Shown piece by piece: positions 1-64,000 of a stretch of 64,000 nt of DNA. How positions within the stretch are numbered: the stretch's first letter is position 1; each line of letters opens with the position of its first letter. Made by a program: the position numbers and the translations under genes. The notes below the pieces were generated by a model that was given only the letters and a program-made list of their open reading frames with translations, did no database searches and was not told the DNA's origin. The stretch is from Morinoia aosen (taxonomy: Eukaryota > Arthropoda > Malacostraca > Amphipoda > Talitridae), in assembly GCA_030386875.1 (NCBI GenBank), contig CM059560.1, positions 24,670,683-24,734,682 of the forward strand. Direction: 5' to 3'.

Positions 1-848
1 ATACTTGCAGTACGGAATAGAGGCATGGCACGGAACTGATAAAAATAAAACCAATATAATTTTTACTCTGCAAAAAAGAGCAATCAGAGCGGTAAAGAAT
101 CTAGAATATAATGCTCACACAAATGATTCATTCAAAAATATACAAATACTTAAACTTTCAGATCTCTACAAAGTCTCCATTTGTAATTTCATTCACAAAA
201 CATTAAGAAATGCTGGCGACAATAGCCTGAAACTATTATTAAGTGCGCAGACTGGTCATCACGACCATTTAACCCGAAATAGAAGTAAATTCGTGCTTCC
301 TTATTATTCAAAGGCCCGGTCGCAACACAGTATCCTCTTCGTTGGAACTAAAACTTGGAACTCAATACCTGCGGAGATCCGTGACAGTAATTCTTACAAG
401 GTATTCAAAAGAAATCTCGAGACTCACTTCCTATCGGAATATTAGTCGTGTAAGATCACCAAGTCAAATCCTGTCTCCTACATGACTGTTTCCAATAATG
501 ATATTTGCCATGGGTAATATGTAATATGTAATTTGCCTTCAGCCTGCTGTTAAATCTTTTATCGAATATACTGTTAAATATAGTCCATATAACCTATATT
601 GTAAAATGAAATATCTGATATCGAGTAAATTATCTCACTGATCAGTCAATTGCGAAACTAGGTTAAGTGATTTAGGTTAAACATTATTGTACACCTTATA
701 ATAATGTTGATGGTAGGATGCCCCAGAAGTCGCTGAACTTATTCGGGCCCACAGGTAGCTATGTTCAAACTTGTCCATTGTACTAGACTTAAGAAACATT
801 CTACCTCTGTATCTCCTGTGGTAAATAAATTGTTTAAATTGTTTAAAT
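1..848 (+). mobile_element. LINE (non-LTR retrotransposon), 3' end
   Basis: This is the 3' end of a non-LTR retrotransposon that continues off the left edge. The open frame at 5-445 is the C-terminal tail of the reverse-transcriptase protein. It carries the usual run after the polymerase domain: LQKRAIRAV, a TGHHDHLTRNRSKF segment, and TKTWNSIPAEIR near the end. The frame is open to its stop, so this copy is younger than its relative at 21258-23220, which has several stops. A 3' UTR of about 400 bp follows and ends in short AAATTGTTT repeats. The same UTR and tail end the second copy, which fixes the boundary near 848. The exact clade (Jockey, CR1 or other) is not decided. Confidence 0.85.
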
Positions 849-1411
849 CATAAGGAAATTTTCGTAGTAACCGTATGTTTGCAAGGTTGTAACTGTGTAA
901 CTTTATGAGGTAAAGGTACTGTTTCACCTGACAGCAGCAACCTACCACGACCTGTATTTTATATTTTAGCTTTTTCAATGGATGCAAGCCATTCCTATTG
1001 AAGTGAACATAAACTGATTCTCATTCACAAATCTCGTGAAATTATTGAGGAACGAGTGAATAATAGTCGATATGAATTGTTACTAAAAAATGAAGTGCCT
1101 TCCGTAAATGAAATAGATGACAAAATTACCCAGAGGCGTCTACCTAAAATACTTACAATACTCGTTTCTATCAAACGAATATATTATACACGTGACGATA
1201 TGTCTTATAGAATTATATGATTGATATTTATTTTATTACATTTAGAGCAGATGTGCACAACTGGCAGCTTCTGGGCCACGGTAGAAAAGTATTACTTTAT
1301 AAATTACTTGACTTTTTCACATCACTCCCCTCAGGGGAATACCACTATTGTATCTATAAGAATGAGCGACCCAAGGGGGATTATGTGAGGTATCAAGCTA
1401 AATGTTTGGTC
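849..1411. other. Intergenic stretch, nothing recognised
   Basis: No coding signature, terminal repeat or RNA gene is visible between the LINE tail and the dispersed repeat. The sequence is A+T-rich. Confidence 0.4.
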
Positions 1412-1700
1412 GGCTTTCTTTTTGTTGGAATAGCATAGGTTTTTGTTTTGTTACGGACAATCTTTTTTCGGTTCACTGCTGTCCTGTTTTTAAGCACCTT
1501 CTACTTTCTTTTTCAACTTTTTTCTTGTTTCATCAACTTCTTTCTTGGCTACTTGTTTCTATGCCCCTTGTGCATTGATTCCGCGTTCCCTCAACTCCAT
1601 ACTAAATGGTGCCTTCATCCTTACTTTCTTTGAACATCTTTGTCGTGGTATTGGGAGGCTGATCTATTTTTTACATCACTTTATTTATACACATTGCTGA
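1412..1700 (+). repeat. Dispersed repeat family A, copy 1
   Basis: A pyrimidine-rich block resembles blocks at about 15015-15300 and 20250-20545. Shared landmarks are a GGC(C/T)TTCTTTTTGT-like start, CACTGCTGTCCTGTTTTT, a T/C-rich middle with TCAACTT and TTTC(T/A)TC, then TTCTATGCCCCTT and GATTCCGC. The short open frames inside read as Phe/Leu-rich peptides only because the DNA is pyrimidine-rich. They are probably not genes. Copies are strongly diverged. Confidence 0.6.
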
Positions 1701-2087
1701 GGCTCTAGAGTCGCCAAGGTTTGACTTTACAGTACTCCAGTCAGTCTCACGGCAAGAAAGTGAAAAGATGGTCTGCTAAGGCCATGGCTAATCTCAGCAT
1801 AGCGCCCACAATGATCCATGAGTATAAAAAATTTACCGGAGGGAGGGATTTGTGCGATATGCTGCTCTCTTGACACAGGGTCAAAGTCAGAAATAACAAG
1901 CGTTATATTCCTACATCTTTTATTTGCTAAAGATTGCTGGTACAAATGGATGTTGCCGTACCGAATGATTATATTAATGGTTTAGTTTTATTTTTAGTCA
2001 CGGATGCTAATGTTTTTGCTTTTCTCGCCGAAGAGCTCTGCTTTGATTTTAATGGATGAACTGTTTTCTGATGTAACTCTCGCTGTA

Positions 2088-2640
2088 ATAATTTATTTCG
2101 AAAATCGTAGGTCAGGGTAGAGAGTCTCGCCCCTCCGTCATAGAGGCGAACATCCGTGTAGGTCGGGAGAAAACCTTCTCTCACACACACTTTATTGAAC
2201 AAAATGGCTGACACGCACTTACATAATTTCTTTTCTATCTTTTCAGCCTTGCGAAATAGTCCAATTTCTTCACGTGTGCGTTGATTCAAGAATGCTCCTA
2301 GCTTTTTTGTACTAAAACACGGTAATTCTTTAAAATCTATAATTTTGTCTAATTCGTTGCATTTTATATTTAAACAGATGTACAGATTTTAATGAATTAC
2401 TGTGTATTAGTACAAAAATGCTACGAGCATTCCTGAATCAACTTGCACGTGAAGAAATTAGACTATTTCTTAAGGCTGAAAAGTTAGGAAAGAAATTATG
2501 TAAGTGCGTGTCAGCCATTTTGTTCAATAAAGTGTCTGTGAGAGAAGGGTTTCGCCCAACCTACACGGACGTTCGCCTCTATATATGACGGAGGGGCGAG
2601 ACTCTCTACGCTGACGTACGGTTTTCGGAAGGATGAACTT
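2088..2640. repeat. Foldback (long inverted repeat) element
   Basis: Two arms of about 230 bp, 2088-2320 and 2398-2640, are reverse complements with scattered mismatches. They are separated by about 75 bp of A+T-rich DNA. Recognisable pieces are CACGTG(A/T) and AAATGGCTGACACGCACTTA on the left, with their complements on the right, and the GGCGAGACTCTCTAC segment near the outer end. The 106-codon minus-strand frame at 1969-2289 lies over the left arm and is not repeated intact on the right arm, so I treat it as chance. This looks like a MITE or foldback transposon. No target-site duplication was found. Confidence 0.7.
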
Positions 2641-3319
2641 TGTTGATGAGTATAATGTGCAGCATTCTATCGATGCGTTTTCGTCGCCTATTTGGTAAAG
2701 ATCGGTAAAGATTTAATTTAAAAGATCTTCATTGATTAGTGCAGTTTATTACAGATTATTGAAATTTTTCGCTCTTGATCAGTGAAGATCTTTGCAGAAA
2801 TTCGATGCCGATCTGCAATTCAAAAGTGGATATTCACTGAAATAATTCTGCACTAAATCCTCACTGAATGCAAATACTCCTGCGAAGATCTTGAATGACC
2901 TGTAAAGGATATCTGCAATAAACGGCAATAATCTTCATCGATCGGTGAAGACATTTCTGATAGGGTACTACTCGCGCGACTCCTCCCTACTCCTTACTCC
3001 AAAAATCCAGATTAGTGTTAATGATATTGTACTTGATAACTTTAAATGTATTTATTACGTCCTCTATAAACTCTCAAAAGTCTTAATTTAATCGTGTATT
3101 CTTATGTATATGAACAACCATCGAATTTTAATACTGTTTGCGTTAAGTATTCGATCTCGTACTTGGTCATTTATTACCCCTACTTAGGTGTAAATCCTTC
3201 CAACAAACCAAAGAAAAGGAAAGTTTTAACAGTCATGAAGATTAAGGAAAAACATTATGTATACATCCACATATATAAATATAGAGGGGGTTTTAGAACT
3301 AGATGTAAGAAATGAAACT

Positions 3320-4430
3320 TTATGTAGAAAAGCGGAAAATAAAGCGATTTTCAGTAGTAACAAAATCTTGAAACTGTGAAGAGCAGCGGGCGGCAGAGAG
3401 CTGATGAATAAGGTGGCGGTGGGACTGAAGTGGTCTGTGAGATTTTGTTAGAAATTGATTTTTGAAAATCGTCAAGTTTGTTAGAAATTGTTTGTCATAT
3501 GAGTTTTTCAGGGATTCTTTAACATATTCAATAATATCGATCGCAGAAGACAATGGAAGGCCTGTTGCCTCCGTTTTATTTACTTGGCTAATATCGAGAA
3601 TGTTGCTGAGATGAAAATTAATTTGGTTGGTGTTTCTACATCTGAAGCGGAGCATTAGAGTCTTCAATGCTTTGAGCTTGGCTGTTGTCAAACATCACAG
3701 ATTTTGTCGAAGTTAGTTGCCAAGTATGTCTCTGCTTCAATCCATGTGCCCCATCTGATCAAGACAGGAGAAGGAGGAAGCGGTGAATTACGACAAAGGT
3801 CTCTAAATGTGCCTCTGTTGGGTGACCTCACGAATACATTCTTAATCGATGAAATTAAATCATTTATGTTTGGGTAATTAGAGCGTATTAGCTCAGCAAC
3901 CCTATGTAATGCATGTGCTAAACATGTCATGTGTATCATTTCAGGATACGTGACTTGCAGTTCATTAATAGCTCTCTTCATGTAAGAAACAGCATCAGAA
4001 GTAACTATCTGAACGTTGTTATAGTTTACTTGCTGCGACCAAATGCCTCGCAAGGAATCGTGGAAGAATGCAAAAATTGTCGAATGATTCACTCTGTCTA
4101 AGATCTATACATTAGCCAAGTTGCTTTTACATCGTATTTCGTCAACTCCCAGTACGCCAAATACGTAGCAGACAACGTGTCGTTGGTCTATATTTTCGTT
4201 TCATCTAGAGATACCCATACTTTCTGTCTTTCTGCCTTCTTCCTTAATGCTTTCATTTTATCATCATACACGCTCTGCACATAATACTTTCGGATGGTTG
4301 ACTGGTCTGGGATGACCGTTCCAGTGTTGTTTTTCAAAAACTCTTTGATCAATACATTGCTCAATTTGTTGAAAGGTGTGTCCGCTGCTAAAAATGCTAC
4401 ACATAGGTCATTGGTGAATTTTTCTGAGCA
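3320..4430 (-). pseudogene. Decayed hAT-type transposase (DUF659-like)
   Basis: Read on the minus strand in several frames, this is a transposase related to the DUF659/hAT proteins common in insect genomes. In order it shows a region with FLKNNTGTVIPDQSTIRKYY, then VWVSLDETK (the acidic 'DE' of the RNase H-like core). A frame change follows, then VTSDA.SYM, the Cys/His segment MIHMTCLAHALHRV, and the tryptophan motif LIRWGTWIEA. A last frame at 3320-3691 continues the C-terminal helices. At least two frameshifts and several stops break it, so it cannot encode an active enzyme. No terminal repeats were located. Confidence 0.75.
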
Positions 4431-4716
4431 ATATGGCCAGAGTTTTGACTCTCAGATTCTTCAGGATTAATGTTGACACATTCAGGGTTTCCAGACTCTT
4501 CGGGCAGCAGGCCTACCGCAGCCTATTTATTATTTCTGTGGCCCGCGGTCCCTAAATTTTGGGTCACTTGTGATCGTCGCTGAGTTGGTGTCTGAGAGAA
4601 GAGTTCAATTAAGAATTATGCCGTACTTACCAGTCACTTTAAAGGTCTCCTAAGCTCAATATCATGGTTATCAAAATTTTCGTTTTAAAAATATAGATTT
4701 AAGGTAAAACATCAAT

Positions 4717-4920
4717 GTTCCAACAGTTGTTGGCGGTGGCGATTTTCTCTGTTGGGTATAGGAGAAAAATTCCAAGCACATACCCCACTCTACCCAGGTG
4801 TCTGAAATGGGTACCGGTCTTGACCGGGGGAAAGCGTCATGGCGTCCTGGCGTTAGTTATAAGGCATTTGAAAATCCAATGTACAAGGTGATATGTATCA
4901 GGCTTGACTGGAAATAAAGC
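4717..4920 (+). repeat. SINE-like element, 5'-truncated copy
   Basis: The body of this element matches the 3' part of the better copy at 19545-19800. Shared pieces are CCAGGTGTCTGAAATGGGTA against CTCAGGTATATGAAACTGGT, then a 'TTGACCGG(G/A)GG' block, GCGTC(A)TTGGCGTCCT-like DNA, and a tail near (G)ATATG(A)TATCA. The tRNA-like head is missing or unrecognisable here. Confidence 0.55.
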
Positions 4921-7900
4921 ATCCGTAGATACCTTCATTATTTATTTATCTGCTCGTCTTTCTTTTGAGTAACTAAATATTTTACGTTCAATTTCGCATT
5001 AATGAACATGAGCTTTACAATGAAGACAAAACTATTGCGAATTTCGGTGCCACGTGTCAATATTGAATGAAGCTAATTGTACCTACTTTTATTTACTGAA
5101 CTTCTTATGTCAGATTGGACTAACTTAATTTCATATGCCACATTCATTACTTATGGAAGCATTTAATATGAGGGAAACCTTTGGAGAATACAAAAACTAA
5201 GGATATCGAAATAACCAGCCGCCATTATTCGCACTTTTACTTTCTTATTGTTCAATTCGAATGAGGGTTGGATTTTCGCTGGACTGATCTTTAATAATTT
5301 ACTTCTTCGTTGAAATGTGACATAGAAACAAAAAGAATATCACCAAAACTGTCAGCAACCTTCACTCTATCATCCCCATCCAGCTACCAAAGCCGCGTCC
5401 CCTCGCGTGGGGGGCGGGGGGGGGGGGGGTGGGGGCTGGTGCAAAGAGTAGCTATCATTCGCCCACAACTCTTGGCTCGTCAGGCTGGACGAGCGTTGCT
5501 ACGCACCACACAACATAATCTATCGTATGCAACATTCATCATATCTAGCATACCTTATCATTTGCAACAACCAAAATTATTCCATTTATGGGACCTTTAA
5601 AACCATATAAACAATTTATACAACCTTAGACTTTACCCTTATACTGCAATACTTGCAGAATAATTAACCATCAATATCAGTAACATCTTTAAATTCCTGT
5701 AGTTTCTCTCAATTCTTTGAGAAGTTGTGGCAGTTTTCGGCATAATTTCCAGCACACGAAATAGAGTACACTGTTCAAGTGAATAATCGCAAACGTCTGA
5801 AAAACGAGAGAAATTATAATTTTACTCCACCACTAATACTCCACCATTGATACTCCATCACGGTAAGCATAGACATTAGGGGACGGCAGCAGACTATGAC
5901 TAAAAGCATCCGCGGTTGCACCTCGACCGGCACAAAGTTTAGCAGTCATTCATGAGTGCACTGCACGACCATAGCGCCCTCAGTAACTCAGCATACCCAA
6001 TGGAATTAAACTCCATTACACTCTTATTACAACTTATATTACCCATCAAATAAAAGGTAGTTATTAATTTCGTTATTTCTGCACCACACTAGAGTACGTT
6101 GCATGTCAAACCAGATTAATATTATATGTCATTGCATATGAATAAATGTTGGGTTATTATGTATATATTAATGGTGCAAATGCATTTTGAGATAATGCTT
6201 ATGCTTTTTAGAAATTGCATTTGCAATTGACCAATTATTATGCGCTATGCAAATATGCACTTGCATGTGCATTTATGCAATATGCACAATGTCACAGCCC
6301 TGTTCATGGAATAAAAGAAATTAGCCTAATAATCGTAAATTTCTAGACGAAAGTTTCTGGTGGCAGCGACCCTCTTTAATTAATTTAAATTACTTTACGT
6401 AAACGAAGTTCGTTAATATACAGAATAATAATTACTTACAGCATTAAGCGCGTTAGGATTAAGCGGCAGTCTTAAAGACACGAAGAAAAACGAGCCTGCA
6501 AATTCGCTGTAGTATTTCAGCGAAATTGCTGTTACGAGAAATGATTCAGCAATCAGGTTTCAACTGTCATGAGTTAGAACTGAGAACTGTTTAGGCGAAA
6601 AATTCGGCGACATCGTAAGGCAATGCAAGTGAAGCACACTAAGTCATATTCCTACCCGTCAGTTATTAATTACAAATAGCATAAACGCAAACGGCAATAT
6701 TTCCTTCATTGATTGTAATATCAGTGGTAGCACAACAATTTTTCTGAATGAAATGTATCTAATTTTTGAATGAAATACTTTTAAACTGCAGCATGAGCTA
6801 GCAGAAGTTTTTCGAAAGGGTGAGAGAGAAACAGTTGCTAAAGAGAAAAACTATTACAACGTGTCTCTGGAGAGAATACATACCCATTAAATTTACCTTA
6901 ACCAATAGCATCAGGTTTAGAAATGATCGTTAAAATGAAATGGAAAATTTGAAGCACTGACACACACAGCTTGAAGAATATCGTTTGTCATTAAGCACGA
7001 ATAAATGTGTGTTTAAATCAAAATTCTCAATCACATGCAAATAATTTCAATAACTCTAATAAGCGTACAACGCACAAACAAAGAACATTATTATTGCTGA
7101 AAATGAGAAACTCCAGTGAAAAAATCAATTAGGAACAAAAAACAAAAATAACAAGATGAAAAATGGGAGGAGCTTAGCGTACTTCATCAACCAAGAGCAA
7201 AGCAGCTTTCGAAAAGTTTCACGGAGGGCTTCACTGGCGTTTAGTCTAGTAAAAAAGAACTCGAAAGTAGCTCGCTGAGAACCGAAGTCGACCAGAATCG
7301 AGTAGTCTATTAATGCATTTCATCAATGACTTTCTCTGCGACACTGTCGTACTCGACCAGAGTCCACTAGTCTAGGTCTTTTTTTTCCGGAGAGAAAAAT
7401 GAAAAATGCAAGAAGTCCACTAAGGCTTTCCACCCTTCTATTCATATAACTCTTAAAGGAGCACTAAAATATTATTCGGTACTTGTTTATAATCTGTCAG
7501 CACTTTGTAATACGATTATTATGCATAGTATATCGTCATGCAGTATGTTTGAGTTAATTTCACGAAACTGCACACAAAACTTAGAAAACCAAAAAACAAA
7601 GTGATGATGCTGACTAACGGCAATTCTTGCTCGCAACTTCATTTTCCTTACGCTGTGAGGAATATCATTTGTAATGTAGATATTGCTGACTAAATGTTGA
7701 GTTGATCCCTTTACAAAGTGTTCCCTGACACTAACATTTGATTGCTCCACGTTTACTCTGCGAGTTTCTCATCGATCGCAGTGAGGGGGCAAAGACTTTG
7801 CTTTTGAAACACCGCGTGCGGTTTTCCGTGTTCGAGTGATTTGTCTGAGCGCTCGCGAAAGATAAGATACAGTATGAGGTCGGATTTTTGTGCGGTAATT

Positions 7901-8059
7901 GTTTGAGCCATGTCAGTACCTAGATATTGTTGCTTTAGATCCATTTACAAATTACCATGACGATATGGTCACGATCATTGTCGTACGGAAACAGCCTGTC
8001 ATATCGAAGACTCAGTTCCCCCAGAAAACTTTCAGCTAATCTTCTAAAATCTCACATTA
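4921..8059. other. Intergenic, A+T-rich, no gene recognised
   Basis: About 3.1 kb without a supported gene. It holds a poly-G tract near 5402-5436, a stretch at 6100-6300 rich in ATGCA/TGCATT words, and a short direct repeat of (T/A)CGACCAGA.T near 7290 and 7355. Short minus-strand frames at 7487-7750 and 7753-7944 begin with ATG-like codons, but I recognise nothing in them. Confidence 0.35.
5402..5436 (+). repeat. Poly-G tract
   Basis: A nearly pure run of guanines, broken by one C and one T, inside otherwise A+T-rich DNA. It has enough G-runs for a G-quadruplex on the plus strand. Confidence 0.8.
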
Positions 8060-8290
8060 TTTAGCTAAATCTGCGATCACTTTTATAATTGCCAATTGCC
8101 TATCACAACTTACTTCAAAACAATCCAATACCAGTACACACGCCTCACCAGGTTCCAAAGTGGGCTTGATGTTCTTTTCGATGAAGGCTGGACCATCTTC
8201 TCTCCAAACGTAAGTGGCATCATTACCATCACATGTTATTGAAGCTTTCCAAGAGTTTTCAGTACATTTATCAGTTGAAACAAGTAGAAA
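8060..8290 (-). pseudogene. Tc1/mariner transposase fragment
   Basis: A 77-codon open stretch on the minus strand, closed by a stop on each side and with no start codon. It reads like the centre of a Tc1-type transposase: a STDKCTE segment where the first catalytic Asp of FTDES normally sits, then CDGNDATYVWRE, and later a block ending CVLVLDCF that matches the family's 'VMVWGCF' position. A GTAAGT follows the Phe-Glu codons and at first suggested a host exon, but the transposase pattern explains the frame better. It is short and diverged. Confidence 0.5.
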
Positions 8291-9217
8291 TCATTTACGT
8301 ATTTATAACTTGTCCTAGAAAGGGTTCTAACTCATTATTCATTTAATTTTAATCGATTCCCTGCGTCTCACTGTGTGGATCGCTTGCTAGTGGTAATGGT
8401 GGTTGAACAATCTAACCAAATAATACCCGTTGTGTGTTTATTTAAATATCTATTTGGTGTCCGCTTTTTAAGAAACATAGGATGTCTGAGCTTGCGGTAT
8501 CATGGATACTGAATTCCTCAGTGTATTAAAAGATGGCCTTACATATGCATTGATATGTCTTACATTTTATCAGGATAGGCTCGGTTGGGACATGATAGGT
8601 TAGGATAGGTAAGTAATGTTGACGGAATTTTTTCACGGGTCCACTTAGCTTAACGGTTACATTGTCAGTGGAATTTCCACGGCTTCTGCTACTACCTACC
8701 ATGGTTTTTTGGTTTGGAGTCCGCTCCTTCCATTTCTCTGTCTCGCTCATAAGGATAGTTATAATGACCGTATCTGTGATACGATTTCACCAGTGCACAA
8801 GTACAAGAATATTTTTTACCACGGGTACTGTTAGGATGGATATATTTGTTTGTCATCCACATCTGTAATATTTCTTCAAGAAAAGTATGGAATCCAGAAA
8901 AATTTTTGGCGAGCCGTGCACACTAGTTACAATAATAATAATTTTATGAATTCTTTGATTTTGTTTTTAAAACAGATATTATAATTTTCCTAGCGCAGTG
9001 GTGAGTGTCAATGTATATTTTTGTTTGATATGTAAGTTTTACGATTTAATTTTTCTCAGTCTCCATGAATGAATTTTCTGAGCTAAGTTTATCTCTTAAA
9101 TAACGGTGCTAATCAAAAGCTGAAGTTTACACATGAGCCTTAGATAACTGATCAGTTTAATTCAGATTAATCAGTTTGCGATGTTCATTATTCCGAGAAT
9201 TGTCTATCCGCAACAGC
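8291..9217. other. Intergenic, nothing recognised
   Basis: A 74-codon minus frame (8526-8750) and a 68-codon plus frame (8662-8868) overlap each other. Neither resembles a known protein. No terminal repeats are seen. Confidence 0.35.
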
Positions 9218-9219
9218 TA

Positions 9220-10812
9220 CACTGCGTGTCAAATTGTTAACGATTATCTTGTTTTTCCATTTCCATAATTTTATTTTTTCCCTCTCATTTTATAAAATTG
9301 CATATAAATTTCAGGGAATGTTGACAATACTATTCTGCTATTACACTTAACAAATGAAGAGATTCAAACCAGTATTAGTGCATGATATGGCACTAATTAC
9401 GAATATCAGATGATCTAATTATGTGTGCAAAATTATTAACAAGGTTAAGAAAAAACACAATAAACCAATAACTTTTTATTGTTAAGATTTTCTTGAACAT
9501 AAATAACACAAAAACGTCAAATGAAATAGGAAAAATGCTGAGAACACCGTAACTGCGTTTTAAATTTTTCCATTATATTATTAGTATGGGATTTGCATTC
9601 CTGTCTTAGAAATGACCTGAAAAAGTCGCTGATCTATAGAATTTGTTGCTAAAGTTCTGATTTCATCAGCAATTATTTCCTGTTATGTCACATCGAGGGC
9701 ATCCCACAACTCATCCTTCTCCTTGAATTGGCGTCCAGTTGCGTAAAGTCGTCGCTTCATGATGCTCCACAGGTTCTCTATTGGGTTCAAATCTGGGGAA
9801 TTCGCGGGCCACTCCAGCTTTTGATGCCCAGAGAACCCCAGTTGTTGCAGATACTCCTGAGTTTAGTTTGCTGCGTGTGAGGGAGTATTATCCTGCATTA
9901 AAACAATGGTTCTTCTGAACGTCAACCTTTGTTTCTCCAGCCATGGCTCAAGCTGCTCCTTCAGACAAGCTATGTAAGCATCCGATGTCATTTTCACGCC
10001 TTCTGGGACTTTCCATGGACCAACCAAGGTACCTACGATAATCCCAGCCCAATTCATGACCCCCCACCACCACCTTGTTGGCGCCTCAAACGCTTATGGC
10101 CATCTCGTCCATCTAGGACCCATCCCTTGCTCCAGCCATCCGGACCATCAAGAGTGACACGCACTGCATCCGTAAACAAAACTTTGGAAAAGTCAGTCTT
10201 CAAGTTATCCATCGATTTTGTATAACATGATGTTGCTTCAATGGCGGCTTAGTCACAGGCTTAAATGATTTTTGCTACTTCCTTCCGGCGGCGACATCGA
10301 GTACCCTTAGAGACAATTTTTAATCCGGCTGGTTCAAAAATATCTCTAATTGTCATTCCAGGATTCTTATCAACTTCACGTTAACTTGTAGCGGAGAACG
10401 GCGTGAAACGGCTTTTGATTTACCTTTATCAGCCCTCTTACGTACTTTCGCAGGGTTCCTGACAAAGTTCTTCACAGTTTGATGGTCTCTTACCATCATT
10501 TTCGATATTTCGAGATCCGTTTTCCCTTTCGTTAATTGCGTGGTTATATACCCTTTTCTGAATTGGTTAACCACCTTTACGACCCATTATGATGTCGGAA
10601 CAGATCACCTCGTTATTAATCTGACACACCTTAAATACCATGGATTCAGCATATATGGCGGCAAGTTGTTTACTCTGCGCAAAACAGTACGATTTTTTTA
10701 CAGTACGCGCATTTCAATGTTGCCAACGTTCCCTGCAAATTTATAAAAAATATACCTGTTTTTCTGACATAATTGAATAAATGTTATCTCGTTAATAATT
10801 TGACACGCAGTG
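9220..10812 (-). mobile_element. Complete mariner-like (DD37E-spaced) transposon
   Basis: The element is bounded by inverted repeats of about 25 bp, beginning CACTGCGTGTCAAATT and continuing (A/G)TTAACGA. It is flanked by TA on both sides (9218-9219 and 10813-10814), the standard Tc1/mariner target duplication. The length, 1593 bp, is typical. One transposase gene lies inside on the minus strand. The terminal repeats are nearly identical, which suggests a fairly young insertion, but the transposase is broken, so this copy would need a helper. Confidence 0.9.
9560..10587 (-). pseudogene. DD37E-type Tc1/mariner transposase, broken
   Basis: On the minus strand an ATG at 10587 is followed within seven codons by a stop; the helix-turn-helix region reads on in another frame with GKTDLEISKMMVRDHQTVKNF. 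The catalytic core follows: VLFTDA (first Asp), GGGGVMNWAG, VLMQDNTPSH (second Asp) and PDLNPIENLW (Glu). Counting from the second Asp to the Glu of NPIE gives 37 intervening residues, against 34 in classic Tc1. That matches the DD37E group first known from mosquitoes (ITmD37E). One in-frame TAA lies nine codons after the second Asp, and another stop follows WDALDVT. The frame is otherwise well kept. Confidence 0.85.
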
Positions 10813-10814
10813 TA

Positions 10815-11598
10815 TAGCTACATATATTTCTACTGCACCATCAGAACTCAATAAACTTTTTTTATTTTTTCATGTGCGGTATTTATCAGGGTTCTTGAAC
10901 ACATCAAAGCACAATTTGATGTAAGCTTCCCATCACGAGCTCACAAATGAGTGTTATAGTTTTCTCCTTAATTACAGGAGTGACCGCCTCCGTAAATTTT
11001 CAGGTTTTTATCTTCACTTACGCGCTGCGATGAATGCGCCAGACACAAGCACGCGCAAATTCCTCAAATTTTATTTTGTGTGCATAATGATGCAAAAACC
11101 GTCGTTGGCGGACCTACGTTGCGGCTAACATGAAATTCATCTTGCACAATGTGAGCAGTGTAAAGATGACAATCTGGTAACGTAAAAGTTTTATAAACGA
11201 AAACCTACTATTGTCAGCTACTGAAACTTCGAAATTTCATTATTTTTACGAGCGTCTATAATATAAAAAGCACTCACTCTGTCAATATTTTAGGCGTCAC
11301 ACATCTCGCTTAATTGGAGGACAGCTCTCAACCACACAGCCGAAAACCTTGATTAAAATTTTCACTGTTTAGTTTAAGCGTGCTGAAAAATATTGCTGAG
11401 GGAAAGTGTAGTACGATAAGAATTGCATTAAATATTAAAGCTGTGATCAAGTAATGTTAGAATGGCTCATGATGTTACACCCTGTTCCTATAGAAAACAC
11501 AATATAATTAAATTCATTTAATACATACGAGTGAGGGGATAATTGCTATAGCAACGTTGTTGTGTAGAGTCGGAATATTTTTTTCTTATTCCCAGCGA
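10815..11598. other. Intergenic, nothing recognised
   Basis: No coding signal, terminal repeat or RNA gene is visible between the mariner-like element and the next inverted-repeat element. Confidence 0.35.
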
Positions 11599-13191
11599 CA
11601 CTAAAGGGCCGTTTATCTGGTCTACATTTTGCTGCAGGCTCACGTGTAGACGCCTCGTGTGGAGCTTCACAAGAGCAATGTGCGTTTAGACTAGACACCA
11701 TTGGAGCGAGCCATGGAGCGCGCGCTGCTCAACAGGGCTGCCACTCTAGATATTATATAGCTAGATCTAGATGCTTTTGCTGAAGCCTAGATGTAAAATT
11801 TTGAACCTAGATATTAGCTATAAAATCTATATAGTTTTTCTGTATGCTAGAAATTTTCTAGCTAGAATTACAATTAAGCTATGTACATGATAGATTACTG
11901 TAAATTAGAATTAAGAATTCACCCTAATGGTTGGTTACAACTTCATTCTTATCATATTTGTTAATTTACTTAAAGCAAATTGTCTGAATAGTGAAGCAAC
12001 CATATTCTGATCATGTTATGTTCAGATTATGAATGACACCAAGACGGCTATTTCACGGTTCATAAGCTCAAGCACACTATCTCCAATTGCAAAAATAGTG
12101 ATTATATCAAAAAATCATGGAATAAAATGCACATACATTATCAAGAATGTATTGTGACCTCATTTTGACGAAAGAATGACCAATGATATTGGTAACAATG
12201 AGTTCAGTTTATTGTTGGATGGAAGCAATGATATTTCTATCATGAAACTACATGGTGTATCAGTTATATACTAAAGTAATGCATCTAATATAGTAGAATT
12301 AACCTACTTAGTAATTGCAAAATAATTAAAAATGATGAAGGTAGCGGTGTGAAAGCCTTAAAACAATTGTTGATAAGTAGGAATCTGAGCATTGATAATA
12401 TGCAATGCAATAGAGACTGACCTTTCTACTCGCAACACGTGTGGAATTGAAGAATATTTGGATACCAAGCTTTATTAGGGTAAATATCAGGATACTAGAT
12501 AATTTATATAAAGATAAATTGCCTAATATAAAGCAATTTATGATATAAATATCCTTAGATGCTATTGTTCAACTAATTTATTATAGTTGATAATGAATTT
12601 ATTTCTAGATAAATTTTTGGATGTTTTATTTTTAAATCTATATGTTTCTCGATATTTTTTGAGGTCACACTAGATTTTTTGGTCAAACACAAGTGGCAGC
12701 CATGCAGCACAAAACCAGTCAGTGTAGCCTGCTGCTTTGAAATATGGATTGCTGTAGACGAGCTTGTGTGAATATTGTTGCTGCATCGTAGCTACGTAAT
12801 CTCTTTTTTATTTGCATGAGAGTAATGTTACTATATTCGTTCATTTTCATTAAAATATAATGGAAAGCAGCCTCCTTATATTCACAGCTTTTAGTCTGCC
12901 AAAGGCATTGATGGGCTTAGTACATTTCAATTAGAAGCAGTGTAGTTTCTCGCGGCAGTGTTGAGTCAGCCATTACGGGTGAGCGAGAGGCGCTACCTCA
13001 CTTGATGACTATCAACCGCACACTGACCGGTCTAGAGCAGCGCCGCTCATACGTGCAGCCGCTCCACGGATTCAATCATAGTGAATCGGGAACTTCGGGC
13101 TCACACACACAAATATGAGCCTCAGTGGTGAGCTTCGTCTACACGAGTCGCGCCTCACAGCCGAAATGTCCCCTAGTGTAAACACCCCATA
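11599..13191. mobile_element. Probable non-autonomous TIR element
   Basis: The left end (about 11599-11670) and right end (about 13127-13191, reversed) share an imperfect inverted repeat: GGG..GTTTA..CT.G...ACATTT.GCTG, then a subterminal GTGTAGACG and GAGCTTC. The interior is about 1.5 kb of A+T-rich DNA with many CTAGAT words and no open frame. This fits a MITE or a deleted hAT-like element. No target duplication could be fixed, so the ends are approximate. Confidence 0.4.
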
Positions 13192-14689
13192 ACTTGATCA
13201 GATGTAGCTGTTGACAACTGCACCGAACGATGCAGTTCCCATGTGTTCACTGCCCTGGTCGACAATAATTTATGATAGGATATACTCTTATTTTGCCCTA
13301 TATTTACAGTAGATGAACCCCTTAGCTGAGTTTAGATATGCCATTCATCAGTGCACCTTTGGATGTAAAGTTATCATAAAAGAAACTAAAAACCAACGTA
13401 AAAGGCAAGCAGTGTCTTCTCCTGAAAGTGTGTCTTGCAGTGGTGTGCAGTTCGAGGATACCCTGAAAGGAAACGTCTCGGAGCCAATGAGAGGTCAAAA
13501 CTTCCTTTCTGCATGTCCTAAATTAAAGCAGAAATCGGTGCTTATGATGTCCGGGAAGATTTCTTGATTGGCTTTCTTGTAAACGCTTATCGCGCACACG
13601 CGTGACATTTCCTCAAGATAACTTCAAGGACCTCCTGTGCATGAAGTAGGTACGATGAACACCAAGCCGTGGTGAAGAAGTTCTTCTCTGCTCGTGACGT
13701 CCCTTCATGATCTGCATCAGAAGATTGCTGTACATTTGTAATCCTTGTTGATCCTGTTGCTCTTGTCGAGTAACGTAATAGAAAAGCCTAAGCATCCTTT
13801 AATGTGTACGTCATTGTTCATCAAGATACTGCAAAATATACAAAATAGAAGGGTTGATTTTACATTTCAACCATCAAATATTTTGGCCAGAAATTGCCTA
13901 ATTAATTCGAGGAAAAGCGGTTCATAGGAAGGAGAAAAGTTTCATTATTACCTTAGTTCACGAATGACTACAAAGGATAGGTCACAGCGATCAATATCTT
14001 CAAAACTACAAGGATCTATTTCAAATTACTTGACCACTGACTACCAGTCATCTGTCACTATCAGTCGTTGCCGTGAGACTTAACCTTGAGCTCCGACGCT
14101 AAAGTAATGTTGTATTATTACCAAGTAAGATAAAATTATCTAAAGACTGAGGGAAATTTTTAATCCTCATTTCCCTACGAAAGGCTCAATACCGAAAATT
14201 ATGCGTTCATGTAGTCGATGAAAAATTATCATTGCTCTGGGATTTCACGCGTTGTCCTCTCTGCAGCAGAAAGAGTTCTTGAATACTTCAAGAATGTACA
14301 GCTTTTTTCTAGAAGATCTTGCATTTGTACAAATATTTTTCTAGCATATTAAAAAAAATAATTTCTCACTGATAAATGATTGTTTGCTGCGACGTCGGTT
14401 TGTCTTATCGAACAACTGAGTTCATGCAAATTGCACACGATTTATGGACAATATACCGGGAATGCAGTCCCTTCTAGGTCTACAGCAGAAATCATGAGTA
14501 CTACACCTCCGCCGTAGGAACACTATTCAGAAAAGCCTGGATAGTGTTGGCGTGAAAGTGCAAAAGAGCGGGAAACATTTCTGCGCAACTCAGTTCATTT
14601 GCAGCTTCGCCCACCATTTCGGCAATGTTGCAAAGGTCAAACTATTAGTTTCCCAAATTTTTAATTGGATGATCAGTTACGTTGTAAGA
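13192..14689. other. Intergenic, nothing recognised
   Basis: Several short frames (for example 13313-13567) have no recognisable content. No repeats link this stretch to other parts of the window. Confidence 0.35.
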
Positions 14690-16153
14690 TTTATGTATGT
14701 TCACGTGTCTGAACAGAGTGCTGTGTTCTTCTCACACGATCAGATGAACGCTTTAGTGACTAAAGAACACATGATTGCAGTCGATCTCACGAAAATATAA
14801 GTGTCCCAAACTCATGTTCAGCTAGTTCTATGCTACAACTATGCTTTCTTGGAGAGTGGCTCTGTCAAATTACAGGATGGCATCATTGCAATTCATAAAA
14901 AATTTTCGGTTGATGACTTAATGCAATCTTCATGTAATGGACTGAAACCTGGGCATGCGAAAGTGTTGCATGAGAGGAGCGCTTAGTCTTGTTGCACGAG
15001 TGAGGCCCCGAGCTGAGAGTTAGGTAGGCCTTCTTTTTGTGGAAATCATTTTTTTTGTTATGTTAAGGATCACCTTATTTGGGTTTACTGCTGTCCTGTT
15101 TTTCAGCACCTACTACCTTCTTCTTCAACTTTTATCTCGTTTCATGAACTTCTTCCTCAACTTACTTTTTCTATGCCCCTTCTGCATAGATTCCGCATTC
15201 TCTCATCTTTATAAATGGTGCCTTCCTTCTTCCTCTCTTCGATACGCTCTGTTTTCGTAGCGGTGAGGGAGGCTTAAACTAACATGTAATTTACTATCTA
15301 ATCCAGTCTTGCTCCGCGAGAATGCTAGAGTAGGAGTTTTCTTAATCAACCGTTAAGATTTTTACTGTAATTTCCTTGGAATATATATGGAAAAATTTTG
15401 CCCATGACAAGTGTTTACTCTTCGTTAAATTGACAGACGTATCCTTCTGTATGCAGTTGTCGAGTGGTGAAACTAGAGGCGAGTTGACAAACTATGAAGG
15501 AAACCGCAGTAAAATCTACACTGAAAGAAATAATAGCCCTATTTTGAAACACCCAGGTGCATCTGACGTTTGTCCAAAAACCGAGACACGCAGATGCATC
15601 ATCAATGAGACATCTAAGATTAGGATGCATAAAAGTGTCTCCACACCCGATTTAGAGATGCTCCCGTGTCTCCTCGATGAGACACTTCGACTTCAGTTTG
15701 ATGCATTAAAAACTGGTGTCTCACGGAAAACTCTTAAGATATTAAGCGTAGCATCGCACTGCCTGGCATGCTCAACACTCCCATTTTCTTCAGTGCCAGA
15801 AATTTAGTGTACCTTTACGTATGCTCTGGATAGCAGCTGTAGATCCTGCTGGAGAGCAGTGCCAAGAACTGCAATGATCTCCAGCAGAAAGACCATATTA
15901 CTCCACTTGAACCGCTTTTTCCAATCAGCTAAGTGCAGTAGCGACTGTCTGTCTACATGCTCTTACATAATTATTGTATAATTTTCTAGTAGTAATAACA
16001 AGCATAGCTGTAGCATAGAATTAGCTGAAGATGAGGTTGGGACACATATTTTCGTGAGATCGACTTCAGTCATGTGCTCATTAGTCACTAAAGCGTTCAT
16101 CTGATCGTGTAAGAAGAACACAGCACTCTGTTCAACACGTGAACATACATAAA
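14690..16153. repeat. Inverted-repeat element with nested repeat
   Basis: Arms at 14690-14848 and 16000-16153 are reverse complements at roughly 85-90% identity by eye. Shared pieces are TTTATGTATGTTCACGTG, GAACAGAGTGCTGTGTTCTT and TCGATCTCACGAAAATAT. They are separated by about 1.15 kb that holds copy 2 of dispersed repeat A and a 143-codon plus frame at 15376-15807. That frame shows repeated GAGACAC/GATGCAT words rather than a protein family. The structure fits a foldback element into which another repeat was inserted. Confidence 0.6.
15015..15300 (+). repeat. Dispersed repeat family A, copy 2
   Basis: Same landmarks as copy 1: GGCCTTCTTTTTGTGGAAAT, ACTGCTGTCCTGTTTTT, TTCTATGCCCCTTCTGCATA, GATTCCGCATTCTCTCA and a closing GAGGGAGGCTTAAACTAAC. 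It sits between the arms of the inverted repeat at 14690-16153. Confidence 0.6.
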
Positions 16154-17157
16154 TGGTATTCTCTGTAGAAGTGTCTGTTCTCTTGGCATCATTTTGCTAT
16201 CATCCGAATACTCGAATTTCTGTAACATTCGTTCTAATAGCGGTGCACATTATAAAAAAATTTAAAGACGAGTAAAAGTGGCCTATACGTGGCAAAAGAA
16301 ATATTTTGGTGGTAAAAGTAGCTGCGCAGTGCTACTATTAAAAACGCGCTTGTGGTTACTCAGTCCTGCAGGAAGTTTATTAGGCTCAGTCAACACACTT
16401 GTGTCTTACCCAAAACTGGTCGCTCAATTGCTTCATAATCTTGCTCTATTATAATTATTTATAAAGCTCTAAGCCTTCTATTAGAATGAAATAGATTTCA
16501 CGAGCCATTCACTATAAGCAATGCACAGGCTTTCAAGTTTTAGAACTCATTTCAAACATACACATAATCTTCATCTACTAACGCACCATGTCACCAACTA
16601 AACTGCAATCGAATTCTTCAGCCCATGCAGGTAATCTGACTCTGAGAGATAGTACATAACGTGTCAACAGAGCAAACAATTTTTAAATTGGAGCGAAGCA
16701 TTAACGAATACTAATGAAAAAACCACCGTAGTAATTTCGAAGGATGACATCGAGATAAATAAATGACTATCAAATGCAGTGCACTCCTATGCCGTTTGCA
16801 AACGGATACAGAACTGTAATTTTGCAACCAAGGCGACGATTCAGGAATAAAGTCAAAAAACAGTTTTGACAGCCAGTTTTAAAACTACAAGTAAGTAATT
16901 CGATATCATGCATGTTTAACTCATACGAGTTATTTATTTTGACCTATATTAAAAAGTATTATACAGCTCTTACTGATATAACCAAGAAATACACTTAAGT
17001 GCATGCTTAAACAAGCTAAATAGGAAGTTCACAGAATAATTGTATATTGAACCTACAATTGAAAACCACCTAAAAAGAATATCGTTCTTGAAATTTAATA
17101 AATTTCCACTAAAAAGCTACACGATCATAATTACATGAAATAAAAATTCACGAGGTA
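16154..17157. other. Upstream of bZIP gene A, nothing recognised
   Basis: A+T-rich DNA without frames or repeats that I can name. Distal regulatory sites of gene A could lie here. Confidence 0.3.
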
Positions 17158-17335
17158 CACGTTCTGGAGAAATAAGGCGGAGCAAGATAACGCAAGACAT
17201 CAATGCCGGGATCGTCAGGAAGCAGGCATCTCCCAAACGTTCTAAGCTTCTATAAAAGACGCGACCTGCATCGTTTTGTCGCAGTTGAGTCAACACACAG
17301 CAGCGAGTCCCTGGATCTCATCTCAGCTAACGACT
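17158..17335 (+). promoter_or_regulatory. Conserved TATA promoter of bZIP gene A
   Basis: TATAAAAG lies at 17251-17258, and transcription probably starts near 17281 around TCGCAGTTGAG. Upstream is a block shared with the promoters of genes B and C: GATAACGC, then ATCAATGCCGGGATCGTCAG, GAAGCAGGCATCT, AAACGTTCTAAGCTTC and the TATA box. The A and B copies match from about 17158 through the TATA box into the 5' UTR. The C copy matches over about 100 bp. The shared words are candidate factor-binding sites. Which factors bind is unknown. Confidence 0.75.
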
Positions 17336-17536
17336 CTTAAATATTTACGGATTGCTACTAGATCGAAAAACTCCAGAATATCAGGTTATACGGAAAGTTA
17401 AGAAGTTCTTGAGTACATCTCAGTTTTGTGGAGCTTCACTAATTCAAAGCAACGATTTAGGTAAAATCCCTCCCTTTAAATATTGACACTACCTATTGGA
17501 AAAACTCGTCTTCGGTGGCTGTTACCCCACTTAATC

Positions 17537-19247
17537 ATGGAAGAATTTAAATCAGAATATGACTGGCCTTCGGACCTGGATAACATCGAAGTGACTCCTT
17601 TCGGGGACGACCCTGCTCATCCCATGGTAGGACAACCCGAGGGGGGCTATGGTGCACCCCTGCAGGGGTGGGGTGAACCCGAATCTTCTCTGTTTGGCTC
17701 TTGGGAATACGGACCTCAGCAGTCGGCTTCGTTCTCAAGGGGCAAACCGCACGTAAGTTTAACTCATCCGATTAATTATTCCTTGCGTAAGGAATATGTT
17801 ACTCGACCAAGTTTTCATAAATGGTCAATATGACTTTGTGAAATGGCTGATTTTATCAGTCGTCTGAAAAAATTGTTTTTCAACAAAATGTACCAGATAT
17901 CGTGGAAAGAGAACCCGATGTTTCCTTTGACTACTCATTATTTCATATCTGTTGCAAAAAAATTTAAAAGCCTCGTCAGCTGAGAAATTCACTAACTACT
18001 TTTATATATATACGTAATTATACAGTTACAAATTTATTTTCATCTCCTCCCATGAAACTGTTTGACAGCAGCTATCTGGCTTGACATCATCGCGCGTTGA
18101 TATACTCGGAACCACAAAATTTCAATGAATTACGAGTAACATTAAATTTCATCTCATGCAGAGTTTGGCTACGGGGCAGCAGCCATCTGGACTCGCACCA
18201 ACCCCACCAAACGTGTTTGGTGAGAGGTTCGATTCGAGTTTGGATTTGCCGTATCAGCGTGCTGTGGACAACCTCCCGATGCCTACGACCGACTCTCTCA
18301 AGGGGCAGAAAGATGAATTTCAGTCTCCTGATATTTGGGGACTTTCAGACGATCTCCAAGATCAATTAGTGACCACTGACAGCTCACAAATATATCCTCA
18401 CCCGAATATCTATCAACAAAGCTCACCCGTTTTCAACTATCTAGGAGAACCTCAACAGCCCAGGCCAGCTAAGGCTAAAGCTAAAAAGATCACGGTGCCT
18501 CGCGGTGATTCCAACCGCATTGCACCGGGAATTGGTGAAGCTGCTTCACAGTTCAAAACATCCCCTGGTTTGATGCAATCTCATTTAAGAAGCGGTAGTT
18601 TTTTTGCGGGATCATCCGAGCCGGGCCATTCAAGATTTCAAAAGAGTATTCAGAGCGATTGCATTGGGCAAACGTCTCATTCCGGAGAATTTTTGCAAAC
18701 ATCAGAGCAACTCTACTCAATGCATCCTAGCTGGTCATACCAGGAAATCCAACACATTCCTTCTGGGTACCATGAAGTGGACTCTACTGGTGAACTGCAA
18801 CCAAACGCACAGCTTGCCAGCCACCAAGGCAGTCCAGAAAATCTTTTCCCGACTAATGAGCCTACGTTTTCTACACTGGCTGGCTGCTCTGCTTCTGGAG
18901 TTGCGTATGACAATCTCCAACAAAACAACGCATCATCTTCAGGTTCGTCAGAAAGTGAATTTGGTCTCTCTGGAGCGAAGCCACAGCAGAAGCAGAGGAA
19001 ACGCAGCAGGTTGCCCAAAGCTGACTATGAGAACATGTCCCTGGAAGAGGTGCAAGCTCGGAAAAGAGAGCTTAACAAAATTTGTGCTAAGGAGTACAGG
19101 GAGCGAACTGGAATGGAGCTCATGAAGAGCAAACAGAAATACGATGCAGAACAACAACGCCAGCAACAAATGCAAAATGAAATTTCATGTCTAGATGCAA
19201 AGATTGCTGCTCTGAAAGAATCTTTCCAAAGGCTTTCTGCATCATAA
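17537..19247 (+). CDS. bZIP-like transcription factor, paralogue A
   Basis: Two coding exons, 17537-17752 and 18162-19247, joined across a 409-bp phase-0 intron (donor CAC|GTAAGT, acceptor CATGCAG|AGT), give 433 residues. The start is the first ATG of a frame (MEEFKSEYDWPSD) conserved in gene B. Exon 1 encodes an acidic, aromatic N-terminus with TPFGDDPAHPM, QPEGGYGAP and SSLFGSWEYGPQQS. The long middle is rich in Ser, Gln and Pro, as in activation regions. The C-terminal 80 residues form the bZIP: basic region ELNKICAKEYRERTG matches N-x3-A-x3-R with Tyr where Ser, Cys or Phe is usual. In register follow Met and three Leu at +32, +39, +46 and +53 from the Asn. By family knowledge it should dimerise and bind DNA in the nucleus. 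No named orthologue is recognised. Gene B is its close inverted duplicate. Confidence 0.8.
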
Positions 19248-19544
19248 GACATCTAGTCGGATTCCTATAGAGTTTAGAGTAAGAAATAATTGTAGCTATT
19301 CCTAAAAACTACAAAGGAAGGTTATCAAAGCTCGAAGAGGGAAAAAGGCTGTAAAGGATATTAAAAGTGATTTATCAGATAAACTGCTCATTAACTTCAC
19401 ATTTTACGCACAACAAATGATATGTGTGGTCTTATACGTAATTTGTTCAAATCATTCATAGAATATTTATTTACTCATATAATATATTCTCATAACTTCT
19501 AAAATATCAATGTTTTTCTTTTATATTACGATTTTTTGTGGTTT

Positions 19545-19800
19545 AGTGGTTGTCAGCTCTTACCTTCAGTGGTAAGTGTCGTTGGTTCGGTGTTTTGCAT
19601 TACCAGCCCGGCGTTTCTTTCCGTTTCCCTAAAGGGAATATATTGCCTACTCTTCACTTGACTCAGGTATATGAAACTGGTACTGGTTTGACCGGAGGTA
19701 TCCGTCATTGCGTCCTAGCATTATTCTAAACTCATTCAAAAATTCTTCATATGATATGAAATGTATCAACTTGATTACACTGAAAAAAATTCTCTCTTAT
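19545..19800 (+). repeat. tRNA-derived SINE
   Basis: The head carries a perfect pol III A-box, TGGTTTAGTGG, and about 35 bp later a B-box-like GGTTCGGTGTT. The body shares GGTATATGAAACTGGTACTG, TTGACCGGAGG and GCGTCCTAGC with the truncated copy at 4717-4920. The tail ends near GATATGAAATGTATCA. It lies in the 3' flank of bZIP gene A. A functional tRNA gene is ruled out because no cloverleaf can be folded past the anticodon region. Confidence 0.65.
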
Positions 19801-20249
19801 TTTACAAGCTTCATTATCATTCACTGATGAATTCAAGCAGTCTGGCAGTTGCAACAACCATACCGAAAACAGATTTCTTGAGTACACTATTCACTTCCAG
19901 CCGTGAGTCAACGCTCAGTAGTCTTCTGACTCTCCTGACGATCTCGGTCAACTCGGTCACCAACTTCCCAACTTGGTAACGTAGTTTGCTTGTGGTTGAA
20001 CGGCCTCGAAATTTTCTGGACCAAATGGCATCATTTACATCGAAAACAATGCAGTAAACATTTTGTTCAAGTGTAGCTGGGATACACCAGGTGCCACCTT
20101 TATGATGTGCTCCATCTATAACCAATCGAGGTTCATCTTTGCAACTATTTTTTTATGTGTAGCTGTAGTGTTACGAAAAAGTTCTTGTTTGAAAAGCTTT
20201 CTCTGAGATGCATCAGCTCATAGGAGGAAAATATGATGTCCCGAGCAAA

Positions 20250-20545
20250 AGGGTAGATAGGCCTTCCTTAGATCAAATAGAAATTATTTTTGTTTGGTTG
20301 CGGGCTATCATTTCTTGGTTAATTACTGCACTTTCTTTCAGCATGTAGATCTTTCTTGTTCAACTTTTATCTTGTTTTATTTATTTCTTACTCAACTCAC
20401 GATTCCTATGTGTAAGGGATCTTGTGAGATAATGCACCTAGTTCATAGATTTCCTGTTCGCTAAGCTCCACATTAGTTTTGTCTTCCTCCTTCCTCTCTT
20501 TGGAACACCTTTATTGTGTTTAGGAAGTGTTAAACTAACTTATCT
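20250..20545 (+). repeat. Dispersed repeat family A, copy 3
   Basis: The most diverged of three copies: GATAGGCCTTCCTTAG, a pyrimidine-rich centre with CTTGTTCAACTTTTATCTTG, GATTCCTATGTG and a closing GGAAGTGTTAAACTAAC that matches the end of copy 2. It carries an extra insertion of about 50 bp after the centre. Confidence 0.5.
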
Positions 20546-21102
20546 ATTTCAATATGGTATGCACCAGTAAGCACATTTTTTTAAATTAAGTTTTCAGTCA
20601 TGCTGCGCTTTCTTAAGCACGTCTTATTCAGATATTTTGAAATTATTTATTTTGGGTTTGTATGTTACTATCTGATCTCATATTTACTGCCTTTATCCAA
20701 TAAATTGAATAGCTCTATTCTTAAATGAAAAAATGTAGTTAGTCAATCAAAGATTTCTTTTTTATTCGGTTGAGGAATTACGTTCGTGGTGAAGCTTTAA
20801 ATGCTTAACTAGGTACTAGGTAAGCGTCCAGTGTGGCATCCCCAATGACATTCGCAGCCTTGTACAAATTATTGGCTTTTGAAGATGACTATTTACTTCT
20901 GGATTTATAAATTGATCGTCTTGTTTGAAAATAATATCTCTAGAATACCACAGTTTTACAACCTTGGCTGCTTTATAGTGTCCTGTGTGCATTTTGATGA
21001 AGGTTATTACATTACTTTTAATTATCTATGATATTATTTTGGTATTCCAAGTGAGCCTACTGGTACAGGGTACAGGGAGCGATGACCACCGACATACCAC
21101 TG

Positions 21103-21257
21103 ACATATCGTACACACTGTGATAATCAGCAATCAAAGGTTACCTGGGTGTGCGTAATTCTAGTTGACAGCTTGAAGATGTTCGCTATACTCTTCAGTGG
21201 AACAAGTTGGTCGTGAAGATTTTTAGGAGCTCATTTCTATACAGACTTGTTGGTAGA
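21103..21257 (+). repeat. 155-bp direct repeat, left copy
   Basis: From ACATATCG to TTGTTGGTAGA, this segment recurs at 23567-23721 with only about three substitutions. The left copy ends exactly where LINE-coding DNA begins. Confidence 0.9.
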
Positions 21258-23220
21258 CTTTTATAACCTGAAATACATGGATCATAATCGTGAACACATT
21301 TTTTTTCTTTACGCCTACCAACTCTTCCGATGTAATTGCGTGAATAAACAACCTGAGAAATAAATTGAGTGGTTTACAAACGTACTCGACTAAAGTACTT
21401 AAAGTTATTGCTGATATTGTAGCCACGCTCTTATTCAATATTATTAACTAGAATCTCTTCTTAGGCACTTTCGTGAACTCCCTCGATGTTGCTAGAGTAA
21501 CCCCTATTTTTAAAAGTGGTGAAAAAACCTGTGTAAACAATGATAGACCTATTTCTGTTTACCAATTATTAGCAAACTATTCAAGAAAATTGCGTATACA
21601 AATGTATTCTTATTTGAACAAAAATCATTTCTCCATGATAAACAATTTGGTTTTCGCTCTAAAAATCAACAACGCAGGGTATACTAAATCATTTACAATA
21701 CCTTTATTCTAATATAGATGAAACGAAAGCCTGTCTTCTCTGTATTTCATGACTTTCGAAAGGCATTCGATTGTGTGGACCATAACATATTACTCTCGAA
21801 ACTACACCGTTATGGCATTCGATGAGTTGCCCATGATTGGTTCAGATCATACCTAACAAATCGGAAGCAATACGTTGTCCTTGAAGATGCAATATCAGAC
21901 CCACAGACAATTAGCCATGGAGTTCCACTTGGATCTGTCCTTGGGCTTCCTATTTTGATTTTTATCAATGATAAAATTAAATCCACATCTTTCTTAAAAT
22001 TCATAATTTTTGCAGATGACAGCACGTTTTCTGCAGTCCTTCCGAACCAAAATCCCGCTCTGATTGCGGAGAGTATAAATAATGAATTCCATAAGGTTTC
22101 ATAGTGGCTTAAAGCTAATAAAATAAGCCTTGATATCGATGAAACAAAATATTACATTCTCATACAAGAAAAGTATATCTCTTCCACACATTAATATTGA
22201 CGAAGGTGAAATCGAAGAAACCAACTCATGTAAGTTCCTGGGCATCATAATAGATAAATATCTGACCTTCAAAGAACACTTCGCTCATATTAGTACCAAG
22301 TTATCAAAATCCATCGGAATCCTAAATAAAGTTAAAAATTTCCTGCCTGAAACAGCTTTGCAAATGCTTTTCCGAACGCTCATTTCACCATACTTGCAAT
22401 ACGGAATTGAAGCATGGTAAGAAACTGATAAAAATAAAATCAATATACTTTTTACTCTGCAAAAAAGAGCCATCAGAGCTGTAAAGAACATAGAATATAA
22501 TGCTCACGCAAATGATTCATTCAAAAATCTACAAATACTTAAACTTTTGGATCTCTACAAAATCTCCATGTGTTATTCCATTTACAAAACATTAACCAAT
22601 GGTGGCGACAATAACTTAAAACAATTATTAACTACACAAACTGGTCATCACGACCATTTAACCCGAAATAGAAGTAAATTCATGCTTCCCTATTATTCAA
22701 CGGCCCGTTCGCAACACAATATCCTCTTCGTTGGAACTAAAACTTGGAACCTGCAGAGATCCGTGAAAGTAATTCTTATAAGGTATTCAAAAGAAATCTT
22801 GAGTCTCATTTCCTATCAGAATACTAATCGTTTAAAATCACCTAGTCAAATTTTGTCTCCTACATGACTGGTCCTGATAATGTAATTTGCCATTGTTAAT
22901 ATCGCTGATCTTCAGTCTGTTCTTAAATTGTTTATAGAATATGCTGTTAACATCTAGTCCATATAAACTATTTTGTAAAATGAAGCATCCAATACCGAGC
23001 TAACCATCTCAGTGATCAGCCTAATGAGTAACTAGGTTAAGTGAATTAGGTTAAACATTATTGTACACCCTAGAATAACGTTGATGGTAGGATGCCCTAG
23101 AAGTCGCTGGACTTGTTCGGGCCCTCAGATAGCTACACTCAAATTTGACCATTGTAATAGACTTAAGAAATATTTTACCTCTGTATCACTTGTAGTAAAT
23201 AAATTGTTTAAATTGTTTAA
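21258..23220 (+). mobile_element. 5'-truncated LINE, second copy
   Basis: The element begins within the reverse-transcriptase domain. Read across stops it shows FFTPTNSSDVIA, VLKVIADIVATLLFNIIN, ARVTPIFKSGEKTC, the catalytic region FRKAFDCVDHNI, HGVPLGSVLG, and FADD at about 22009-22020. It then continues through NSCKFLGIIIDKYLTFKEH to the same C-terminus as the copy at 1-445. In-frame stops at VS*WLK, GIR*VAHDWF and EAW*ETD, and one deletion near TKTWN, show it is dead. The 3' UTR and the AAATTGTTT-type tail match copy 1. An intact copy would have encoded an endonuclease and reverse transcriptase for target-primed integration. Confidence 0.9.
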
Positions 23221-23566
23221 GTAAGTTATAAATGATATGAGAAACTAGTCTCATCCCTCAAGCTTGGAAGAGCGCACTGCTCTGAGTTGTTCGAATTGTT
23301 TCCTTTATAATGTGCGTAGAGTGCTCGCTGAATATATAATTAGGATTTCACACATTGTTGAAACAAAATTACTTTTAAAGTGAGTAAAATCTAACTGTAC
23401 ACATAGCAGGATCTATTTTTATCCCATAACATGTAATCTGTGCAAATCACATTCATGTTTTGAATGCAGTGTGGGTTGACAGGAGGGACGAGGCCCAAGT
23501 TTTGAACAATTAACTGATCAGTCAGAAGTTGTGGCTCAAGTCATGAGTTCGTACTCTCACTAAAAT
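23221..23566. other. 346-bp spacer between LINE tail and repeat
   Basis: Unique DNA lying between the 3' tail of the LINE and the right 155-bp repeat. It is not found next to the left repeat, so it could be a 3' transduced segment or a separate insertion. Confidence 0.5.
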
Positions 23567-23721
23567 ACATATCGTACACACTGTGATAATCAGCAATCAA
23601 AGGTTACCTGGGTGTGCGTAATTCTAGTTGACAGCTTGAAGATGTTCGCTAGACTCTTCAGCGGAACAAGTCGGTCGTGAAGATTTTTAGGAGCTCATTT
23701 CTATACAGACTTGTTGGTAGA
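23567..23721 (+). repeat. 155-bp direct repeat, right copy
   Basis: It matches 21103-21257 with the changes GCTAGAC for GCTATAC, CAGCGG for CAGTGG and AAGTCGG for AAGTTGG. The left and right copies may be a long target-site duplication around the LINE. Confidence 0.9.
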
Positions 23722-25246
23722 ATTAAATAAAATCATCATAACGATTGGTTTTGAAGGCGTAAGTCGTTTGCATCATAAACTGTCCTAGAGCACACTCATC
23801 AATATTACCTCGATCGACCAAATACTTGAAAGATGAACGAGGAGTTCAATTACAGCTACAACAGAGTTGGGCGTGAGTATCTAGGCGTATTAAAGGAATC
23901 GTTTACTATGTACTGTTATGTTGAAGATGTGTTCGTGGAATCTGTGAAACTCTTTGACGACAGAAATAGTAAACTTCTATCCGTTAATAGCATTGTGAAA
24001 TTTTTATTTCACGAGGTATATAGTCAGGCGTAACGTTCTCGTTCGACAATCTCAATAGACTGTAGTTAATGTTTTTGCTTTAAAATTCTCGACTCTCGAG
24101 AAATATGTTATGAATTGAAATGAGGTGCGAAAAATTATTCCTAAGTTCATCATAAAGAAACGATTCTTGGTGTCTCTTAACATTGTTTCAGAATTACTCT
24201 TCAGTGAGTAAATATTTTGAACAACGCCTTGAATGAATAGAAATTTGTAATTTCAGTCAGTCTGGTTTAAAGCTTGCAAAAGCAAAATGTACTGATAATG
24301 AACAGGCCAAGATGTCAGAAAAACATAATCAACGCAACAAAACACTTGACGGGTTCAGGAAAACGCCTCGGGAGACATGAACAAAGCGAAATTGAACTCT
24401 ACGTTCATCTTTGAACTATTCGAGCAGCCGATATGGTCCTGATGAGTGTGCTCATGAATATCAACTGTCACATGCGCTAAGTCTTTAAAGGAGGGCGTGA
24501 TAACGCCTTCATACGAGTCTACTAGAAAGTCTGAGTAGGAATGAGCTCCGAAAATAGTTTCCCGACTGACTTTATCTGCAGAAAATTCTGTTAAGCTTCC
24601 TCTGATGGTTGACTAGAAGTGCACACGCTTGGTCGGTAACGATTCATGGTAAGCACCATGTGGACAATGGGCATTCTGATGAGAGTACCAAGGCATAACT
24701 TCTATTCCTGGTCACTTCAAGAAGCCGGTATTAAATTTTTTTCGTAGTGTTTACAGTGTTTCGAAGCGTAGATACAATATCCTAAGCTCATTGTGCCGTA
24801 AAAGCCAATGAAATTATTCGTAAGCAGTACGATGTCCAACGGTCTTACGTATTTGTCACAAGTTGATGCTCACGTTTATTGCTAAGCTTTTTACGTTTTT
24901 AACGTTTTTTGAAAGAACATAATATTTTATCGAAGTAAATTATAATTTTTTTTTTATCGAGGAGGGGAAATTGTTTTGTTAATTCTGGTGAAATTGTCGG
25001 GTACAATTTACGTTTGGTTATATGAACGATTGTACGTACTACTTGCTACAAGAATTATTTTAGATTTTAAGTACAAACTTGGTGGAAAATTTTTATTCTC
25101 AGTATTATACTTTGCTCAATGGAATTTTGAGAAATTCTGGAACTTACCATTGACCTGAGACAACAACAGTTATGACATTCTACAAGCAAAGAAGCATTTA
25201 CAGCACAAAAAAGTTCATTTTCTACGACACTCTCTCGTGAAATTTT
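23722..25246. other. Intergenic, one unrecognised small ORF
   Basis: An ATG-started frame of 66 codons at 23833-24033 (MNEEFNYSYNRVG...) has a reasonable start context but no recognisable domain. A GTGAGT within it could be a donor. Nothing else is visible. Confidence 0.3.
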
Positions 25247-25250
25247 TTAA

Positions 25251-25383
25251 CACGTTGCTTGCTATGCGGCCCATCAGTGAACCCAGTTGATGATTGGTAT
25301 TCATAAAATTGCAAACAACTTTTGACTTAGTTTAAATTTGAGTTGAAAATTGAACTTCAGTTTAACCGATCGCGGTCAACGTG
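25251..25383. mobile_element. Short TTAA-type MITE
   Basis: A TTAA at 25247-25250 precedes CACGTTG. The right end reads CGCGGTCAACGTG, followed by TCAA, a mutated TTAA. The ends form an imperfect inverted repeat. The 3' half (TTTGAGTTG..GAACTTCAGTTTAACCG) matches the MITE at 46734-46952. TTAA duplications point to a piggyBac-type source. Confidence 0.6.
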
Positions 25384-25387
25384 TCAA

Positions 25388-28290
25388 AGGAGTTGAGCGA
25401 GTCGGGGAGTTTACCTCGGAGTAGGCGAAAGTTGGAATTTTCACCACAGGCTGCACCGAAACCGCTTTGCGAGAGTAATATAGAATAAAGAGTTTGAGAG
25501 CATCACAAAAGATTTTGTGACTATGTATCATGGCAGGAATTATAAAAATTCTCAATAGTTTAAGTAGGAATTGGTTTAATCGACATCGATTTCGACGGCC
25601 GCCTCATCATAAGCTTTGTCATATTTTGGTGCTTGTTTAAACCTTGTAGAATTTCCCCGGCAAGGGGAGTTGAATTTCCGGGCATTTAGTAGTAAAGGGG
25701 AGTGTCAAAAAGCAAAAAGATTTGTTAAATATGAATCAAGAGTTAACTAGCATTTTGTAGCACTGAAATTTTTTTAAAGCATTACGATTTATGATGCAAT
25801 TTTGTGGACTAACAAGCATTTAGGAGTAATATAGGGTGATAAAAAGCATTGCATTTTTTATATAATAATGATATTCAAACATGGTAAAAAAAACGAAATT
25901 TTCCTCCTGAAAACACAGGGCCAACCGTAAGATATAGAGGCGTTCTACGACGTTTTCGAATTGTTTTAGTTGAAATGAGATTGAGCATTTTAGCATTAGA
26001 AACAATAGTAATAAAATCTCAACAACTACATTGAAGAATTAGACCACAGCCGGAAATCATTTCCTTAAAATTCTGTGCCAAACCCATTCCACCAATTTAG
26101 GTAATTAACGAATTGAATCTGAATAAAAAATAAAATTCCTCGCTATATTCCATTGTAGAATTATCCTGCGTCAAAATCATCTGCTGCATGGTGGAGGTGA
26201 AAATAAAACTTCACCTTCACCACGGCAGTCTCTGAGTCTAACTTGAATCTTATCGCAAATTTATCAGAAAAAATGGAAATTTAAAAACATGGCCGTGCTT
26301 CAAAATAGTTTTACGAAATCATTTGTAAAATAGCTTTACGAAACTAAGAAACGGTCATATCTCACCTTACAAAATTAATTCGGTCCGGAAGGGGTTTCGT
26401 TAGGTGACTTATGGTAAGTAAAGGCGCATTTTACATGTAAAAGGCCTGATTCGTTCCAAGGCCCCAATACTAACCCTAAGCCTTTTGAAAACCATTAAGG
26501 TATACCAAGTTTACATGAGCTATGTGTTAAGAGTGTAAGAAAATTATTTATTCAACGATTAAAATGAACAAGACATGCAAATCATTCACAGTTGAGGCTG
26601 AGCAACTATGCCCAAGAGACGTAAGGGCGAGAGAGGATGCGAAGTGAAGGTCGTAGTTGGTGAGGCAGGAGGAGGCAAACGATTTACATTTCGGAGGGTT
26701 CGGGCGGCTGCGAAACCGAGCGCGCAGTATTTGAATTTTTGAGATTTGGCTTTTCGTAACTTGAATTTTTCATCGTATTCAGGAAAGAAAATTTTACGCA
26801 TAGGCGGTTCCTAATTTGGATTATTCGTTAGTTGGGTCTTTTGCCAGGTGAGGTATGACTGTATTATAGCTGAAACTTGTCCATGTCTCACTCTTGAATA
26901 GAATTACTTGAATGTACACACGAGAAGAGCATTCTATTAACGATTCGAATGTCATTTAATTATTTCCTGCTGTGCGAATAATTTTGTCTTCACATCTTTG
27001 GTATCATTTCTTTATTGTATTCATAAATATTTATACTTAATTAGTCAAGCAGTGAAAGCCAAAATGCGATCAAATTCATGTTTTATTCTTGCAGTGTCAC
27101 ACTTATAACAATTTTTTCGTCCCAATATGGCAAGAAAATCTTTTTAATATTTATACAGAGCATTTCTTGCATATTTTTTCTTCCGACTGCGCGAATAATT
27201 TTGTTTTCGCATCTTTTGCATTATTTCTTTATAAGACCCCTGTCAAAAATGCTCTTGATATTCCATTTTTTACATTGGATAATAACGAAGCAGCTCGTAA
27301 ATTTCAACTGGCAGTTTTGTTTGATCTAATAACTCTTTGTTCTAACCGGAACAAGGTAGTTAAAGACATGACTATCTCCCCTTGTAAGACGGTAAATATA
27401 ATTTAGTATGTTTCTCGCTCAATTGTCTGTCTATTAATTAAAAACCTTTTGCTGCATCTTTTTTTCCGTTCTGATAATATATTTCTCACATTCCTAAAAA
27501 AAAAATTGATTTTCCAACATCCTGTCTCTGTATTTTCTCATATGCATTGGGTGCATTAAGTTGACAAATAGAATCAGTAGATGCAGGATCACGCGACGAT
27601 GATCTTCAAAATGATTTCTAATTTTTTTAAACAAAAAGTATTTTGCACCTGATGCATTGAGTTGAAAATATCGAAACTGAAACCAGAGAGACATTTTACG
27701 GCACTTTATTCAGAAGCACAAAACGCCGTACAATTACCCCACAAATGATATTAAAAAATTTCAAACGTAATACCTCATAAATATGATATATCGTGCAGGT
27801 GACGCTTTATATGTCATCAAAAGAAAATAAAGACACTGTATTACAACAGGGTTCTCAAAAAAAACATATATACTGAACATGACCAGTCTTATGCACCTTC
27901 AAACGCAAGGAAACTTAATTCCGAAGTTCCGGAAAGGACGAAATGCTTTAGTGAACAAGTCAGCCTCGGCGTCGGTGGATTTGTGAAAAGAAGTTCATGG
28001 TCTGAGATAAATTCTCCACATGTCTTCTATTACAATGGATGATAAATCTGTGAGGCTGTCCATGTTCGTCCATTTCTAGTATTTAAACCCGTGAAACACT
28101 GAGTTGTCGTATTAAAAATAAATGCCAATAAGTATATTTTGTATTATGAGCATAGGTAATGAATCGATATATGAAAAGGAATTATGATGAATATCTAATA
28201 ATACCACAGTTATGAAACGCTAAGAATTAAAATTCCTGGGTTATAAGTAATTGATATGATTAATAGTTTTTTAGCCTTTTCAAGTGTTCA
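25388..28290. other. Intergenic, no gene recognised
   Basis: About 2.9 kb. A local duplication puts TGCGAATAATTTTGTCTTC (near 26974) and TGCGCGAATAATTTTGTTTTC (near 27187) about 210 bp apart, each followed by ATTTCTTTAT. Short frames at 27078-27406 overlap in two frames and fall on this repeat, so they are not convincing genes. Confidence 0.35.
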
Positions 28291-28381
28291 TTTAACATAA
28301 CACGCTTTGAGACCTTCCATGCACATGATGAACGGGCGGGTAATATTATTTCTTATTTTATAGGAATTCGACTTGAATATC

Positions 28382-30138
28382 TCAAGATGCAGAAAGCCTT
28401 TGGAAAGATTCGTCCAACGCAGTAATCTTTGCTTCCAGCCATGCTATTTCACTCTGCAATTCTTGGTGGCGTTGTTGTTCTGCATCGTATTTCTGTTTGC
28501 TTTTCCTCAGCTCCGTTCTAGTTCGCTCCCTGTACTCCTGAGCAGCAATTTTGTTAAGCTCTCTTTTCCGAGCTTTCATCTCTTCCAGGGACATGTTCTT
28601 ATAGTCAGCTTTGGGCAACCTGCTGCGCTTCTTCTGCTTCTGCTTAGGCTTTGCTCCAGAGAGACCAAATTCACCTTCTGACGCACCTGAAGAAGACGAG
28701 TTGTTTCTCTGGAGATTGTCATACGCAACTCCAGAAGCAGTGCAGCCAGCCAGTGAAGAGAACGTAGGCTCATTAGTCGGGAAAAGATTTTCAGGACTGC
28801 CTTGATGGCTGGCAAGCTGCGCGTTTGGATGCAGTCCACCTGCAGAATCCCCTTCAACGTACCTAGGAGGAATACGAGTATGTTCGATTTCCTGGTATGA
28901 GCAGCTAGGATGCATAGAGTAGAGTTGCTCTGATGTTTGCAAAAATTCAGTTTTAGCCAAAAATTCTCTACAATGTGACGTTTGCCCAATGCAATCGCTC
29001 TGACTATTCATCTGAAATCTTGAACGGCCCGGCTCGGATGATCCCGCAAAAGAGCTACCGCTTCCTAAATGAGATTGCATCAAACCAGGGGATGTTTCGT
29101 ACAGTGAAGCAGCTTCACCAGTTCCCGGTGCAATGCGGTTGGGAAAACCGTGAGGCACCGTGATCTTCTTTTTAGGTTTAGCCTTAGCTGGCCTGGGCTG
29201 TAGTGGTTCTCCTAGATAGTTGGAAATGGGTGAGGTTTGTTGATAGGTACTTGTGTGTGAGAGCATGCGTGAGCTGTCTGTTCTCACTAACTGATCTCGG
29301 TGCTCGTCTGAAAGTCCCCAAATATCAGGAGACTGAAATTCATCTTCCTGTCCCTTGAGAGAGGGGAAGTCAGGCGTAATCATCGGGAGGTTGTCTCCAG
29401 TACGCAGATACGGCGAATCCAAACTCGCATCAAACCTCTCACCAAACACGTTTGGTGGGGTTGGTGCGAGTTGAGATGGCTGCTGCCCCGTAGCCAAACT
29501 CTGCATGAGATGAAATTAAAGAATATTCGTTTAATTTGAATTGAATTTTCTCAGCAAATATTTGCTTGCAATTGTCAGTGTCAAGCCAGATAGCTGTTGT
29601 CATACAATTTCATGGAAGTAGAACAAAATTAATTAGTTCCTATATAATTGCGTTTATTTACAAATAGTTGTTAAATTTTTCAGTTGAAAGGGCTAACTAT
29701 TTGTTCGTAAGTTTTATTGTAAATGATATGAATAATAAATAATCAAACATAACTTCAGGTTTTCTGCCCACAATATATCATACATTTTGTAAAAAAGCAA
29801 TTTTTTTAGACGACTGATGAAATCAACCTTTTCACTAAGTCAAGATGATAATTTTTTCTTGTCATATTTCATCTGGAAGGAAAAGCTTTCAGTGCACAAT
29901 GAATCAGAAAAGCTAAACTTACGTGTGGTTTGCTTAGTGACAGCGAAGCCGACTGTTGAGGTTCGTATTCCCAAGAGCCAAAGAGAGAAGGTTCGTGTTC
30001 ACCCCGTGCCTGCAGGGGTGCACCATAGCTCCCCTCGGGTTGTCCTATCATGGGATGAGCAGGGTCGTCTCCGAAAGGTGTCAATACGATGTCATTAAGG
30101 TCCGAAGTCAAGTCATATTCCGATTTAAATTTTTCCAT
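28382..30138 (-). CDS. bZIP-like transcription factor, paralogue B
   Basis: Coding exons are 30138-29923 and 29500-28382 on the minus strand, separated by a 422-bp phase-0 intron (donor CAC|GTAAGT, acceptor CATGCAG|AGT). They give 444 residues. Exon 1 is exactly as long as in gene A (72 codons) and begins MEKFKSEYD, with TPFGDDPAHPMIGQPEG and SLFGSWEYEPQQS. Exon 2 begins SLATGQQPS as in A, has a Ser/Gln/Pro-rich middle with KAKPKKKITVPHG, and ends in the zipper. The basic region is ELNKIAAQEYRERTR, with Asn, Ala-Ala and Arg in the family positions. Leu falls at +32, +39, +46 and +53, so this copy has the fullest zipper of the three. The frame is intact and the gene lies convergent to A about 9 kb away. 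UTR and flank similarity indicates recent duplication. Confidence 0.8.
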
Positions 30139-30350
30139 GATGAAAAGGAGTAACAGCAGCCGAAGACGAGTTTTTCCAATTGGTGTTGTAAATATTTAAA
30201 CGGTGGAATTTTCCCTGAATCGTTGCTTTGAATCAGTGAAGCGCCACAAAAATGAGATGTACTCAAGAACTTCTTAACTTTCCGTATATCCCGATATTCT
30301 GTTGTTTTTCGATTTAGTAGCAATCCGTAAAATTTTTAAAGTCTTTAGCT

Positions 30351-30520
30351 GAGAGGAGATCCAGAGACTTGCTACTGTGTGTTGACTCAACTGCGACAAA
30401 GCGATGCAGGTTGCGTCTTTTATAGAAGCTGAGAACGTTTTAGGGATGCCTGCTTCCTGACGATCCCGGCATTGATGTCTTGCGTTATCTTGCTCCGCTT
30501 TATATCTCTAGAATGTATAC
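30351..30520 (-). promoter_or_regulatory. Conserved TATA promoter of bZIP gene B
   Basis: TATAAAAG (minus strand) occupies 30424-30417. The start of transcription is probably near 30394. The order GATAACGC, ATCAATGCCGGGATCGTCAG, GAAGCAGGCATC, AAACGTTCTCAGCTTC, TATA is the same as at gene A, with very few differences. The 5' UTR downstream is also close to that of gene A. Confidence 0.75.
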
Positions 30521-30524
30521 CTCG

Positions 30525-33360
30525 TGCATTTCAGTTGGAAAGCATCGTGTAACTTTCTAATTATCACTGAGATCCAAGCACGAAACTTGGTATCAAATGT
30601 AAGTGTTGATGTCAAAGGGTTTGTAAAGGCTATTTCCTGTTCGAGGTATAAAGAAGTGAAAGGACCATTTGATTCGTGTAGCATATGTTCAGTAGTTTTC
30701 AAAAGTGGCTTGAATTCTGCTGCTCGCGTGAGTTATATCACCATAAATTTAAATTTTCAGTCTGTTAATTCAAAGCAGTCGCCAAGCAACAATGTATTTA
30801 AGTTAATTATTCTCCAAATTCGTTTCTTTAGTGTATCATCCGTTTTATAACCTTTCGCTTCGTACTCCAATTCCAGGTTAAATTTAAAATTGCTGCGCCG
30901 TTACTGTCCACAATATTTTTTTTCCAATGGACCACATCTCCTCATCAGTTATTTATCAGGGTGTCATCAATCCAAATTTTATTAAGGATCTTGTCTCTGT
31001 ATCACTTGCTCTGACTGTCCTATTTCAGATATTTTGTGCTCTGTTGAGTTATTGAAGCCATACCAAAGAATTAGAATCCGCTACTCAATTCTAACATCGG
31101 TGTGTATTCTCAATAACATTTTTGTGCGTATTTAGATACGGGGTTTAAAAGACGAAACTTGTGCGCTCCACTTTCTTTGGGAAGGGTGGAAATATCAAGA
31201 GTTTGAAAAGAAAAGCTCAAGTGTTGGCTTTGATTCTTCGTTGATGGCTTAAATAAAAAGCAAATGGCGGCAAATAGGCATTCCTTTCATGTGTGCAACT
31301 TCAGAATGTTGGAAGGGCGTAATAGAATGTCGAGTGAGGTGCTGTCAATGTATAAGACTACCCGTAGCAATAATGTCTTTAGTAAAAATAAGCGCGTTTG
31401 GCCCAGAGGCAATCCTCTTCACATAATTTCCCAAGACCCCAATGGTAAACAACTTCGAGTTATTCTCGTTATAGGTAAAAGTGACGACAATGGTAAAATA
31501 TACCGCAAACTATATGCTAGAATCAGTGTAAATAAAATAATATTTTTACCGATTATACAGAAAGAAAGTACGATATTTTGTTTGGGCAATTTTGAAACTT
31601 TTCAATGAAAAAGAGTACCAATATATTATAAAGAATCAACAGACGCGAGTGAGAAAAAACTGACTGTCCAGCACTGTATCACTTGACGTTGACGGAAATG
31701 GTGAAATTACACATCGACACAGACCTAGAAACACCTTATACAAAGTTGATGTAATAATTAATGCATAGATTGACGACACAGTGTAGTGGGGGAAGCATTG
31801 CCAATGAATGTATCCCCAGTTGTGTTTCAGAATTTTGGGATGAAGGACGGTTTTTTGTTTCATCATTGGTATTATATGTACCAATTTCATTATTGGTATG
31901 TTCGATATCCCGATTCAAGAAAGAAACCTTCGAGCACCGGTGCCGGATACGTCTGGATAGAGTGCTCTTGCTGAAACGAACATAGGACGTAGGTTGGGAA
32001 GCCTTTCTCCTCTGAATCGTAGGTATAGTTTAATTTGGATTAGAGACTTTGACTCTCAGTTGAAATCATAGCCAAACGAGCTGAGATGTCAACTTTTTTC
32101 AGAGCCATGCTAATTCGTTGCTGTCAATCGAAGTAACAACAAATAATGAACTTTGCAAATGGACACCGTGGGAACACCACAAACGTGAGTTTATTTGGGC
32201 AAAGTATAAGCTGACTGAAAAATAGTGAATTCGTTTTAAAATTGCGCAGAAAAATACACAAAACCGAATCTCAACGGATCGAAGCTGGGCCACCCATTCT
32301 CCTCAACAACGCTCGCCCACACCCCCGCCCACGTTGTGATTCAAAAGCTGCTTTGAAATGCAGTTGGGAAGTGTTACCTCATAAGGTCTATAGCCCTGAT
32401 ATGAGTTCGTGAGATGTTCCCTTCTTTCGACGATTTCATTATAACTAGGCCCTTTTTACTATGCTGAGTGAGAGCTAATAGACGAAAATTGAGAGTTAAT
32501 ACAACTTTTTATATTAACTCATTTTATCAATTTCATTTCATCAAGAGTTCTCAAAATTGTACGACCCATATTACTCAAATGTGATATCACTCTTTAGGAG
32601 ACATTGCAGCGATTCTTCTTCATGAAAAATAGATGATGCGTTTGTGAGCTTGCTGGTCTGGCATCTGGCATCCTAGAATTATCCCATACTGTAGTTCCCC
32701 TGAGGAATAATCTTATTTCCTAGTTGTGGCATGAGATTTCTCTTAATTTGACAACAAAGATGAGTAATATTTGGCGGTATATGACTTGAGAACGTTATTT
32801 TGAATAATTTTTTTACATTCACTCAAGCAGAAAGAATTTTTAGATTCAAAATAGCATTTGCTTTATCTAGAAGCTTGCAGAGTCAAAAACATAAACAACT
32901 GAGGTGTTACGTATATCATTTACTTTCAGTAATTAATTTAAGCTAAAATTGGGATGTATAGTGAATTAATCAGAACAACATCGTCATATACAGGAGACGG
33001 AATTCGTTTAAATATGCTGTTGTAAATATTACCTATAACCTGACGTCACTAGGTTGTTGACGAAAAGTGATCTCATGTTATAGACATTGTGCTGCTCCAG
33101 GTGAGTTGATAAAAACGTGAGCAGCGCTCAGAAGTTCGAACTATTATGCCGTTTTTTCTGACTTTCGAGAAAATTATCATCAATGAAACCTAAAGCTCAA
33201 TGAAGTCGATACTCCAGTGGTAAGAAAGAAACATTTTGTTTGTGCAGGCCAAGCATTCTACAATTTTCACATATTTTTTCGCTGAGAGTAGGATTCTGAA
33301 AATTTAATCCGATGATTCAGCCTCTGGTGAACTATTAACTCAACGAATCAAATCATTGCG
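30525..33360. other. Intergenic, one unrecognised ORF
   Basis: An ATG-started plus-strand frame of 114 codons lies at 31264-31608 (MAANRHSFHV...). I see no domain, signal peptide or membrane segment in it, and its reality is uncertain. The rest shows no repeats or genes that I can name. Confidence 0.3.
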
Positions 33361-33764
33361 GACGATCTCTCCACTGGAAGAAGAGGCTGTACACTACACG
33401 AACACAGCCAGCGCAGCTCTGTGCTGCCACCAGTATCTCTCCACCGGAGATGAGACTGTGCACGAACACAGCCAGCGCAGCTCTGTGCTGCCACCAATAT
33501 CTCTCCACCGGAGGTGAGGCTGTACACGAACACAGCCAGCGCAGCTCTGTGCTGCCGCCAGTATCTCTCCACCGGAGATGAGACTGTGCACGAACACAGC
33601 CAGCGCAGCTCTGTGCTGCCGCCAGTATCTCTCCACCGGAGATGAGACTGTACACGAACACAGCCAAGTGTAACTCTGTGCTGCCGCCAGTATCTCTCCA
33701 CCGGAGGTGAGGCTGTACACGGACACAGCCAAGTGCAGTTCTGTGCTGCCGCCAGTATTATACA
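33361..33764. repeat. 64-bp tandem minisatellite, about six copies
   Basis: The word AACACAG recurs at 33401, 33465, 33529, 33593 and 33657, with GGACACAG at 33721: a strict 64-bp spacing. The unit contains CTCTGTGCTGCC and TATCTCTCCACCGGAG and is much richer in G+C than its surroundings. The period is not a multiple of three, and the unit lacks stops in all three minus frames, so overlapping open frames of 104-142 codons arise without any gene. Confidence 0.95.
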
Positions 33765-35499
33765 TGAGTCTTTCATTGATGTTCCAACCTAGAAATGGCT
33801 CAGGTATGTGAGCGCACGGCAATTAAAAAATCACTGACTGCCTATGCATTATTTGGTGACAATGATGTTTACTTCGCACATGAGCTTCTATGGTGTTGAA
33901 AGGAATTCAGTACACCTGTCCGCGTCTGACTTGTGCTTTTAATTTCCTATTTAGCATTCCGAAAGGTTAGAATACAAACTTTTGTACATTACACACACAC
34001 ACACCGGGGTTATAACTTTGCATCAGTACAACATGCGTGAAAAAGTCTCTTATTACAACCTCAACGCTTGACCCTTGTACTTGTGTTCCTGGGGACCTGG
34101 TGCACTTAGAGTGTGGGTTGAAATTTGACTGAGAATCATTCCTCGCATTACGATTGTTCAGCGCTATATTTTAGCATTCTTGTGTCACGAAATGCTAAAT
34201 TTACTTGACGTTCGTTAAAAGTTCTATGCGTACTATATTGGGTGTGTTGTAAAATGAATTCGTCCGTCTCATGCTGCTTGATGAAGGCGAGGTAAATAAA
34301 ATTTACATCTAAAAACAGTTATATCGTTTAATTTCTTATTATACACATCGTTAACAAAGTCTAATAAACACTTATTTATTACGTAACAAGGCTCTTGATG
34401 TCAATTGGTTCGCACGTTGATAGAAGTACAGCAGGAATTGCAGCTGAACTTTGACTGAATTAATTTCATTTTCATTAATCGAAAATTAAATATCGCATAT
34501 TCGTCTAGTTATCCTGCGTCGTTTTAGGTTTTGATAAAGATTTTATTGAATTTTTTTCTATTAAATCAAAGTATAGCAAATTTTCTGGGTTATATTTCAT
34601 GAACTTGGGGCTTGCGCAAAATTGAAATGCATAAAAACTCTCCTCATCTCATTTCCTTGTCTATTAACTTTCTGGAATTATTCAAGAGGTGGCAAATATA
34701 ACTCGGTGAATGATAAGGCAAAGTTTATTTTATATGCTGTAGGTACAGAAAGTATTGAGTTACTAGACAAACGTGGTAGATGCGATGTCGTCTTTTGAAC
34801 ACAACCTAAACTTCACATCACAAAACATTGAGTGGGTCACCTCAGCGAAAGCTTTTGAGTATATATTCCAATACACAGTTCAACCGCAAGTAACGAAATA
34901 TCGGTTTAAAACTGTAAGATACCAATAAATACCAAACGTGCGATTGCAAGAACATCGAAATATTGATTTTCATCATACTGTGCTGAGTAGAGCTACACAT
35001 TCTTTCGAATGCGCAAAATTTAGCGCATTTTCCGCAACAATCAAACTTCATTTCTAAGTTGTTGGAAGGCGTTGGGAACAAGCCAATTTCGACGTGGTCA
35101 GATTATTAATCAAAAGCTGACGGCTTGAATAAGCATCTACAAAAGTCTCCTTTTATCATGGACGATGCATCTTATCTGGGTAACTCAATGAATTCATTAG
35201 TTTCAGATAATTTAACTGTTGAAATCAAAATCAGTCTCCTTATAATAAGATGCTAAAGGATTACATTATGATGCTATGAGCTTATGCTAATAAATAGACG
35301 CTCAATAAATAATAAGAACAAATTGGTTGTAAAACTTACGTCAACAAATAATAACACATGAAATATTTTGTTCGTAACGTATAACAACTTGATTTTAATA
35401 TTATTTGTTTTTCTTCGACTTCGAATGATGGTAATCATCTTCACATCTTTTTCAGTAATGTGTAAAATCACTTTGTCTACTAAATTATTCTGGCATTTT
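33765..35499. other. Intergenic, nothing recognised
   Basis: A+T-rich DNA with a short (CA)n run near 33992-34004. No gene or element is recognised. The 3' end of gene C transcripts would fall at its right side. Confidence 0.35.
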
Positions 35500-37172
35500 T
35501 TATGAAGCAGAGAGCCTGAGGAATGATTCTTCCAGAGCAGCTATCTGTGCTTCCAGGCATTCTATTTCACTCTGCATCCGGTGCTTCCGTTGTGTTTCTA
35601 TCTCGTATTTCCTTTTACTTTCCATCAGCTCCATTTTAATCCGTTGCCTGTATTCTTGGGCACAAATATTGTTAAGATATTTTCGTCTTGCTTCCATATC
35701 TTCTTGAGACATGTTCTCGTACGCCTCTTTTGTCAGTCTATCTCGATTCTTCTGTGGTCGTTTGGGTGTCCTTCTATGGAAGAGGACCTCACTGTCCGAT
35801 GTATCTGGTGAAGCGATGCTCCGCTGAGAGCTGGACCCGCGTCCAGACTCAAAGAAATTTTTACCAGGAGAAAGCATGGATTCGCAAGCAGGTAGGCTAT
35901 TTTCACACAAGTCTTCCTGATTTCCATATTGGAACCCCTCCTGCAGTCCAATTGTACTACTCAGTTCGTTTGCTTGCAAAGAAGAGGAAACAAAGTTCAA
36001 ACTATCGCAGCCATTGTGATCTGTAAAAACTGATTGAGGGTTACCTGATATCTTCGAAAATTGAGGTTGAACCCAAAATTGGTCTGAGTGAGAATGCAGG
36101 TTGGTAAATTCATCAACGAAGTTTTGTTGTTCCCTAAATATGATTTGGTCGTCACCTCTTGGCAGAGGAGTCTGTTTAAAGAATTCTCGTTTCAGAGATT
36201 TGTTTTCATTAGCCTCATTGGGTTCTCTTGATGAGAGAAATGCTGTCAAGCTTCGTTGGGAGTAGGACTCTGCAGCGGTCTCCTCTAATATCGTGTTCGG
36301 AGACTGTGACTTCTGAAGCTCTTCGTAACTTGAGTCAGTCGACTGCCAATGGAAGCTGTCTGAGTGCGATCTCCACCCCATGTTTGCGAAATTACTCAGT
36401 GGAGGTAAATTAGACGCCTCTGTCACCGGCATCGTGAAGTTGCCTCCAGGATGAAAATCGGAGGAGCTGCTGTAGTTGGCGCCATGCCACTCGCTGGACA
36501 AATTTGATGGAGTTTGTTCGAGCTGAAATGGCGGAAGCGCTTGATCCAAGCTCTGCAAGAATAAAAATGGTCTTCATTAATTTAGCATTCTATTGAGTGC
36601 TATACGGAAACCGCTTGAATCCTTATGAAAGAAAATATTCTGGTAAATTTTATTTCAATATTTTAAAAAATGCCTATGAATTAAATTTTTTATACCCCCT
36701 GAAAAGAAGATGAGATATTTCGACCCGGTTATTTCGTACATGTTTGAACTTTGCTAGTGAATGCATAATTGATCATTCCCAGAGAGTTTTCTGGCATTAA
36801 TCATTCTTTCACTTATATCTTGAATAGCCTTAGAAAAAACACGTAGAATACCAATGTGAGGATTTCTTTATCTTTCTATCAAATAAAATAAATAAAATCA
36901 CATCAAATTCATAAGTTGTGAAGTGCAGCTATGCTATGGGGTCGATATAGTTCAGAACTTACTTGGAGGAAGCCTCTTGGGGACGAATGCTGAGGTTCGT
37001 AATCCCAAGAGCCGAACAGGGAAGTTTCGGGTTCACCTCGCACCAGCCGAGTTGCACCACAGCTACCTTCGGGTTGTCTGATGATGTGCAGAACAGGATC
37101 GTCATCTAGGGGAGTCACTTCGCAGGTGTCCAGGTCAGAAGGCCAATAATCGCAAGAGGTAACTTGATCCAT
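35500..37172 (-). CDS. bZIP-like transcription factor, paralogue C
   Basis: Coding exons are 37172-36963 and 36552-35500 on the minus strand, with a 410-bp phase-0 intron (donor CAA|GTAAGT, acceptor TTGCAG|AGC). They give 420 residues. The start ATG opens MDQVTSCDYWPSDLD. The N-terminal motifs of A and B persist as VTPLDDDP, QPEGSCGA and TSLFGSWDYEPQHS. Exon 2 starts SLDQALPPFQ and diverges strongly in the Ser-rich middle. The C-terminus is again a bZIP: YENMSQEDMEARRKYL, basic region NNICAQEYRQRIKM, then Met and three Leu at +32, +39, +46 and +53, ending LRLSAS. It is the oldest of the three paralogues, same strand as B. The first two zipper positions (+18 and +25) are not Leu, as in A and B. 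Confidence 0.8.
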
Positions 37173-37379
37173 GTTAGATCAGGAGAAGAAATAAGCAAAT
37201 TCCGTGCTGGGAAATGTGATGAAAAATTCCTAATAGTTATGTTGAATTACCAAAACGTCACACATATAGCAGACGTTAAAAATAGTTGAACGTCTCAAGC
37301 TCGTGTTCTATCCGATTTCGAAGTGATTATAATTGAGTGACAAAATGACTGCGGTGATCTTGGGACCTGTTCCAAAGTT

Positions 37380-37495
37380 AGGAACCAACTGCGACTGAGC
37401 GAAGTAGGTCGAGTCTTTTATAGAAGCTTAGAACGTTTTAGAGATGCATGCTTCCTGACAATCCCGGTATTGATGACCAGCGTTATCTCGCTTAG
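37380..37495 (-). promoter_or_regulatory. Conserved TATA promoter of bZIP gene C
   Basis: TATAAAAG (minus strand) is at 37422-37415. Compared with gene A over about 100 bp (GATAACGC through the TATA box to TCGCAGTTG), I count about 14 mismatches and no gaps. GAAGCA.GCATCT and AAACGTTCTAAGCTTCTATA are almost unchanged. This exceeds the similarity seen in most of the coding sequence. Confidence 0.75.
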
Positions 37496-39804
37496 CCTCG
37501 CAACTCGCCATGGCGTTGCCTTCAGCTCTCAGTTACGCATGTCTTACGTAAGTTTGATGAGGAGACAGCAAAATCTTCCCTGAAAAGTTCGCCACATACG
37601 TGCATGTTGATTTAAAAAAAACTAGTAGATTTATTTACGTATAGATCTTCCGAAAATGTTGAACTACAGCATCGTGTAAATGAATTGCGTGATATACCCA
37701 AAAAAGGTTTGATCCATGTTGTAACATTATTTATTTACAGTTTACTGTCGTATGTGAGCCACGTGTTTGTTTCTTTTCGCACATTTGGGCGCTAGTTCCG
37801 TCAAGGATGGAGATGGCAGGCTGCATGGAAGAATTATCGCGTTGGGAAGTATTGGTTTTGGCATTCTTGCGCAACTCAACGAATTTATTTTTGTCAGAAA
37901 TTCGTGTTCGTCAGCATTGCAAATCTGTTGTTGATTTTACTCGGTTATGTCATTCGTTGAATTTTTGTGCAAAGTTTCATAATTATATGCAGTGTTATAA
38001 CTAGGTTTTGTAATTAATTGATGTAGAATGAAATATAACGATGTGCTTAGTTGTGATTCCTAATTGTAAAATCTCGTTGATCATCGAACCTCGTAAAAGT
38101 CGCTTGCAAGAAATTTTGGAGTGCGAGGTTAACCCTGCAGATCCGTCACATTATATGCTAGCCCCCTCGAGTGTATCAGGAGCTGCACGAGCGCTGTTGC
38201 GCGAGGAAGCTCACTCACTAAATTGGAATCTTAAGCGAGTTCTGGTGCTAGCTTTTCGCTCTTATGAAAACGAGGGAATTAAAACAGGAAGAGTTAATCA
38301 AGCTACTAAGAATTTGTGTGATAGTTTGAAGTAGAATGTTAAATTTTTCGACAATATTTATACTTTTGTTATTTTCGATAATGTACATTAATACTTCAAA
38401 AACTTCCAAATAGTTCAATGTTCTCATTTTTTAATGGTAATGCGCACAGGGGTTATACCGCTTGGTTAAACACCGATGAGGCAAAACATGGTAACGCAGC
38501 GATGAACACTTATTTTAATATTTTCGAATGGCAATTTTCCATTCTATTTAGATTAGATTTGCTCTGAAAATTTTAACGCCCCCGTATTTCGATGACGTGT
38601 ACCTTTCTTTTTTTATATCTAATAAATTTTTCACTTCGGTATGTTGTCCTGCTAAGCAAGGGTATTGCTTCGAAAGAGTGGTGCATAAAGGAGAAGTGTT
38701 TTCTTTTTGGAGCTGTTGTGTCGAGTACTGTATTGCCTCTTTCAATAGTGTGGAATACAGGAACAAACGGGGACCTAGCTGTTACTTATAATTATAGGGG
38801 TGATCTTAAAGTTCATTGACTTTTTTTTTTAGCTACTGTGACCATGAATCAATAAGGTCATTATTGTGTATTCCTGAGAATCCTTCTTTCTCAATCGTTT
38901 CTGTTGGGTGGTCTAGGGCTGCAAGTTTTTAGATTTCTTTGGAGTTATAAGTTGTTTATTTTTTTATTTTACTCATTTTCGTTGAACGTTCTATTAAAGG
39001 GGTTCTCGATGATTGTCTTGTAGGCATCTTCACTTTTTATTCCTTCTCCATGAGGGAAGAGAATTTTTGTAAGAATCACAGCAGCAGTCTTCGGATAAGT
39101 TTATCGATGAACTCGCACGTGATATTTTTTTAAATTCAAAGTAACATTAACACACTTATCAAACAAAAAGTTGAGAGTGAGAAGAAATCACGAACTACTT
39201 GATTGTCTCTACCATACTTTTTATCCACTGAATAACGTTTTTGGGTTTTAAAACTTATAAATTTTTTGGTAACTGTTGGTACAAACTGTGCGGCAGACAC
39301 CAGCGAGAAAGGAACTTTAACACGTTAAATGAACCAACGTCAGCAGTGTCTGCATTAGGAGACTAATATTAACATTATAAAAGAATGCAACTGAGATGAA
39401 TGATTGCGCTTTACTCCGACGTGTGCTCTCTACGAGTCATATTCGCTATACAAAAAAGATTTACGAATTAAATGTAAAGTATGTTTGCGGACGCCTACCA
39501 AGTCATCCTCGCCAGAGTTTTGAAGTGAGCATTAAAAAGCTTTACGAGACAATTTGCTGTGAAATAAGTGTCAAGGTGTAGAGGTGTAGCTCACAAGCCA
39601 AAACTTAGCTTGTGATGCCTGAATATGTGCAATCTAATAATTTTTTTTATCGAGTTAATTTTCTTGCTCACTATTTGATTATTCGTGTAGTATTTGATTA
39701 ATCTCTGAGTTCCATAGCTTGAGAAAGCCCTGAAATATGTGCAATTTGGATGTAAGTTAAGGTTTTGCTTTTCGCAAAGTCTAACAATGAATAAAAGAGC
39801 AAAG
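37496..39804. other. Upstream of gene C, two unrecognised small ORFs
   Basis: Two ATG-started plus-strand frames follow each other, 37807-38004 (65 codons, MEMAGCMEELSRW...) and 38041-38334 (97 codons, MCLVVIPNCKISL...). The second has a balanced composition and a well-behaved stop, but no family is recognised and no splice signals tie them together. The remaining DNA holds nothing I can name. Confidence 0.3.
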
Positions 39805-40556
39805 AAAATCGTTTTAATAGGTATCATATTTCTTTAAAATAACAAGTCAATAAAAAGGAACGTGTGGACCAATTTTTGGTCATTTTCAACCATCTGAAAA
39901 AATACAAAAACACCGCGTTATAACAAGTTCAATATACATACATCAGTGACATTATGACATTAAAATATGACATTGAAAAAAAGGAAAAAAGAGACAGACT
40001 ACACAAATTGTAGAGGGAAGGCCGATTGCGTATTGTTCAAGGTAGGTTTATCTTTTAAAATGAACAGCGATTCTAAAATGCGAAGGTTAGTTGTACCGGA
40101 TGTAGAAGAAACTATTTTAAAATCGTCTAACCGAATTTGAAGGTCACAACTCTCTGCATGAGAGCGAACAGCAGATTGGTGAGGAGAAGAGAGTAACTGT
40201 TTAGTTCGAAAACTCCTGCCGGCATGCTCAGCCACACGAATATCCAGGGCTCGAATGGTCGAATCCACGTATTCAGACGCACACCGTGCGCAACAATATC
40301 TATAAATGACGGAGGAGAGCATGCCTTTAGGTAGTTTGTCCTTGCAATTGAAATGAGACCCTATTTTATATGCATTGACCAATACGATTTTGAAGTCGAC
40401 ATGTGAAAAGTATTCAGAGAGCAACAAGTAGAGATCATTTTTGAGCTTTTCGGACTGCTTGCCAAAGAACGGAAATGAAAAATAAAATTGTTTCTTGTGT
40501 GCTGTAGGTAATGGTACGCGGGAATAAAATTTATGATTTAAAAATTCTTGATGCAT
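39805..40556 (-). mobile_element. Penelope-like element end, minus copy (GIY-YIG)
   Basis: The minus-strand frame 40556-39999 is the C-terminal third of a Penelope-like protein: a linker with FFGKQSEKLKNDLYLLLSEY, VNAYKIGSHFNCKDK, then the GIY-YIG nuclease. The nuclease shows SVIYRYCCARCASEY with its Cys-x2-Cys pair, the sequence YVDST where family members have YIGST, RVAEHAGRSFRT, and the family end ILESLFILKDKPTLNNTQSAFPL. The Gly-to-Asp change in this copy would damage the active site. No reverse-transcriptase part is present (5' truncation). The 3' part ends with a hammerhead-like motif at 39856-39890. It forms an inverted pair with the copy at 40755-41512. Confidence 0.85.
39856..39890 (-). 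ncRNA. Hammerhead-ribozyme-like motif, eroded
   Basis: The minus strand reads TTGAAAA, a short stem TGACCAA/TTGGTC and then CACAC where the plus copy has GAAAC. This is the place where Penelope-like elements carry hammerhead ribozymes. The core here has lost several invariant bases, so it is a relic. Confidence 0.4.
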
Positions 40557-40754
40557 GAAATTACTAGTCCTGAAGGGAAACCATTTTGACTAAAAAACAA
40601 TTTCAAAAACTGAAATTCGCTATGAATGATATGAAATGAAGAGCAGACACTGTAGGCCCTAGAGAGTAATGTTTTGACACTGTTAATTATAAATATCAAT
40701 GGACAAAAACTAAAGAAACTTATTCCTAGGCCAGTGAATGTTTGCTTTCGATAA

Positions 40755-41512
40755 ACAGAGCTTTGAAAACTGCCATCTTTACGTGTAATTTTACCCGTTT
40801 TAATTACCTACTGCTCGCAAGAAACAATTCTTTTTTTCATTTCCGGTCTTTGGCAAGCAGTCCGAAAAGCTCAAAAAAGATCTCTATTTGTTGCTCTCTA
40901 AATAATTTTCACATGTCGACTTCAAAATCGTATTGGTCAATGCATATAAAATAGGGTCTCATTTCAATTACAAGGACAAACTACCTAAAGGCATGCTCTC
41001 CTCCGTCATTTATAGATATTGTTGCGCACCGTGTGCGTCTGAATACGTGGGTTCGACCATTCGAGCCTTGGATATTCGTGTGGCTGAGCATGCCGGTAGG
41101 AGTTTTCGAACTAAACAGTTACTCTCTTCTCCTCACCAATCTGCTATTCGCTCTCATGCAGAGAGTTGTGACCTTCAAATGCGGTTAGACGATTTTAAAA
41201 TAGATTCTTCTACATCCGGTACAATTAACCTTCGCATTTTAGAATCGCTGTTCATTTTAAAAGATAAACCTACCTTGAACAATACGCAATCGGCCTTCCC
41301 TCTGCAATTAGTATAGTCTGTCTCTTTTTTCCTTTTTTTTCAATGTCATATTTTAATGTCATAATGTCACTGATGTATGTATGTTGAACTTGTCATAACG
41401 CGGTGTTTTTGTATTTTTTTCAGATGGTTGAAAATGACCAAAAATTGGTCGAAACGTTCCTTTTTATTGAATTGTTTTTTTAAAGAAATATGATTTCTAT
41501 TAAAGCGATTTT
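40755..41512 (+). mobile_element. Penelope-like element end, plus copy (GIY-YIG)
   Basis: The mirror image of 39805-40556. The open frame 40933-41316 carries SVIYRYCCAPCASEY, an intact YVGST, RVAEHAGRSFRT and ILESLFILKDKPTLNNTQSA. Upstream the linker continues in other frames back to about 40755. The nuclease residues missing in the minus copy are present here. The similarity continues past the stop to about 41512, through the hammerhead-like motif and CCTTTTTATTGAA. The two copies point away from each other around a spacer of about 200 bp. Confidence 0.85.
41427..41460 (+). ncRNA. Hammerhead-ribozyme-like motif
   Basis: GGTTGAAAATGACC, a loop, then TTGGTCGAAACGTTCC. GACCAA pairs with TTGGTC, and GAAAC follows the stem as in hammerheads. 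The first core box is TTGAAAA instead of CTGANGA, so activity is doubtful. Confidence 0.45.
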
Positions 41513-41870
41513 ATGTGCAATTTAGTACATCTTCCTCTTTTTGAATTGATTTTCTCGTACATTGCTTGATTAATCAAAAGAGCTTAATCTGAAGCAATCC
41601 GTCGTTCATTCCTCTGTTGCCTATTGTTTTGCGCGCATTTAAGACAAACAGCGCGTTTTGTAACTTCACAGACCAGTTTCTCTAACTTAAAATGTCTTAG
41701 TGATTGGGCGGAGTGCGCTGTCATTGAAGTACTCACTACATTTGCAGTTTTGCTTGTCAAGTACAAATACTGCTGACTCTGCTGTACTTCTTTCTTGATA
41801 CTAATAAAAATTAAGGCGAAAATCGCTACACTTAAACTCATTCTATTAAAAATGATAAAATAAAACTGAA

Positions 41871-41897
41871 CGTGTCGGACTAACTGTCCATCTTCAG
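41871..41897 (-). ncRNA. Hammerhead-ribozyme-like core (best of three)
   Basis: Minus strand: CTGAAGA fits the CTGANGA box exactly, GGAC pairs with GTCC across a short loop, then CGACACG where CGAAACG is expected. One core base differs from the consensus. Confidence 0.5.
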
Positions 41898-42430
41898 CAA
41901 AAAATCTCTGTAAAACGGAACCAAAAGAGGAAGAATTAATACACTAAAGTAGTATCTATGAAAATTCTAAACTTTGAAAAAACACGAACAACGGTAAGAA
42001 AATATGAAAGGGAAAGGAAAAACTGAGCAACTGAATTAGGTGTTGGCAACATGAAGCGGGAAAGCACTTTGGGTGTCATTCAGATAAGGTTTCATTTTGT
42101 AAATATGCAATGATTCAAGAAGGCGCAGATCTGTTCTGTAAGAGGTACTGGCCAAGATTTTAAAATCATTTAGGGAGACAGGAACATTGCATTCTTCAGC
42201 ATGAAATCATTTTATTTGATCATTTTTAATAAAATGAGCAAACGTGTAGAGATTTTCGCCTTGCTGTTCATTCTTAAGCTGAGAAGCCTTAATGATGGAG
42301 TTATTGTAAATTTCTTGATAATAGTCTGCTATTTTTTTAAATGGTTAACAGAGCGTGATGATAAAAGTGCTCGGGTATAATCCTCTTCTTTCTTCATTTC
42401 ATTGCATTTTTTGGCTGTCGCCAAATTGAA
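41871..42430 (-). mobile_element. Penelope-like element end, third copy
   Basis: A more diverged member of the same class on the minus strand. Reading back from about 42430 it gives QLKNEQQGENLYTFAHFIK, then, past a stop, SLNDFKILASTSYRTDLRLL, ESLHIYKMKPYLNDTQSAFP. This is the C-terminal signature of the GIY-YIG region in the other two copies. The nuclease core itself is decayed. Downstream is a hammerhead-like core at 41871-41897. Confidence 0.75.
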
Positions 42431-44290
42431 TTGTGCAAGGAGAAGCGAAAAACTTCTGTTACATGATAATAACAACAACAAAAGTAATAATGATTCTAAT
42501 GGAAAACTTAACGTTTGGGTATTTTATTAAACACTTGAAAAAACTCAAGTGAATAAAACACTAATGAAAAATATCCTCAGATCAAGTTTAACATTAAATA
42601 TTACACACTGCTAAGGTATGTTTTTCATGAAAAAAATTTATGTGATCTTACATTAATTACAACAGCCTGCCTTTAGCTAAACCTTGTTGCTTACCCTACT
42701 AGACGGTTTTATATGAATAAAAAATAAATGAACCGAACGATCACTGGTTCACAAATTGATGTTAATTGGCGCAGCCAAAGTGAAACGATCTAAGTTGTCA
42801 AGTCATCATAGAAATGAAATAAAATTTGTTTGCTTCCTTCATAGTCGTTGACACCAACATGACATATATTGGGGCAAGTACGTTTTTTTCAGATAGAAGA
42901 TTTAGAAACACAAAATCATTTCCTTTTGTTCGTACAAGCAGCGTTGTTTTAGCAAGTCACAGCGCTGCGCATAAGGTTCATATTTTCTCTTTACGCATCT
43001 CAGGAAGATGCATTCGAGGTGTTGAGTGACGTGCATTTTTAAGTGTTTGTTATCGGTCACATCAAGAAGACATAGTCCGTGCCATTGATAGGCTGCAGGT
43101 TGCGGCTGACGCAAATCCTGGGCACGTTCGTTGTGGTCGCGCCTCCCGAGCACGCGCGCTGATTGGGTGTCCGTGATAAGGTTAGGTCACACCCAGCGAC
43201 GACGTAACTGTCGTTGTAATCTGCCTTCACCCTTGTACCGAATGGTCTGTATAATTTCATTGAAATCCGGGTTTATTTTTTATTAATGACCTGATATGAT
43301 TGTCGCTGACAGTCTCAAAAAGTTTGTCTCGTCTCTCTTCGCGGGTCGGAGTGAAGGAGGATGTGTGTGTGTGCCAACACAGCTGATAGCGCGGTAATGT
43401 CTGCCGTCTTGCCTCGTTTGAGCATTTGCATGAGATCCCGCCTTAGTTCCCCCCGGATGAAGAGATCTAAAATGCATATCTTGAGAGTGCTGCCATGCGT
43501 ATTTCACAATAGTTCCTCCTTGTTAGGAAACTTGGTGACGTTCTAGCAACTCTTGATCGGCATCAGGAGTGTATGTGTGTGTGCGATAGTTCTCCAATTA
43601 ATTTTCGACTTTATCACATAGTCGCTCTAAGGGACTCGCTTCTCTTCGATGAAGCGTACGCTTGAGAAATATCACGTAAATTTTAAGGCTATGTTTGCTG
43701 AGGCGCCGTACATGATGCTGCAAGCAAAACATGCTACTGAAAGGATTTTCATTCTGTTCTGTAGCAGACTAGCAGCTCATGCGAAGAACGGGCCAAACAT
43801 TGTTTTTTCAAGGTAAAATTTATGTGCGCAGATGTAATGCAATAGTTAAACCATATCATGGTGAATATGGAAACAGCCATATGTTGTCAACTGGCTAGTC
43901 ATCACTTTATTGTTTTTTACTCTCCTTTAAGCTGAAGGAACGACCTCAGATTTAATATGCAACTGACAAAACATCAGTTAGTTCTGTGAATTGGTACTTC
44001 TGTTGTATTTGCAGCTGATCTTGGTCGTTCACATTTTTTAAATCTTGACATATGAGTTATCTTTCAAAGAGTGTAAATCCCTATCCTTCCTTCGAAAAAC
44101 GAAAGAACAATCTAGATTCATAATTCATAATTGATTCTTAATTGTAAAATTAATTAATCTAATTAATTAATCGTAACAATAATGTTACTCTTACAATAAT
44201 GTTTGATCGATTCCAAATACATACAATTGTTTAGTGCATTTCGCCATTTTCAAGAATTACTTTCAAATTCATTGACACTTCATTAACTGA
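42431..44290. other. Intergenic, G+C-richer patch, no gene recognised
   Basis: From about 43050 to 43550 the DNA is richer in CpG than its surroundings, with short overlapping frames on both strands (for example 43057-43260 minus). No protein family or splice pair is visible. It could be an old promoter, an exon or a mobile element. Confidence 0.3.
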
Positions 44291-44294
44291 AAGA

Positions 44295-44410
44295 AAAATT
44301 CCACTTTCTAATTGTTTGCGAACATTGCTCGCAATAAGACACGACATAGGTAACCCATTAAATTAATTATTAATCTCTAAGATGCGTTGATGAATCACCC
44401 AATACCAAAT
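44295..44410 (+). repeat. Repeat family B, copy 1
   Basis: AATTCCACTTTCTAATTGTT, a GCGAACATTGCTCGCAA segment, ACACGACA, and AAGATGCGTTGATGAATCAC recur in the same order at 45580-45700. The end piece also occurs inverted at 45889-45936. Roughly 75% similar by eye. Confidence 0.6.
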
Positions 44411-45579
44411 CGTTGCACCAAATTTATTCTTTTCTGCTGTTTTTGTGTTTTAGAATGAACTAACAGGTTAATTATAATTTTTCCCGTTCTTTTGTGCTGA
44501 AAATAACTTAATAGAGGAATCTAATCCTGCTGACATGAGCACCGAATCATAGAAATACTGCTTATTCGCATGACATTGCTCATGAGTAAATCTTTACTGC
44601 AGTTCCGTGCGCATGTGTTCTTCTCCTTATGTGTAAAAATAAATTTTGTTTCCTTGCGCCTATGACATCCTGTCAGTAGTTTACACGAGTAAAGCTAAAT
44701 CGGGAAACGTTCATGTTCTGCCTTAGTTATCCTTTCTGTAGTTTACAAAAGTGAAGGAATAGTGAGCTAAATGAGAGAACGTTTTTTTTTTATACCGACT
44801 TTAGATTAGATAAAAATTAGTCCCGGCTCAGGCCTTCCCATCCCGTCTTCTGGGCTAGGTCCCGCCATGCCACGCAATCTCCATTGCGGCATTTGCACAC
44901 TTCAGGATCTTCGAGGTTCCTGCTCTCCACCGACGCATTTATAAGTTGCGGATTTTGCGCGTTGTTAATACGTAAATAAAATAACTATAGTCGCTCGGCT
45001 GACAGGTTGGCTGGCGGTTGCAACAAATAGTAAAATATTGTAGTTGAGGCTTCAAGGTAAACCAAAGTGTTCTACCAATGTTACTATCACGCGCTGAGGA
45101 AGATTGATTTTTCAACTTTTGCTAAGAAGTACGCACACTGAAGGAGGCTGAGATAACTGAAACGTTGTTCATGGATTTTTTGAAAAGACAGTTGAAAGTA
45201 GGTAAAAGAAATAATAATATGCATGCATTTTCTACCATTTATTAAAGCTGCATGCTCGTAACGATCATATGTGCCGATGTGCCGAAAGCAACGCCAGCAA
45301 TGGCCTATTCATCTGACAATGTGTTCTTCTTGTGCATGGATGCTTTTCATCGTCATGACTGAATCATTGGTATCAAGGCACGAGTACTTTTCTCGCAGCT
45401 GGGAGAAATTATGAGTATAAATTATTATCTCTACAGTCAAATCTCATCTGTATTCGATTGCATTATATTTATGAATTGCAAAATTCTTTTCAGACGACCA
45501 CCAGCAAATCGCAAGTTTCATAACGGTGCTACCAAACCACAGTGCTTCATTTCGCCTCCAACTGAAAGGAACTATGAGG

Positions 45580-45700
45580 TTTGATAAAAGAATTCCACTC
45601 ACTAAATGTTTGTGAACGTTACTTGCAAGACGACACGACAAGTCAACTCTAAATTGAGTATTTATCTGTAAGATATGTTGATTGAATCACCCAATACTCC
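45580..45700 (+). repeat. Repeat family B, copy 2
   Basis: A direct repeat of 44295-44410: AATTCCACTCACTAAATGTT, GTGAACGTTACTTGCAA, ACACGACA, AAGATATGTTGATTGAATCA and CCCAATACT. Together with the inverted piece at 45889-45936 it could form a hairpin element of about 350 bp. Confidence 0.6.
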
Positions 45701-45888
45701 CTCTTAAAGTTACCTTTCACAAAAATACTTTTTGATATTATTGGAAATAAAAATTAGAAATAATAGCTTTCATGAAATTAAATATAAAGTAGGTTAAAAA
45801 AAGGAGACCTCAGCACAATATATCATGAAGTTACGTGCTCAATATAACTTTAGAATTAGCGACGATGAGGCTTAAAGTTTAAGTTAAA

Positions 45889-45936
45889 TGGTATTGGTGA
45901 TTCAATCAACACATCTTAGAGATTAATCATTGGTAT
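45889..45936 (-). repeat. Repeat family B, inverted end
   Basis: GGTATTGGTGATTCAATCAA and CACATCTTAGAGATTAAT are the reverse complement of the ends of the copies at 44295-44410 and 45580-45700. Confidence 0.6.
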
Positions 45937-46064
45937 TTGCCGGATTGTTACGGGGAGGAAGTTCTACTTGAGCTTGCTCTTCAGAGTCTGTAAGCCTAAA
46001 CGCGATGACGAAGTTTACAGTTCTAAACTGGTGCTGAGCAGAGAACCAATTTGGGACCAGTTAA

Positions 46065-46647
46065 CCCTTTCGGTACTAACGGCTACTCCAGTGCCAAGTT
46101 TGCTAGTGCTTCCAATTTAGGGCATATAACCTAGTTTTAATGTAATTTAACTAGTGAGGGAATATTTTGGAGTAAATAAAAAACTTAGGGATATTGAAAA
46201 CAATCATTAAACTAGTTTTTCAACAATTCCAGAAGCCTGCACGTGTAAATTACCATAGGTTACCATAGGACCCTGTAATTACCAAAGGACCCTGTTGCAT
46301 AGGCTCGCGTATGTTCATGCTACAGGGTCCGTGCAACACATTCAATACCCTTTCCATTGCACTTGAACAAGTTTACTGAACTTTGTTTATATTTTATAAA
46401 TTCGGGCAAGAACTCGTAGATAATTTCTTCGTAAATACAAAAACCTAATTATCAACATCAAAAATTTCTGTCGCCAAGCAAAGAGCTTCAAAGATTGAAA
46501 ATTTTTAAAAATTAAAATAATGAAGTAGGCACTTACTTAAGCTGAAAGCACCCACATTAGGACAATTTCACTGACAATTCAGGGTAACGACAACTTTTTC
46601 CCTTGCAAGTTTTTACCCAAACCATTTGAATTATCGTACCGAAAGGG
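46065..46647. mobile_element. piggyBac-type MITE with perfect TTAA ends
   Basis: TTAA at 46061-46064 and 46648-46651 flanks a 583-bp element whose 12-bp ends are perfect inverted repeats, CCCTTTCGGTAC and GTACCGAAAGGG. TTAA duplications and CCC-starting termini are the mark of the piggyBac superfamily. There is no open frame, so it is non-autonomous. An internal inverted pair, GGACCCTGT and ACAGGGTCC, lies near 46280-46330. Confidence 0.85.
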
Positions 46648-46733
46648 TTAACCAAGGAATTTAATTGTTAAAAATGAATTCTATTTGAGCATGTAACTTC
46701 ATAACATATTGTACCATGGTCTTCCATTTTTAA

Positions 46734-46952
46734 CACTTTGACTGCGATATGAGCCACCTGTGGCCACCGAAGGGATTTTCATAATGCTGCTGACCAACCA
46801 GTAGTCACAAACTAAATTTTCATAAATGCATCATCAAAGCTAAATGAAAGCACCATCCAGTTAATGTTTGCTATTTTCAACACTGCTCACTACAGTTGTC
46901 TTAAATTCGAGTGGGATGTTAAACTTCAGTTTTAACAGCCGCAGTCAAAATG
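46734..46952. mobile_element. Short TTAA-type MITE, second family
   Basis: TTAA at 46730-46733 and 46953-46956. The ends CACTTTGACTGCG and CGCAGTCAAAATG are inverted repeats with one mismatch. The right part matches the element at 25251-25383 (GTTAAACTTCAGTTTTAAC). It is 219 bp with no coding capacity and lies only about 80 bp from the previous MITE. Confidence 0.75.
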
Positions 46953-47348
46953 TTAATCTACTCTAAAAATTCTTGAAGAGGCTGAGGTTTTAGTTTGACG
47001 GCAGTCCGTGCAGAAAATCAGTTGTCCAAATTTGACAAAATGAGCCGAAAACACCATACTTTTGACTTGAAAAATTTATTAAAAATTATTATTTATAGCG
47101 TATATTTATTTATCTCTCTCCGGGTTTGACACAGCTGCTGATCAAAGGATGATGTTAAATGAGCTTGCATCAAGTACATCTGTTAATTACTTCTGAAAGT
47201 CGGAAGAAGGCAGGTAACTAGCACTCTAGTAAAAATGTCTTGATCCGAGCAAGCCATTCATTTGCCAGATTTTTGCCACACTTTCCAACAGTCAAGAACT
47301 TTCTGGCGGGAAGAGCTATTGTTGGCTACCTAGAGCTATGAGCTATAA

Positions 47349-47810
47349 TTAAAACTCCTTTTGAATTAGAAAGAACTGAACGGATGAAAACGACACACCG
47401 TTGTATGACATCTGATGATTAATAAATTGTTTGATAAATAGGCTGTTTACGAGCCTCTCTGCTCCATATAAACATTGCATGGAGTTCCTTACGACGAGTT
47501 CGTTCAGAAACCGCAAGAGAAGGGCCATCATTGACATTCTTCAGTAATACCATCATTGACCCAAAGCGATTCCTGGAAACAATTTGCGACTCAGGGCGAT
47601 GGTTGTTATCGGTTAGAATTTTCTGCCACAATTTTGCCACGAATTGACGCCTGTGTCTGATTGTTTCAATTGTAGGCAGGCCCGCATAAAAGGATGGCAT
47701 GAAACACCAATGAATTCAGCTATTTCCTTCAAAGAGTGAGTTTTAATCCCGACCAAATTGAATAGATCCTTCATTCAGTTCTGAGACTTCTTATTCTTAT
47801 CCCATTATTG
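47349..47810 (-). pseudogene. Tc1-like transposase, N-terminal fragment
   Basis: On the minus strand, across frames: IKTHSLKEIAEFIGVS (first helix-turn-helix), then RPESQIVSRNRFGS, VSERTRRKELHAM and SREARKQPIY (second helix-turn-helix and linker). This is the DNA-binding half of a Tc1-type transposase. The DDE catalytic core is missing, and stops and frame changes interrupt the rest. No terminal repeats were found. Confidence 0.65.
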
Positions 47811-49566
47811 TAGAGAGGCTATACAAGTCCATACCTTGCCAACTTCGAATGAATACTGACTGATGCCTCTTAACTACTTGCATATAGGAGCAAGACTTTG
47901 ATCACAACTTCGAACGCCGATTGATGTCCGTAGTAAATTCAATACCTAAAGCCTGACAAACAATATTGGTGACTAATTTTCTGTCCAAGGTACTTACATA
48001 ATTCTAATCATAAATGTAGGGAAAGGCTAACTGTTAGCGAAGTTCATGCGTGTGCGGTAGATACATTTAGTTTGAGCTTCATCTAAGTCTATAGGTCGTT
48101 GAAATCTGTGTGGGCTTTAGGCATTTCATTTGCGTTATACACACGGAAGAGTATGTTGAAAGGGGCTAATAATTCGGTAAGGCTTTAATATTTTGTTATT
48201 GTGTCATAAACTATTTTATCCCGTGCAGTAATCCCGAAATTGATTTGTGCATATAAGTTTTAGCATTTTCGTTGATCGTGTATATTTAGTTTATTAATAG
48301 CATAAAATATGAAATTGGTGAGGTTCAGGTGCAATTAACAGTGTTTTTAGAGCTAGTTCTTAAGTGCGTTTGTATCATATTGTTACAGAAACCGTTTGGA
48401 TAAGCCTGGGCGTTTTCGAATACCCTGTACGCACCCAGAGAACCACGAAATTCTTTACACTAACTTTAGTTGTGTTGGATTATAAATTAAGATGTTTTTA
48501 GCTCATATATAGCGGACAATTTTATAGCCGATTGGGCCATTCGTAGAACAACAGGTTTTGTCATATTCTCACATTCAACACGCGACTATAGACCTCCATG
48601 TTTGATTTGATCAATCTATGGTAAACCCGAAAATATCTATCCTGAGTTACCCGAACGAAATAGCCCAATGGAAACTTGTTGTAGTCACAAAAGTATATTT
48701 TTCTCATCTCTTACATGCATAATCCGTTGCCATGACTACGGCGTCACCGCATCCGGCATTTCCTTTTGTAAGTGGCTGGTTCACATGGCAACGCCGGGCC
48801 AATTACGAAGCTGATACGGCGCTTCGAAGTGTGCTGCTTTGGAGCCGGGCGTTTTGTGTTGTTGTTATCTGTAGGAATTTGTCGTGTAACGTGATGCCGT
48901 CGAGTGTTGCTCATTTATTTATGGATACCTGATTATATTCTGTGTCTATTGCTATACTTGTGCAAGATCCGGTGTGCTATTGATAGTTAGGGCCTGAAAT
49001 AATTTACAGCTCACCGCTCCTATCAAAATTGACTGCTGTTGATTTTAGTGAAATTGAAAATTTTGTGCAGTTAATATCATAAACGAACTGGCTGCTGACT
49101 GAAACTCTTTGCGACGCGTTCTAGAGTCCCCTATCTTGTTGAGATAACGCTCGGTGTCTGTGTCTGTCTTAAATGTAATGAATAAACTTTAATGACATGT
49201 TTGGGGCTAAAATTATATCCGAAAATAAATTTTTAAAACGAATTATTGAAATGAAAACTTGTTTGCGAATCATTTTAAAAATTTCTAATATATTCATTTT
49301 AAGTTCATGTTGTTCAAATCTCGTGCAGTGAATATTATTCAAACTTTCGTGTTGGTTTTAGTATAATACTGTGACAATGATAGAAGAATACAAATTATTG
49401 GAACGGGTTGCAGCCAACAGATGAAGCAAGATGTGTTTTGAACGAAGCATTGCTCAGTTCTAGCCGGACGAGTGGAAGAGACTGTGCGCTCCGAGGCTAC
49501 AAGGCAGATAATTCGGCCGATTTCCTCCTCGAACGTGTCGTATTACAGGCAAATTTCGGAAATAAA
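47811..49566. other. Upstream of the dynein-like gene
   Basis: No gene is supported. A short ATG frame at 48735 (MTTASPHPAFPF) is followed at once by GTAAGT and could be an alternative first exon, but nothing confirms it. In the leader, ATG at about 49419 opens a seven-codon frame. The promoter was not located. Confidence 0.3.
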
Positions 49567-52500
49567 ATGGATCAGAGTAAGACCCGGGGGTCCAATTCCT
49601 CCACTGAAAGTCAAAAAAGCGGTTCCATCAAGTCAAAAGGGGACAGCACATCAAGTCTAGGAGGATCTTCCGAAGCGACCGTTGGCAAGACCGGCACATC
49701 TTGCGCTGCCTCCGACCACTCGCTGCCCCGTAACAAAGTTCTGAAGCACCGCAAAACAGAACGCTTCAAAAACAACGTGAAGCAAAATGATTCGGGTGAA
49801 GGCACATCTCACCTCTCAGGTGATATGTCGTCCAACCAGAAGTCTAGCAGAAGTTCTGCAGCCTCTGATCCAGAAAAAAACTTAGGGGAAGAATCAACAT
49901 CAAAACCTGCTTTGAAACATGCAAACAGCGTCCAGACCTTGCAGGCAGGAGAAAAAGAAACTAAAACTGGACTGACTGTCACTTTGGTGAGTATTGCACA
50001 TAAGTAGAGATTTATCTTAATTTCAATAACGTGCTGAAATCAAATACTAGAATATGCAACGCTGAAAAAATATGACGTGATCATCGTGCTTTGTGACCTT
50101 CAGCTAAATTTTTTCGATCGCATAAATCATTACAACATTTTTGGGGAAGGTGTAATTACTAAGAACACCTCGTAACACCAGTGATGCCTCGAAATTTCAA
50201 ACGGACCATGGGTTTTTAACTTTGCTATTTGGACACCACGCCATAATAAACAATTTTTATTGAATTACGTATTGTAAACTTGTTGTAAAATTTAACCGCT
50301 TAAATTACTCAGAAGATCTCCTGAGCACAGAAACAGAGGTTGACATTCCCCCTCGCCCAGAAAGTTCAATTTTGAATATTCTTGGCTGTATAGTGTATAT
50401 TTCTGGTCTGATCACAAAAGTTTTGAGTCAGCCGTGAAAAGTACGCCTCGCAATACGCTTGTGTATAGTGGTCTATCAATATCTGCTGAGGTATTAGTTG
50501 CGGCTAAATTAGTTACTTCTAATAGATTTTTTGCATCAATCCATGGAAATTTTTGCAATGTTTTTACGCACAGTTATGTTTTAAAATAAACGTGGAAAGC
50601 ACACTTCTTGCACTGCCGCTGGGCTAAAATAATATCATTTGCTTGGTTTTAAAATATTTTGATTTTTTTCGAATTACCTTCAGGGCATGCTAAATTCTGA
50701 GTCAGGGACCGGATTTTAAAACATTTTAACTTTTTACGTGCCGGTTTTTCCCGCTCAAAAGCCTTAAGTTTCAGCTGTTTTCAAACAAAATTCAAACATA
50801 AAACAGTTGACAATCAGGCAGTACTGCTAGGTGATGTGTTTTTGACAATAACCTAGAAAAACAGCGCATTCAGGTAGAAAAAACAGCACGCAGAGTAGCT
50901 GAGCCGACTGGTGAACTTTTACAACAGCTAAACTGTAAAGAAAACGTCAAATGTTTAAAAAATCCTGCTCCAGAGTACATAGTAAAAATTTTTTTCTTCA
51001 AAAATAAATGTTCAGAATCGAACGAGTTAAACATAGCGTAACGTAAACACTTATATATCTAATTTTTTTACAATAATTCTTTATTTATTTGCGCAATAAA
51101 TAAACATTTGCATTGAAAATAAATTATAGCCAAAGGTGGACAGAAAACAGTGTCAGGCAGATGTTCTCATGAAGCTCTGAAATGGTCAAATCAGATCTGC
51201 TCTTAACCATCAGGGAACAACCGGGGACTTGTGGTGAACAATTGTAGCGCCCATAGTTGCTCGAAACGTTATGTAAAAAAAGTATTCAAGTAACTACTGT
51301 AACATTATTTCTTGATTACAAGAGTAAATTCTCTTCTGTTCGTTCACTGGCATCACAAAATTTAGCATCAACCCACAGTGTCCAGTTTCCGTTTGTTCTT
51401 GGGCATTTTATCACGAGCGAATTCAATTTTTTGAGTATTAGGAAGTGATGCTGGAGCTTCTGACCGTGTGTGAAGTCATCATCGAGTGGCTGGAGCTGCA
51501 ACGCAGAGGTTGAGAGTTCACGAGTCTGAAACAACATGTACGAAAATGAGGTTCGCGTCATTAGGATCACTCGTGACGTCATGTCTGTTTAACTCATCTC
51601 GGAACTCAGAATGGGACTTCAGAATATGCTACAACCAGATTCTATTTGTAATCGAATATAATCTGACGTTTGCTGCCACCTACTAAAGAAAACGGTAAAT
51701 GTTGAGGACTTGACCATAATTGATTTTCGAATTTTCGATGCCTAAATATTGTAAATGAGATCAAAAGAAACAAGTTTTCTTCAATGCGCTTTCCGTCGGA
51801 AATGAGTATTTTAAAAGTTATAGCGGTAAATGAGTTACCGGAACTCCAGTGTTTGAGGCGGGAATAAATAAATAAGGGAAGCATCACCCTATTACAAACG
51901 TAAAGAGGTTGGGTCGTGAGGGGTATCCACAGTTCTTTTAGTGAAAATTATAAATCAATTGAAATTCTACTCTGTATGATAAACATAGTTAATGAGATGA
52001 CGAGTTATATTGTCGATGCGAAAGACTTAATTCGAATGTTCCCAGATACGTCGAACCCACGATATACCGGGGTTGAAGTTACGGATCTGCGGTCATCTCA
52101 AGGGTGCCAGTTACGTCGAAGCAGCGGTAAACACTTTATCATAAACATAAAGAGGTTGGGTCGTGAGGGGTAGCCACAGTTCTTTTAGTGAAAATTATAA
52201 ATCAATTGAAATTCTACTATGCATAAACATAGTTAATGAGATGACGAGTTATATTGTCGATGCGAAAGACTTAATTCGAATGTTCCCAGATACGTCGAAC
52301 CCACACTATACCGGGGTTGAAGTCACGGACGGACCTGCGGTCATCTCAAGGCCGCCAGTTACGTCGAAGCAGCGGTGATGGCTACATGTGTTTCGTATCA
52401 TTTGACGTAATGGGTCGGTTACAACCTTTCTTTATAATTTTCACTAAAAAAACTGTGGCTAACCCTCACGACCCAACCTCTTAACGTTTGTAATAGGGGA

Positions 52501-54872
52501 TTTGCTTCTCTTATTTATTTTTCCCGACTCAAACAGTGGAGTTATGGCAAAGTCGGCTTGGTTGGCGCGCGGCATTACCTGTTTACTTTCACGTCGGACC
52601 ACGCGGTATATTTTTTCCCGCCTCAAACACTGGAGTTCCGGTAACTCATTTACCGCCATAACTTGTAAAATACTCATTTCCGACGGAAAGTGCATGGAAG
52701 AAAACTTATTTATTTTCATCTCATAAACAATGTTTAGGCATCCAAAACTAGAAAATAAATTATGGTCAAGGCCTAAACATTTACCCGTTAAGCTTCAAAT
52801 CCTTCGAAAGTTCGATAGCTCAAATCGATGTTCATTTTATAATGACGTTTTCTGATATTTTTGAAAGGTACGTCACTTCACTTCAGCTCAAACTTTTTGC
52901 GTAATTATCTCATTACGCTCAAGATTTACAAATGCCAAAAACTTTACGTCAAATCCAGGTTGGTGTTCTAAATTCAGATGCACACGATGCATAAACCTCA
53001 CAAGTTTTTTTTTACATGTGCTTTTACTAAGATTGCGTGAAAGAAGTACATGACTTCTTGAGGCTTAAAAAGCAACTGTAGTCTTCGTACACATAATCTA
53101 AAACAAGAAATTCTCTAATTCTATTTCCGCGATGCCTGAGAGTTGCGACGATCGATTTATCCAAGGTTAGGTTGTCCGGTATAATTTGGCTTCAGCCCAC
53201 CGTACTTCAGGCAGCAAGAAGATATGCAGTGCATATCAGGAAACGGATACAAAATCTTGCTTCGGCGAACAAGGAATTGCTATCGAGTGACTTTACCACT
53301 GTTGAAGTACGCGGAATCTAGGTTACGTTGAAGTTAATCCTTTTTACTCGAATCATTTTCATGAGTACCTAAACTGTAAGTTTTTATTAGGTTAGCAATC
53401 AGAACTCGCAGTTCTGAAACGATGTTCCATCATCGGGCGACCCACTATTTCTGTGAGTGCATTGATCACTTGAACCAGCGGTTGAAAAGTAATTATGTAC
53501 CTCTATTTTATTAAAATTAAGTTCAGTTTAATTTCCTATAAGCGTTGATTTTATTGATTATACGTTTGACTTTTGCTTGAATAATCGTTAGAGAATTTAA
53601 TCGAAGGATTCTCAATTGTGACCAGATCATTTTCTAGATTAATGGAGTTCCTTTTTGGATCTTACAGCCCGGATATTCTTCAGAGGACGATACTGTCACA
53701 CCGCCAGCAACTCCGCAACATAAGAGACGCGTGTATCATTCGTCACACGCCGTCAAACGTTCCAGCGACATCGCTCTCAAACCACCGACATGTTCTGCTC
53801 AAGTTCATCTCAATCTGTCAGGAGAAAAGGAAGGAATTTCAAGTCGAAGCAAGAGTTTCTATGAAAAACAAAAAGTTCCATCTGATTTTCGAGCAGTAAA
53901 AGTGAAAATTAAGCAGGGTGAAAGTTTTTCGACCAGTCCTGCTGTCAGCCCTCCGACACCCGCAACATTTGACGCCGCAGTCTCTGCCGCAAAGAATTCT
54001 GAGCTTGTCTTCTATCTTGGTTTGATGAACGACGTGCACGATGTTAATTATGACCCTTACAACTTCAGGTAACTTTTTTATTTTTACTTTCTGGGTCAAT
54101 CATTACCCAACTAATAGAAGCTGTGAAAAAACAGATACCTAGTTTGGTTTAAATAAACTTGAAAAATATTTTTAAGTTCATTATAACTTTAAAAATACAC
54201 TTCCTATAACAAAATAAAATGTTAATATAGGAAGTGTATTTTTAAAGTTATAATGAACTAAAAGGTTACGAAGCATTTTTTCCGTATACCAGAATTGATA
54301 TGAAATCTTCTCAAAAACTGAAAAGAAGTTTCAACGACGAAGCTTTCGTATTCGCCTTGTCTTTGCTCTACCTTGGAATTTGCTGCGCGTACCATGATTC
54401 AGTTATTTATCCAACTTGTTTTCTATCGTTAAAAAATTTGAGTAGTGTTCAAAGTACTCTTATAATCGGTATTCAGCCGATAGGGTAATTTCTGGTGAGA
54501 GAATATTAGGGACTCAATTAAGTAAGTGAAGCTTACAGGTATATTTGTTGATTTTTTTATCAAACTGTGAACATAATTTGAAACTATCTAGACTAACTTT
54601 TCGTTTACTATCGCCAAGGGTCGCTATTTTCATAACAATTTCCGCAGCCCTGTTTCGCTCTATGAACGCTGTCGTTTTCACTACCGGTGTGGACCGCCAT
54701 GACTGCTGTACTAACTCCTCTTGCCTCCAGGGTACTGCCAGGGCGCCCCGACTGCGGCAACTACGCTCTGCTCAGCAGCTCAGGAATCACACGAGTGTGC
54801 GGCGCCGATGTAACTTTCGAAGACTTGCAGGACTTCCACAGAGACGCCGCCAACTTTGCCTCCCTGCGTCAG
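49567..54872 (+). CDS. Probable axonemal dynein heavy chain, N-terminal exons (partial)
   Basis: Three exons splice in one frame. 49567-49986 (donor TTG|GTGAGT) opens MDQSKTRGSN with a good start context. The second runs 53638-54068 (acceptor TTTTCTAG) or, with a second acceptor in the same frame, 53668-54068, with donor CAG|GTAACT. The third is 54731-54872 (acceptor CTCCAG, donor CAG|GTAGGA). The first 250 residues are Ser/Lys-rich and probably disordered. Then come ELVFYLGLMNDVHDVNYDPY, NFRVLPGRPDCGNYALLSSS, GITRV and ASLRQ. The order 'NxYDPYxLRVV...YxTxSxxGIT...LRQ' is the N-terminal tail pattern of inner-arm axonemal dynein heavy chains. These motors move cilia and sperm tails. The protein is over 300 residues here, and the family is about 4,000, so most exons lie to the right. 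The specific DNAH type is not decided. Confidence 0.6.
49987..51687 (+). other. Intron 1 of the dynein-like gene, left part
   Basis: Intronic DNA between the first coding exon and the foldback element. No frame, RNA gene or known repeat is visible. Confidence 0.45.
51688..52790. repeat. Foldback element with internal tandem duplication
   Basis: The outer arms, about 51688-51960 and 52427-52790, are reverse complements over several hundred bases. Anchors are CGGTAAATGTT at the left end against AACATTTACCCG at the right, GGTAAATGAGTTACCGGAAC, and AAGAGGTTGGGTCGTGAGGG. The right arm contains an extra segment of about 100 bp. The centre is a direct duplication of about 247 bp (51902-52148 and 52149-52375), each copy starting AAGAGGTTGGGTCGTGAGGG and containing TATTGTCGATGCGAAAGACT. 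No transposase is encoded. It lies inside intron 1 of the dynein-like gene. Confidence 0.8.
52791..53637 (+). other. Intron 1 of the dynein-like gene, right part
   Basis: No frame or repeat recognised between the foldback element and the second coding exon. Confidence 0.4.
54175..54259. repeat. Perfect 34-bp hairpin in intron 2
   Basis: Arms 54175-54208 and 54226-54259 are exact reverse complements over 34 bp (from AGTTCATTATAACTTT to ACACTTCCTATA), with a 17-base loop. It is either a tiny palindromic insertion or a hairpin RNA made with the dynein-like pre-mRNA. Confidence 0.9.
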
Positions 54873-56159
54873 GTAGGATGATTTTTTGGGTACTCCTTAT
54901 ATCTGCATGATTTGAGTCAGGTCTTCGTCTTTCTGGTCTATCAGGATAAGCTCTATTAAACACTCTAGGGTGTTTACGATTATGTCGTTCCGGTATACGG
55001 GGAATTTTTAGTTCTTACGATTTTGTTAGAACCGTCTAAATCTGCTAGTTTTAACGTTAATTATTACAATTACTAGTTTTCAAGTGGATATGAGCATTGC
55101 ATAAGTATCTTCGATACTCCAGCGGGGAATATTTTCGAACCTTAAAATTATTATCCTATGCTTCATTTCGATACTTGAATGAAGCTTCAGTTTTCTTTTA
55201 CTGCATGAAGCAAATAAATCCCATTTATAATTTTTTTCCTTTTTGACAGAGGTTAAACGTATTGACGAATATTTTTGTCTCGAATTTTTTAATCATGATT
55301 TAAATCGTGAAGAAATAAGCCCTTAAATATCTCTATTTTTTAACTGTTTCTGTACGAAAAGGACTTCCCAAACTCTACGTCCAATTTCTTGTTTGTTCTG
55401 GTCCGCTACTCTCTTCATCTGAGATGCAATTTCAGAATTTTCCAAATCACGCTTTAGTTATGAAGTCGACCCGTTTAACTACAGCTCCGTGTTTCTACGC
55501 CAAACAATGCATTCGCAAACATACAGAATAAAGAAATACCCAACAGACGATCAGATGTAAGATCGCTAAATATTTACAAATTGGTCAGCTAAAGCGCAGG
55601 TCGAACCTTTTGTTTTGCGTTCGTAAAAGTCTGAGTAAATTACATCGTAAAAACGACTTCGCAATGTCACTTGATTTTGCAAATGAAATTTGTAATCTCA
55701 TTATTGTTCACAATTAATTTATTAATGATTTAATCTGATACTGCTCTTTTACAGTGGCATTCATCCAGCGACGGCTAAGTCTTTTTGTCTTCAAAACATA
55801 GAAGAAGCATTCATGGTAGACTGCGTTGTTTCTCAAATTATCATTGTTTGACAATTTTTTTGTACTGGCAATAGTGAGTCTTTATTGTGTACTTGCAGCC
55901 AATTATCTTCAGCCTTGGGCTGAAGGCTTGCGTCCCGTTTGTTTTGAATAGTAAATTAAGTAGCTTGATTTTTTTTACGGGCACGTTGTTCTTTTGTGGA
56001 AACTGTGATCAGCAGTGACTTGCTTAAAGACCGTAGTCTATGGCTCCTTTTGCAGACAGACTGTAGTCTATGGCTCTTCTATCTTTAACCGTTTTCGGAG
56101 GCAAATCTGAAAATTTGAAAATTGGAATATCCTGGAGCTCATTTTTAGGCCATAATTGA
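54873..56159 (+). other. After the third dynein exon, nothing recognised
   Basis: Presumably the next intron. I searched it for the expected continuation of the dynein tail and found none. Confidence 0.4.
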
Positions 56160-57033
56160 AGTATTCTGTCCCCTAATGAAGTCGACGTCGAAGGAAGAGC
56201 GATGAGTCACACTGGCATCTTTCACGCTCTTTCATAAATTTTCAATGAGGTTTAAATCTGGAGGTTGTGGTGGCCAGTCCATGAGCTCAACTGTTCACTC
56301 ATTTGCAATGCCTCAATGCCGAACATTTCTATTCCTGTGCATGCGAGCATTGTTGCTCTGAAACATCCCGTTACCATCTGGAATATGAAACTCCATGGAA
56401 GATGTTCATGGGCAGAAAGTGCTCGCAAATAGTCCCGGGAGTTCATTTTGTTGCGGCCAAAAGTAGCAGGTCCAGGTGTGCCGCATCAAAAATGGCCTTA
56501 GAGCATCACACTAACTCCAGATGCCTGAATAGTCGGGACGATTCAAAACAGAATTGATCGCTTCATGTGGCTGTCGCCATTCTCTAATCTGTCCAAAAGA
56601 GGGTGATTCTGAAGTCATCAGACCCCCATTACATGCTTCCCATCCTTTCAGTCCCAACCTTTTTTTCTCGATCAAATAAATATTTTTTTCACCAACTGCT
56701 GAAGCTAATTGCTTCCTGGTGACGTTGCATTTTCTTAAATTCATTTTTTTCAACTCTTCGACGCCCAGTTATTTGAGAAATTGTTTTTGAATTTTCGTAT
56801 AACTCGCTAGATAAATTTGCATGGATAAACTCATATTTTTCTCCCTTAGGCCTTACATTAATTCCAGGAGATAAATAAAGTTCGTCATTTCGATCCCAGT
56901 GTGCTAGTGTTCTTTGTATGAGTAAGAAATGTATACCAATCTCTATAGGAATGTTGGGAATGGATTTTCCCCTTCTATGAAACCTAATTATACGCCTTTT
57001 GCCAAATGCTGACAGGTTCTTCCCAAAGGTCAT
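56160..57033 (-). pseudogene. Decayed full-length Tc1-like transposase
   Basis: Reading the minus strand from 57033 across frames: MTFGKNLSAFGKRRIIRFHR (helix-turn-helix start), RGKSIPNIP, later SDDFRITLF (near the first catalytic Asp), IQASGVSVML.GHF (the GGGSVMVWGCF position), a PDGNGMF segment near the second Asp, and MDWPPQPPDLNLIENL (the last catalytic segment). At least three frame changes and many stops mark it as old. It lies in the presumed dynein intron, in opposite orientation. Confidence 0.7.
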
Positions 57034-57784
57034 CTCTTCAATGTAAATGAAAATTTAGAGATCTACATACACTTAAAACAGGTTTAGCTACTCGATGAGC
57101 ACTTCTATAACGATGCTCTCTACAGTTTTACTAAGTCAAATGAGGAGTAAAATAAAATAATGCATAATATATAAAGTAGGGGAAAATGTTGGGCGCGGCT
57201 GTTTTTTGGTCACCTGGTTTATATTTTTCCTTTTAGAAGCTACAAGCAAATTTTCAGGCTTGTACTTTTCACATTTTATTCATCTTAGCTTTTGAAAGCC
57301 GTTATAATTCGCTGAATTTGAACCAGCACTCAATTTGTTTTTTTCTGCTTTAAGCGTTTGTAAGTGCCTCGTTATCTAAAGCAATAATTAGTGATATTCT
57401 ACTTCAAAAGCAAATTTTTTGCTTGATTTTCCAAACCTTTGGGTATTTTCTTCGATAGATCTCTGGTGACTATTTCTGTTCAATTTCCTTCTTCCAGGTA
57501 ATTTTAGAAAGAATTTTTTATACATCGCTGGCTCGTAACTTTACATATAACGTTATTTCAGGGGAGGAATGTTAGGCAATTGAAAAACAATTTTGGGCTA
57601 TTCTAATGATCTATAACTTAGGATCCACATTTTAAAGTGAAGTATTCTCAAACTTAGATGATGAAACACTTACTAACAGATCATTTTTACATTTAATTAT
57701 GGTAACGATGGCAGTTTAATTTTGTAAATAAAATATAATGGTAAATATTCGTGCCATCTATGCTTATTAAAAGCTGGTTCGAAA
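57034..57784. other. Spacer before the satellite, nothing recognised
   Basis: A+T-rich DNA without frames or repeats that I can name. Confidence 0.35.
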
Positions 57785-58973
57785 AAGTAGGAACCCAGCG
57801 CAGCAAAGCTAGGTCGAAGAATTGGGAACCCAGCGCAGCAAAGCTAGGTCGATAATTGGGAACCCAGCGCAGCAAAGCTAGGTCGAAGAATTGTGAACCC
57901 ATCGCAGCAAAGCTAGGTCGAAGAATTGGGAACCCAGCGCAGCAAAGCTAGGTCGAAGAATTGGGAACCCAGCGCAGCAAAGCTAGGTCGAAGAATTGGG
58001 AACCCAGCGCAGTAAAGCTAGGTCGAAGAATTGGGAACCCAGCGCAGCAAAGCTAGGTCGAAGAATTGGGAACCCAGCGCAGCAAAGCTAGGTCAAAGAA
58101 TTGGGAACCCAGCGCAGTAAAGCTAGGTCGATGAATTGGGAGCCCAGCGCAGCAAAGCTAGGTCGAAGAATTGGGAACCCAGCGCAGTAAAGCTAGTTCG
58201 AAGAATTGGGAGCCCAGCGCGGCAAAGCTAGGTTGAAGAATTGTGAGCCCAGCGCGGCAAAGCTAGGTTGAAGAATTGGGAACCCACCGGAGCAAAGATA
58301 GGTCGAAGAATTGGGAATCCAGGGCAGCAAAGCTAGGTCGAAGAATTGGGAACCCAGCGCAGCAAATCTAGGTCGAAGAATTGGGAACCCAGCGCAGCAA
58401 AGCTAGGTCGAAGAATTGGGAACCCAGCGCAGCAAAGCTAGGTCGAAGAATTGGGAACCCAGCGCAGCAAAGCTAGGTTGAAGAATTGAGAACCCAGCGC
58501 AGCAAAGCTAGGTCGAAGAATTGGGAACCCAGCGCAGCAAAGCTAGGTCGTAGAATTGGGAACCCAGCGCAGCAAATCTAGGTCGAAGGATTGGGAACCC
58601 AGCGCAGCAAAGCTAGGTCAAAGAATTGGGAACCCAGCGCAGCAAAGCTAGGTCGAAGAATTGGGAACCCAGCGCAGCAAAGCTAGGTCGAAGAATTGGG
58701 AACCCAGCGCAGCAAAGCTAGGTCGAAGAATTGGGAACCCAGCGCAGCAAAGCTAGGTCGAAGAATTGGGAACCCAGCGCAGCAAAGCTAGGTCGAAGAA
58801 TATGGAATCCAGGGCAACATAGCTAGGTCGAAGAATTGGGAACCCAGCGCAGTAAAGCTAGGTCGAAGAATTGGGAACCCAGCGCAACAAAGCTAGGTCG
58901 AAGAATTGGGAACCCAGCGCAGCAAAGCTAGGTCGAAAAATTGGGAATCCAGGGCAACAAAGCTGGGCCGATC
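57785..58973. repeat. 35-bp satellite, about 34 copies
   Basis: The unit runs GAAGAATTGGGAACCCAGCG followed by CAGCAAAGCTAGGTC, 35 bp, repeated about 34 times over 1.19 kb with mostly single-base variants. Recurring variants are CAGTAAAGC for CAGCAAAGC, GAGCCCAGCG, and a distinct GAATCCAGGGCAACA form near the right end. One early unit is short (GTCGATAATT). The G+C content is well above the surroundings. The ORF on the minus strand at 57693-57902 is the repeat read as protein. Confidence 0.97.
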
Positions 58974-61430
58974 CTATTGGCGCCGAAGTGCGATAACTAA
59001 CCAGCGTGTATTTCTTTGCTCAATGTTCTTTCTTGTTCATATCTAGGTACATTTTATTTGTTCATACTGAAATCTAATTATTGCTGACATGTGCATATTT
59101 GTTTTCTGTGTGTATTGCCGATTTACTTAACTTAATTCTTTATCTTTCCAGACACCTCGCTATTCCTCAATATTTTGAAACTATTTCTTTATATAAAACT
59201 GTGAGAAATAAAGCTGAGTGATCACGCTATATGCTAGTATCATTTTATTGAAGCGCTTGGTAAATGGAAGTAAGTCTATTCCCGAATAACTACGTAAGCC
59301 ACGATAGAGAGCCTAGAGCGAAATTGCAGATTGCTCGTATATTAAACTTTGTATCCGATTTAATCCTATAGCTAACTCAACATAAGCAAGATTAATTAAG
59401 TTGTTGAGGGAATCTAGACATTTTTTATGAATAAAACTTGAAAAACTACTTGCTCACAGGCCAACAGTGATGAACGACGAGCACAACTCAATTTTGTTTC
59501 ATCGCTCAAGTGCTAAAACAATTAATGTTAAAATTGATTCATTATTTGGATTGTTCAACGACATATGCCATGCATGATGCTTGTGCTGATAAGATATTAT
59601 CTCACGTTAAAACGAAAAATAGATAAAAAACTAGTTGCTGGGTAAGCAGCACGCGTTCAGTAGTGTGAGCAATTTGAAAATGTTTCGTCATTTGTAACCA
59701 TTACATTGAAGTTCATGATGATGATGAAGATCATGACATGATTATAAGTGTGTACTTGTTTTTCAATGGTACTTATGTCAACAAAGAGGTATTTTCTTTG
59801 AATTTGAACAGAATATTTAATTTAATTTAATTTAATATAATTCTAGGGACGGTGCAGTGAAAAAATCAATATCGGGAAAAAATGTACTCAACTTCGTACA
59901 TAATTTTTCTGTAACATTTTTTCAGAAAATACGTGAGAAAAATGGCGACAAAGTTTAGTAAGCAGTATTTAAATATTACCCTCTTCAACATAACGGAGTT
60001 AGAAGAAACATCCTTCTTTATTGACGGCTTTGTTATTTAGATCACGCTATAAAATACGTTCTTCAGTGCTTGCCTTAGGGGATTGAGTAAAGTGCATGCT
60101 CAATAAGTAGCAGGGTCTTCCCTGAATCCTTTTCTGTCCGTCTTCCATAATAACCAGAGAAGCTGCGACGCCTCTACGAATACACATCAGTTGCAGGAGC
60201 TTGACTTGAACTTGGGTATTTTTGTCTGAAGTCTCACCCTTTATTCTCGCTCCGTATAGACAAAATTAGGAAATTGATTAATTTTAGATTTAGTTTACAG
60301 CTATTAAACACGCTGTCATGAATTGTGTTCTCAAATACAACTGATTAAAAAAATTTAATTTCCTGTAATCATTTACAATAAGGTTGAAGAGACTCAACAT
60401 TTTGTACACAAAGCCTGATAATCTGTGTTCGCCTTTTCAATATTTGATTTCTTATTTCCATATGGTGTCGTCCATACTTAGATGTCATCATACTTGATTC
60501 GTCCTAAGTTTTACCTTTTTTCGAGCAGATAAAATTTTTCCGGCACTACCGCCTTCAGAAGTGGCTGTGTGTGTGGAGGGCAGGCGTGCGCGCGCGCAAA
60601 GTGAGCGTGGGGCGCATGCGCGTGATGACGTCACTGCTGATCACCGCCTCCGAGCCCAGAGACAGCCTACATTGGGTTGCCCACCTTGCGCACCAACTAT
60701 CCTCAAAAGCTCTCATTACCGTAAGTCGGCTGAAATACGGAAATTAAATTTTAAATTAAATTGGGTCCCAGAAAGTCGAGCCCGCAAAACTCATTATGGA
60801 TGCAGTTATACAAACTATGTAGTTGCTTTAAATGTTAATTAGAAACTGGATTTGTCGCATTTATTAAAACTGTCTGGAATGAGCAAAATGCTCAAACGAT
60901 GAACAAAAACATGAATAGAGAAGCTAAGGGGTGCAGATTGAACATTTTATAGTACTGATTTGAACGATTATCCCATGAAATTTTGTGAAATTTATACTTT
61001 GGAAAAAGATGTAACATGCATTTAAGAGAAGCAGGGATCAATGAATTCGTTTCGAAAGAATGTTTTTGCTTCTGTACCTGATAAAAGAAACCACAGTTGA
61101 TGACTGGGATATGATGAGTAAACTGGTATAATTAGTGCTAGTTTGTGAAAAATGTTTACCAGGAAATATTCCTTAAAATTGATACGCGAGAAAATACTTT
61201 CTTATGAGACTTGCTTGCGGAAACGGATATGTGAAGGCGGATGCTACTCAATATTTTAATATTTTGTGATTTCAGAATTCGTCCAAATAAGTGGTAAATT
61301 TATGCTAGCACCGCGCGAGCTCGAGCTTTCTAATTACTTCGAAGATGGGGCAGGAGATTAAATATTGATTAGAAGCGTGTGTAAAAGGAATGATTTTTGA
61401 AAGTAAAACGGGTGAATTAAAATAATTCTG
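58974..61430. other. Intergenic or intronic, CpG-rich patch inside
   Basis: Mostly A+T-rich, with a TTTAA/TTTAAT run near 59816-59838. A CpG-rich patch at 60555-60720 is treated separately. No gene recognised. Confidence 0.35.
60555..60720 (+). promoter_or_regulatory. CpG-rich patch with CRE site
   Basis: GTGCGCGCGCGCAAAG-type DNA and a consensus CRE palindrome, TGACGTCA (60626-60633), sit in G+C-rich sequence, followed at about 60720 by a GTAAGT. This could be a promoter with a first exon. The 93-codon frame over it (60561-60842) shows no protein family. Confidence 0.3.
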
Positions 61431-61745
61431 CATCTAAAGCAACGAGGTTGACATTCAGAACTATATTCTCACTCCTACGTATCAACTAGTTTGCCAATCG
61501 ATGGTTTTGGAGAAAATCTTTATCACGCCAAAAATTAATGATATTTCCGTGGTATTAATAGTGGCACAAAAGAGTCTACCTGAGTCAGAAACATGAAAAG
61601 GATTGTTCTTCAACGGCAACCAAGACATGTACAACATGACTGGAGTTATACGTGAAATTAACCTTGAGAGAGTTGTCAAGAGCGTAAAAAATGAAATGCT
61701 AAATTGCACCACACAAGGCTGACAAAAACATTTTATGACATGAAT
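61430..61745 (+). repeat. Direct-repeat pair, left copy
   Basis: It matches 62305-62625 in order: GAGGT(T/C)GACATTC, TACG.ATCAACTAGT, GGCACAAAAGAGT, GAGTCAGAAACATGA and CAAGA-type tail words. About 65-70% similar by eye. Confidence 0.6.
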
Positions 61746-62304
61746 GAGAGAAGAAAACATTAATGTCCCATAAGGTTAACTCATGAGAGAAAGTAACATT
61801 ATTTTTTACAATGACATTACGTAAATGTCTTCAATTGATAAAGATACAAAGGTGTCATGACGGTCCAGTTCAATGCTTGTACAAACACGGAGAGAAAAAA
61901 ACATGAAAATGTATCCTATAGCTAGTTAATTGAAAAAGAAAGTTTATTTTCAATAAAGTTATGCTGTGCATGAAATGTACAGCATTGGTTTTAAAAATTA
62001 CTTAAAATTAAGATCCTTAGTTGATATACACACATGGGTATCATAATACCCATGTCAATTGTCGAAATTAAAAATGATTGCTTGAATGGCCCGAAAACAT
62101 GCGTACCCTTCGTTGCGTTAATCTGATTTTGACAATGCATATAAAAACAAGTAACTAAGAAAATATAACCCTAGTGATGCATAGATGAAAACACTCTCGT
62201 TAGTGCACGGACACTTATATTGAAATATGAGCATACAAACGTTGGAACAACTGATATGAGGGATTAACGTTGAAATTAAAAATGGGCAGATTTAAATTTG
62301 TTAC

Positions 62305-62625
62305 GTCTAAGACTATGAGGTCGACATTCGGGAAAATTTTTCCATTCTTACGCATCAACTAGTACGCTAAATAGCGAGCTCGGAGAGAATACAATATTTT
62401 ACCACAACATATATTCATGATATTTAATGCGCTAATAATACTGACACAAAAGAGTTCACCGGAGTCAAAAACATGAGAAGAATGGCTGTACAATGCTAAC
62501 CTTAACATTTGCCACATAGCTGGGACAATCCGAAAAGTTAAACTACCTAAAATAGTGTCATAATATACCCGCAAGCACAAGAAACGACAAATTGCCACAG
62601 GAGAATAACAAGAAAATTTCATAGA
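62305..62625 (+). repeat. Direct-repeat pair, right copy
   Basis: A diverged direct repeat of 61430-61745, about 0.87 kb away. About 70 bp further right is GAAACACCCTGTATA (near 62681), a terminal word common in insect transposons. The pair could be two insertions of one element or terminal repeats of one. Confidence 0.55.
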
Positions 62626-62795
62626 AGAAAAGTGTTTATTTTGTTATTTTCTACTTGATGTGTAATTTTGTACCTCTTGTTCTGAAACACCCTGTATATA
62701 CGAACTGCATATTTACATACATGTTCGTAGATATTCGCATACAAGCAATCACATTGCATACGCATGCTACAAAAATGGGGTGCATAATAAAATGA

Positions 62796-63720
62796 TGAAA
62801 TTTTAAAATATAATTATATAATATATATATAATTTATAATAATTAACGATAGAAATTTTTCACTACTTTTCCAGTACGTACTGCAGTTTACAAATATTGT
62901 GTAGGCGCAAGATAACGAGCTATTTTGGTTTTGAATTCTCTTATTTTTATGAGGTTTTGATACTCTGAGGAAGTTGGTTCCACAGTAAGGTGCCTGATAT
63001 TGACAGAGCTTTGTGCCCAATGTCAGATGAACAGTAGTTGATTAAGACATTAGGTCTCCTATTCGGCTTTAGGTTAGTGACGGTGGGGTGATGAAATTAC
63101 ACTATTCCAGCATTGCTCTGAGCAAGAGATTGAGGAGAGAATACGTATTGGGCTTTGTGCACGAGAAAACTTTCCGGAATAGGAGTCCAGCCGAACTTAT
63201 TTAGGAGAGGTGTCACGTGATCACGCTTTTTGAATTTACTTTTGCGAACCCCTTTGGCTGTGAAATTCGTGTATTTTTGTAACTCTTTTTGAAGATATTG
63301 AGATATATCTCCCAATACTAGGCTACAATAGTCCACACGTGGTAAAACTAAAGATTACATGACCAATAATCTAAATTTTTCGTCGAGCATACTTTTTATC
63401 CGATGAAAAACATTAAAGTTCCGTAAATTTTGTCGCAAGTTTTGTCAACATGGGACTTGAAGGATATGTTCCTAGCGAACCAAATGCCTATTTTTGTTAC
63501 TTTTTCTGACGGTTAAATTGCATCATTCCCAACCGTAAAGATAAAATTTGGAATTTTTTTTATTGCATCTTTGGACCCAAAAATAATGTATTGGGTTTTA
63601 CTTGCATTTAGTTTGAGACCATTTGGGTCTTACCATGATTTCAGGCTGATCATTAGGGTTTCAGGCTTAATTTGCGTTGATAGTATTTCCGATATATGTA
63701 GAGCTTGATAGAAACAAGTG
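62796..63720 (-). mobile_element. LINE fragment, second family
   Basis: The minus strand carries the end of a reverse-transcriptase protein across several frames: NGLKLNASKTQYIIFGS, KIGIWFARNISFKSHVDKTC, MDYCSLVLGDISQYLQKELQ, KYTNF..., KKRDHVTPLLNKFGWTPIPE, SFLVHKAQYVF, and finally SGTLLWNQLPQSIK. This is the thumb and C-terminal region of a CR1- or jockey-like element, different from the LINE at 1-848. Stops and frame changes kill it. An (AT)n-rich tail at 62813-62845 marks its 3' end. Confidence 0.8.
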
Positions 63721-64000
63721 CGCAATTTAAGTTATGAAAATGCGTGAGTGTTTGCTCAACGGAGTATTAGGAATTACGTCTAAAAAAGTAAACCATAAAA
63801 CTTGTAACTCACACAAATGGAAGCCTTTGGTTTTTAAGACTAACGAACAATTACCAAGTAACCGTTGCAATCGAAAAGGTAAAAAGATTATTAATGATTC
63901 CTTTCAATAATTTATCATAGCTCATGGATGCTTAATTGCGTATCTAGTGTAGAAACGGGTGCGTGTGATACAGAAAAGGCTTTTTTTGTCTTCAAAATTG
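63721..64000. other. Right edge, nothing recognised
   Basis: Possibly more of the LINE. No conserved reverse-transcriptase box could be read. Confidence 0.3.

Follow-up and report, generated by a model that had tools for sequence, protein, structure and literature searches.

A candidate family of divergent bZIP-like regulators with its own TATA promoter block in sequence-exchanging clusters of the amphipod Morinoia aosen

Three two-exon genes in a 64,000-nucleotide stretch of the Morinoia aosen assembly (hereafter the window) probably encode divergent bZIP-like transcription factors that share a family-specific TATA promoter, sit in clusters that exchange sequence and are held under purifying selection. 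These genes, A, B and C, are one shortened copy of a cluster that the chromosome (C5 of the assembly) carries six times. Their models are as follows:

17537–17752, plus strand: gene A exon 1, 72 codons, with TPFGDDP, QPEG and SLFGSWEYGPQ
18162–19247, plus strand: gene A exon 2, stop included, with the bZIP-like C-terminus
29923–30138, minus strand: gene B exon 1, 72 codons, B1-type
28382–29500, minus strand: gene B exon 2, B1-type down to 28798 and B2-type from 28769 to the stop, with the bZIP-like domain
36963–37172, minus strand: gene C exon 1, 70 codons
35500–36552, minus strand: gene C exon 2, stop included, with the bZIP-like C-terminus

The products measure 433, 444 and 420 aa and the introns 409, 422 and 410 bp for A, B and C, respectively, all with GTAAGT donors, acceptors ending in GCAG, phase 0 and open frames. 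First exons of 72, 72 and 70 codons, phase-0 introns of 409–422 bp and uninterrupted frames, as given in the original prediction, were confirmed for all three genes, and so was their common N-terminal signature, every motif of which was found in exon 1 (TPFGDDP in A and B, TPLDDDP in C; QPEG; SLFGSW[ED]Y.PQ). The same open two-exon structure recurs in 18 of 23 genomic copies, which is beyond chance. The short first exon, with its acidic and aromatic stretches, may serve as an activation region; a long middle follows, and then a C-terminal basic helix with a leucine zipper, predicted to mediate dimerisation and DNA binding.

The 23 gene copies on C5 (18 intact, 5 broken) are distributed over six clusters, five of which hold four genes each: A, B2, B1 and C. 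Cluster copies exchange sequence, and each comes together with an exon of a neighbouring gene:

49567–49986, plus strand: presumed exon of the neighbouring gene, 3′ border set by eye, once per cluster in six clusters
61000–61700, no strand assigned: far flank, recurring beside other clusters

A query of 49567–50004 returned six matches, on C5 only, at 86–100% identity. The far flank was found at 99% identity at three other C5 clusters and at 87–88%, in two pieces, at a fourth, and the 41 matches listed include none at 3.4 Mb; positions about 382–664 of this flank also correspond to a dispersed repeat. Upstream of A, the probe 12000–12700 is a high-copy repeat and is therefore uninformative on cluster extent there. 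The neighbouring gene shows a weak likeness to an axonemal dynein heavy chain at the N-terminus of the latter: its exons taken singly had no Pfam match, and the best solved-structure match of its joined peptide was a dynein heavy chain (E 0.11). None of 37 matches to the AAA_6 motor falls on C5, so the neighbour is described here as dynein-like rather than as a whole dynein.

It is quite conceivable, though we lean against it, that the assembly overstates the six-fold copy number, uncollapsed haplotypes having been scaffolded serially, and that perhaps three or four clusters are real. Cluster genes match at 99.1–99.7% in six pairs, and other loci are also doubled on one chromosome at 98.5–98.7% DNA identity; doubled loci include a bZIP locus on C6 (66.36 and 69.21 Mb) and one on C4 (98.65 and 100.53 Mb) that we take to be C/EBP from its appearance. 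Nearest partners, however, vary from gene to gene: the window pairs with the 24.33-Mb cluster for A and with the 25.24-Mb cluster for C, whereas B1 pairs 24.91 with 25.59 Mb and B2 pairs 24.90 with 25.25 Mb, so that two haplotypes alone are insufficient. Moreover, the three modelled copies at 3.4 Mb are all less than 95.5% identical to any other copy, and 13 distinct genes of the 21 compared remain after collapsing at 98.5%. Haplotigs as the source of all copies were rejected, given this mosaic of partners.

Sequence exchange is most evident in gene B, where comparison of diagnostic sites places B1-type sequence upstream (365 of 367 sites) and B2-type sequence downstream (359 of 361), with the switch confined to a short interval:

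28769–28798, no strand assigned: crossover interval of gene B, from the last B1-type to the first B2-type diagnostic site

Judged by these sites, gene B is a fusion of two neighbouring genes in which a B1-type promoter and N-terminus are joined to a B2-type bZIP part. Its chimeric nature implies that unequal crossing-over probably removed one gene from the cluster in the window; the simplest origin would be an exchange between adjacent B2 and B1 that deleted about 7 kb.

A C-terminal bZIP had been proposed for all three genes. The signature of this domain is N-x7-R in the basic region followed by leucines in a canonical heptad register. All three proteins have N-x7-R, and the heptad d positions read S-E-[LM]-L-L-L in the canonical register, so that four of six fit and the first two are Ser and Glu rather than Leu. 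These features speak for a bZIP-like domain, but the scores against Pfam bZIP_2 (curated cut-off 22.3 bits) do not reach the threshold: exon 2 of B, for which it is the top Pfam model, scores 18.5 bits (E 0.0021), exon 2 of C scores 14.2 bits, and A, scanned as whole exons, has no Pfam match at E ≤ 1. Among C-terminal pieces from ten family members, nine match bZIP_2 at E ≤ 1 (best E 0.0017); other families are matched more weakly, among them DUF1192 by five pieces (best 0.012) and Vps5 by three (best 0.0084); NCBIfam returned weak matches to unrelated families alone, far under cut-off. AlphaFold2, run on the C-terminus of B alone as a monomer with a 3-sequence alignment, models one continuous helix at 55–121, with block pLDDT of 92–98 across residues 51–120. 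Searches of solved structures retrieved the bZIP chains C/EBP beta, FosB, JunD and ATF-4, all weakly (E 0.44–5.4), the best rows being C/EBP beta at 0.44 (query A), FosB at 0.70 and ATF-4 at 5.4 (query B). C/EBP beta also gave a profile match of 63 residues without gaps (E 0.48), in which N falls on N. None of three such searches gave a bZIP match below E 0.4, and two were topped by unrelated proteins, namely SLC30A9 (E 0.22) and thimet oligopeptidase (E 0.68, just above FosB). Foldseek, queried with the single helix, returned one unusable match (E 9.9). No significant match singled out the ATF4, C/EBP or Fos subfamily, and the genes are left unassigned among them. On these sequence features, and for B also on the helix model, the C-terminus of A, B and C is best described as a divergent bZIP-like helix.

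An alternative that we consider unlikely holds that this C-terminus is a coiled-coil interaction helix that has lost DNA binding, which would make the proteins partners in dimers or dominant-negative inhibitors, and not activators. Sub-threshold bZIP scores and the weak resemblance that some members show to coiled-coil families are in its favour, as are acidic residues within the basic region, a Cys in A and C where the bZIP signature usually has Ala, and a diverged paralog with Ser at the conserved Arg position. Yet N-x7-R is retained in all three proteins, B is modelled as an unbroken helix, and bZIP_2 remains the top-ranking Pfam model for B, besides being matched by most members.

The diverged paralog forms an array of four genes on C13 (39.50–39.63 Mb, about 42–45 kb spacing, one broken). 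Its structure, taken from one of the four members, resembles that of A, B and C in having two exons, a phase-0 intron and a bZIP-like C-terminus; when the last 95 aa were compared with each of five members, the score was reached by 0 of 1000 shuffles. Unlike A, B and C, it has a first exon of 130 codons without clear similarity to theirs (score reached by 19–203 of 1000 shuffles), and the Ser in place of Arg leaves it without N-x7-R. A promoter likeness noticed by eye (CGTTCTAAG plus TATA) was rejected as lying within shuffles (27–151 of 300). A single scan of viral contigs, made to test for a viral origin, gave 370 pattern-matching stretches, none of which tblastn identified as a relative. 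The arthropod nature of the host is backed by 115 matches to Chitin_bind_4, a marker family of that phylum; PBP_GOBP gave 0 matches, in a search run without a positive control, and an insect host finds no support. In the part of the literature that our search covered, no such bZIP-like family was found, and one may have been published elsewhere.

Each of the three genes in the window is preceded by a conserved 103-bp TATA promoter block:

17186–17288, plus strand: conserved promoter block of gene A, with the TATA box CTATAAAAG at 17250–17258
30387–30489, minus strand: conserved promoter block of gene B, from block comparison
37385–37487, minus strand: conserved promoter block of gene C, from block comparison; repeat pair I6

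Blocks of A and B agree at 97 of 103 positions, and those of A and C at 88 of 103 despite a dS of 1.6. A 24-base core within the assembly occurs without mismatch at 20 places and with one mismatch at two more, all at family genes; eight other places carry three mismatches, compared with nine matches for a backward control. At ≤1 mismatch the core is specific to these family genes within the assembly. The TATA box is altered in one copy (A at 25.24 Mb). We expect A, B and C to be expressed from this common, family-specific promoter, whose sequence is directly observed and whose activity is predicted.

Divergence among copies was computed with custom Nei-Gojobori scripts. The original prediction of a transcription-factor-like family recently and locally multiplied is supported by the six clusters, the 23 copies and the pairs of low dS. 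That A and B are the newest pair was not borne out: their dS is 0.19, compared with 0.014 for the A genes of the window and the 24.33-Mb cluster and 0.015 for the C genes of the window and the 25.24-Mb cluster. Of the 57 pairs, 54 have a dN/dS (Ka/Ks) under 1, which argues for selection for protein sequence. The ratio amounts to 0.34–0.57 within A, 0.34–0.69 within C and 0.33–0.40 between A/B and C, where the bZIP part alone gives 0.15–0.22 (four pairs); Fisher p ranged from 5e-15 to 0.027 across the 11 pairs tested. Values above 1 occur in three recent B2 pairs with few changes (1–3 synonymous, 5–13 nonsynonymous). Across seven pairs that were compared, 10 of 10 coding indels and 9 of 31 intron indels have lengths divisible by 3; for the coding ones this is partly by construction, since intact copies were picked beforehand. 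As far as substitution patterns tell, the protein is under purifying selection, strongest in the bZIP part when the A/B types are compared with C.

That the genes are decaying bystanders of a segmental duplication driven by the neighbouring gene or by repeats appears improbable. The five broken copies, the flanks and further exon recurring alongside the genes, and a dN/dS that in most recent pairs falls short of 1 by no more than a moderate margin and in three exceeds it would all suit such a history. They are outweighed, in our assessment, by the low dN/dS of the bZIP part between A/B and C, the promoter block kept over the A–C distance and the large majority of copies that remain intact.

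A divergent bZIP-like family under purifying selection, as we favour, shares with C/EBP, ATF4 and Fos/Jun-type factors the N-x7-R helix and, in partial form and the right register, the leucine heptad. It differs from them in falling below the Pfam cut-off, in lacking Leu in the first two heptads and in having an N-terminal exon and a promoter of its own. Duplicated genes in tandem arrays that unequal crossing-over reshapes are a known kind of system, and near-identical copies, a gene missing between neighbours, a fusion gene and broken beside intact copies are all present here; what differs is that the members are transcription-factor-like and that the fusion sets a bZIP-type domain on another promoter and N-terminus. 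Transcription factors are often dosage-sensitive and are seldom known to lie in recombining multi-copy arrays. Tentatively, the genes could belong to an arthropod family of bZIP-like regulators that is still undescribed and has a core promoter class of its own; crossovers between neighbours in its multi-copy arrays would exchange DNA-binding domains among promoters and N-termini, perhaps as part of a fast-evolving germline or sex-related amplicon, an idea prompted by the dynein-like neighbour.

A three-gene reading of a single window can overlook a chromosome-wide pattern, here the six clusters, the extra gene carried along, the recombinant nature of B and the second array on another chromosome. 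A family that is under purifying selection and yet multiplies, loses and fuses its members would be a natural system for regulator diversification by domain swapping, and a promoter block more conserved than the coding sequence adds to its interest.

The exon structure originally predicted for the three bZIP-like genes A, B and C holds in full, including their GT-AG, phase-0 introns.

Gene A: exons 17537-17752 and 18162-19247, plus strand; 433 aa; intron of 409 bp
Gene B: exons 30138-29923 and 29500-28382, minus strand; 444 aa; intron of 422 bp
Gene C: exons 37172-36963 and 36552-35500, minus strand; 420 aa; intron of 410 bp

With 115 matches to Chitin_bind_4, a family that marks arthropods, the host genome is that of an arthropod; a scan for one insect family, PBP_GOBP, gave 0 matches but had no positive control. 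The assembly (1.99 Gb in 29 pieces, the window being C5:24670683-24734682) was searched with gene B, for which exon 2 returned 24 matches and exon 1 returned 22. Combined, these correspond to 23 gene copies in six clusters, all on chromosome C5, near 3.39, 24.33, 24.69 (the window), 24.90, 25.24 and 25.57 Mb. Five of the six clusters present the order A(+), B2(-), B1(-), C(-), B1 and B2 being neighbouring B-type genes. Intact copies account for 18 of the 23; the broken ones are as follows.

A, 3.39 Mb: exon 2 not found
B1, 3.40 Mb: stop
C, 24.36 Mb: stop in exon 1
B1, 25.26 Mb: exon 1 damaged
A, 25.57 Mb: exon 1 not found, frame broken

The exon at window 49567-49986, beside the cluster, has six genome matches, one per cluster, and a probe from 61000-61700 is found at 99% identity beside three other clusters and at 87-88%, in two pieces, beside a fourth, with none at 3.4 Mb among the 41 matches listed. 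Thus, other clusters contain, in unchanged order, markers that are spread across some 44 kb here. That exon is the first of a gene adjoining the bZIP-like cluster at window 49567-54872 (plus strand); two of its downstream exons, the end of 53662-54069 joined to 54729-54872 by a putative splice, weakly resemble the N-terminus of an axonemal-type dynein heavy chain (best PDB E 0.11), and the 37 AAA_6 motor-domain matches all lie off C5, the chromosome of this gene. A second array, formed by a diverged paralog, holds four copies, one broken, at C13 39.50-39.63 Mb with a spacing of about 42-45 kb; its member at C13:39624600-39634500 (L029) is a two-exon gene of 503 aa.

Some cluster copies could be alleles, since two other bZIP loci are also doubled on one chromosome, at 98.7% (L005/L006) and 98.5% (L057/L058) DNA identity, and a third pair (L007/L008) is inverted at about 93-94%; these pairs may themselves be either haplotypic duplicates left by the assembly or genuine segmental duplications. 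Against alleles as the full explanation, nearest partners among the clusters vary from gene to gene, and 13 distinct genes remain of the 21 compared after collapsing copies at 98.5% identity.

The window carries one B gene and each of the other five clusters carries two. Gene B is a chimera, B1-type upstream and B2-type downstream: 365 of 367 diagnostic sites upstream of 28789 in the B region are B1-type, 359 of 361 downstream are B2-type, and the switch falls between 28798 and 28769, within exon 2 (seven reference copies; five gave the same result). In the simplest history, unequal crossing-over between B2 and B1 would have deleted the approximately 7 kb between them and joined the promoter and N-terminus of B1 to the bZIP part of B2, so that the three-gene cluster is most likely a former four-gene cluster that lost one gene.

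Synonymous divergence (dS) is 0.19 between A and B and 1.4-1.7 between A/B and C. A and B had been proposed as the newest pair, which the between-cluster comparisons contradict: the window A and the A of 24.33 Mb differ by a dS of only 0.014, and the window C and the C of 25.24 Mb by 0.015. Selection acts on the protein sequence: with broken copies excluded, 54 of the 57 pairs have a dN/dS below 1, and the ratio between A/B and C is not near 1 but 0.33-0.40 overall, falling to 0.15-0.22 for the bZIP part (four pairs). Ratios are 0.34-0.57 within A (six pairs), 0.34-0.69 within C (10 pairs) and 0.40-0.77 for 32 of the 36 B pairs; of the other four, one B1 pair lies at 0.19 and three B2 pairs exceed 1, from 1-3 synonymous changes and 5-13 nonsynonymous ones. 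Inside a single type, constraint does not always peak in the bZIP part (0.11-0.71). In the same four A/B-C pairs, exon 1 has a lower dS (0.56-0.82) than the bZIP part (1.2-1.6), implying for the 5′ end either DNA-level constraint or homogenisation through conversion.

Conservation extends into the predicted promoter. CTATAAAAGAC sits 251-290 bp before the ATG in 20 of the 21 modelled copies, the remaining one, A at 25.24 Mb, having one change within it. Identity over a 103-bp block is 88/103 for both A-C and B-C and 97/103 for A-B, whereas 450 bp of upstream sequence shows 57-61% in three A/B-C pairs. A 24-base core occurs at 20 places without mismatch and at two with one, which are the 22 family copies keeping exon 1; its other eight genome matches have three mismatches each, and a backward control gave nine matches. 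Such conservation of block and core at the family copies suggests that their regulation may be shared.

The predicted C-terminal bZIP fared unevenly. In its favour, N-x7-R, the basic-region signature, is kept by position in A, B and C, and bZIP_2 is the top Pfam match of B exon 2 (E 0.0021). The zipper d positions of the three read S-E-[LM]-L-L-L, a partial leucine heptad. B scores 18.5 bits and C 14.2, below the cut-off of 22.3, and A has no Pfam match at E<=1. Nine of ten family C-terminal pieces, a set that includes one broken copy, match bZIP_2 at E<=1 (best E 0.0017); other Pfam families match fewer (best E 0.0084). Against solved structures, the family profile places the unrelated SLC30A9 on top (E 0.22), its first bZIP row being C/EBP beta (E 0.48; 63 residues ungapped, key Asn on Asn). 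As single sequences, A retrieves C/EBP beta (E 0.44) and B retrieves thimet oligopeptidase (0.68), FosB (0.70) and ATF-4 (5.4). AlphaFold2 models the C-terminus of B as a single helix (55-121; block pLDDT 92-98 over residues 51-120), for which Foldseek gave one match, at E 9.9. We read this C-terminus as a divergent, putatively DNA-binding bZIP-like domain of no nameable subfamily, in which the first half of the zipper is weak.

Several repeats lie in the window. A 64-bp unit is repeated 5.7 times between B and C (33395-33758), and a shorter related stretch lies between B2 and B1 in the 24.9-Mb cluster, near 24910788-24911105; a 35-bp unit is repeated 34.4 times at 57770-58971 (93% matches). 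Direct repeats of 164 bp (21103-21266 and 23567-23730; 96% identical) enclose what by eye is a broken LINE-like reverse-transcriptase stretch, for which Pfam gave no reverse-transcriptase match. Segment 12000-12700 is a young high-copy repeat: at least 39 further sites in the genome match almost its full length at 97-98% identity (40 of 1452 candidates scored). At 3691-4104 (minus strand), a Pfam DUF659 match below cut-off (E 2.6e-6) is presumably hAT-transposase-like.

Most probably, these genes are a family of divergent bZIP-like regulators that would be transcribed from a common promoter type, and their products may dimerise through the C-terminal zipper, bind DNA and control target genes. 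The array would expand and contract through duplication and crossing-over, which in this cluster probably swapped a bZIP part.
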